From NCBI GenBank assembly GCA_944363915.1, contig CALVVR010000016.1, positions 1 through 36,846 on the forward strand: a stretch of 36,846 nt of DNA, written 5' to 3'. The stretch is from an uncultured Bacilli bacterium. Its GTDB lineage: Bacteria > Bacillota_I > Bacilli_A > RF39 > UBA660. The notes under the pieces were generated by a model that saw nothing but the letters and a program-made list of their open reading frames with translations, was not told the DNA's origin and ran no database searches. A program made the translations under genes and the position numbers. Position 1 is the stretch's first letter; each line of letters begins with the position of its first letter. Of this stretch, positions 1-36,846 are shown in pieces.

Positions 1-219
1 ACGCTATTGGCAAGCCAATAACGGTGTGCAAAGGGAAAAGTTCCCTTTTGAAACTCTATTATGCATAATTTAGCATGGCATAAAGCCAATCAAAAATTAT
101 GTTTTTTTAAATTGCAATAAATTGCAATTATATATTTTCAAACTTCGTAATGAAAATATATTTTTAAAAGTCTATCGCCACTTTCATTTACTATCGTAAA
201 CAGAAACGTGCCACGACTT
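1..219. repeat. Non-coding tail with stacked inverted repeats beyond the minus-strand gene block
   Basis: No gene is seen here. The stretch holds several inverted repeats: a 7-bp stem at 5-20, an 8-bp stem at 30-48 (AAAGGGAA/TTCCCTTT), 9-bp arms at 110-129 (AATTGCAAT/ATTGCAATT), 11-bp perfect arms at 130-161 (ATATATTTTCA/TGAAAATATAT around a 10-base loop), and AAAAGTC/GACTTTT at 166-172 and 215-221. It lies downstream of the minus-strand genes, so part may end their transcript. The density of palindromes also recalls transfer or replication origins, but no relaxase or Rep gene is in view. Confidence 0.45.
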
Positions 220-654
220 TTATCTATGATTTCTTTTATAGTTTTCTACTGCTTCTTCGAATTGTTTTTCTTTTTCTTCTGCTATCTTTTGGAATTCATC
301 GCGTGCACCTTCTAAAAATTCCATATTTGCCTCCAACATTTCTATTGGTGACATTTTTAGATATTCACTTAATAAATCTTCCAATCCAAATCTTCTAATA
401 TATTCTAATTGTTGTTCTCTTGTCTTTGCACTACGAATTTTAAATTGTTCTTCTTTTTCAAAATGTTTATAAACTGTTGGATTGAATATTATTCTTTGCA
501 TAACATTACTATATGCTGCTTCTTCCAATCTTGAACTAAATCCAAGGGTTCTAGATTCTTGTTCCAATTCTTCTTTACTTTTTGTTTTTCGGTTTAAAAA
601 AGGACTTTTTGAAATATCAAAAAGATTATTTGTTGTACTATTATTTTGTTCCAT
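220..654 (-). CDS. Hypothetical protein, charged and mostly helical (144 aa)
   Basis: I do not recognise this protein. The start is set at 654 because AAGGAG lies 7 bases upstream; the ATG farther out at 699 overlaps the previous gene and has no such site. The product is soluble, with no signal peptide or membrane segment. A disordered polar N-terminus (about residues 1-35) precedes a body rich in Glu, Lys, Arg and Gln, and the last 30 residues (EFQKIAEEKEKQFEEAVENY) look like a coiled coil. It is the last gene of the minus-strand block and starts about 10 bases after the 90-aa gene, so the two are probably co-translated. The function is unknown. Confidence 0.7.
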   Translation of the reverse strand: MEQNNSTTNNLFDISKSPFLNRKTKSKEELEQESRTLGFSSRLEEAAYSNVMQRIIFNPTVYKHFEKEEQFKIRSAKTREQQLEYIRRFGLEDLLSEYLKMSPIEMLEANMEFLEGARDEFQKIAEEKEKQFEEAVENYKRNHR

Positions 655-664
655 ATATTTCTCC

Positions 665-937
665 TTATCTATGCATAGAATTTGAGTTTTCTTCAGCAAA
701 TCTTTTTTCTAATTCTAGAATCATTGGATAATCAACTTCTGGATGAATTTCTAATAGTTTATCATCAACTCTTCTATAAATTCCATATCCTTCTTTCATC
801 CCTTTATAAGCAAGAATGGCCATAGTCTTTTTAGCATAATCTGCTTCTTTACTTTCTTTATTAAATGATGTTGGTTGAACTATAAAATTATGATCATTTA
901 TTCCCATTAAAACATCTATAATTTCTGTTTCGTTCAT
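665..937 (-). CDS. Small hypothetical protein (90 aa)
   Basis: This is a soluble small protein I do not recognise. It has a good ribosome site (GAGAGGTG, 8 bases from the ATG) and no membrane segment or Cys cluster. The middle section, AYKGMKEGYGIYRRVDDKLL, has alternating charged and aromatic residues that could form a compact alpha/beta fold. It is directly upstream of the 144-aa unknown on the same strand. A gap of 67 bases separates it from the JAMM-like gene. It probably belongs to the same accessory transcript; its role is unknown. Confidence 0.7.
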   Translation of the reverse strand: MNETEIIDVLMGINDHNFIVQPTSFNKESKEADYAKKTMAILAYKGMKEGYGIYRRVDDKLLEIHPEVDYPMILELEKRFAEENSNSMHR

Positions 938-1004
938 TAAAATTCACCTCTCTTAAATTATATCATATTTCTTCATGTTCTCAAAATTTATCACTGTGTG
1001 ATTA

Positions 1005-1766
1005 TTACTTTGTTTGTCTTATTCCATCTTGTCTTATGTAATTGCCATTTTCACTTATTGATGGCAATAATACTATTTTATTATCATGTGTTCTTAAAAA
1101 AACATTTGTGAATTTATAAAATCCTATTTGTTGTGGATTATCATCATAATAAACAAGATTAAAATCTCCACAAGGATTCATTAGCATTCCCATAGTATCT
1201 ACAATTTGAGAATTAATTCCATTTCGATTTGTATCTTGCATATAATCTCTAACATTATTTTTAAAAGTAATATATGAAATCATATCACCAAAAGAGAAAT
1301 TATCAGAAACATTACTAAGCCCATGAGTATGTCCATTACAAATAATTGGTTTCCCAAATTTTCTAATATCGCTTTCTTCTATACTTTCTAAGTATGCACC
1401 TAAATAATCAGAAATATTATCAAAATCTGCCTCTCTATTAGAATTATTACCAACATCTGCTAATATAGATTTAAATACAATAGCACCATTACTTTGTTCA
1501 TATCCAATTAAAAAATAGGGAATTTCATTGTTCGTTCTTTGAGTTATCTCTCGTATTTTTAATAGTTCATTATATACATTTTCTTCTATGAAAACTTGAT
1601 TATTATTTTCATTTACATTATCAAAATACAAAGATGGTACTGGTATATTCTCTTGATTATACCCTTGATTTAAATATGTTTCAAAAATACTTGTAAAAAA
1701 ATCTCTATTAGAAGTATTTTCTAACAAACTTTGAATTGCTATATTTCTTGCTTCTTGTCTTTCCAT
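1005..1766 (-). CDS. JAMM/MPN-like putative metalloprotease or deconjugase (253 aa)
   Basis: The candidate zinc site is H146-T-H148 followed by S158-F-G-D161, with E61/E62 upstream. This resembles the Glu, HxH, S-x2-D signature of JAB/MPN (JAMM) metal-dependent isopeptidases and RadC-like proteins. The spacing from the second His to Ser is nine residues instead of the usual seven, so the fit is imperfect. The strand before it (EIPYFLIGYEQSNGAIVFKS) suits the MPN fold. No signal peptide is present, so it is likely cytoplasmic. The start is placed at the ATG at 1766 because GGAG lies 8 bases upstream; a GTG at 1775 abuts that site and is too close. Family assignment is an inference from motif and order, not a search. 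Confidence 0.6.
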   Translation of the reverse strand: MERQEARNIAIQSLLENTSNRDFFTSIFETYLNQGYNQENIPVPSLYFDNVNENNNQVFIEENVYNELLKIREITQRTNNEIPYFLIGYEQSNGAIVFKSILADVGNNSNREADFDNISDYLGAYLESIEESDIRKFGKPIICNGHTHGLSNVSDNFSFGDMISYITFKNNVRDYMQDTNRNGINSQIVDTMGMLMNPCGDFNLVYYDDNPQQIGFYKFTNVFLRTHDNKIVLLPSISENGNYIRQDGIRQTK

Positions 1767-1790
1767 TAATATCACTCCAATTTCTAATTA

Positions 1791-1982
1791 TTAATTTAAA
1801 TCTAGATATTCACATCTTTTTTTAGTTGCCTTTATTTCTTCTGGTTTCCCATTAGGGAACTTTATGCAAGTATTATTATCATCATTGTTATGCTTACAAA
1901 AATCGCATTGACTACTTTTTACCTCAATATCTCCTTTTTCATAAACAAACTTATTATTTTCTTTTTTCTCAGTATCTAACAT
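1791..1982 (-). CDS. Small four-cysteine protein, probable metal-binding (63 aa)
   Basis: The protein carries C26-x2-C29, then a Cys in TCIKFPNGKPEEI and a fourth Cys in RCEYLD. The order CxxC, C-x-FPxGxPEEI is familiar from small Firmicute proteins of unknown role that have a C-x-FP-x-GIP-x-EI core, and a zinc or iron site is likely. The ribosome site is strong (TGGAGG, 7 bases from the ATG). It lies 13 bases after the HExxH gene and 24 bases before the JAMM-like gene, so the three form a tight minus-strand run. No function can be assigned. Confidence 0.7.
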   Translation of the reverse strand: MLDTEKKENNKFVYEKGDIEVKSSQCDFCKHNNDDNNTCIKFPNGKPEEIKATKKRCEYLDLN

Positions 1983-1995
1983 AATCTACCTCCAA

Positions 1996-2820
1996 TTAAA
2001 TCGTCCTATTATTTCCACTCATTTGCAAATCTATATTAAAAGAATATTCTCTAAAGTTAAAGGATAATGGTGTTGACATCATAGCCATTAATTCTGCTTT
2101 CTTTTTTTCATAATCTGAATCATTATATAACTTATTCAAATGTGATTCAATTATAAATTGATTAAGTTCATTATAAGTTTGATTAACATATTCATTTAAT
2201 TCATCAAACCATTTTGAATATTCAGTAAAAGGTGTATTTTCACTAAATGAGTGAATTTTATTTTCCTTTAATTCTGTTAAGATAATAAATTTATCCATAT
2301 TTTCAATAAACTTCAAAACATTTTCTAATGAATTATATTTACACATTTCAGTAATTAAATCATCTAAACTAGATTTAAAATAAAATGATTGCATTTGTTC
2401 TTTCCCAATTAAGTGTTCGATCAATTTTGCATAATGTAATTCATTTGAATATCCACTATCTCCATTTTTACCAAAATATCTTTGAGTTAATAGTTCAGTA
2501 TAACCCTCATTAAAACCTCTTCCAATATCCTTTTTCTCATTTATATGTTGATGATGAAATCCACTGTTTAACACTAATTTATTCTCATCATAATAACTTG
2601 ATGAGGCATGAAACAGTTCGTGATAAAAAGTAACTTCATCTTTTCTATGTAATGTAATTAATCCATTCGGATTATATAATCCACTTGTTGACATAGATTC
2701 TTTTTCTAAGAATTTTATACTAATTTTTCTTATGTTTTGTTTTACTATCTCAAAATCATTGGGACTTAATTCATTTGCCATAATACTCAAAAAGTTTTGT
2801 ATAAGCTGTTCATAATTCAT
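1996..2820 (-). CDS. HExxH zinc metallopeptidase-like protein (274 aa)
   Basis: The sequence H67-E-L-F-H71 is a classic zincin motif. A third ligand is probably E105 or E109 in GFNEGYTELLT, a gluzincin-like arrangement 34-38 residues downstream. The strand before the helix (GLYNPNGLITLHRK) resembles the edge strand that holds substrate in zincins. There is no signal peptide or membrane segment, so it appears cytoplasmic or non-classically exported. It starts 10 bases after the histidine phosphatase gene and ends 13 bases before the small four-Cys gene. I cannot place it in a named peptidase family. A second HExxH protein lies at 32453-33496, but I see no clear homology outside the motif. Confidence 0.7.
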   Translation of the reverse strand: MNYEQLIQNFLSIMANELSPNDFEIVKQNIRKISIKFLEKESMSTSGLYNPNGLITLHRKDEVTFYHELFHASSSYYDENKLVLNSGFHHQHINEKKDIGRGFNEGYTELLTQRYFGKNGDSGYSNELHYAKLIEHLIGKEQMQSFYFKSSLDDLITEMCKYNSLENVLKFIENMDKFIILTELKENKIHSFSENTPFTEYSKWFDELNEYVNQTYNELNQFIIESHLNKLYNDSDYEKKKAELMAMMSTPLSFNFREYSFNIDLQMSGNNRTI

Positions 2821-2830
2821 AAATATACCT

Positions 2831-3460
2831 CTAATCAGTTAAAACAATGTTTTTAATATCTATTAAATTATTGTTTTCATCAAACTCTAGTTTAAAAGTT
2901 TCACAATATTTCCACTTGCCATCAAAGAAAACTTTGTTATTAAATTTATAACTATCTGAATAACTAATTTCACACCATTTTTTTAATAAAAATGCAATAG
3001 CCGTTGAATGACTAACAACTAATATTCTTTTATTTTTATATTCATTTAGCAAATAGTTTATGGCATTTAATAATCGTTCTCTAACTTCTTTTTGACTTTC
3101 TCCATTATCAATTTTATAGTTTTCATCTTCAAATTGGTGAGTTTCAAAATCGAGTGGAAGTTCTTCCCAAGAATTAATGCCATGAATTCTTTCGCCAAAT
3201 TTATCAGATATATTAACTTTCAAATTATTTTTATAAGCAAAATATTTTGCAGTTGACATTGCTCTAACATAATTACTAGACCAAACTACATCAATGTTAT
3301 TGAATTCATCATTATTGCTTATTTTTTCAGCAAGTTTCTCACCATTGATAGATAATGGCATTTTAATGTTTGCAAACAAAATACTTTCGTGTACATCTTC
3401 AATACCACGATGCATTTTGAAAGGTTCTGAATGTCTTACTAAATAAATAGTAGTATTCAT
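2831..3460 (-). CDS. Histidine phosphatase family protein (phosphoglycerate mutase-like, 209 aa)
   Basis: The N-terminal IYLVRHSEP carries the catalytic RH motif (H10 is the phospho-acceptor). A second active-site His lies in ILVVSHSTAIAFLL near residue 155, and the middle contains SNYVRAMSTAKYFA, the usual SxxxRAxxTA segment. This is the standard histidine phosphatase layout, and the length (about 200 aa) is normal. The substrate cannot be told: members act on phosphosugars, nucleotides or phosphoproteins. It is the first gene of the minus-strand block, with GAGGTGG upstream of the ATG and an extended -10 promoter about 40 bases away, next to an operator-like palindrome. Confidence 0.88.
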   Translation of the reverse strand: MNTTIYLVRHSEPFKMHRGIEDVHESILFANIKMPLSINGEKLAEKISNNDEFNNIDVVWSSNYVRAMSTAKYFAYKNNLKVNISDKFGERIHGINSWEELPLDFETHQFEDENYKIDNGESQKEVRERLLNAINYLLNEYKNKRILVVSHSTAIAFLLKKWCEISYSDSYKFNNKVFFDGKWKYCETFKLEFDENNNLIDIKNIVLTD

Positions 3461-3495
3461 TTTTTACCACCTCGATATTAGTATTATCCATAAAT

Positions 3496-3504
3496 ATTAT
3501 AGCA
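3496..3504 (-). promoter_or_regulatory. Extended -10 promoter for the minus-strand accessory block
   Basis: On the minus strand TGC-TATAAT is an extended -10 box, about 35 bases upstream of the histidine phosphatase start. The -35 region (AGTGGA at 17 bases) is poor, as is common with TGn promoters. The palindrome at 3527-3548 sits just upstream and could control it. Confidence 0.6.
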
Positions 3505-3526
3505 TATTTTTGACTAATTCCACTTT

Positions 3527-3548
3527 TTTGGAGTAAAATTACTCCAAA
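3527..3548. promoter_or_regulatory. Operator-like palindrome (TTTGGAGTAA-2-TTACTCCAAA)
   Basis: Perfect 10-bp arms are separated by two bases. It lies just upstream of the minus-strand promoter (its -35 region is at about 3519-3524) and about 35 bases before a plus-strand -10 box. Neither strand shows a T-run after the hairpin, so a transcription-factor site is more likely than a terminator. The regulator is unknown. Confidence 0.55.
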
Positions 3549-3581
3549 TTAGACATTTTTTGCTTCAAAATGTAAATGTTG

Positions 3582-3597
3582 TGATATACTTATATCA
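3582..3597 (+). promoter_or_regulatory. Extended -10 promoter inside a TGATATA palindrome
   Basis: TGA-TATACT (3582-3590) is an extended -10 box lying inside a second palindrome, TGATATA-CT-TATATCA (3582-3597). A weak TTGCTT at 3560-3565 is 19 bases upstream. It would start a transcript near 3597 that ends at the terminator at 3679-3702. Confidence 0.4.
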
Positions 3598-3702
3598 GTT
3601 AGTAATTATTACTACCTATAAATTTATGCTTAATGGTTGTTGTACTTCCACCAAAAGGGCACCAGATTGATAGTTATTCGAACTAGAAATAGTTCGTTTT
3701 TT
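3597..3702 (+). ncRNA. Candidate small RNA (about 105 nt) or leader, with a possible 14-codon ORF
   Basis: A promoter-like TGnTATACT box at 3582-3590 and a good intrinsic terminator at 3679-3702 bracket a short stretch with no long ORF. Inside, 3626-3670 reads MLNGCCTSTKRAPD then stop, but it has no ribosome site. The segment does not match SRP RNA, 6S RNA or any riboswitch core I recognise. It could be an independent small RNA or the remnant of an attenuator. The next gene, pflB, has its own promoter 160 bases further on. Confidence 0.4.
3679..3702 (+). terminator. Intrinsic terminator of the candidate small RNA
   Basis: CGAACTA-GAAA-TAGTTCG is a 7-bp stem closed by a GAAA tetraloop and followed by TTTTTT. 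The reverse strand has no T-run after the hairpin, so it acts on the plus strand. Confidence 0.75.
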
Positions 3703-3865
3703 AATTAATTTTAAATAAATGTAAAAATCTTATTAAATTTTAAAATGTTCATTTATTATGTAAAATAAATATCTATAGAAAAACACTTTTTAACATTAAT
3801 TCTTTTATTAAAGTATTAGAAAAAAATAAATTAAATAAAAAAATTATAAAAAAAATAATTAAATA
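3703..3865. other. AT-rich non-coding spacer upstream of pflB
   Basis: Nearly all A and T, with stop codons in every frame. I see no gene or stable hairpin here. It may act as an upstream promoter element for pflBA or simply be spacer. Confidence 0.5.
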
Positions 3866-3874
3866 TGGTATACT
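3866..3874 (+). promoter_or_regulatory. Extended -10 promoter of pflBA
   Basis: TGG-TATACT is an extended -10 box 27 bases before the pflB ATG. No good -35 is seen. Transcription would start at about 3881, just before GGAGG at 3889-3893. I see no clear Rex- or FNR-type palindrome at the promoter. Confidence 0.6.
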
Positions 3875-3900
3875 AATATATGCAAGATGGAGGTATAAAA

Positions 3901-6123
3901 ATGGAAGCATGGAAAAATTTTAAAGGTGAAAATTGGAAAAATAATATCAATGTTGAAGATTTTATTTTAAACAATTACAAAGAATATTTAGGTGATGAAT
4001 CATTTCTAGAAGGTATTAGTAGCAAAACAAAAATAATCATCGATAAAATAAATCAATTAACTAAAGAAGAATTAAAAAAAGGTGTTTTAGATGTTGAAAC
4101 TAAAATAATTTCAGGAATTGATAATTTCGAACCAGGTTATATCGATAAAGACAATGAAATAATTGTTGGTTTACAAACTGATAAACCATTAAAAAGAATT
4201 GTTAATTTATATGGTGGTATCAGAATGGCTCATACTGCTTTAGCTGCTTATGGTTATACTTTAGATGAAACAATTGATAAGCATTTTAAAGAATTTAGAA
4301 AATCGCATAATGATGGTGTTTTTGATGCTTATACAGAAGAAATAAGAAGAGCACGACATGCAGGATTATTAACCGGATTACCAGATGCTTATGGCCGTGG
4401 TAGAATAATTGGTGATTATAGAAGAATTGCTTTATATGGTATCGATTATTTAATTGAACAAAAACAAAAAGATTTAAAAGAAATTAAAGATATAAATGAA
4501 GAAACTATTAGATTAAGAGAAGAAGTAAGTGAGCAAATTAGAGCTTTAAACGAAATAAAAAGTATGGCTTCAAAATATGGGTTTGATATTTCTAAACCAG
4601 CTGTTAATGCTAAAGAAGCTACCCAATGGTTATATTTTGGTTATCTAGCAGCTATTAAAGAAAATAATGGTGCTGCAATGAGCTTAGGTAGGACTTCAAC
4701 TTTCCTAGATATCTATATTGAAAGAGATCTAGAAAACGGAACTTTAACTGAAAAAGATGCTCAAGAAATAATTGATCAATTTGTTATTAAATTAAGAATT
4801 GCTAGACATTTAAGAACACCAGAATATAATGAATTATTTGCTGGAGATCCTACTTGGGTAACCGAATCAATTAGTGGTATGACTTTAGATGGTAAAAGTT
4901 TAGTTACTAAAAATAGTTTTAGATATCTACATACTTTAATTAATTTAGGTTCTTCTCCTGAACCGAATTTAACTATTTTATGGTCAAATAACTTACCAGA
5001 AAATTTCAAAAAATATTGCACTAAAATTTCTATTTTAACTGATGCTATTCAATATGAAAATGATGATATTATGCGCCCAATATATGGTGATGATTATGCA
5101 ATTGCTTGCTGTGTATCGGCTATGAAAGTCGGAAAACAAATGCAATTCTTTGGTGCTCGTTGCAATTTAGCAAAAGCATTACTTTATGCTATTAATGGTG
5201 GTGTTGATGAAATGAAAGAGACTTTAGTTGTTGAAGGCGTAGATAAGATTACTGATGAAATTTTAGACTATGATAAAGTCAAATCTGCTTATTATAATAT
5301 GTTATCTAAAGTAGCTAAAACTTATGTTGATGCAATGAATATTATTCATTATATGCATGATAAATATGCCTACGAAAAATCACAAATGGCTTTACATGAT
5401 ACTAATGTGGAACGTTTGATGGCTTTTGGAGTGGCTGGTTTGTCTGTCGCGACTGATTCTCTATCAGCTATTAAATATGCTAAAGTAAAACCAATTAGAA
5501 ATGAAAATGGTATTGCTGTTGATTTTGAAATTGAAGGTGATTTTCCTAAATATGGTAATGATGATGATCGTGTCGATAGTATTGCTGTTGATATTGTTAA
5601 GACCTTTATTAAAGAACTAAAAAAACATCCACTTTATAGACATGCTAAACATACGTTATCAGTTTTAACGATCACATCTAATGTTGTTTATGGTAAAAAA
5701 ACTGGTTCTACTCCAGATGGACGTAAAAAAGGTGTTCCTTTTGCTCCTGGTGCTAATCCAATGCACGGAAGAGATGTTAATGGAGCTTTAGCTAGTTTAA
5801 ATTCCGTTGCTAAAATACCTTATAAAGATGTTTGCCAAGATGGTATTTCCAATACTTTCTCAATTGTTCCAACTGCTTTAGGCCATATTGAGGAAGAAAG
5901 AATTAACAATTTAGTTAGTTTATTAGATGGTTATTTTAAACAAGGGGCACATCATTTGAATGTCAATGTTTTAAATAGAGAAATGTTGATTGATGCTATG
6001 AATAATCCTGATAAATATCCTAATTTAACAATTCGTGTATCCGGATATGCCGTTCATTTTAATAGATTAAGTAAAGAACAACAATTAGAAGTAATTTCAA
6101 GAACTTTCCATGAGGCTATTTAA
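3901..6123 (+). CDS. pflB: Formate C-acetyltransferase (pyruvate formate-lyase, 740 aa)
   Basis: This glycyl-radical enzyme converts pyruvate and CoA to acetyl-CoA and formate in the cytoplasm under anaerobic conditions. The adjacent active-site cysteines are in [12 protein letters not shown]. The radical glycine is G715 in RVSGYAVHF, 25 residues from the end. [20 protein letters not shown] is the conserved PFL C-domain segment. The length is normal for the family (about 740-760). The start is taken at 3901, where GGAGG stands about 7 bases upstream; an ATG seven codons earlier has no ribosome site. It is translationally coupled to pflA (TAATG overlap). It shows that the organism ferments pyruvate. 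Confidence 0.97.
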
Positions 6124-6824
6124 TGTTTGGATATATTAATTCAATTGAAACAATGGGGCTTGTTGATGGACCAGGAATTAGATTTGTTGTTTTTATGCAA
6201 GGATGTTATTTAAGATGTTTATTTTGTCATAACCCTGAAACTTGGAAATTAAATACTGGATTAAAAATAACGTCAGATGAATTAGTCAAAAGAATTTTAA
6301 AATATAAAAACTATTATGGCGAAGAAGGAGGGGTAACTTTCTCTGGAGGTGAACCTCTCGTTCAAACCGATTTTTTAATCGATGTTTTAAAAAAATGTCA
6401 GAAAAATTATATCCATACTTGTCTTGATACGGCTGGCTTTGGTGGTACCAACAATGAAGAAGTATTAAAATATACTGATTTAGTTATGATGGACATTAAA
6501 GCTATAGAACCAGATAAATATTTTAAATTAGTTGGTCAAAGAATCGAGCAATCTTTAGAATTTTTAAAATTATGTCAAAGATTAAATAAAAGATTGTGGA
6601 TTAGACAAGTAATAGTTCCTGGTATTAATGATAACGAAGAGTATATTAGAAAGTTAAAAAAATTTTTAGATGGTTATAATGTTGAAAAAGTTGAATTTTT
6701 GCCGTATACTACTATTGGCGTCCCTAAATATGAAAAGTTAGGAATACCATATCGTTTGAATGATACTAAAGCTATGGATAAATTAAAATGTGAAGAATTA
6801 TACAAGTTATATCAATCGATATAA
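6123..6824 (+). CDS. pflA: Pyruvate formate-lyase activating enzyme (radical SAM, 233 aa)
   Basis: PflA uses S-adenosylmethionine and a 4Fe-4S cluster to place the glycyl radical on PflB. The cluster ligands C28-x3-C32-x2-C35 are in GCYLRCLFCHNP. GGVTFSGGEPL is the SAM-binding GGE region, and DGPGIRFVVFMQGC is the typical PflA opening. Length and order are normal. Its ATG overlaps the pflB stop by one base, so output of enzyme and activase is coupled. The stop lies only 9 bases before a tRNA gene. Confidence 0.97.
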   Translation: MFGYINSIETMGLVDGPGIRFVVFMQGCYLRCLFCHNPETWKLNTGLKITSDELVKRILKYKNYYGEEGGVTFSGGEPLVQTDFLIDVLKKCQKNYIHTCLDTAGFGGTNNEEVLKYTDLVMMDIKAIEPDKYFKLVGQRIEQSLEFLKLCQRLNKRLWIRQVIVPGINDNEEYIRKLKKFLDGYNVEKVEFLPYTTIGVPKYEKLGIPYRLNDTKAMDKLKCEELYKLYQSI

Positions 6825-6833
6825 TTTGTTCAT

Positions 6834-6908
6834 TGCCCTATGGCCAAGCGGTAAGGCGACGGACTCTGACTCCGTTATTCACTAGTTCGAATCTAGTTAG
6901 GGCAGCCA
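6834..6908 (+). tRNA. tRNA-Gln, anticodon CTG
   Basis: The acceptor stem TGCCCTA pairs with TAGGGCA. The D-arm is GGCCAAGCGGTAAGGC. The anticodon stem ACGGA/TCCGT closes the loop CTCTGAC, giving anticodon CTG. The T-arm ACTAG-TTCGAAT-CTAGT is canonical, and CCA is encoded. The U1-A72 first pair and overall text match bacterial tRNA-Gln. It starts 9 bases after pflA, with no obvious promoter between, so it is probably cut from the pfl transcript. CTG reads only CAG, a rare Gln codon in this window. Confidence 0.95.
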
Positions 6909-6909
6909 T

Positions 6910-6986
6910 GAGTGATTAGCTCAGTTGGTTAGAGCGCTACGTTGACATCGTAGAGGTCGTAGGTTCGAGTCCTATATTGCTCACCA
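6910..6986 (+). tRNA. tRNA-Val, anticodon GAC
   Basis: The acceptor stem GAGTGAT/ATTGCTC contains two G-T wobbles. The D-arm is TAGCTCAGTTGGTTAGAGC. The anticodon stem CTACG/CGTAG closes the loop TTGACAT, giving anticodon GAC. The T-arm is GTAGG-TTCGAGT-CCTAT, and CCA is encoded. It closely resembles other bacterial tRNA-Val(GAC). One base separates it from the tRNA-Gln gene, and a terminator follows at 6998-7025. Confidence 0.94.
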
Positions 6987-6997
6987 TCTAAATCATA

Positions 6998-7025
6998 AAA
7001 TTGTACTAACAAGTGCAATTTTTTT
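6998..7025 (+). terminator. Intrinsic terminator after the pflBA-tRNA unit
   Basis: ATTGTACT-AACA-AGTGCAAT forms an 8-bp stem (one G-T pair) running into seven T residues. It closes the pflB-pflA-tRNA transcript and insulates the secretion locus that follows. Confidence 0.8.
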
Positions 7026-7070
7026 ATGGATAATTACAATATCAAAAGTTAAAAATTCATGTTAAAACAG

Positions 7071-7099
7071 TTGAAAAAGATAAAAAAATATTATATAAT
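7071..7099 (+). promoter_or_regulatory. Consensus sigma-A promoter of the secretion locus
   Basis: TTGAAA (7071-7076), a 17-base spacer and TATAAT (7094-7099) stand 24 bases before the first gene of the cluster. This is among the best promoters in the window and suggests steady expression. Confidence 0.85.
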
Positions 7100-7123
7100 T
7101 TTAATTAGAATAAAGGTGGTTAT

Positions 7124-8722
7124 ATGATACTAAGAAAACCATATGCATTTTTTATTAAACACTTTAAGCTAATACATATCATATTAGCTGTTTTGGTTTG
7201 TTATTCTATTTATCGCACCAAACTATTATTAGACTTTTTTAACGAATATAGTGCCACCATTATTAATGTTCAAGGTCAAGACTTAGCTACGCCATTAATA
7301 CCATTTTTATATCAAATAATACCATTGTTAATTGCCATTGTCGCAACTGTCGTTTTAGTAGTTATGATAGTAAAAAAGAAACCTTACATTTTTTATATCA
7401 TAACAATTGCTATTTCTATTTTCTCACTTGTAATTATTCAAGTTTCTAAAACTGTTTTATTGGATTTGAGTGAAACAATACTAGATTCTAGAACAATTAT
7501 GTTAGTTCGTGATCTAATTACTGTATCTTTTATTACTCAATTATTTAGTATTATAATTATTATAATTAGAGCGACTGGATTTGATGTTAAAAAGTTTGAC
7601 TTTAAAACCGATTTAAAAGATTTGGAAATTAGTGAAGAAGATCGTGAAGAAGTCGAAATCCAAATCAAATTTGATGCTAATAAAAATATTCGTGGAATTA
7701 GGCGAAGAATTAGGTTTTTAAAATATGCTTATAAAGAAAATAAATTAATTTTTAATTCAATTTTTACTTTAGCTGGTGCGTTTATTATTTTTTTAGTTGT
7801 TTTTACAATAACTAATACTGAAAAAATAATCGAACAAAATGTTTATTTTTCTGGAAATAATTTTTCTGTTAATTTAGTAGATAGTTATTTAGTTAATACC
7901 AATTATAAAGGACAGTTGATTAATGAAGATTATTATTATTTATTATTAAGATTAAAAATAAAAAATAATACCAATCGTCCAAGTAGTTTAGATATTGCTA
8001 CTACAAAAATATTAATTGATAATTATGTTTATACACCAACTATTGAAAATCGTGATAGCTTTTTTGATTTTGGAACTATTTATCAAAGTGAAAATATTGG
8101 AAATGAATATGAAACTAAGGTATTAGTTTATCAAATACCTAAAGAATTAATCAACAAAGAAATGATTTTTTCCTTTGTTGATAAAAGAACGACCGATAAA
8201 GAGGGAAATTTTGCAAGTACTAAAGTTAAAATCAATTATATTGATTTGACGGGAATATCTTCTTTTGAACAAGTAAGCATCAATAATGAATTAAGTTTAA
8301 AAGATAGTATTTTGCCGGATTATAAAATTAATATTTCAGCTTACGACATTCAAGACCAATATAAACTAGAATATAATTTTTGTGTTTATGATGAATGTTT
8401 TAAATCATATGAATATTTAAAACCAGAAATAACTTCTAATTATGATAAGTCTTTATTAAAAATAAAAGGAATTTTAACAAAAGAAACTAATATTTCTAGA
8501 ATATATGATTTATATGATTTTATTGAGAATTTTGGAACGTTAATTTATACTATTGATGGTGAAGAAAAATATCAAACGGTTCAATTTAAAGAAGTTGTTA
8601 GTAAAAAATTAAAAGAAGAAAACACTTATTATATAGAAGTCCTTGAAGAGGTCAAAGATGCATCTAATATTTCGTTTGTTTTTACAGTTAGAAATAAAAA
8701 TTACGAATATATTTTAAAATAA
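7124..8722 (+). CDS. Multi-pass membrane protein with external DUF4352-like domain (532 aa)
   Basis: The first gene of the secretion locus. The N-terminal part has about four hydrophobic helices (roughly residues 12-35, 62-84, 87-110, 128-150). A charged cytoplasmic linker with a short coiled coil (EDREEVEIQIKF) follows, then another helix near 208-228. After that comes an all-beta outer region of about 300 residues. Its start (NNFSVNLVDSYLVNT... then LLLRLKIKNNTNRPSSLD) resembles DUF4352-type immunoglobulin-like domains, which carry strand-rich LxxxIxNNT segments. I do not recognise the whole architecture. From position it may be a scaffold or surface component of the machine. The ribosome site is AAGGTGG. 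Confidence 0.7.
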   Translation: MILRKPYAFFIKHFKLIHIILAVLVCYSIYRTKLLLDFFNEYSATIINVQGQDLATPLIPFLYQIIPLLIAIVATVVLVVMIVKKKPYIFYIITIAISIFSLVIIQVSKTVLLDLSETILDSRTIMLVRDLITVSFITQLFSIIIIIIRATGFDVKKFDFKTDLKDLEISEEDREEVEIQIKFDANKNIRGIRRRIRFLKYAYKENKLIFNSIFTLAGAFIIFLVVFTITNTEKIIEQNVYFSGNNFSVNLVDSYLVNTNYKGQLINEDYYYLLLRLKIKNNTNRPSSLDIATTKILIDNYVYTPTIENRDSFFDFGTIYQSENIGNEYETKVLVYQIPKELINKEMIFSFVDKRTTDKEGNFASTKVKINYIDLTGISSFEQVSINNELSLKDSILPDYKINISAYDIQDQYKLEYNFCVYDECFKSYEYLKPEITSNYDKSLLKIKGILTKETNISRIYDLYDFIENFGTLIYTIDGEEKYQTVQFKEVVSKKLKEENTYYIEVLEEVKDASNISFVFTVRNKNYEYILK

Positions 8723-8725
8723 TAT

Positions 8726-8753
8726 TTGAAAATCAATTATAATATGCTATAAT
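8726..8753 (+). promoter_or_regulatory. Internal promoter (TTGAAA-16-TATAAT, extended -10)
   Basis: TTGAAA at 8726-8731 and TGC-TATAAT with the hexamer at 8748-8753. It begins right after the first gene stops and drives the block from 8773, which includes cpaB-cpaF-tadB-tadC. Confidence 0.8.
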
Positions 8754-8772
8754 TAAATAATGGAGGAGTAAA

Positions 8773-9423
8773 ATGAGAAAAATAATTGTTGTATTTATCT
8801 TGCTATTACTTATTCCAATTACAAAAGTTGAAGGTGCTGTGTGTAGTTATAGTGAAATTGCTAGATTAAAAAAAATTGCTTCAAATGTAACAGTAAGTTA
8901 TGATTACATTGAAAATAATTCTTCAGTAGTATTTAATGTTACGCTAAATAATTTAAATGATGAATTATATTTTGTTGATCAGTCTAATTATCAAAGGTAT
9001 AATTACACAGAAGAAGAATTAACTATTTCTAATTATCGAAGCGGACAAACTATTAGATATGTGTTTTATGCAACTGATCCTGATTGTGATGATACACCAT
9101 TGTATACGGCTCGGGTAATTTTACCTACTTACAATCAATACTATAAAGATGAAGTCTGTAATGGTATTGAAAATTATAGTTTATGTCAAAAGTGGTCTAG
9201 TCATAATTTAACTTATACTAATTTTGTTCAAAAGGTTAATGAATACAAAAATAGTTTAAATAGTCCGACAATACCCGTCGAACCTTCAATGCCAATCGAA
9301 GTATCAATAACACAATTAATAGTAGATTTCTTACTGGATTATTATATATATATAGTTATTATTTTATTACTAGCTTTGATTGGAATTTTGTCTATTAGAA
9401 AAAAAGACGATATTTATAGTTAA
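8773..9423 (+). CDS. Secreted, membrane-anchored protein of unknown function (216 aa)
   Basis: A Sec signal peptide (residues 1-22, cleavage probably after VEGA) is followed by a roughly 160-residue outer domain with Cys at about 24, 99, 115 and 122. A C-terminal membrane anchor (about 182-207) ends in the positively charged tail RKKD. The first part of the outer domain looks beta-rich. It has its own strong promoter and GGAGG site and precedes the pilus genes, so it may be an exported assembly factor or adhesin. I recognise no family. Confidence 0.75.
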   Translation: MRKIIVVFILLLLIPITKVEGAVCSYSEIARLKKIASNVTVSYDYIENNSSVVFNVTLNNLNDELYFVDQSNYQRYNYTEEELTISNYRSGQTIRYVFYATDPDCDDTPLYTARVILPTYNQYYKDEVCNGIENYSLCQKWSSHNLTYTNFVQKVNEYKNSLNSPTIPVEPSMPIEVSITQLIVDFLLDYYIYIVIILLLALIGILSIRKKDDIYS

Positions 9424-9437
9424 GAGGAGGTAATGTC

Positions 9438-9845
9438 GTGAAGGAGTCATTTTGGGGAACTGCTATTGTCGCTATCGGTGTTATCGCAATATTTTTTATC
9501 TTATTTTTTCAATCGATAACTAATACAGATGAACATAATTATCATCTTTTAAAAGAAGCAACTGAAGGCGCAATGTATGATGCTTTAGATTTGGCTGCGT
9601 ATCGAGAGTCAGGGACAATTAGAATTGATCGTGAAAAATTTGTTGAAAATTTTTTAAGACGTTTTGCTGAAAGTGCAGTTTTATCAAATACTTATCAAAT
9701 TGAGATCTATGATGTCAATGAAGAACCACCTAAAGTTAGTTTAATGGTTAGTAGTTCAGAGTCGGCAAATACAGCTGGTGAAATATATGAATTTGACATT
9801 GTAAATAGATTAGATGCTATATTAGAAACACCATATAAAGAATAG
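9438..9845 (+). CDS. Single-pass TadE-like/pseudopilin-like protein (135 aa)
   Basis: Translation starts at GTG: GAGGAGG lies 7 bases upstream, and no in-frame ATG fits. A hydrophobic helix (residues about 6-26) follows a short N-terminus. It leads into a helical stalk (EHNYHLLKEATEGAMYDALD) and a small beta-rich domain with no Cys. This is the topology of TadE/TadG minor pilins or pseudopilins, and the gene lies 15 bases before cpaB. Similar topology recurs at 13939 and 14478. The assignment rests on shape and position, not on a conserved motif. Confidence 0.65.
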   Translation: MKESFWGTAIVAIGVIAIFFILFFQSITNTDEHNYHLLKEATEGAMYDALDLAAYRESGTIRIDREKFVENFLRRFAESAVLSNTYQIEIYDVNEEPPKVSLMVSSSESANTAGEIYEFDIVNRLDAILETPYKE

Positions 9846-9860
9846 AAAGGAATGGATTTT

Positions 9861-10703
9861 ATGAATAACATTTTAGTATCGTTAAAAAAATTTATTACAA
9901 ATAAAAACACTGTTACAGTAATTGGAGTAATCATTATTTTGGGGTTACTTTATTGGGGGTATAATTCGACAATTGAGTCACAAGTTCAACCAATTAGAAT
10001 ACCAGTTGCCACACAAACAATTCAACCAAGAACTTTAATAACTGATGATATGATTACTTATATTGAAGTCCCATCAGTATCAGTTAGTTCAAATGTGCTA
10101 AGAAGTTCTACTGCAATTGTTGGAAAGTATACTGATGTTAATACTGTTATTCCTGATGGAAGTATGTTTTATACTGATGTTTTAATCGAGGAAGAAGAAT
10201 TACCAGATTCTGCATTCTCAGCTGTTAAAGATGGTGAAAGACCATATAATTTAGAAGTTACAGTTGCTTCAACTTATGGTAACTCTATATTTCCTGGTAA
10301 TAAAATCGATGTTTATATGAAAGCAGTCGATGAAAATGGTTTAGTTATGATTGGAAGATTATTAGCTAAAGTTGAAGTTTTAGCTGTAAAAGATAGTTCA
10401 GGAAACAACGTTTTTGAGGACTCTTCTACTACTAGAACTCCAGCTACGCTATTATTTGGTGTTCCAGAAGACGTTTTTATCTTATTGAAAAAAACTGAAT
10501 ACTTAACAACTCGAGGAGTTGAATTATTCCCTGTTCCATATGGTGGAACTGCTCCAATTGAGGGAGACTTAACTGTAGATCGTGAAGAATTAGTTGATTT
10601 TATCGAAAGTAATACTGTAACTTTTAGTGATTCAACAGATGATCCTAGTGAGATAGTACCAGGCCAACCTACTGATGAAAATACAAATGTTGGGACTGAA
10701 TAA
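9861..10703 (+). CDS. cpaB: CpaB/RcpC-like Flp pilus assembly protein with SAF domain (280 aa)
   Basis: An N-terminal membrane helix (about 14-33) is followed by a SAF domain (IRIPVATQTIQPRTLITDDM, then a turn ending DGSMFYTDVL). After that comes an RcpC-type beta domain (YNLEVTVASTYGNSIFPGNKIDVYM). In Tad systems CpaB sits outside the membrane and supports pilus assembly. The start is taken at 9861, with AAGGA about 9 bases upstream; an ATG three codons earlier overlaps the ribosome site. The C-terminal 30 residues are acidic and Thr/Pro-rich. The stop is 2 bases before the cpaF ATG. Confidence 0.85.
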   Translation: MNNILVSLKKFITNKNTVTVIGVIIILGLLYWGYNSTIESQVQPIRIPVATQTIQPRTLITDDMITYIEVPSVSVSSNVLRSSTAIVGKYTDVNTVIPDGSMFYTDVLIEEEELPDSAFSAVKDGERPYNLEVTVASTYGNSIFPGNKIDVYMKAVDENGLVMIGRLLAKVEVLAVKDSSGNNVFEDSSTTRTPATLLFGVPEDVFILLKKTEYLTTRGVELFPVPYGGTAPIEGDLTVDREELVDFIESNTVTFSDSTDDPSEIVPGQPTDENTNVGTE

Positions 10704-10705
10704 TC

Positions 10706-11893
10706 ATGAATGATAATTTATTTTCACAAATTGACTTCGGTCCTTTGACTGAGTATTTAAGCAATGATGATATTACTGATATTTCTTATGGTAATAATGG
10801 TCAGATTCATTTAAAAACATTATCGCAAGGTATTTTTAGGGTTGAAAATCCTAATATTAATAACGCTATGATGGAAAAATTAGCTTTTCAATGTTCTAAT
10901 GTTATGGGTAAGTCTTTTAATGCTGCACATCCTTTTCTTGATTCAGAGAGTGCAGAATTACGTATGAATTTTATTCACGATTCTGTTGCTACTAACGGCA
11001 TTGCTTGTGTTATTCGTAAAACACCAGCAAAAATAAGACTAGAAAAAGATAAGATTATTGCTGATAAATATATTACTTTAGATGTTCATGATTTTTTAGT
11101 TCAATGTGTTTTGGCTCATTGTAATATCATGGTTTGTGGAGAAACCGGATCTGGTAAAACTGAATTTGTTAAATATTTAGCTTCTAAAACAAATGAAGAA
11201 GAAAAAATAATAACAATTGAAGATACCTTAGAACTTCATTTAGATAAAATTTTTCCTCATCGAGATATTGTTGCAATGAAAACCAATAATGTTGCTACAT
11301 ATAGTGATGTTTTAGTAGCTTGTATGCGTCAAAACCCTAAATGGATCTTATTATCTGAGGTTCGAAGTGCAGAAGCTGTAATGGCAGTTCGTAACTCTAT
11401 TTCATCTGGACATTATATTTTATCAACAATTCATGCTGATAAAGCTGCATCTATCCCTAATCGTATGTATAGTTTATTGGAAACTAACCAAGAAATAGAT
11501 CAATTTTTAAAATCAATTTATCGTTATATTCAATTAGGTGTTTTAATTAGAGGACGTCAAGATCGTGAAACAAAACGCTTTATTCGTGAAGTTGGTGAAG
11601 TAACTGAATTTTATGTTACCGAAGATAATGAAGCCAAATATAATACTATTTATCGAAAAACACCTGAAGGAAAAGTTTTCAGAAAAAATCCTAGCAAATA
11701 TTTAATTGATTATATTGAAGGACAAGGAGTTAGTTTACCTGTTGGATTTATTAATCCGGCTTATGATCAAAATACAAAAAATCCAACTGTCCAACAAAAC
11801 ATTAATTCAACAATGCAATCAAATGTTCAACCTAATATAAATTCGACAATTCAGCCGAATATTCAACCGATAAATCAAGTTTCTACAGTTTAA
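10706..11893 (+). CDS. cpaF: CpaF/TadA-type secretion ATPase (VirB11 superfamily, 395 aa)
   Basis: This is the hexameric cytoplasmic motor of Tad pili. Walker A GETGSGKT is at 145-152, the Asp box near 167-175 (KIITIEDTLEL), Walker B WILLSEVR at 213-220, and the His box STIHAD at 240-245. The N-terminal region (1-130) is shorter than in many CpaF proteins, which carry an extra helical domain. The tail beyond residue 350 is unusual: about 40 residues of Asn, Gln, Pro and Ser with repeats of the kind QPNINSTIQPNIQP. It has little ribosome-site signal and probably depends on coupling to cpaB two bases upstream. It is the only VirB11-class ATPase here, so it could serve both the pilus and the secretion half. 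Confidence 0.93.
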   Translation: MNDNLFSQIDFGPLTEYLSNDDITDISYGNNGQIHLKTLSQGIFRVENPNINNAMMEKLAFQCSNVMGKSFNAAHPFLDSESAELRMNFIHDSVATNGIACVIRKTPAKIRLEKDKIIADKYITLDVHDFLVQCVLAHCNIMVCGETGSGKTEFVKYLASKTNEEEKIITIEDTLELHLDKIFPHRDIVAMKTNNVATYSDVLVACMRQNPKWILLSEVRSAEAVMAVRNSISSGHYILSTIHADKAASIPNRMYSLLETNQEIDQFLKSIYRYIQLGVLIRGRQDRETKRFIREVGEVTEFYVTEDNEAKYNTIYRKTPEGKVFRKNPSKYLIDYIEGQGVSLPVGFINPAYDQNTKNPTVQQNINSTMQSNVQPNINSTIQPNIQPINQVSTV

Positions 11894-11917
11894 TTTTAGA
11901 ATAGAAGGAGGTATAAT

Positions 11918-12820
11918 ATGTCAGCCACGATTTTTGTTGTTATTGCAATTATTCTTTTGTTTATTTTTGTGTATCGAATTAACACTGGTGAAAGTGTATA
12001 TAAGTTTATTACAAATCGTGCATCGACAATTTATGAACGATATGCGCCTTATTCTTTTAAAATCGTTAGAGAAAAAGTAAAAGAATTAGGTCAAGAATAT
12101 ACTCCACGACAATATGCTATTCAAATTGCAGTATTTGCAGTTGCATCGGCAATTGTTTCTTATTTGTATTTTTATAATTTGGTTTGGTGTATTGTTTATA
12201 TTTTGGCTTCAATTTTAGTTATTCCTTATTTAGCATATTTACGTTGTAAAAGATTATATAGTGAATTTATATTTGAACAAATTCAAGTCTATACAACTAA
12301 TACTATTATGGAATTTGCAACAACGCAAAGCTTTGTTAAATCGTTAGAAGGAGTTTATGAATCCGGCGTTTTAGAAGATCCTGTTAAAAGTGATGTTAAA
12401 ACAATGATCGATATGGCATACCGTAATGGTACTATTATTGAATCAATTGATTTTATGAATGAAAAATATGATTTTTATATTGTCAGAAATATGCACCAAT
12501 TATTTTTACAAATCACTAATGAAGGAGCTCGTGATGCTTCAGAATCTTTAGAAAATATGTCACAAGATATCGATATGTTAGTCGAAGGAGTTTATCGTGA
12601 TAGGATCGATCGTGCTACTTTCCATAAAAAGTTTTTACAATTTGGAATTGTTTTATATTTGATGGTTATGTTAGTTCAATTTCTATTGGGAACAGAAACT
12701 TATATCGAAATGTTAAAAATTTGGTACGTTCAGCTTTTGCTCCACGCTATTGTATTAATTAATACATATTTCTTGTTGGCCGGAGAGAAATTTTATAATG
12801 AGAATGTAGGTGCTGAATAA
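11918..12820 (+). CDS. tadB: TadB-like inner-membrane platform protein (T2SSF family, 300 aa)
   Basis: One helix at the N-terminus (2-20) and a pair at about 68-108 flank a cytoplasmic helical domain (about 115-240) containing FEQIQVYTTNTIMEFATTQSF and FLQITNEGARDASESLENM. Two closing helices follow near 247-290. This is the TadB/GspF order, with the helical domain contacting the ATPase. The gene follows cpaF and has an AAGGAGG site; its stop overlaps the tadC start (TAATG). T2SSF proteins diverge widely, so the call relies on topology and neighbours. Confidence 0.83.
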   Translation: MSATIFVVIAIILLFIFVYRINTGESVYKFITNRASTIYERYAPYSFKIVREKVKELGQEYTPRQYAIQIAVFAVASAIVSYLYFYNLVWCIVYILASILVIPYLAYLRCKRLYSEFIFEQIQVYTTNTIMEFATTQSFVKSLEGVYESGVLEDPVKSDVKTMIDMAYRNGTIIESIDFMNEKYDFYIVRNMHQLFLQITNEGARDASESLENMSQDIDMLVEGVYRDRIDRATFHKKFLQFGIVLYLMVMLVQFLLGTETYIEMLKIWYVQLLLHAIVLINTYFLLAGEKFYNENVGAE

Positions 12821-13602
12821 TGATGTTTTTAATTATTGCCATTATCTTATTTTTTATTATAATTTATAATAAAATAATTGAACCTAATGAGTTTATAAAA
12901 GATACTCAAGGAATTTTTAAATTTTTAATTGAATCTGATTATGAATTCTTACTAAAATTAAAATATGGTAATGATGTTAATGTTAGTAAGATGTTTGGCC
13001 AAAGAGTCAGAAATGGTCTAATTGCAATGGTGGCTATGTTTTTTATATTTCTTTCACAAATGCAATTTGTTTATTTCTTGTTTTGTGTGATTGTTGGTTT
13101 TGTTGTTTTTAAACAACCATACAGTTCATTAAAATCTTATTATAAAAAGAATTTACACCATATCAATTTAATGTTACCATATTATTTAAAAAGTTTGGAA
13201 ATATTAGTCCAACACTACACTGTTCCGGTGGCTTTATCACGTTCTATAGAACAAGCTCCTGAAATATTTAAACCAGGATTAAGAAGCTTAGTTTCAAAAA
13301 TTGAAGCTGGTGATATGACTGTTGAACCATATATGGATTTTGCTAAAGAATATCCGGTTCGTGATTCAATGCGTATGATGCGTTTATTGTATCGTTTAAG
13401 TTTAGGTAATCAAGATAAAAAACAAGAACAATTAATGATGTTTTCAAGAACAGTATCAAATTTACAAAATAAATCACGTGAACAAAAATATGCCGAAAGG
13501 TTATCGGCTATGGAACAAAGAACGATGGTTATGTTATTTGTTACTGGTGGTGGGATAATGATATTAATGTTATTGTCAATGATGATGATGATGAATTATT
13601 GA
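12820..13602 (+). CDS. tadC: TadC-like inner-membrane platform protein (T2SSF family, 260 aa)
   Basis: The layout parallels tadB: an N-terminal helix (1-17), a helix pair near 65-95, a cytoplasmic helical domain (YYLKSLEILVQHYTVPVALS) and a final helix rich in Met (MILMLLSMMMMMNY). TadB and TadC together form the platform on which the pilin is extruded. Two ATGs stand in tandem at 12820 and 12823; either could be the start, both being coupled to the tadB stop. The pilin promoter lies within its last codons and just after. Confidence 0.83.
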   Translation: MMFLIIAIILFFIIIYNKIIEPNEFIKDTQGIFKFLIESDYEFLLKLKYGNDVNVSKMFGQRVRNGLIAMVAMFFIFLSQMQFVYFLFCVIVGFVVFKQPYSSLKSYYKKNLHHINLMLPYYLKSLEILVQHYTVPVALSRSIEQAPEIFKPGLRSLVSKIEAGDMTVEPYMDFAKEYPVRDSMRMMRLLYRLSLGNQDKKQEQLMMFSRTVSNLQNKSREQKYAERLSAMEQRTMVMLFVTGGGIMILMLLSMMMMMNY

Positions 13603-13627
13603 TAAAATATAAAAATTGTGTTATACT
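13599..13627 (+). promoter_or_regulatory. Promoter of the pilin gene
   Basis: TTGATA (13599-13604), a 17-base spacer and TATACT (13622-13627), with TG one base before the -10. It lies at the very end of tadC, directly upstream of the small pilin gene. This fits a need for far more pilin than platform protein. Confidence 0.75.
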
Positions 13628-13650
13628 ATAAACAGTAAGGTGGTGAAATA

Positions 13651-13911
13651 ATGAAAGAAGCTGCTGGAGAAGCAAACATGACAGTTATTACTATTATTTT
13701 GATCGGTATTATTGCTGCAATAGCTATTCCACTTGTTCAAAATGCGATGAGCAGTTCTGCTAAACAAGGATGTTGTACAAACCTAGGACACCAATGGAGC
13801 GGTGGTACATGTTTTTCGATCAATGCTGATGGTACAAGAGGTGGTGAAGTAGAAGAAGCTGATTATTGGAATGCAGATGAAAATACTTGTGCTCGCGATA
13901 TATCAGGATAA
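13651..13911 (+). CDS. Probable major pilin of the Tad-like system (86 aa)
   Basis: A short N-terminus containing Gly-Glu (AAGEANMTV) runs straight into a roughly 22-residue helix (ITIILIGIIAAIAIPLVQNA), the hallmark of type IV/Flp prepilins. A small outer domain with four Cys (GCC pair, GTC, NTC) probably forms two disulfides. Cleavage after G6 by a prepilin peptidase would leave Glu at position +1 rather than at +5, so the processing site is not textbook. It has its own promoter and a GGTGG site. Small size, position after tadC and the dedicated promoter make it the best candidate for the main fibre subunit. Confidence 0.7.
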   Translation: MKEAAGEANMTVITIILIGIIAAIAIPLVQNAMSSSAKQGCCTNLGHQWSGGTCFSINADGTRGGEVEEADYWNADENTCARDISG

Positions 13912-13938
13912 TTTTATTTAATTTGAGGTGATTTACAA

Positions 13939-14370
13939 ATGAGAACGCCAATTGCTTACACTTTTCTTTTCAATTTAATGATTATTTTTATTTTAATAGT
14001 TTTTGCATTTATGGCTGGAACAATGAGTTATTATAAAGCATTTAAAGTAAATAATAGAATGGTTCATGCAATTGAAAAGTTTGAAGGATTTAATAATGAA
14101 TCTAAATTAGAAATTGAAATTTTCCTCGGTAGTTTAAGTTATAAAAGTGATGGCATAAACTGTGCAGAAACCTATAAAGGAATGCATTTAGTTCATCAAG
14201 GAACAACTTACAGTTATTGCATTTATATTGATCCTGAAAAACCTAAATCAGGCCAATATTATAATTATGGCGTTTTAACTTATATGTCAATTGATTTGCC
14301 TTTAGTTAATCTAATTAATTTTCCTGTGTTTACAAGAACAAATGAAATATATAAATTTACTAACACCTAA
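13939..14370 (+). CDS. TadE-like minor pilin/pseudopilin, paralogue 1 (143 aa)
   Basis: The N-terminal segment FLFNLMIIFILIVFAFMAGT is a membrane helix (about 8-30). It is followed by YYKAFKVNNRMVHAIEKFEG, a helical stalk, and then a beta-rich outer domain with two Cys (INC, SYC) and a segment ending LINFPVF. The next gene (14478) shares this plan almost segment by segment: helix, KxFKVxNR, EKxEG, two Cys, DxPxV, NFPxx. The pair probably come from a duplication and may cap or prime the fibre. GAGGTG precedes the ATG. A strong terminator overlaps the stop codon. Confidence 0.72.
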   Translation: MRTPIAYTFLFNLMIIFILIVFAFMAGTMSYYKAFKVNNRMVHAIEKFEGFNNESKLEIEIFLGSLSYKSDGINCAETYKGMHLVHQGTTYSYCIYIDPEKPKSGQYYNYGVLTYMSIDLPLVNLINFPVFTRTNEIYKFTNT

Positions 14371-14392
14371 AAGCTATATCAATAGCTTTTTT
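14369..14392 (+). terminator. Intrinsic terminator inside the secretion locus
   Basis: A 9-bp stem AAAAGCTAT-ATCA-ATAGCTTTT continues into a T-run and overlaps the stop of the 13939 gene. It would end the transcript carrying the pilin and the first TadE-like gene. Confidence 0.82.
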
Positions 14393-14422
14393 CGCTTTTT
14401 ACTATCTATTTTACATTTTTTA

Positions 14423-14451
14423 TTGTCGTAATTTTTAAAATATAGTATAAT
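14423..14451 (+). promoter_or_regulatory. Internal promoter before the second TadE-like gene
   Basis: TTGTCG (14423-14428), a 17-base spacer and TATAAT (14446-14451), just downstream of the terminator. It restarts transcription for the second TadE-like gene and the TadZ-like gene. Confidence 0.72.
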
Positions 14452-14477
14452 TATTAAAGAGTAAGGAGGGAAATATT

Positions 14478-14909
14478 TTGAGAGAGGCTTTAGGAAGTTC
14501 GATGTTGTTTAATTTAATTATGATTTTTACAGCGGTTTTTATCGCACTTTTAATAGGATCATTAGCTTACTCTAAAGGTTTTAAGGTTCGAAACAGGATT
14601 ATTGATATTGTTGAAAAACATGAAGGGTATACACAAGATGCGATAGATGAAATTAATGAAAATTTAACTTCGATTGGTTACCGAAATGTCGGTGATAGCA
14701 ATCGATGTGGACCACATAATGGGACTGATGCTTTAGATAATACTAGTCCCTATGATTATTGTATATATCGTTATATGACTAGTAAAGGTGAATATTATGG
14801 TGTAACTGTTTATGTTCATTTTGATATTCCTATTGTTGGCTACTTTTTGAATTTTCCTCTATATGGTGAAACTAGAATTTTATTTGATAAAAATGAGGTG
14901 GAAGGATAA
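14478..14909 (+). CDS. TadE-like minor pilin/pseudopilin, paralogue 2 (143 aa)
   Basis: The start is TTG, chosen because AAGGAGG stands 7-8 bases upstream and the reading frame immediately gives MREALGSSMLFNLIMIF, matching paralogue 1. The membrane helix spans about 9-30. The stalk carries SKGFKVRNRIIDIVEKHEG, and the outer domain has Cys at about 76 and 94. The product has exactly the same length as its paralogue. The stop overlaps the ATG of the TadZ-like gene (TAATG), so the two are coupled. The function is inferred from topology and neighbours. Confidence 0.72.
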   Translation: MREALGSSMLFNLIMIFTAVFIALLIGSLAYSKGFKVRNRIIDIVEKHEGYTQDAIDEINENLTSIGYRNVGDSNRCGPHNGTDALDNTSPYDYCIYRYMTSKGEYYGVTVYVHFDIPIVGYFLNFPLYGETRILFDKNEVEG

Positions 14910-15898
14910 TGAATGTAATAATTGCAAATGAAAAAAAAGAACTGTTATCAACATTAAATATTGATGTAATTAAATCAGTTGAAGGACAATTTGATGTTGA
15001 TGAATTAGTTGATATGTTTAAAAATTTTTACTATCAAAGAATGATTTTAGATATTACGGCATTAAAAAATTATAATGATATTAAAACCTTACAAAAATTA
15101 TCAATTTCTTTAGATATGGATAAATTAATTTTATTATTAGACGATAGCGAAGAATCATCAAGTCCTAGTTATTTATCTAAATTAATTTCAATGGGAATCT
15201 ATAATTTTACGCGTAATGTCGAAGGAATAATGTATTTATATAATAATCCTAATAGTTATCGTGATGTTGCCCAATATCATCAGATAGATAATCAAGATAC
15301 TGAACAAGTTGTATATCAAGGAGTTGAAGCCAACTATTGTCGTATTATTGGCGTTAAAAATGTTACCGAAGAATCTGGTGCTACAACATTTTGTTATATG
15401 ATGGTCAAGCAATTAAAGAAAAATTATAATGTTATTGGTGTGGAAGTTGATGCAAACGATTTTAATTATTTTAATGATAAAGTATTACATAGTGTCAACA
15501 GTCGTGACTTAGGCTATTTTATCGAAAAAAACAATGATAAAGATGTTATTATTGTCGATGTTAATAAAAGTCCTACAGCAATGGGATTAGTTCAAGAAAT
15601 GATTTATTTGGTTGAACCATCAGTAATTAAGTTAAACAAATTAATGAATATCAAAAGAAATGCTTTCAAAGAATTATCAGGCAGAAAAATTGTTTTAAAT
15701 CAAAGCCTACTTAGTTCTAAAGATGTTTTAGAATTACAATATGAAGCTCGAGCTAAATTTTTCTTTAATATGCCACCATTAAATGAAAGAGATTCAAATA
15801 TTATGATTATGGATACTTTTTTATCTAAAATGGGATTTTTAAAGCAACAGGGTGAAGAAGAACAAGAAAAAAGAAAAAAAATATTCGGCTTATTTTAG
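14909..15898 (+). CDS. TadZ/CpaE-like atypical ATPase, probable polar or membrane positioning factor (329 aa)
   Basis: There are two parts. Residues 1-115 resemble a degenerate receiver domain (MNVIIANEKKELLSTL, then KLILLLDD and SMGIYNFTRN). Residues 140-310 resemble a MinD/ParA-type ATPase (GATTFCYMMVKQLKKNYNVIGVEVDAN, then DVIIVDVNK). The P-loop position reads VTEESGATTF and lacks the signature Lys, as described for TadZ proteins with atypical ATPase domains. TadZ/CpaE proteins localise Tad machines. The tail is Glu/Lys-rich. It is translationally coupled to the TadE-like gene and 8 bases before the first VirB2-like gene, bridging the two halves of the locus. Confidence 0.78.
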   Translation: MNVIIANEKKELLSTLNIDVIKSVEGQFDVDELVDMFKNFYYQRMILDITALKNYNDIKTLQKLSISLDMDKLILLLDDSEESSSPSYLSKLISMGIYNFTRNVEGIMYLYNNPNSYRDVAQYHQIDNQDTEQVVYQGVEANYCRIIGVKNVTEESGATTFCYMMVKQLKKNYNVIGVEVDANDFNYFNDKVLHSVNSRDLGYFIEKNNDKDVIIVDVNKSPTAMGLVQEMIYLVEPSVIKLNKLMNIKRNAFKELSGRKIVLNQSLLSSKDVLELQYEARAKFFFNMPPLNERDSNIMIMDTFLSKMGFLKQQGEEEQEKRKKIFGLF

Positions 15899-15906
15899 GA
15901 GGTTTT

Positions 15907-16317
15907 ATGAAAAAGGTAGTGATAATATGTTTGCTTTTGACTTTATGCTTTACTGTTGATATTGCTTATGCTGCTAATACCTATTCTAAAATAGTTTGTG
16001 GTGATGCTGAAGTTCCATACGCTGCAGCTCAAGTTACTAGTACTATAATAAACATTTTAAAAATTATTACGCCAATTATAATTATTATTTTTGGCATGAT
16101 CGATTTAGTTAAAGGAGTCATGGCCCAAAAGGAAGATGATATTAGCAAAGGTAGTAAAACTTTTGTAAGAAGATTATTATTAGGAGCGTTTGTTTTTTTG
16201 GTTTTTGTTTTTGTTGAATTTATCATTGGTTTAGTTGCTCCAAAGAGCAGTAATACCAATATGTGGAATTGTGTCGATTGTTTTGTCAATAATAATTGCA
16301 CAAGTATTATGAAATAA
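15907..16317 (+). CDS. VirB2/TrbC-like two-helix membrane protein, paralogue 1 (136 aa)
   Basis: A signal peptide (1-22, cleavage near AYA) is followed by two hydrophobic helices (about 45-65 and 82-105) joined by a charged turn (KGVMAQKEDDISKGSKTFVRR). This is the plan of VirB2/TrbC pilins and related small subunits of Gram-positive conjugation systems. The C-terminus ends in a cluster C-V-D-C-x5-C that recurs in the next gene. The ribosome site is AGGAGG. It may form a fibre or ring at the cell surface. The alternative is an accessory channel subunit. Confidence 0.72.
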   Translation: MKKVVIICLLLTLCFTVDIAYAANTYSKIVCGDAEVPYAAAQVTSTIINILKIITPIIIIIFGMIDLVKGVMAQKEDDISKGSKTFVRRLLLGAFVFLVFVFVEFIIGLVAPKSSNTNMWNCVDCFVNNNCTSIMK

Positions 16318-16346
16318 TTGACAAATTAGTAAAAATATAGTATTAT
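16318..16346 (+). promoter_or_regulatory. Consensus promoter before the second VirB2-like gene
   Basis: TTGACA (16318-16323), exactly 17 bases, then TATTAT (16341-16346). It starts at the last base of the preceding stop codon region and drives the next small gene alone, because a terminator follows that gene. Confidence 0.8.
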
Positions 16347-16370
16347 TAGATTTAGATGAGGAGGATTTTT

Positions 16371-16712
16371 ATGTTTTTATTAGATGTTACTTGTGGTGGT
16401 GGAACTTTAGTAATGGATGAGATGATACCAAGATTAGTTTCTACTGCTATTGATATTATTAAAATAGTTGTTCCAATTTTATTAGTAGTTTTTGGTATGT
16501 TAGATTTAGGTAAAGCTGTTATGGCTCAAAAAGAAGACGAAATTAAAAAAGGTCAACAAACATTCGTTAAAAGATTAATTGCTGCTGTCATTGTATTCTT
16601 AGTTGTTTTTATTGTTGAATTAGTGGTTGGTTTAGTTGCACCTAAAGATGATAATACAAACATCTGGGGCTGCTTTGATTGCCTTGTTAATAATGAATGT
16701 GATCCTGCATAA
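16371..16712 (+). CDS. VirB2/TrbC-like two-helix membrane protein, paralogue 2 (113 aa)
   Basis: The start is taken at 16371, where GAGGAGG lies upstream; an in-frame ATG at 16356 overlaps that ribosome site. There is no clear signal peptide, unlike paralogue 1. The two helices (about 24-43 and 67-88) are joined by KAVMAQKEDEIKKGQQTFVK, almost the same turn as in paralogue 1. The tail CFDCLVNNEC matches the CVDCFVNNNC of paralogue 1. Its own TTGACA promoter and its own terminator make it a single-gene, high-output unit, as expected of a structural subunit. Confidence 0.75.
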   Translation: MFLLDVTCGGGTLVMDEMIPRLVSTAIDIIKIVVPILLVVFGMLDLGKAVMAQKEDEIKKGQQTFVKRLIAAVIVFLVVFIVELVVGLVAPKDDNTNIWGCFDCLVNNECDPA

Positions 16713-16715
16713 TTT

Positions 16716-16755
16716 AAAAAAAGATAATCGAAACTATTTATTATCTTTTTTTTTT
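16716..16755 (+). terminator. Intrinsic terminator after the VirB2-like pair
   Basis: AAAAGATAAT pairs with ATTATCTTTT across an 11-base loop and runs into more than ten T residues. It separates the small subunit genes from the VirB6-VirB4 block. Confidence 0.8.
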
Positions 16756-16756
16756 A

Positions 16757-16765
16757 TGTTATAAT
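16757..16765 (+). promoter_or_regulatory. Extended -10 promoter of the VirB6-VirB3-VirB4 block
   Basis: TGT-TATAAT lies right after the terminator T-run and 41 bases before the VirB6-like ATG. No convincing -35 is visible because that region is the terminator stem. Confidence 0.6.
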
Positions 16766-16806
16766 GTATTATGAGAAATAATATTTTTAGGGACGAGGTA
16801 TAGATT

Positions 16807-18681
16807 ATGTGGTTTATAGATATAATTAGGTCACTATTTTTTGCAATTGATGGCATTATTTATTCCTTTATTGTTACTGTTTATAATTTGTTTGTCGATA
16901 TCGCACAAACTTCAATATTTACAGAAGAAGTAATTGATTTATTCGCATCTAAGGTATATGCACTTTTAGGTATTTTCATGCTGTTTAAAGTATCTTTTTC
17001 CATATTATCCTATATAGTCAGTCCTGATGACTTTCTAGATAAAACAAAAGGTTTTAGTAAATTAATTAGTAATATAATTATCACTTTGACTTTATTAATT
17101 GCTACTCCATGGATTTTCACACAAGCAATGGAAATTCAAAGAATTATATTGCGAGATAATATTATTGGCAAAATATTTTCTACTTCCAATGTTAATACTC
17201 AAGTGGTAACTGATCCAGGAAGCACTATGGCTTATGAGACTTTTAAAGCTTTTTACCATTTAGATATTGATAGTTTCCCAGAATGTAAAGGGATCGAAGA
17301 AGCTAGTGCTGATGAAATAAGTAATGGTACTTTTGATTCCTGTAAAACAGAAGCATTTAATGATGCTGATGATTTCGAATCATTAGCCCAAACATTAAGA
17401 TATGCACATCAAACTAATAGCGTTACTATTTATATGGATTCTAATTTGGTCAATCAAAAGTCCAATATTGATACCTATACTATGAGTTATACATTTTTAA
17501 TATCTACTTTGGCTGGTGGTGCAATTTGTTTACTACTGATTGTTTTCTGCTTTGATATAGCAGTTAGAAGCGTAAAATTAGGATTTTTACGAATGCTTGC
17601 TCCAATTCCAATTGTATCTCGTGTTGATCCTAAAAAAGGAAAAGAAGTTTTTGATAAATGGTTAAAAGTTTGTATAAGTACTTATTTAGATTTGTTTATA
17701 AGATTAATTGCTATATATTTTGCTATTTTTGTTATTACTCAACTAATTGATCTAAGATTTGTGGATGCAGTAACAGGATTAGAAACAGATGTTAATGCTT
17801 TTGTTAAAGTATTTATAATTTTAGGTGCATTATTATTTGCTAAACAATTACCTAAGCTAATTGAAGATTTAACCGGTGTAAAGATGAGTGGCAAGTTTAC
17901 TTTAAATCCAATGAACAAATTAAGACAAACGCCTTTAGTCGGAGCTGGTTTGACAACCGCTGCTGCCTTAGCTGGTGGTGCTTATACAGGTTTTAAAGCT
18001 GGGCAACAAGCTGGAGCACCTATGCGTGGTATGTGGCAAGGTATGATGGGAGCTAGAAGAGATATAAGAGGTAAAGTCCCTTTAATGGGTGATGACAAAG
18101 GTGGAAAGAGTCCTCGTGCTTTCCATTCTGGTATGCAGTCTGGTTATAAAACTATAACAGGTAAAGACTATGAAACCTTTGATCCTTGGAAAGTAATAGG
18201 AAATAAAAAAGGTGCTTCGATGGTTGACGAATACAAACAAAGTAAATATGCTTTGCAAGGACAACAAGCTTCTCTTGATGCTGAACTTCAAGCTTTATAT
18301 GATCAATTAAAAAATACTACTGATCCAGAAAGAAAAAGAAGCTTAACTGCTGATATTGAAGCTAATAGAAGTAAATATGGTAAGATTTCTAAACATATTT
18401 CGGTTATTGATGATCAAATTAAAGATGTTAAAAGATTATATCATATTGATGATTCTCCACAGAAAGATCTCGAAGCTGCAATGGCAGCTGCTAGAAGCCC
18501 AAGAATAGAAAGTAGTGTAAGTAGTCCTTCTACAGCTGCTTCAGGGCCAACTATTCGTACTGCAGCAACTGATACTACAGTTAAAACACCAAGTGGTGGT
18601 GAAGTAAAAGTTCATGCTGGAGAACAACATACAGACTCTGGAATAATAATTGGAAATGATAGTAATTGGAATAGAAAATAA
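16807..18681 (+). CDS. VirB6/TrbL-like polytopic channel protein (624 aa)
   Basis: Three helices lie in the first 110 residues. An outer loop of about 120 residues with two Cys (about 158 and 178) follows, then three to four more helices between about 230 and 355. The segment FLRMLAPIPIVSRVDPKKGKEVFDKWLKVC is typical of TrbL/VirB6-type proteins of Gram-positive conjugation modules. The last 250 residues are soluble: Ala/Gly/Met-rich, then a coiled coil (about 470-560), then a Ser/Thr/Ala-rich tail. VirB6 proteins form the inner-membrane translocation path. It is the first gene of an uninterrupted run that includes PrgI and VirB4. Confidence 0.82.
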   Translation: MWFIDIIRSLFFAIDGIIYSFIVTVYNLFVDIAQTSIFTEEVIDLFASKVYALLGIFMLFKVSFSILSYIVSPDDFLDKTKGFSKLISNIIITLTLLIATPWIFTQAMEIQRIILRDNIIGKIFSTSNVNTQVVTDPGSTMAYETFKAFYHLDIDSFPECKGIEEASADEISNGTFDSCKTEAFNDADDFESLAQTLRYAHQTNSVTIYMDSNLVNQKSNIDTYTMSYTFLISTLAGGAICLLLIVFCFDIAVRSVKLGFLRMLAPIPIVSRVDPKKGKEVFDKWLKVCISTYLDLFIRLIAIYFAIFVITQLIDLRFVDAVTGLETDVNAFVKVFIILGALLFAKQLPKLIEDLTGVKMSGKFTLNPMNKLRQTPLVGAGLTTAAALAGGAYTGFKAGQQAGAPMRGMWQGMMGARRDIRGKVPLMGDDKGGKSPRAFHSGMQSGYKTITGKDYETFDPWKVIGNKKGASMVDEYKQSKYALQGQQASLDAELQALYDQLKNTTDPERKRSLTADIEANRSKYGKISKHISVIDDQIKDVKRLYHIDDSPQKDLEAAMAAARSPRIESSVSSPSTAASGPTIRTAATDTTVKTPSGGEVKVHAGEQHTDSGIIIGNDSNWNRK

Positions 18682-18698
18682 AAAGGGTGTGATACTAA

Positions 18699-19016
18699 AT
18701 GAATAATTTTTTAATACCGGCTAATGCCAAAAAGTCAATGTTAATATTTGGATTATTTACAAAATTTGATCTAATATTATTTTTAGTGGGAGTTGGAATA
18801 TCGTTATTATTATTAATGACTCTTCCAGTGCAACAAATTGCTATAGCAATTATTGCTTTATTACCAGCTTTAGTTACCGGATTTTTGGTTATGCCAGTAC
18901 CAAATTACTATAATATGCGAACTTTACTTAGTTCAGCTATTCAATTTTTAATGAATCAAAGAAAGTTTAAATGGAAAGGTTGGTGTGTTCCTCATGGCGA
19001 AGACAAAAAGAAGTAA
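18699..19016 (+). CDS. PrgI/VirB3-like inner-membrane protein (105 aa)
   Basis: A short start FLIPANAKKSMLIFGLFTKFD (the IPxNxKKS...G-L-x-FD pattern of PrgI proteins) is followed by two helices (about 26-46 and 48-68). A basic cytoplasmic tail (NQRKFKWKGWCVPHGEDKKK) ends the protein. PrgI is the Firmicute counterpart of VirB3, links VirB4 to the membrane, and is nearly always encoded directly before virB4, as here. Its 3' end overlaps the start of the VirB4 N-terminal gene by 23 bases. Confidence 0.87.
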   Translation: MNNFLIPANAKKSMLIFGLFTKFDLILFLVGVGISLLLLMTLPVQQIAIAIIALLPALVTGFLVMPVPNYYNMRTLLSSAIQFLMNQRKFKWKGWCVPHGEDKKK

Positions 19017-19539
19017 TTATACTACTGATTTTGTACCAGTTAAAGAAATAAAAAATGGTTATATCATACTTGATAATGGATTAAAAGTAACAGGGGTTAA
19101 AATAATGCCAAGGAATATTTTTATTCTAGATCAACAAACACAAGATGCTATTATTGCTAATTTAAGAACAGTTTATAATACAATTGATTATGAATTTTGG
19201 ATTATTGCGGCAGATAGACCAGTAGATATTCACGTTTATTTATCACAACTAGAACTCCTATATAACAATATTAGTAATCCTGTAAAAAGGAAATTAATTA
19301 TGGAAGATATTAATAAAGGAAATATGTTTATGAATAATAATATTGTTGATACTGAATATTTCTTATTATTTAGAGAAAAAAAAGATGATATAATTCAAAA
19401 AAGAATAAGAAGTTTAATCAATACTTTAGCAGGTGCTGGATTAGTGGCTTATCAAACTACTAATGATGACTTACGAATGATTTTGGATAATTTCTTAAAT
19501 GGTGGAGTAACCACTACGTTTGGGACGGTGTTAGGATAA
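18994..19539 (+). CDS. VirB4 N-terminal domain encoded as a separate protein (181 aa)
   Basis: The opening TTDFVPVKEIKNGYIILDNG is the characteristic N-terminus of Firmicute TraE/VirB4 proteins, where it is normally fused to the ATPase. The chain ends after about 180 residues (NGGVTTTFGTVLG) with TAATG leading straight into the ATPase gene. There are no membrane segments. The start is placed at the ATG at 18994, since the GTG nine bases earlier has no better ribosome site; both overlap prgI. The ATG after the stop and the intact flanking frames suggest a genuine two-gene form rather than a sequencing frameshift. The two proteins presumably assemble into one VirB4 unit. Confidence 0.8.
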   Translation: MAKTKRSNYTTDFVPVKEIKNGYIILDNGLKVTGVKIMPRNIFILDQQTQDAIIANLRTVYNTIDYEFWIIAADRPVDIHVYLSQLELLYNNISNPVKRKLIMEDINKGNMFMNNNIVDTEYFLLFREKKDDIIQKRIRSLINTLAGAGLVAYQTTNDDLRMILDNFLNGGVTTTFGTVLG

Positions 19540-21323
19540 TGGATATAAAAGCACAAATAGCTCCTAAGGGCTTAGAATTTAAATCAAGTGATTTTATCAT
19601 TAGTGATAAATATGCAACTATTTTAACAGTAATTTCTTATCCAAAATTTATATCTCCTGGATATTTAGCTAATTTAACTAGTATGTCTGGAGTTAAAGTA
19701 GTAATTAAACATATACCTTTACCATTTAGTGTTATTCAAAGAATGCTCAATAAAGAAATAGCTGATTTAAAAGCACGTTATCAAGAAGAAAATGATAAAA
19801 CAATTCAAGAAAGAATTAGACAAGATTATGAATCATTAGAATATTTTATTTCACAGTTAGTTAGTACTCAATCTAAAATATTTGATTTCCAAATGCATGT
19901 TATGGTAACTGCTGACTCCGAAGAAGAATTGATTAGTAAAAAACTACAAGTAAAAAGTTATTTAGAAGCAATGGAGATGAAAGCTTTTCCACTAAGATTT
20001 GAACAAGAAAGAGTTTTAAAATCAATTATTCCAATTTATCCAAAACAAACAATAGAAGATAGAATTGGAACACCAATTCCTGCTCCAACTATTGCCGCAA
20101 TGTTTCCTTTTATTTTTGATAGTATTAAAGACCCAGGATTATCTTGTTTATTAGGTGTTGATTTTTCTGGTGGAGTTATTTTATTTAATCAATTCTTATA
20201 TCAAATAAGAAAAGAACATAATCGCAATAATGCTAACATTATTATTTTAGGTACATCAGGTTCAGGTAAATCAACCGCTGCTAAACTATTAATCAGAACG
20301 CATATTCGAAACGATATTCAAATAGTTATAATTGACCCTGAGGGTGAATTTGAAGATATGACAAGATTATATGGAGGAGACTTTATCGATTTAGGTAAAG
20401 GTGGAGAGTTTGGAATGGTAAACCCTTTAGAAATCATTATGGATGCTGATGACGATGAAATAAAACAAGGATTGGGGTACACTGTCTTAACAAGAACCTT
20501 ACAATCTATAAAAGCTTTTATTAAATATTATGACCCAAGTACTGAAGAAGATGTAATTAATGTATTTAGTGAAATTGTTCAAGATACTTATCGTCGGTTT
20601 GGCATAGATTTTACAACAGATTTTTCTAAACTAACTTCAGATGACTATCCAACTTTAAAAGATGTGTATGCAACAATAAGAGGTAAATTATTATCTATTC
20701 CTGAAAAAACACATGAAAAAGATGTATTAGAAAAATTAGAGTTAAAAATTCGTCCATTAGTCAAAGAATTAAGATATTATTTTGATGGACATACTACAAT
20801 AAAACCACAAAGTAATTTTATTGTATTTAATATAAGAGAGTTAATGAATAGTGATAAAAATATTCGTAATGCTTTATTTTTCAACATATTAAAATATGCT
20901 TGGAGTTTAACTTTAAATCCTAATGTCAATACAGTTTTAACCGTTGATGAAGCGCATGTTTTAATTTCTGGTGATAATCTTTTAGGAGCAGATTTCTTAG
21001 GACAAATTCAAAGACGTGCCCGTAAATATAATACCGGTACTATCATTATTACACAACAACCTTCAGATTTCAGTGACCCTTCTGTTATTACACAAGGAAA
21101 GGCTATATTTGATAATGCGTCTTATTATCTAGTTATGGGATTGAAAAAACAAGCTGTCGAAGATTTATCTAAATTAATCGATTTAAATGATAATGAAAAA
21201 GAAAGTATTAAACGTTATAACCAAGGTGAAGCTTTATTTGTCTGTGGCAGTAGAAGAATGCGGATTAATATAATTGCTACTGAACAAGAATTAGATTCCT
21301 TTGGTAGTGGTGGTGGATTATAA
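19539..21323 (+). CDS. virB4: VirB4/TraE-type secretion ATPase, catalytic part (594 aa)
   Basis: The essential energy source of type IV secretion. Walker A GTSGSGKST is at 238-246, an IIDPEGE strand lies near 264-270, Walker B VLTVDEA is at 466-472, and an arginine/Gln motif TIIITQQPSDF near 505. Residues 1-200 form the middle CagE/VirB4-type domain, with a long charged helix around 70-105. The protein is complete for the catalytic half but lacks the N-terminal domain, which the coupled upstream gene supplies. VirB4 is a reliable marker of the type IV secretion family. Confidence 0.94.
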   Translation: MDIKAQIAPKGLEFKSSDFIISDKYATILTVISYPKFISPGYLANLTSMSGVKVVIKHIPLPFSVIQRMLNKEIADLKARYQEENDKTIQERIRQDYESLEYFISQLVSTQSKIFDFQMHVMVTADSEEELISKKLQVKSYLEAMEMKAFPLRFEQERVLKSIIPIYPKQTIEDRIGTPIPAPTIAAMFPFIFDSIKDPGLSCLLGVDFSGGVILFNQFLYQIRKEHNRNNANIIILGTSGSGKSTAAKLLIRTHIRNDIQIVIIDPEGEFEDMTRLYGGDFIDLGKGGEFGMVNPLEIIMDADDDEIKQGLGYTVLTRTLQSIKAFIKYYDPSTEEDVINVFSEIVQDTYRRFGIDFTTDFSKLTSDDYPTLKDVYATIRGKLLSIPEKTHEKDVLEKLELKIRPLVKELRYYFDGHTTIKPQSNFIVFNIRELMNSDKNIRNALFFNILKYAWSLTLNPNVNTVLTVDEAHVLISGDNLLGADFLGQIQRRARKYNTGTIIITQQPSDFSDPSVITQGKAIFDNASYYLVMGLKKQAVEDLSKLIDLNDNEKESIKRYNQGEALFVCGSRRMRINIIATEQELDSFGSGGGL

Positions 21324-21344
21324 AATAAAGTGGTGGTGATGTAG

Positions 21345-23753
21345 ATGAACAATGAACTAAATAATGGAAATAATCCTCAACAAAATCAAAAAAATATTCC
21401 TGAAAAAGGAAATTTTTCTGCATTACCAAGTCAAAATAATCAAGTAAATCAAAACAATCAAGTAAATCAAAATAATCAAGCAAATCAAAACAAATCAAAT
21501 TTATCAAATAATAATATAAAAAATGGATATAATCCCAATCAAATTAATCGTGGGAATAATGCCAAAAATAATCCACAGCTTGCTGCAAGAGATAAAATTG
21601 TTAATCAGGCTAAACAAGAAATGGTAAAAGAAGGAGCGAAAGCTGCTGCTACTGCCGCTGCTGGACCAGCAGGTGGAGCCGCCGTTGAAGCTTTATCTAA
21701 AACTAAAGCTGGTCAAAAAATATTGAATAATGCTACTAATAAATTAACACCTAAAAAGTTTAGCCCTTTTTCTTTTTTCAAAAATGATAAAAAGGAAGAC
21801 GAAGAAGAGGCCGAAGGTGAAGGTGAAGTAGCCATTGATATGGCTAAAAAAATAATTAACTTTGGTGCGATTGGAACATTTGGTATTAGTGGTTGCTTTT
21901 CTTTTATAATTATAATTTTAATTGTTACAATTATTATCGCGCCATTATTTTATATTAACGAACTTATATCTTCAGCTGGTAATGCACTTTCCGATTTTGG
22001 TGAAAAACTTGGTAATTTTTTAACTTTTCGCGGTTGGTGTAATGATGAAGAATGTGAAGAAATTGAACAAAATAATTTTTATGAACATATTGACGAAGTT
22101 TATGATGAATATTTAGAAGATAAAAATGTAAGATTAAATGTCACATTGTTGACAGCTACCTTAACATATGCTGATCCTTTCACTACTCTTGATGATGAGG
22201 CAATTACTAATATTGAAGATTTAGTGCCTTCTAATTACATTGATTTTAGAAAAAGTGACGCTAAGATTGATACTTTAGCTGAAAAAATGGTTAGTTATTG
22301 TTGTTATAAAAATGGTAATTTATATATGACTGATAATAATGAACCTATGTGTCGGGGGAGTGACGGGACTAATTATGATGGAATAAATTATAATTGTCCA
22401 CAAGAAAAAGGTTACTCAGAACGTTATATTTTGGATATTGATCGTTATGAAGAATATTTAAGAGAAGATTTTGTAAGAAAATTTTACTTTGATAATAAGT
22501 CAGGTAATTCTGTTGACGCAAAAGTTGACGATGCCGTCGATGAAATTTTTTTAAGAGTTGCAATGTATGAAGATTATGATAACAGTGTTGGTTCATCAAC
22601 TAATTTTACGGGTAATAATACAACTGTTACAATTTTAGATTGTAACAATAACACTGTTATTGAACAAGTCTCACTTTATGAGTACTTACAAGGAGTTTTA
22701 TATGTCGAAGGATTCGCAACTGGGCGTTCCGAAGAATTTTTGAAAGTTATGGCTGTTGTAGCTAAAAATTTTTTATACGCCTTAAATGGAGTCTCTGTTG
22801 ATTCTGTTCCGACGGAATTAAGAGTTAGAAGTTGTCAAATGAATCAGATTTTTTGCAGTGTAACTGAAGGATGTCATAGTTGGGAAGATGGAACACCGGA
22901 AAATTGTTCGGTTTATAATTCCAATTCAACAGCTTGTGATACAATTGCTAGTGGACCTGATGAAAATGGAAATTATCGGAATCCACCTTTAGATGCAGAT
23001 TCTGAAACTTTAGAAAAAATAAAAAATGCCATTGATTCTACATTGTCTGAATTTATTATTAAAGATGGTAAATTTGTTTTAACGCAATATCGTGCTTCGT
23101 GTTCTGGAATTTGTGATTCATCAAATAATATTATGGATCAAGCTAAAGCTAATGACATGATTGAATCTGGTGGTACTTATAAAGAAGTGCTAAACTATTT
23201 TTATAATGGTGATATTGAAGAAGTTGAACTCTATATAGCTGGTTATCCATTAGATTTGCAATACAATAATGTTACATCTGCTTATGGTTGGCGAGTTGAC
23301 CCAATAAGAGGTTGTTGCCGTCATCATAATGGCACAGATATTGGGGCTGATCCAGATGCTAACATTTACTCTATTGCAGATGGAGTTGTTGTGACAAATA
23401 CTTATCATAATTCCTATGGTAATTACACAATAATTGGTCACGGTCAATTAGATCCTGATACGGGTTATTATGAATATTATAGTTTATATGCCCATCAAAT
23501 AAGATTATCTACTTTAATTTCCGTTGGGGATACAGTAAGGGCAGGACAACAAATTGGTGATGTAGGTTCGACTGGTGATTCAACTGGACCTCACTTACAC
23601 ATTGAAATATATAGCTATGTAAATGGTAGACAAGTTCGTCAAGATCCTGTCGAGTATTTCTCAGGAGTTGAGTTGACAGGACAAGTTGGTGGTACTTTGT
23701 ATGATTCAGAAAGTCAATGTCAAACTCAAAGTGGTAGTGGAAGTTGTAGTTAG
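21345..23753 (+). CDS. Membrane-anchored SpoIID-M23 bifunctional peptidoglycan hydrolase (802 aa)
   Basis: Cytoplasmic residues 1-170 are Asn/Gln-rich, with an imperfect QNNQVN repeat at 30-50. A single membrane helix spans about 183-203, and the rest is outside. A SpoIID-type lytic transglycosylase domain begins near 425: VSLYEYLQGVLYVEGF carries the expected catalytic Glu (E455). An M23/LytM endopeptidase domain follows near 635-785, with zinc ligands H661-x3-D665 and H750-x-H752 and the partner H717. At least 18 Cys are spread over the outer part. The domains would cut both glycan and peptide bonds, opening the wall for the channel, the role VirB1 or CwlT-type proteins play elsewhere. It lies 21 bases after virB4. 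Confidence 0.88.
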   Translation: MNNELNNGNNPQQNQKNIPEKGNFSALPSQNNQVNQNNQVNQNNQANQNKSNLSNNNIKNGYNPNQINRGNNAKNNPQLAARDKIVNQAKQEMVKEGAKAAATAAAGPAGGAAVEALSKTKAGQKILNNATNKLTPKKFSPFSFFKNDKKEDEEEAEGEGEVAIDMAKKIINFGAIGTFGISGCFSFIIIILIVTIIIAPLFYINELISSAGNALSDFGEKLGNFLTFRGWCNDEECEEIEQNNFYEHIDEVYDEYLEDKNVRLNVTLLTATLTYADPFTTLDDEAITNIEDLVPSNYIDFRKSDAKIDTLAEKMVSYCCYKNGNLYMTDNNEPMCRGSDGTNYDGINYNCPQEKGYSERYILDIDRYEEYLREDFVRKFYFDNKSGNSVDAKVDDAVDEIFLRVAMYEDYDNSVGSSTNFTGNNTTVTILDCNNNTVIEQVSLYEYLQGVLYVEGFATGRSEEFLKVMAVVAKNFLYALNGVSVDSVPTELRVRSCQMNQIFCSVTEGCHSWEDGTPENCSVYNSNSTACDTIASGPDENGNYRNPPLDADSETLEKIKNAIDSTLSEFIIKDGKFVLTQYRASCSGICDSSNNIMDQAKANDMIESGGTYKEVLNYFYNGDIEEVELYIAGYPLDLQYNNVTSAYGWRVDPIRGCCRHHNGTDIGADPDANIYSIADGVVVTNTYHNSYGNYTIIGHGQLDPDTGYYEYYSLYAHQIRLSTLISVGDTVRAGQQIGDVGSTGDSTGPHLHIEIYSYVNGRQVRQDPVEYFSGVELTGQVGGTLYDSESQCQTQSGSGSCS
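21432..21495 (+). repeat. Tandem 18-bp repeat inside the hydrolase gene
   Basis: About three and a half copies of an 18-base unit (CAAAATAATCAAGTAAAT with small changes) encode repeated QNNQVN. It is in frame and can expand or contract without disrupting the gene. It lies in the cytoplasmic N-terminal tail. Confidence 0.8.
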
Positions 23754-23764
23754 GAGGGTACAAA

Positions 23765-24475
23765 GTGAAAAAAATAGTATTTGGAGTTTTGTTATTATTA
23801 ATCCTAACAGGATGTGATGTACAATACGATTTAGTGGTTACAAATAAAGAAAAAATAACAGAAACAATAACTGTTTCTGTTGATAATCAAATTATTGAAA
23901 ACAATTCTATGACTATTGATGAATATTTGGATTATTATTCTAGTCTTTATGAAAATAACCCTGGATATGCCGGAATTAATATAGATACTAAAAAAGGTGA
24001 TACATATTCTTCTTTTATAGCTAAGAATGAATATTCTTCCTTAGATGATTATATAACATCCTATACTTTTAAAAATATGTTTAATAGTGCAACAATTGAA
24101 AGGGTAGGCAGTTATATTAGTTTTACTACTTCAAAAAACGTCTATTTAGAAAACATTAAAAATGATCAGTTAGTTTCTGAACAATCAAAGTATGATAGTT
24201 TTAAAATAAGTATAAAATTTTATAATAAACTAGCTAACCATAACGCTGATGAAGTTGATGAGAAAAACAATATCTATTCATGGAATATTGATGAAAACTC
24301 AACTAAAGATTATATTTATTTTAAAATAAGTCCTGATGTTAGATATGATGTTATGATCAAGGATATTATTCAAAATAATATATTATTGATAAGTATTATT
24401 GGTGGAATATCACTGTTAGTTATTATTTTTGTTCTTTATGTTATGATCAAAATGAAAAAAAATAACGAAATTTAA
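23765..24475 (+). CDS. Lipoprotein with an additional C-terminal membrane helix (236 aa)
   Basis: The start is GTG, with GGAGGG 6 bases upstream. The signal peptide ends in the lipobox LTGC (Cys at about 18), so the N-terminus should be lipid-linked. The outer domain of about 170 residues looks alpha/beta with many Tyr and Ser. A second anchor near 205-227 (LLISIIGGISLLVIIFVLYV) with a basic tail would fix the C-terminus as well. Being tethered at both ends is uncommon. It lies between the wall hydrolase and the coupling protein and is probably an extracytoplasmic part of the machine. No family is recognised. Confidence 0.78.
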   Translation: MKKIVFGVLLLLILTGCDVQYDLVVTNKEKITETITVSVDNQIIENNSMTIDEYLDYYSSLYENNPGYAGINIDTKKGDTYSSFIAKNEYSSLDDYITSYTFKNMFNSATIERVGSYISFTTSKNVYLENIKNDQLVSEQSKYDSFKISIKFYNKLANHNADEVDEKNNIYSWNIDENSTKDYIYFKISPDVRYDVMIKDIIQNNILLISIIGGISLLVIIFVLYVMIKMKKNNEI

Positions 24476-24484
24476 TTAATTATG

Positions 24485-24493
24485 TGATATAAT
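24485..24493 (+). promoter_or_regulatory. Extended -10 promoter of virD4
   Basis: TGA-TATAAT stands 33 bases before the coupling protein ATG, in the short gap after the lipoprotein gene. The upstream -35 region is AT-rich without a clear hexamer. AAGAGGTG follows as the ribosome site. Confidence 0.6.
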
Positions 24494-24525
24494 GTTATGT
24501 AGAAATAATTAAGAGGTGAACCTAA

Positions 24526-26655
24526 ATGAAATTAAAATTTAAAGCAACGGCTAAAGATTATCTAATATTTGCTATATTTGCAGTTGTTTTATTATATTTT
24601 GTAGCAATTGCTGTATTAAATCTTTCTAGTTTTGCTACTAATGGCCGTTTTCATGGCTTTGATCCATTACCAGCTTTTTCATCACAATATATACTTCCAA
24701 CGATTGTTGGGTATATATTCGCTCTTATTTTTATTATTACTAGTGTTTCCTCTTATTTCTTTGATCGTGATAAAGGGATTGGTTTTAGTACTGGTGCTAA
24801 AGAAGAAAAGGGATATGCCAGATGGGCAGATGAAAAAGAATTTAAAAAACAAAAAGATATTTATAAAGTTATACCTAGTCAAGAAACTTGTGAACATGCA
24901 GGGATTCCATTAATTAATAATGGTAAAGAAATATGGGTTGATGCTGGCGAATACCATAATTTAATTTTAGGTTCTACTGGTTCAGGTAAAACTCAAACAA
25001 TGGTTCAACCGATGGTCCGTATTTTAGCTAAAAAAGGTGAATCAATGATTATTACCGATCCTAAAGGTGAAATTTACGAAAACAATGCTGAAATGTTAAA
25101 AGAAAAAGGTTATAATATCGTTTTACTTAATTTTCGTGATCCACAAAAAGGTAGCGCTTGGAACCCATTAGGATTACCTTATCAATTATATAAATCAGGT
25201 AATAAGGATAAAGCTAATGAGTTACTAGACGACTTAGCGATGAATATTTTGTATGATGATAAAGCTCAAAATCAAGATCCATTCTGGGAAAAAACTTCTG
25301 CTGATTATTTTACTGGTTTAGCTTTAGCATTATTTGATGATGCTAAAGAAGATGAAATTAATTTAAATACAATTAATTTAATGACAACTGTAGGTGAAGA
25401 AAAATTAGGTAATACAACTTATATTAAAGAATATTTTAACTATAAAGATAAAGCAAGTCCTGCTTACATTAATGTTTCTTCTACGATTATGGCACCGAGT
25501 GATACTAAAAGTAGTATTTTGTCAGTATTTAAACAAAAAATTAAATTATTTTCTTCAAGAGAAAATTTATCAGAAATGTTAAGCCATAGTGACTTCGATT
25601 TGAAAGATATTGGACGTAAAAAAACTGCTGTTTTCTTAGTAATTCAAGACGAAAAGAAGACATATCATTCTTTAGTTACTATTTTTATTAAGCAATGCTA
25701 TGAAACATTAATTGATGTTGCTCAAGAATCAGGTGGTAAATTACCTTTTAAAACTAATTTTATTTTGGATGAGTTTGCTAATATGCCACCTTTAAAAGAC
25801 GTAACAACAATGGTTACTGCTGCTCGTAGTAGAAATATTAGATTTACTTTCATCATTCAAAACTTTGCTCAATTATATCAGGTTTATGGTAAAGAAAATG
25901 GTGAAACAATTAAAGGTAACTGTGGTAATATTGTCTATCTTATTAGTAGTGAATTAGCGTCACTAGAAGAAATTAGTAAATTATGTGGTGAGGTTAAATC
26001 AAAAGAAAAAGATAAAACGGCTAGTACACCTTTAGTAACTGTTAGTGACTTGCAAAGATTACCGGAAAATACAATTATTGTTTTACGAATTAGATCAATG
26101 CCTTTTAAAACAAAAGTCGTTCCTGATTGGAAAATTCAAAAAGAAGGCGGATGGGGAAAAACTTATCCTAAAGCTACTTATCCAACTAGAGAAAGACAAG
26201 AAATTAAATTATTTGATTTAAAAGCTTATGTGGATGCAAAAAGGGAAGATAAATTAAATGATATGATGTCTTCATTTAATCGTCCTCCTGTTCCTCCGGT
26301 TATTCCTAGAGAACCTAAACAAAATAATCAATCAGTTAAAGAAGATAGTTTTGATATTGATGCGTTGGTTCAACGTATTGATGCTAAAATAGCTGAATTA
26401 GAAGAGCAAGAAAAACAAGAACAATTATCTAAATCTCAATCTCAAAATTTAGAAAATAAAGCAACAGAAAATAAGGAATCTGTTTCAACGTCAAGTTTTA
26501 CTTCATCTGATGCTTCTAAAGCCGTTGAAACAATGTCTAATGGTTCTAAAGTTATTGAGGAACCTAAAATAGAATTGAAAGAAGAAGAAAATAAAGTAAT
26601 TAATGGTGTTACTGATGATCAATTTTTTGATGATTTCTTTAATGATGAAGAATAG
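24526..26655 (+). CDS. virD4: VirD4/TraG-type coupling protein ATPase (709 aa)
   Basis: Two N-terminal helices (about 11-33 and 57-77) are followed by the nucleotide-binding region: Walker A GSTGSGKT at 149-156, TDPKGEIY near 178-185, and Walker B NFILDEFANM at 411-420. The QNFAQLYQVYGKENGETIKGN stretch is the usual VirD4/TraG C-terminal ATPase motif. The tail after about 570 is low-complexity, Gln/Glu/Ser-rich and ends in an acidic patch (DDQFFDDFFNDEE). VirD4 proteins bring substrates (DNA-relaxase complexes or effector proteins) to the channel. No relaxase gene accompanies it here. This is the last gene of the locus. Confidence 0.94.
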   Translation: MKLKFKATAKDYLIFAIFAVVLLYFVAIAVLNLSSFATNGRFHGFDPLPAFSSQYILPTIVGYIFALIFIITSVSSYFFDRDKGIGFSTGAKEEKGYARWADEKEFKKQKDIYKVIPSQETCEHAGIPLINNGKEIWVDAGEYHNLILGSTGSGKTQTMVQPMVRILAKKGESMIITDPKGEIYENNAEMLKEKGYNIVLLNFRDPQKGSAWNPLGLPYQLYKSGNKDKANELLDDLAMNILYDDKAQNQDPFWEKTSADYFTGLALALFDDAKEDEINLNTINLMTTVGEEKLGNTTYIKEYFNYKDKASPAYINVSSTIMAPSDTKSSILSVFKQKIKLFSSRENLSEMLSHSDFDLKDIGRKKTAVFLVIQDEKKTYHSLVTIFIKQCYETLIDVAQESGGKLPFKTNFILDEFANMPPLKDVTTMVTAARSRNIRFTFIIQNFAQLYQVYGKENGETIKGNCGNIVYLISSELASLEEISKLCGEVKSKEKDKTASTPLVTVSDLQRLPENTIIVLRIRSMPFKTKVVPDWKIQKEGGWGKTYPKATYPTRERQEIKLFDLKAYVDAKREDKLNDMMSSFNRPPVPPVIPREPKQNNQSVKEDSFDIDALVQRIDAKIAELEEQEKQEQLSKSQSQNLENKATENKESVSTSSFTSSDASKAVETMSNGSKVIEEPKIELKEEENKVINGVTDDQFFDDFFNDEE

Positions 26656-26711
26656 ATTTATTGCCTTTATTAATTTTATCTTATAACATATAATGTTATA
26701 GGGTGGTTATA

Positions 26712-26993
26712 ATGAATATTAGTATTCATGATTTATTAACTAAAGGTGATGTCAATATTATCGATATTAGAAGTGTTGAAAAATATAATGATAATCATAT
26801 TAAAAATGCTAAACATATTCCCATGATTTTATTATTGAAGGACCCTAGTAAATATTTAAATAAAAATGAAGATTATTACATTTATTGTCAATATGGTAAA
26901 AATAGTTATAAAGTTTGTCTAACATTAGCTAGACAAGGGTATAAAGTTCACAATATAATTGGTGGATATGAAGCTTGGTTATTAGAAAAATAG
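26712..26993 (+). CDS. Rhodanese-like domain protein (93 aa)
   Basis: A single short rhodanese domain: NIIDIRSVEKYNDNHIKNAKHIP is the CH2A-type opening. The active loop YCQYGKNSYKVC holds the sulfur-accepting Cys, and GGYEAW closes the domain. Such proteins carry persulfide sulfur or act in redox signalling. The start is the ATG at 26712, with GGGTGG upstream; a GTG nine bases earlier is part of that site. It has TATAAT at 26689-26694 (no clear -35) and a weak terminator after it, so it is probably a single-gene unit that marks the return to ordinary chromosome after the secretion locus. Confidence 0.87.
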   Translation: MNISIHDLLTKGDVNIIDIRSVEKYNDNHIKNAKHIPMILLLKDPSKYLNKNEDYYIYCQYGKNSYKVCLTLARQGYKVHNIIGGYEAWLLEK

Positions 26994-27021
26994 ACTGCAT
27001 TTAATATGCGGTTTATTTTTA
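26994..27021 (+). terminator. Probable weak intrinsic terminator after the rhodanese gene
   Basis: ACTGCAT-TTAAT-ATGCGGT is a 7-bp stem with one G-T pair, followed by TTATTTTTA. The T-run is interrupted, so termination may be partial. Confidence 0.5.
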
Positions 27022-27027
27022 TTTGAA

Positions 27028-27056
27028 TTGACCTTTAACAAACTATATAGTATAAT
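27028..27056 (+). promoter_or_regulatory. Promoter of the rmuC-rnr-smpB operon
   Basis: TTGACC (27028-27033), a 17-base spacer and TATAAT (27051-27056), 18 bases before the rmuC ATG. No other strong promoter is seen until the tmRNA, so it probably serves five genes. Confidence 0.8.
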
Positions 27057-27073
27057 TAAAATGGTGAAATACT

Positions 27074-28138
27074 ATGGAATATATCATAATAGCATTATTA
27101 ATTATAATATTAATTATTTCTATTTTCGCATTAACTAAAAACATTAATGAATCAAATATTACGGAAAGATTAGGCAAATTAGAGACTAATGTAGTTAAAG
27201 AAATAGGCGAATTCAAGTCGTCTTTTAGTAGAGACTTAGGTAATGATTTTGACAAATTAAACGATAAATTAGACAATAAATTAACCTTAATTAATAATAA
27301 AGTTAACGAACGATTAGATGAAAATTTTGAAAAAACAAACAAAACATTTACAAATGTTTTAGAAAGATTATCAAAAATTGATGAAGCACAAAAGAAAATT
27401 GATAATTTGTCAAGTGATATTATCTCTTTACAAAGTGTTTTAACTGATAAAAAAACAAGAGGTATTTTTGGTGAAGTTAATTTAAAAAACATTATGTATA
27501 ATATTTTTGGAGATAATGATAAAATATATCAAATGCAGTATAAATTTAATAATGATACGATTGCTGACTGTGTTTTATTTGCGCCTCAACCTTTAGGTTT
27601 AATTGCTATAGATTCAAAATTTCCCTTAGAACATTATCAAATTATGGTGGATAAAAAAAGAGAAGTTGGGGTAAGAGAACAGGCAGAAAAATTATTTAGA
27701 AATGATATGAAAAAGCATATCGATGCTATTAGCAGTAAATATATTATCGATGGTGTGACTAGTGATCAAGCAATTCTTTTCTTACCTGCTGAAGCAATAT
27801 TTGCTGAAGTTAATGCTTACCACTCTGATATCATCGAATATGCATATAAAAAAAGAGTGTGGATAACTAGTCCTACTACTTTAATTAGTACCTTAACAAC
27901 AATTCAAATAATCATGAAAAATATGGAAAGAGATAAATATGCTACTGTTATTCATAACGAATTGAGATTATTAAGTAGTGAATTTAATCGTTATAAAGAA
28001 AGATGGGATAAGTTATATCGTAGTATTGAAACCGTTAGTAAAGATGTAAAAGATATTCATACAACAACTGATAAAATAACTAAAAGATTTAATGCAATTA
28101 ATCAAGTAGAAATGGAGAAAATTGATGAAATTGAATAA
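27074..28138 (+). CDS. rmuC: DNA recombination protein RmuC family (354 aa)
   Basis: An N-terminal membrane helix (about 3-20) is followed by a long coiled coil (20-115). The RmuC nuclease-like domain follows: RGIFGEVNLKNIMYNIFG, then DSKFPLEHYQ and LFLPAEAIFAEVNAY, which carry the conserved acidic and Lys residues. RmuC proteins limit DNA inversions and rearrangements at repeats; the mechanism is only partly known. Length is slightly short of E. coli RmuC but normal for Firmicutes. The end overlaps the start of the next gene by 14 bases. Confidence 0.92.
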   Translation: MEYIIIALLIIILIISIFALTKNINESNITERLGKLETNVVKEIGEFKSSFSRDLGNDFDKLNDKLDNKLTLINNKVNERLDENFEKTNKTFTNVLERLSKIDEAQKKIDNLSSDIISLQSVLTDKKTRGIFGEVNLKNIMYNIFGDNDKIYQMQYKFNNDTIADCVLFAPQPLGLIAIDSKFPLEHYQIMVDKKREVGVREQAEKLFRNDMKKHIDAISSKYIIDGVTSDQAILFLPAEAIFAEVNAYHSDIIEYAYKKRVWITSPTTLISTLTTIQIIMKNMERDKYATVIHNELRLLSSEFNRYKERWDKLYRSIETVSKDVKDIHTTTDKITKRFNAINQVEMEKIDEIE

Positions 28139-28685
28139 AATAAACATAATCATTGCTTTTGTTTTATGTTTTATTTCAGTGTTTTTTGCTTTAAATAATA
28201 AAGATATTACTTTAATATTATTTAGTTTATATATCGTTTTACCATTTATCTTTAAAGTCAAACCAATAATGACTTTATTATATATGTTATTTGGTTTTAT
28301 TGCTTTATTTTTAGGTTGCCAATTGCATTTATACAAATTAACAACTTGGTTTGATAATTTTTCCCATTTTATTTGGGGAATGTTATCAGGAATACTTGCT
28401 ATTTTTATATTAATTAAATTAAAAATGTTTAATAATAAAAATATAATATTTAATTGTTTGTTTATATTTATTTTTTCGTTAGCTAGTTCTGGAATTTGGG
28501 AGATAGTTGAATTTGTTATTGATAATTTATTTAATCAAGATATGCAAAGAGTGGCTACGGGAGTATACGATACAATGAAAGATATTATTGTTACTTTATT
28601 TGGAAATATTATATTTATTTTATGTTTCTATTTTGAATATAAAAATAAAAAAATATTAATTAGATATATAATTGATAATTTATAA
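28125..28685 (+). CDS. YjdF/DUF2238-like integral membrane protein (186 aa)
   Basis: About five membrane helices. Conserved-looking features are WFDNFSHFIWG in the middle, SSGIWEIVEFVID, and near the end QRVATGVYDTMKDIIVTLFGN. This D-x3-H, WE-x2-E, DT-x2-D pattern matches the YjdF/DUF2238 family of unknown function, where the acidic and His residues inside membranes hint at metal binding. The start is the ATG at 28125 (GGAG 7 bases upstream), not the TTG three bases earlier. It overlaps rmuC and precedes rnr by 9 bases, so it belongs to the operon. Confidence 0.75.
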   Translation: MKLNKINIIIAFVLCFISVFFALNNKDITLILFSLYIVLPFIFKVKPIMTLLYMLFGFIALFLGCQLHLYKLTTWFDNFSHFIWGMLSGILAIFILIKLKMFNNKNIIFNCLFIFIFSLASSGIWEIVEFVIDNLFNQDMQRVATGVYDTMKDIIVTLFGNIIFILCFYFEYKNKKILIRYIIDNL

Positions 28686-28694
28686 GGAGGTCTT

Positions 28695-30812
28695 ATGCTA
28701 GAAGATAGGATTATAGAACTATTAACTAAAACTGATAAAGCCTTATCGGTGACTGAAATTAATGATGCTTTAGGTTTTAGTAGTGTGGATGAGTTGAAAG
28801 AATTGTTAAAAGTATTAAATAAACTAGAAGATGAATTAAAAATTTATCGAACCAAGAAAGACAATTATTTATTATTTACCAATAGTCATTTAAAAGTTGG
28901 AACAATGATAGCTAATAAAAAAGGTTATGGTTTTGTCGATATAGAAGGTGATGAAGATGTTTTCATTCCACCAGCTAATATGAATGGTGCAATTCATGGT
29001 GATAAAGTAATAGTCGAAATAACATCACCTAAAGGAATTGATTTAGAAGGAAGAATTCTAAAAATAGTCGATCGTAAATTTAAACAAATGGTTGGAGAAA
29101 TTTATTATATTAAAAATAAACCTTTTTTAAAATTAGATGATGATCGTGTTAAGTTAAATGTTGAAATTGATAAGAAGAAAACTTTAGGCGCAATGGCAGG
29201 ACATAAAGTCTTAGTTAAAATAACTAACAAATTAAAAGATAATAATTATAAAGGTGAAGTAATTAAAATACTAGGTCATAAAAATGATCCTGGTGTCGAT
29301 ATATTATCAATTACTAATGAAATGGGAATACCTGATACATTCAGTGAAGAGGTAATGAATGAATTAAATAACATTCCCGATGAAGTATTAGAAAAAGATT
29401 TGATTAATCGAACTGACTTAAGAAAGGAAATTATTTTTACTATTGATGGTGATGATACTAAAGATATCGATGATGCTATTTCCATTGAAAAAATTGGTGA
29501 TAATTATAAATTAGGGGTTCATATTGCTGATGTTAGTTACTATGTAAAACCTAATACCGCTTTAGATAGCGAAGCTTTTGATCGTGGAACTAGTGTTTAT
29601 TTAGCAGATCGTGTAATACCTATGTTACCTCATAAATTATCGAATGGTATTTGTTCTTTAAACCCAAATGTCGATAGACTAGCTTTATCCTGTATTATGG
29701 AAATTGATTCAAATGGTAATGTTGTAGATTATGATATCTTGCAAACCGTTATTAGATCAAAAATTCAAATGACTTATAAAAAAGTTAATCAAATTTTAGA
29801 AGAAAATATTATTCCAGATGGTTATGAAGAATTTGTTGACAAATTGAAAATGATGAATGATTTAGCTCATATTCTTCGTAAAAATAAAGAAAATAGGGGT
29901 TATATTGATTTTGATATCGATGAATCTAAAATCATTGTTGATGATAAAGGTAAAGCTATTGATATAACATTACGAAATAGAGGAGCAGGTGAAAAATTAA
30001 TCGAGGATTTTATGATTGCTGCTAACGAAACTATCGCTACTCACGTTTATTATATGGATCTACCTTTTATTTATCGTGTTCATGGTGAGCCTAATGAAGA
30101 AAAAATTAATAACTTTATGAGATTTTTAAATATACTAGGCTATAAGGTTAAGGAAGATATAAAAAAAATCACGCCTAAAACTATGCAAAATATTTTAGGC
30201 CAATTAAAAGATAAGAAAGAATTTCATTTATTGTCAGCTTTACTTTTAAGAAGTATGCAAAAGGCAATTTATGACACTAATAATATCGGACATTTTGGAA
30301 TAGCAAGTAAATGTTATACTCACTTTACTTCACCAATTAGAAGATATCCTGATACGACTGTACATCGTTTATTACATACCTATTTGTTTGATAATAATAT
30401 CAACAATGATACTATTAGCTATTATGAAAAAGAACTACCATTTGTTGCTGAACATGCTTCTAACATGGAAAGAAGAAGTATAGAATGTGAAAGAGCTGTT
30501 GACGATATGAAAAAAGCTGAGTATATGATGGATCATATTGGCGAAGAATTCGATGGAATAATTAGTTCAGTTTTAAATTTTGGTATGTTTGTTGAATTAC
30601 CTAATTTAATCGAAGGATTAGTAAGATTAGATAGTTTAAAAGGAGACTATTATACTTATGATGAAACAACATTTACCATAAGAGGTAATAAAGATAAACG
30701 AGGATATCGATTAGGCGATAATGTTAGAGTAAAAGTAATTTCAGCTGATAAAGAAAAACGGACCATTGATTTTGAGGTGATTAAAGATGGAGATCCAAAA
30801 CAGGAAAGCTAA
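28695..30812 (+). CDS. rnr: Ribonuclease R, 3'-5' exoribonuclease (705 aa)
   Basis: The order is winged-helix start (1-60), cold-shock domains (about 65-225), RNB catalytic domain (from about 245) and a C-terminal S1 domain (about 610-690). The metal-binding Asp cluster is in TIDGDDTKDIDDAIS. HFTSPIRRYPDTTVHRLLH is the conserved RNB end motif. RNase R degrades structured and non-stop mRNAs and works with SmpB and tmRNA, which are encoded just downstream. The length is typical of Gram-positive RNase R. Its last 26 bases overlap smpB. Confidence 0.96.
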   Translation: MLEDRIIELLTKTDKALSVTEINDALGFSSVDELKELLKVLNKLEDELKIYRTKKDNYLLFTNSHLKVGTMIANKKGYGFVDIEGDEDVFIPPANMNGAIHGDKVIVEITSPKGIDLEGRILKIVDRKFKQMVGEIYYIKNKPFLKLDDDRVKLNVEIDKKKTLGAMAGHKVLVKITNKLKDNNYKGEVIKILGHKNDPGVDILSITNEMGIPDTFSEEVMNELNNIPDEVLEKDLINRTDLRKEIIFTIDGDDTKDIDDAISIEKIGDNYKLGVHIADVSYYVKPNTALDSEAFDRGTSVYLADRVIPMLPHKLSNGICSLNPNVDRLALSCIMEIDSNGNVVDYDILQTVIRSKIQMTYKKVNQILEENIIPDGYEEFVDKLKMMNDLAHILRKNKENRGYIDFDIDESKIIVDDKGKAIDITLRNRGAGEKLIEDFMIAANETIATHVYYMDLPFIYRVHGEPNEEKINNFMRFLNILGYKVKEDIKKITPKTMQNILGQLKDKKEFHLLSALLLRSMQKAIYDTNNIGHFGIASKCYTHFTSPIRRYPDTTVHRLLHTYLFDNNINNDTISYYEKELPFVAEHASNMERRSIECERAVDDMKKAEYMMDHIGEEFDGIISSVLNFGMFVELPNLIEGLVRLDSLKGDYYTYDETTFTIRGNKDKRGYRLGDNVRVKVISADKEKRTIDFEVIKDGDPKQES

Positions 30813-31224
30813 TTTTGACTATGAAATAATCGATACTTTTGAAGTAGGAATTGTTTTAACTGGAACGGAAATTAAATCAATTAGATTAGGGAAAGCTAAT
30901 TTAAAAGATAGTTATGCTATTATTAAGAACAATGAAATATATTTATTAAATATGCATATTAGTAAATATGATCAAGGAAATATCTTTAATCATGAAGAAA
31001 CTAGAACTAGAAAACTATTAATGCATAAAAAAGAAATATTAAAATTAAGAGATAAATTAGATTTAGAAGGTTTTACTTTAATTCCAATTAAATTATATTT
31101 TAAAGGTAGTAAAGCTAAAATATTATTGGGTTTAGCTAAAGGTAAAAAAAATTACGATAAAAGAGAAGCAATTAAGAAAAAAGATATTACAAGACAATTA
31201 GCTCGTGATTTGAAAAATTATTAG
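30787..31224 (+). CDS. smpB: SsrA-binding protein SmpB (145 aa)
   Basis: The small beta-barrel protein that carries tmRNA into stalled ribosomes. NRKANFDYEIIDTFEVGIVL and GTEIKSIRLGKANLKDSYA are family signatures. The C-terminal tail (KREAIKKKDITRQLARDLKN) is the basic helix that mimics an anticodon stem in the mRNA channel. It starts within the rnr end (GAGGTG upstream of the ATG), which ties its synthesis to RNase R. The length is normal. Confidence 0.97.
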   Translation: MEIQNRKANFDYEIIDTFEVGIVLTGTEIKSIRLGKANLKDSYAIIKNNEIYLLNMHISKYDQGNIFNHEETRTRKLLMHKKEILKLRDKLDLEGFTLIPIKLYFKGSKAKILLGLAKGKKNYDKREAIKKKDITRQLARDLKNY

Positions 31225-31236
31225 ATGGGTGTTAAT

Positions 31237-31893
31237 ATGGCTTGGACCGCAAACAACGAAAAAAATGAATTTAAATCATATACAAATAAATTAATTGCAC
31301 ATTTCAACCGTTATATTACCAATTTAAGAAGAATAACTAACTATAATTTAGATGTAACTAATATTGCTATTCTTTATCGTAATCGAATTTTTGATTTGGA
31401 AGAAGATTTTTTAAAGCATGGGATAAACTTTTTTGACACAATTGCTTTGAGAAATATTATTAATCAATATTTTCTTAGCTTATTAGATGAAAGTTTAAAT
31501 ACAATCGATAGAATATTAGATAAATTAAAGGTGATTCATAGACTATACTTGTTTGATAAAACATCTATTTTGGCAAATAAATTTACAAGTACTAATATAA
31601 AACAATATGATCAAATATGTTCTAAAATAATAAGCTTTGATATAAGAAACGATATCTTATCAGCTTTAATTCCATATTTTAGTAATGATAAATATTATAT
31701 TTTTACTCCAGGAGAATTTACTAGTCAATATGAAAAAGTCAAATCAGAATTATTACAGTTAGGATTAGTTGATTTGATACCTACTATCGATGAGAAAATA
31801 CTACCACTTATTGCAAAACAAGAATTGGCTAGTGCTAGATTTAATGATTTAAAAGATTTTAAACCAAAAACAAATATATTTACAAAAAGTTAA
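31237..31893 (+). CDS. Hypothetical helical protein between smpB and tmRNA (218 aa)
   Basis: I do not recognise it. It looks all-helical and soluble, with basic and aromatic patches early on (HFNRYITNLRRITNYNLD) that might bind RNA. No signal, Cys cluster or known motif is seen. The start at 31237 is preferred, with GGGTG 5 bases upstream; an ATG at 31225 directly abuts the smpB stop and has no site. It ends 25 bases before the tmRNA 5' end. Placement between smpB and ssrA suggests a link to ribosome rescue, but that is inference only. Confidence 0.7.
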   Translation: MAWTANNEKNEFKSYTNKLIAHFNRYITNLRRITNYNLDVTNIAILYRNRIFDLEEDFLKHGINFFDTIALRNIINQYFLSLLDESLNTIDRILDKLKVIHRLYLFDKTSILANKFTSTNIKQYDQICSKIISFDIRNDILSALIPYFSNDKYYIFTPGEFTSQYEKVKSELLQLGLVDLIPTIDEKILPLIAKQELASARFNDLKDFKPKTNIFTKS

Positions 31894-31918
31894 AGTTGTG
31901 GTATTATATATATCACAT

Positions 31919-32262
31919 GGGGCTGTCTAGTTTCGACGAGAATATTATTTTTAAAGGGCAAGTCGTCAAGGTATGACGTTATAATCCAAAATAAAAATAA
32001 CTGGAAACAGAAACCAATTAGCTTTCGCTTAATAACATAGAAGGCTGCTTCTTTATTTCTTTACTCACGGGAAGTAAAAGAAGCTCGATTAGTGAGTTAT
32101 ATCAATAATTTATTTTCTAGGATTGTTGATGAATTTAATAGAAATTACTAAGTAAAATTTTGATAATTTATTATTACTTAGGAAATCAACAAATTATCTA
32201 AACTTGTAGAACTTTAATCTTGGTATTTTCGGACAGGGGTGCGATTCCCCTCAGCTCCACCA
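31919..32262 (+). ncRNA. ssrA: tmRNA (transfer-messenger RNA)
   Basis: The 5' end GGGGCTG pairs with CAGCTCC before A-CCA at the 3' end, forming the alanine-tRNA-like acceptor. The opening TCTAGTTTCGACGAGAA and the end GGACAGGGGTGCGATTCCCC are tmRNA landmarks. The tag frame begins at GGA (32003-32005) and reads GNRNQLAFA, followed by two stop codons (32030-32035); with the charged Ala the tag is A-GNRNQLAFA. Pseudoknots fill 32040-32215. The T-loop reads TGCGATT where TTCGATT is usual. It lies just after smpB and the 218-aa gene. It rescues ribosomes stalled on broken messages. Confidence 0.96.
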
Positions 32263-32273
32263 TTATGTTGATA

Positions 32274-32303
32274 TACGCACACAAATTTAGGTGGCGTTTT
32301 TTT
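32274..32303 (+). terminator. Intrinsic terminator of tmRNA
   Basis: CGC-A-CAC pairs with GTGGCG across an 8-base loop with one bulged A, followed by seven T residues, 12 bases after the tmRNA CCA end. Confidence 0.7.
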
Positions 32304-32373
32304 AAATAAGAATATAATAATTGCTAGTTTAGTATAAAATTATTTAAAATAATAATGATTATATATTAAGTTT

Positions 32374-32382
32374 TGGTATAAT
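32374..32382 (+). promoter_or_regulatory. Extended -10 promoter of the second HExxH gene
   Basis: TGG-TATAAT, with an AT-only repeat (TATATATATATA) just downstream. The start codon is 70 bases further on, giving a leader of about 64 bases with no obvious structure. Confidence 0.55.
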
Positions 32383-32452
32383 TTATATATATATATAAGA
32401 TTTAATTGTTTAGACTATGTTGTAAGTTAATCTAATATATAAAGGAGCGAAA

Positions 32453-33496
32453 ATGAAGGAAATTATTGATAAACTAAATTACTATTTAAATGAGATTTGT
32501 AATTATTTAGAAAAGGGAAATGGCTTTTTATTAAAAAATATACTTTTTATTTCAAGATTAAATGATGCTTTTTTAGAACACATACAATGTTATAATTTAG
32601 ATAATGAAACAAAACAAAATAAATTAACATTTGAAGATGTTTTCCTTCTTGCTAGAGAAATTGTCGAAAGTATTGATAAAAGCTATTTAGAGGGTTTTGA
32701 TAATTTAATTCAAAGTGGAGAACTAGATTTTAGTTTTGAAAATGCTTACGAAGATTCGCAATGTATAAGTATGTATAGAAAAAATCAAGTAAAACAAATT
32801 ATTAATATTAATAGAGAATTTAATTATAATGATGTAATATTATTAATGCATGAATTTATTCATTATACGAATGGTAAACAAAATTCAATAAATCGCCATT
32901 ATTTTACAGAATTTTTATCTATTTACTTTGAATTTTATGCAATTGATTATTTATTAAAAAAAGGAATAAATAAAGATGAAATAGATTATTTTTGTCGATT
33001 TAAAAATGTTGAAAGACATTCAAAAGCTCTTTTTGAATACGAAATAGTTTTATTATCATTTATAAAATTTGGTAATTTAGATGATAATACAGTTTCTTTA
33101 TTGCAACAATATTTATTAAATATAAAAAAAGAAGAATTTGAAAAAGAATGTTCTGTTTTATATAAAAATTTGTGTTTGATTGAAGAGAAATATAAGGAAA
33201 AAATCAATGGAATTTCTAAGATGCTTGGATGTGCACTAAGTGAAGAATTTATAACACAAAATTATCGATATATATTAGGCACTATTTTAGCAATTTATGC
33301 TTATAAATATGTTGATTTTAAAGATATTATTTATTTAAATAATCATATTAATGAATATGATGATAAAAGTGTTTATGAAATTTGTCTTAGTATTGGAATT
33401 GATGTGAACGATGAAAATTTCCAGCAGAAACTATTTACTGCTATGGATGAATATATAGATAATAAAAAGAATTATGAAAAGAATATTCAAATTTAA
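32453..33496 (+). CDS. HExxH metallopeptidase-like protein (347 aa)
   Basis: The motif H133-E-F-I-H137 lies in a predicted helix, followed by NRHYFTEFLSIYFEFYAIDYL, where E153 or E160 may be the third zinc ligand. This spacing is shorter than in thermolysin-type enzymes. There is no signal peptide or membrane helix. The body is strongly helical with alternating Lys and Glu. The gene has its own promoter and AAAGGAG site. I cannot assign a family. It shares the HExxH-plus-Glu plan with the protein at 1996-2820 but no obvious wider similarity. Base composition is even more AT-rich than its neighbours. Confidence 0.68.
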   Translation: MKEIIDKLNYYLNEICNYLEKGNGFLLKNILFISRLNDAFLEHIQCYNLDNETKQNKLTFEDVFLLAREIVESIDKSYLEGFDNLIQSGELDFSFENAYEDSQCISMYRKNQVKQIININREFNYNDVILLMHEFIHYTNGKQNSINRHYFTEFLSIYFEFYAIDYLLKKGINKDEIDYFCRFKNVERHSKALFEYEIVLLSFIKFGNLDDNTVSLLQQYLLNIKKEEFEKECSVLYKNLCLIEEKYKEKINGISKMLGCALSEEFITQNYRYILGTILAIYAYKYVDFKDIIYLNNHINEYDDKSVYEICLSIGIDVNDENFQQKLFTAMDEYIDNKKNYEKNIQI

Positions 33497-33514
33497 TTTA
33501 TGATTCGAAATTTA

Positions 33515-33542
33515 TTGAATCAAATGTTATAAGGGTTATAAT
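33515..33542 (+). promoter_or_regulatory. Promoter of the CheD-like gene
   Basis: TTGAAT (33515-33520), a 16-base spacer and TATAAT (33537-33542). The start codon is 39 bases after the -10 box, with AGAGGTG as ribosome site. Confidence 0.68.
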
Positions 33543-33580
33543 TTATAGATAATTATTGATTTTTTAAAGAGGTGAGAAAA

Positions 33581-34075
33581 ATGAAAGAAGAGAATACAAG
33601 ATTATTAAATTTAATCGGTATGAATGAAGCAGGAATTACGACCGAAGAAAAGCCAATTATCGGAACTCAAGCTTTAGCTACTTGTTTTGGAATATTACTA
33701 TATGAAAGAAAAAAAAAGATAGCTTTAGTTGCCCATGTATCCACCAATTTTTTGCCTACAGTTATGAGTTTGTTTCAATTGATAGATTTATCTAGTGATA
33801 ATACATTTGAATATTTAATTATTCCTGGTTATTACTCTTCAAAAGAAGATCACTATGATATACGACGCCAATTATTTCAGATATTCAACAATTGTGAAAT
33901 TTTAAAAACTAAATTTATACCTTTTATAGAACATAAAAAATTATTAGATATTGTTAAATTAGATCAAGAAACATTATCTTATGAATTTGCTTTTGATTCT
34001 AAAACTGGTAAATTTATAAATGATGAAGTTTATTTTGGATTTGAGTATTTAGAAATTAATAAAAAAACAAAATAA
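33581..34075 (+). CDS. CheD-like putative glutamine deamidase-fold protein (164 aa)
   Basis: The segment PIIGTQALATCFGILLYERK, followed by KIALVAHVST, matches the CheD core in order and spacing: T29, C35 and H52. The Cys-to-His distance of 17 and the Thr six residues before Cys equal those of the CheD Thr-Cys-His triad as I recall it (T21, C27, H44 in Thermotoga maritima). CheD deamidates chemoreceptor glutamines, but no chemotaxis gene is in this window and the usual GLGSC text is replaced by ALATC. It may be a relative with another target. The start is the ATG at 33581; the GTG nine bases earlier lies within the ribosome site. Confidence 0.6.
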   Translation: MKEENTRLLNLIGMNEAGITTEEKPIIGTQALATCFGILLYERKKKIALVAHVSTNFLPTVMSLFQLIDLSSDNTFEYLIIPGYYSSKEDHYDIRRQLFQIFNNCEILKTKFIPFIEHKKLLDIVKLDQETLSYEFAFDSKTGKFINDEVYFGFEYLEINKKTK

Positions 34076-34238
34076 TAATATATATAATAATTGTTATTTA
34101 GTATAAATAGTTGTATAAAAAATATCAACAGTATTAATATAAGTGATTTGTTTCCGATTCACAAATTTTGCTTTTGAAAAATACTTTCATCGAAGATAGT
34201 TAACATCTTAGAAGATATTGTTGTTTTGACTATTACTT

Positions 34239-34267
34239 TTGACAAATATAATCTTAAATGCTATAAT
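34239..34267 (+). promoter_or_regulatory. Consensus promoter of engB
   Basis: TTGACA (34239-34244), exactly 17 bases, TATAAT (34262-34267), with TGC before the -10. It is near-perfect and probably drives engB, the 156-aa gene and der. The rest of the 34076-34238 gap shows no gene. Confidence 0.87.
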
Positions 34268-34292
34268 TAAATAGTTCAAAGGGGAGATTTTA

Positions 34293-34874
34293 GTGAAAAT
34301 AAGTTCCGTCAATTTAGAAGTTAGTGCAGTTAGACGTAGTCAATATCCGACGGATAATAAGCCAGAGTTTTTATTAGTTGGTAGATCTAATGTGGGAAAA
34401 AGTAGTTTTATAAACACTTTAATTAATCGAAAAAATTATGCTCGAACTTCAGCCACACCTGGTAAAACACAAACGATTAATTTTTATTTAGTAAATGACC
34501 AATTTTATTTAGTTGATGCACCGGGCTATGGTTATGCTCAAGTCAATAAGAAAAAGCAAAAAAAGTTTGGTTTAATGATGGAAGATTATCTGACTAATCG
34601 CAAAAATTTAAAACAAGTTTTTATGTTAATTGATTTTCGACATAAGTTATCAAATGATGATATCATGATGTATAACTTTTTAAAATATTATAAGTTACCT
34701 GTAACGATTGTTGCTACTAAAGTTGACAAAATACCAATTACTAAACAACAACAACAAAGAAATTTAATTTTAGAAGACTTGGACTTAGTAATAGGTGATG
34801 AATTCATTATGTTTAGTAATGTTACTAAAATTGGTAAAGATGAAATTCATCAAAAAATTGAAAGAACAATTTAG
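34293..34874 (+). CDS. engB: Ribosome biogenesis GTPase EngB/YsxC (193 aa)
   Basis: A single-domain GTPase needed for large-subunit assembly. G1 GRSNVGKSS (about 36-44), G2 TPGKTQ (about 62-67), G3 DAPGYGYA (about 80-87), G4 ATKVDK (about 145-150). The length is standard. The start is GTG at 34293, with AGGGGAG upstream, and the reading frame gives the usual EngB N-terminus. It lies upstream of der, another ribosome-assembly GTPase. Confidence 0.95.
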   Translation: MKISSVNLEVSAVRRSQYPTDNKPEFLLVGRSNVGKSSFINTLINRKNYARTSATPGKTQTINFYLVNDQFYLVDAPGYGYAQVNKKKQKKFGLMMEDYLTNRKNLKQVFMLIDFRHKLSNDDIMMYNFLKYYKLPVTIVATKVDKIPITKQQQQRNLILEDLDLVIGDEFIMFSNVTKIGKDEIHQKIERTI

Positions 34875-34922
34875 CTTATTACACTTTTAAAACAAATTCA
34901 TAATATATCAATAGGTGATATC

Positions 34923-35393
34923 ATGAAATTTGTTATAGACAATAATAAATTTGTTGTTTTTTTAAATAAAAAGTTTGATTTAGATGATAAAATAAAATTA
35001 GAAAAATATTTCAAAGAATTATTTCATAAATTAAAAAATAAATATAATATTGAAGTTAATGGTTATTATAACATTGATATTTATGCTGATAAATATTATG
35101 GGACTATTATTGAAATGGAAAACGAAGATTTAGAATATTATACTTATTTTAATCAAATTGACATGGAAATAAATGTATTTAAAAGTAATTTTTATTATGA
35201 AATAAATTATAATTTTTTAGATAAAAATATTTTAAACAAAGTTGTTTGTTATAAATATAATGATAAAATATATTTAAAGATTAAAGAAGCTATTGATGAA
35301 ATAACTTTATCAAAACTATTAGAATACAGTAATGTTTTATATGGTGAAGAAGTAGAAAAAATTACTAAATATGGTAAGAAGGTGAATTTATGA
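34923..35393 (+). CDS. Hypothetical protein between engB and der (156 aa)
   Basis: I do not recognise it. It is soluble, unusually rich in Tyr, Asn and Lys, and seems to alternate strands and helices. It has only one Cys (VVCYKYN). The ribosome site is AGGTGAT, and the stop overlaps the der ATG by four bases (ATGA), so expression is coupled to der. A role in ribosome assembly or in the same physiological programme is possible from context only. Confidence 0.75.
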   Translation: MKFVIDNNKFVVFLNKKFDLDDKIKLEKYFKELFHKLKNKYNIEVNGYYNIDIYADKYYGTIIEMENEDLEYYTYFNQIDMEINVFKSNFYYEINYNFLDKNILNKVVCYKYNDKIYLKIKEAIDEITLSKLLEYSNVLYGEEVEKITKYGKKVNL

Positions 35394-36706
35394 AAAAACC
35401 AGTTGTCGCTTTAGTAGGACGTCCTAACGTTGGAAAAAGTACTTTATTTAATCGCTTAGTTGGTACTAAGATAGCTATTATAGAAGATGTTCCTGGTATA
35501 ACAAGAGATCGAATTTATGGTGATGTTAAATTTGGTGAATACTCTTTTCATTTAATCGATACTGGTGGAATTGATATTAGTAACGAAACGTTTAATGATG
35601 AGATAAAAATCCAGGCTGAAATAGCTATCGAAGAAGCTGATGTCATTGTTTTTGTAGTGGATGCTAAAGAAGGTATTACAACTAATGATTTAGTTGTAAG
35701 AGATATGCTGTTAAAATGTAATAAAAAGATTATAGTAGCAATCAATAAAATCGATAGTAAATTATCTAAAGATAATATTTATGATTTTTATGAGTTAGGA
35801 TTTGATCACTATATTAATATTAGTTCAGAACAAAATGAAGGAATATATGAATTGTTAACTGAAATTACTAGTGATTTTAAAGTTACTAAAGAAGAAACAA
35901 ATAACGTAATTAAATTTAGCGTTATCGGTCGACCTAATGTTGGAAAAAGTAGTTTAGTTAATGCTATTTTAAATGAAGAAAGAGTTATTGTTTCACCAAT
36001 CGCTGGGACAACCCGTGATGCTATTGATACACCTTTTACGTATCATGATGAAAAGTTTGTCGTTATTGATACCGCTGGTATGCGGAAAAAAGGAAAAATA
36101 TATGAAACAGTTGAAAAATATAGTTTATTAAGAAGTATGAAGGCAATTGATCGTTCTGATGTATGTTTATTAGTAATCGATGCCGAAACGGGTATTATTG
36201 AACATGACAAACATATTGCAGGATATGCCATAGAAGCAGGTAAACCAATTATTATTGTTGTTAATAAATGGGATGTTATTGAAGAAAAAGATGAACAAAT
36301 AAAAAAGTTTACCAAAGATATTCGCAATAATTTTCAATTTATGTCATATGCGCCAATTGTTTATTTGTCAGCTAAAACTAGAAAAAGGTTACATACTTTA
36401 ATGCCCCAAGTAATTAAAGTATATCAAAATAGTACTAAATTTATTGCAACTAATTTAATTAATGATTGTATTAAAGATGCCTACAATCTTAACTTACCTC
36501 CTTCTTATAAAGGAAAAAGATTAAAAATATATTTTTGTAATCAAGTATCAATTAAACCACCTATTTTTAATATTCAGGTTAATAACAAAGGTTTAGTTCA
36601 TTTCTCTTATAAGCGATATTTGGAAAATAAAATAAGAGAATCGTTTGATTTTGAAGGAACACCAATCGTTATTCAATTTAAAAACAAAGGTGAAGAAATA
36701 TTATAA
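35390..36706 (+). CDS. der: Ribosome-associated GTPase Der (EngA, 438 aa)
   Basis: Two GTPase domains in tandem: G1 GRPNVGKST at about 9-17 and a second GRPNVGKSS near 180-188. Each has DTGG/DTAG-type G3 and NKID/NKWD G4 motifs. The C-terminal KH-like domain ends in GTPIVIQFKNKGEE. Der assists 50S subunit maturation and is essential in most bacteria. The length is typical. It is coupled to the preceding gene, and a terminator begins at its stop codon. Confidence 0.97.
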   Translation: MKKPVVALVGRPNVGKSTLFNRLVGTKIAIIEDVPGITRDRIYGDVKFGEYSFHLIDTGGIDISNETFNDEIKIQAEIAIEEADVIVFVVDAKEGITTNDLVVRDMLLKCNKKIIVAINKIDSKLSKDNIYDFYELGFDHYINISSEQNEGIYELLTEITSDFKVTKEETNNVIKFSVIGRPNVGKSSLVNAILNEERVIVSPIAGTTRDAIDTPFTYHDEKFVVIDTAGMRKKGKIYETVEKYSLLRSMKAIDRSDVCLLVIDAETGIIEHDKHIAGYAIEAGKPIIIVVNKWDVIEEKDEQIKKFTKDIRNNFQFMSYAPIVYLSAKTRKRLHTLMPQVIKVYQNSTKFIATNLINDCIKDAYNLNLPPSYKGKRLKIYFCNQVSIKPPIFNIQVNNKGLVHFSYKRYLENKIRESFDFEGTPIVIQFKNKGEEIL

Positions 36707-36734
36707 AATTGTACGAATTAAGTACAATTTTTTG
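36706..36734 (+). terminator. Intrinsic terminator after der
   Basis: AAATTGTAC and GTACAATTT form a 9-bp perfect stem with a 7-base loop and run into a T tract. It closes the engB-der transcript. Confidence 0.82.
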
Positions 36735-36743
36735 TTTACCTTA

Positions 36744-36772
36744 TTGAAAAATACTTAGTATTCTAGTATAAT
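36744..36772 (+). promoter_or_regulatory. Consensus promoter at the window edge
   Basis: TTGAAA (36744-36749), 17 bases, TATAAT (36767-36772). It should start transcription near 36779, toward a gene or small RNA mostly outside the window. Confidence 0.75.
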
Positions 36773-36800
36773 CCCAAATTTAACACTTTTTAGAAAGTAA

Positions 36801-36843
36801 AAACTCCCTAAGTCCCTGTTTATGCGGGTTTAGAGAGTTTTTT
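36801..36843. terminator. Strong hairpin with T-run, terminator or leader element
   Basis: AAACTC/GAGTTT (6 bp), then CTAAG/TTTAG and CCC/GGG with one mismatch and one bulge, followed by TTTTTT. The other strand also ends in a T-rich run, so it could work both ways. It lies about 20-60 bases after the promoter start site, so it could be an attenuator or the end of a very short RNA. Confidence 0.6.
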
Positions 36844-36846
36844 GAT

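Follow-up and report, generated by a model that had tools for sequence, protein, structure and literature searches.

The stretch of DNA analysed here (the window, 36,846 nucleotides) carries a type IV secretion system (T4SS) locus that adjoins Tad-pilus genes, and the gene under study occupies the VirB1-like hydrolase slot of this locus, directly 3' of the gene for the C-terminal part of VirB4 (VirB4C) and 5' of a lipoprotein gene and VirD4. The features, with the evidence for each in brackets, are as follows:

9438-15898, + strand: Tad/Flp-pilus-like block with DUF5411, RcpC/CpaB, T2SSE ATPase, TadB-like, TadC-like, pilin-like and TadZ-like genes
15907-16712, + strand: two T4SS-pilin-like genes, 15907-16317 and 16356-16712 (conserved position; T4SS_pilin 0.0014, below cut-off, for the second)
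16807-18681, + strand: VirB6/TrbL-like membrane protein (Pfam, NCBIfam)
18699-19016, + strand: PrgI/VirB3-like membrane protein (Pfam, NCBIfam, family loci)
18985-19539, + strand: N-terminal part of VirB4 as a separate gene (NF045975, 2.9e-14; split seen family-wide)
19539-21323, + strand: C-terminal part of the VirB4 ATPase, 594 aa (NF045975, 4.2e-109; 123/145 family genomes)
21345-23753, + strand: SpoIID-M23 VirB1-like wall hydrolase, 802 aa, single ORF (translation, Pfam; same fusion in nine same-genus genomes)
21345-21881, + strand: its Asn/Gln-rich low-complexity N-terminal region, aa 1-179, presumably cytosolic (composition)
21882-21956, + strand: transmembrane segment, aa ~180-204 (hydropathy)
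22005-22604, + strand: conserved N-terminal ectodomain, aa 221-420, about 200 aa, common to the M23- and CHAP-type hydrolases of the genus (alignment A1)
22605-23228, + strand: SpoIID-fold domain, aa 421-628, a short form without GHGxGMSQ, with a Cys/His cluster at C497, C504, C510 and H511 (Pfam, AlphaFold model, alignment)
22707-22709, + strand: E455, aligned with the SpoIID catalytic Glu, E101 in C. difficile and E88 in B. subtilis (alignment; PMC6221140, PMC6635528)
23322-23636, + strand: Peptidase_M23 domain, aa 660-764, with HxxxD, H717 and HxH intact (Pfam, structural comparison, residue check)
23765-24475, + strand: lipoprotein with a C-terminal membrane helix and an LppM-like predicted fold, co-varying with the catalytic half of the hydrolase in the genus
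24526-26655, + strand: VirD4 coupling protein, CD1115 family (NF045973, 9e-89; 91/98 family genomes)

Where Pfam gave no match, the Tad names were assigned by gene order and size and by comparison with a parallel block on a plasmid. A sequence-only reading had described the hydrolase as a membrane-anchored, Cys-rich protein with SpoIID and M23 domains on one chain, and Pfam, a profile of slot homologues and an AlphaFold model all agree with the latter. The Peptidase_M23 domain matches at 4.1e-24, the metal and catalytic residues H661, D665, H717, H750 and H752 that had been pointed out are all present, and 18 of the 19 Cys lie C-terminal to the single hydrophobic segment. By its sequence, the protein consists of one membrane anchor and hydrolase modules on the C-terminal side of it, which would place these modules outside the cell. 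An assembly or frameshift chimera is ruled out, because nine same-genus genomes carry the identical single-ORF arrangement and the fusion is therefore not an artefact. The host genome comprises 1.14 Mb in 46 contigs; among publicly available genomes, it is closely related to MAGs of uncultured Bacilli and to Candidatus Faecisoma merdavium, which is placed by NCBI in the Mycoplasmatota.

From the window sequence alone, the SpoIID call for the middle domain would be a modest one: the SpoIID match (PF08486, aa 436-570, 3.9e-5) is above the Pfam cut-off, just so, with 24.6 against 23 bits, the match to TIGR02870 (aa 419-515, 7e-10) has 38.5 bits and stays below the NCBIfam equivalog cut-off of 234.75, and the match to TIGR02669 (1.7e-6) is far below its cut-off. 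It is the addition of a slot-homologue profile match, a fold match and the alignment of E455 to this borderline Pfam result that makes the SpoIID identity firm. The profile built from about 16 same-slot SpoIIDs (A2) matches the genome's own canonical SpoIID with an hhalign probability of 97.9 and an E-value of 3.5e-13. In the AlphaFold model (mean pLDDT 75, mostly 70-96 across the SpoIID region), residues 201-408, corresponding to aa 421-628, match C. difficile SpoIID (5i1t) with Z 16.7 over 161 aa at 2.6 Å, B. anthracis SpoIID (4rwr) with Z 13.3 and SleC (9h68) with Z 14.0; these matches came from a second structural comparison, the best 50 Foldseek matches for the whole hydrolase model being M23-type entries only. 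Sequence and model together thus firmly predict a SpoIID fold for aa ~421-628. E455, which had been singled out in a SpoIID-like segment, sits in VSLYEYLQGVLYVEG at the position of the catalytic Glu of the Y-x-x-G-V-x-x-x-E segment, and corresponds to E101 of the full-length C. difficile chain when aligned by way of the own-genome SpoIID. According to the alignment, the hydrolase has lost the C-terminal half that canonical SpoIID has (FSTSxGxTEN ... GHGVGMSQ), or has something else in its place, and the domain is shorter there. Across 16 slot SpoIIDs with a mean identity of 36%, six columns are invariant, the catalytic Glu among them.

Many slot SpoIIDs also share the pattern C-x3-Q-x2-C-x5-C, represented in the hydrolase by C497, Q501, C504 and C510, followed by H511, and this Cys/His pattern at aa 497-511 is a candidate for a metal site or disulfides. 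A zinc site like that of C. difficile (C140/C146) was considered and fails, as the conserved Gln separates most Cys of the hydrolase from those positions. One same-genus copy (L018, genome G016) has lost the catalytic Glu (IHAYAT), and is a natural candidate for an inactive SpoIID.

The hydrolase had also been interpreted as an engulfment-type enzyme recruited to open the wall for this machine. The position of a T4SS-operon hydrolase, between virB4 and virD4, was borne out, but the recruitment from engulfment is unsupported, because the slot SpoIID forms a lineage separate from the host sporulation SpoIID. In a tree of 41 SpoIID domains, which are short and some of which have long branches, the window-type slot SpoIIDs form their own branch (support 96/86), the CHAP-linked SpoIIDs another (99/96) and the family sporulation SpoIIDs a third (100/98). 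The window SpoIID is therefore not a recent copy of the host sporulation gene, and the two appear from their sequences to be separate lineages. Elsewhere in its genome, the host retains a spoIID-spoIIQ-spoIIID cluster of its own, and the window M23 is closer to MepM/LytM enzymes than to the host SpoIIQ, whose M23 is without the first zinc motif. A fusion of the host spoIID and spoIIQ is likewise unsupported, given the separate SpoIID branch and an intact MepM/LytM-type M23 as against a degenerate SpoIIQ. That sporulation cluster (L001, contig G000:C4) consists of a canonical spoIID, a spoIIQ-like gene whose M23 site is degenerate, and a gene resembling spoIIID, which fits the predicted sporulation of RF39. 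SpoIID domains outside sporulation are already known, for example in chlamydial division (PMC6635528).

The locus as a whole is a chromosomal, vertically kept part of the core genome of the family (UBA660, order RF39 in GTDB). VirB4C homologues are found in 123 of 145 family genomes and 122 of 144 genera, nearly all with 62-93% identity and an open frame of ~600 aa, and VirD4 in 91 of 98 family genomes. The separation of VirB4 into two genes is old, since it is kept across almost the whole family, and the ~600-aa open frame in nearly all of the 123 genomes rules out that the split is an error. In 40 other genera and the same-genus loci, with local exceptions, the same order recurs: Tad-like block, T4SS-pilin-like genes, VirB6, PrgI, VirB4N, VirB4C, hydrolase, lipoprotein, VirD4, rhodanese and RmuC. 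The Tad/Flp-pilus-like block lies directly upstream of the T4SS genes, in the same place in many genera, and short VirB4 genes close to T2SSE genes also occur in L137 and L138, which represent two further families of the class. A mobile element (ICE) was ruled out for the window locus by its chromosomal flanks (PFL, tRNAs, RmuC, Rnr, SmpB and tmRNA) together with the family-wide conservation. Both ATPases, VirB4 and VirD4, are present in the window locus, and no relaxase was recognised among the window proteins scanned with Pfam, NCBIfam and further scans; this is a family-core chromosomal machine with no relaxase recognised beside it, and not an ordinary conjugative element. Our search of the open-access literature returned nothing relevant on a T4SS of RF39.

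Turning to the hydrolase gene that follows VirB4C in 40 other genera, which are related and not independent, Pfam finds SpoIID in 19 of them. A peptide cutter is recognised by Pfam beside SpoIID in 9 of these 19 slots, namely M23 in four (L063, L064, L073 and L096), CHAP in two (L060, L069) and a C39-like domain in three (L074, L082, L084), with a C39-like motif in several more. SpoIID-M23 fusions beside virB4, which the sequence-only reading had proposed to look for, thus exist in these four genera as well as at the nine same-genus loci, and in L073 the domain order is reversed, M23 preceding SpoIID. Another glycan cutter is found in 7 of the 40 genera, five above cut-off and two weak: phage lysozyme with M23 (L070, and weakly L077), phage-tail lysozyme with M23 (L080, L094) or CHAP (L078), and glucosaminidase with CHAP (L089) or, as a weak match, with M23 (L092). 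The remaining slots hold a peptidase only, or nothing recognised by Pfam. SpoIID and another glycan cutter never occur in the same slot protein (0/19 vs 7/21, Fisher p 0.009; 0/19 vs 5/21, p 0.049, for matches above cut-off only), with p-values that are only indicative because the genomes are related. The catalytic Glu is kept in all 19 of the other-genus slot SpoIIDs. SpoIID-M23 is, then, one of several module combinations in one modular slot. Full-length matches to the slot-type SpoIID outside the family were not found among the 295 genomes sampled, nor on plasmids, and the sampling was limited in both cases.

Sixteen other loci were found in the genus, every one with SpoIID; in nine it is the divergent, window-like SpoIID with M23, and in seven a SpoIID mostly with the canonical GHGRGMSQ and with CHAP. 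The CHAP-type loci show 23-26% identity to the window in the C-part of the hydrolase and 31-41% in the lipoprotein, as against 45-80% and 46-79% in the M23-type loci, while VirB4C (86-97%) and VirD4 (74-94%) do not separate the two types. The type of the catalytic half and that of the lipoprotein agree in 7/7 CHAP-type and 9/9 M23-type loci, and L101 and L107, both with 97% VirB4C identity to the window, have different cassettes. The catalytic half and the adjacent lipoprotein gene, as judged from these identities, appear to be swapped as one cassette within the genus. We infer that the two proteins function as partners. A model of the lipoprotein (pLDDT 85.6) is similar to LppM of M. tuberculosis (Foldseek 6.4e-8).

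On this basis, we consider it probable that the protein serves a chromosomal, vertically kept T4SS as its VirB1-like wall hydrolase, with a predicted M23 peptide cutter and a predicted SpoIID glycan cutter that open the cell's own wall for the channel. The single-pass anchor would hold the two cutters outside the membrane, where the M23 endopeptidase would cut peptide cross-links and the short SpoIID-fold domain would cut the glycan strand through E455, both cooperating to open the peptidoglycan of the cell itself locally, at the place where the VirB4/VirB6/VirD4 channel and the pilus are built. SpoIID would thereby take the glycan-cutter seat that is held by lysozyme, phage-tail lysozyme or glucosaminidase in sister genera. 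A wall is expected in this host because its genome has six transpeptidase-domain matches (PBP genes), and most RF39 are predicted to be walled (PMC10868615). Gram-positive VirB1 homologues are membrane-anchored with at least one extracellular hydrolase domain (PMC12857230). The substrate is the weak step of the proposed mechanism. An M23 endopeptidase cuts cross-links and leaves the stem peptides on the glycan. C. difficile SpoIID acts on stripped glycan and shows activity only when the amidase SpoIIP is present (PMC6221140), and since M23, unlike SpoIIP, strips no stems, the slot SpoIID would need a changed substrate preference or another partner. The short SpoIID may have acquired a different preference, may be helped by another enzyme, or may no longer cut.

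This last option, in which the SpoIID domain would bind glycan or regulate M23 while the latter cuts alone, is made possible by the loss of GHGxGMSQ along with the C-terminal half, and it draws further on the lost Glu of L018, on the regulatory role of the LytM/CHAP modules of PrgK (PMC11323569) and on the inactive VirB1 homologues that have been proposed as adhesins (PMC12857230); nevertheless, the Glu is kept in all other-genus slots and in every same-genus copy seen except L018 despite the 36% identity, and the seat otherwise holds true glycan hydrolases, so that we regard a non-enzymatic SpoIID as rather improbable. Less probable still, and in our opinion quite unlikely, is that the hydrolase attacks the wall of a neighbouring cell, be it recipient or rival, with the co-varying lipoprotein as inhibitor or self-protection. 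The joint swap of catalytic half and lipoprotein beside a steady VirB4C and VirD4 and the fast module turnover across the family speak for it, but the hydrolase carries a membrane anchor, no signal for its release was recognised, the known Gram-positive VirB1 homologues are anchored (PMC12857230), and the co-variation fits a structural partner equally well, as PrgL is for PrgK (PMC11323569).

Another explanation bears on the machine and leaves the role of the enzyme aside, namely that a normal conjugation machine mobilises relaxase-bearing elements in trans, the hydrolase being an ordinary conjugation VirB1. Mobilisation in trans is possible because MOBV relaxase matches are found in 34 of 58 genomes, two of them in the own genome on other contigs, and the wide retention of VirD4 and a like locus with a MobP3 relaxase on an Exiguobacterium plasmid also speak for it; against it stand the relaxase-free result for the window and the fact that the weak MOBP matches, present in 23 of 98 family genomes, are situated close to full-length virB4 genes that belong to other elements, as is the own-genome match, beside a second, full-length VirB4 on another contig. 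On balance we hold conjugation in trans to be unlikely, and give slightly more credence, still tentatively, to a domesticated hybrid of Tad pilus and T4SS, the core machine of a family of small-genome gut Bacilli, which would be non-conjugative (DNA uptake, contact-dependent delivery or adhesion), with hydrolase and lipoprotein swapped as a cassette under diversifying selection and a dedicated SpoIID lineage as its commonest glycan cutter.

Among known systems, PrgK of pCF10 in E. faecalis, TraG of pIP501 and Orf14/CwlT of Tn916 are, like our hydrolase, membrane-anchored proteins with several extracellular modules, encoded in T4SS operons and combining glycan and peptide cutters on one chain. 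Their glycan module is SLT/muramidase, whereas that of the window is SpoIID, and PrgK also has a LytM (M23) module, but with a degenerate site, in contrast to the intact one of the window (PMC11323569). The VirB1-like ALPHA, BETA and DELTA layouts consist of SLT/MUR with CHAP or NlpC/P60, and the window protein, in which Pfam found SpoIID and M23 only, has none of these layouts. The engulfment SpoIIDs of C. difficile and B. anthracis have the fold and the catalytic Glu in common with the window domain, which differs from them in being short, without GHGxGMSQ, fused to M23, on a separate branch and in a T4SS setting. In the spoIID-spoIIQ pair of sporulating Bacillota, also present in the own genome, SpoIID and an M23 fold are encoded side by side, yet as two proteins. 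The polyvalent proteins of phages and conjugative elements include a SpoIID-like domain in a mobile-element protein for which a role in breaching peptidoglycan has been proposed (PMC5512222), although these are multi-domain invasion proteins and the window protein fills the VirB1 slot of a chromosomal T4SS. Apart from them, the open-access literature searched held nothing relevant on SpoIID in a T4SS, and the modules it names are SLT/muramidase, CHAP, NlpC/P60 and LytM only (PMC12857230, PMC11323569), in keeping with the earlier remark that SpoIID is unusual in such a hydrolase. The best reading of sequence and model is a VirB1-like bifunctional hydrolase, itself of a known kind, in which SpoIID as the glycan module would be new.

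If this is correct, type IV secretion systems gain another fold among their glycan cutters, the use of SpoIID domains outside sporulation goes back a long way, and a conserved T4SS with no relaxase beside it is present in a large gut lineage of uncultured bacteria. The relatives swap the cutting domains freely while the rest of the machine is kept, and this would amount to a natural domain-swap set at one fixed position of one machine, by which the needs of a T4SS from its wall hydrolase become testable.

The Exiguobacterium plasmid pEYLC1.2 (L144) offers a close parallel to the locus, sharing a short VirB4 (614 aa, preceded by a 199-aa gene), VirD4 of the CD1115 family, TrbL, CpaB, a T2SS ATPase and Tad-like genes; unlike the window, it is plasmid-borne and has the MobP3 relaxase, a lysozyme-family protein and no annotated SpoIID. 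To us, the window locus looks like a chromosomal relative of such conjugation loci, or one derived from them, the direction being the one we infer. A second T4SS in the own genome (L097, G000:C14:8000-27999), with full-length VirB4, VirD4 and a weak relaxase match, is probably an integrative element. Lastly, the loci L057-L096 contain variable genes at fixed places in many genera, of ~350-560 aa between the pilin-like genes and VirB6 and of ~400 aa after VirD4, which are candidates for pilus tips, adhesins or substrates.
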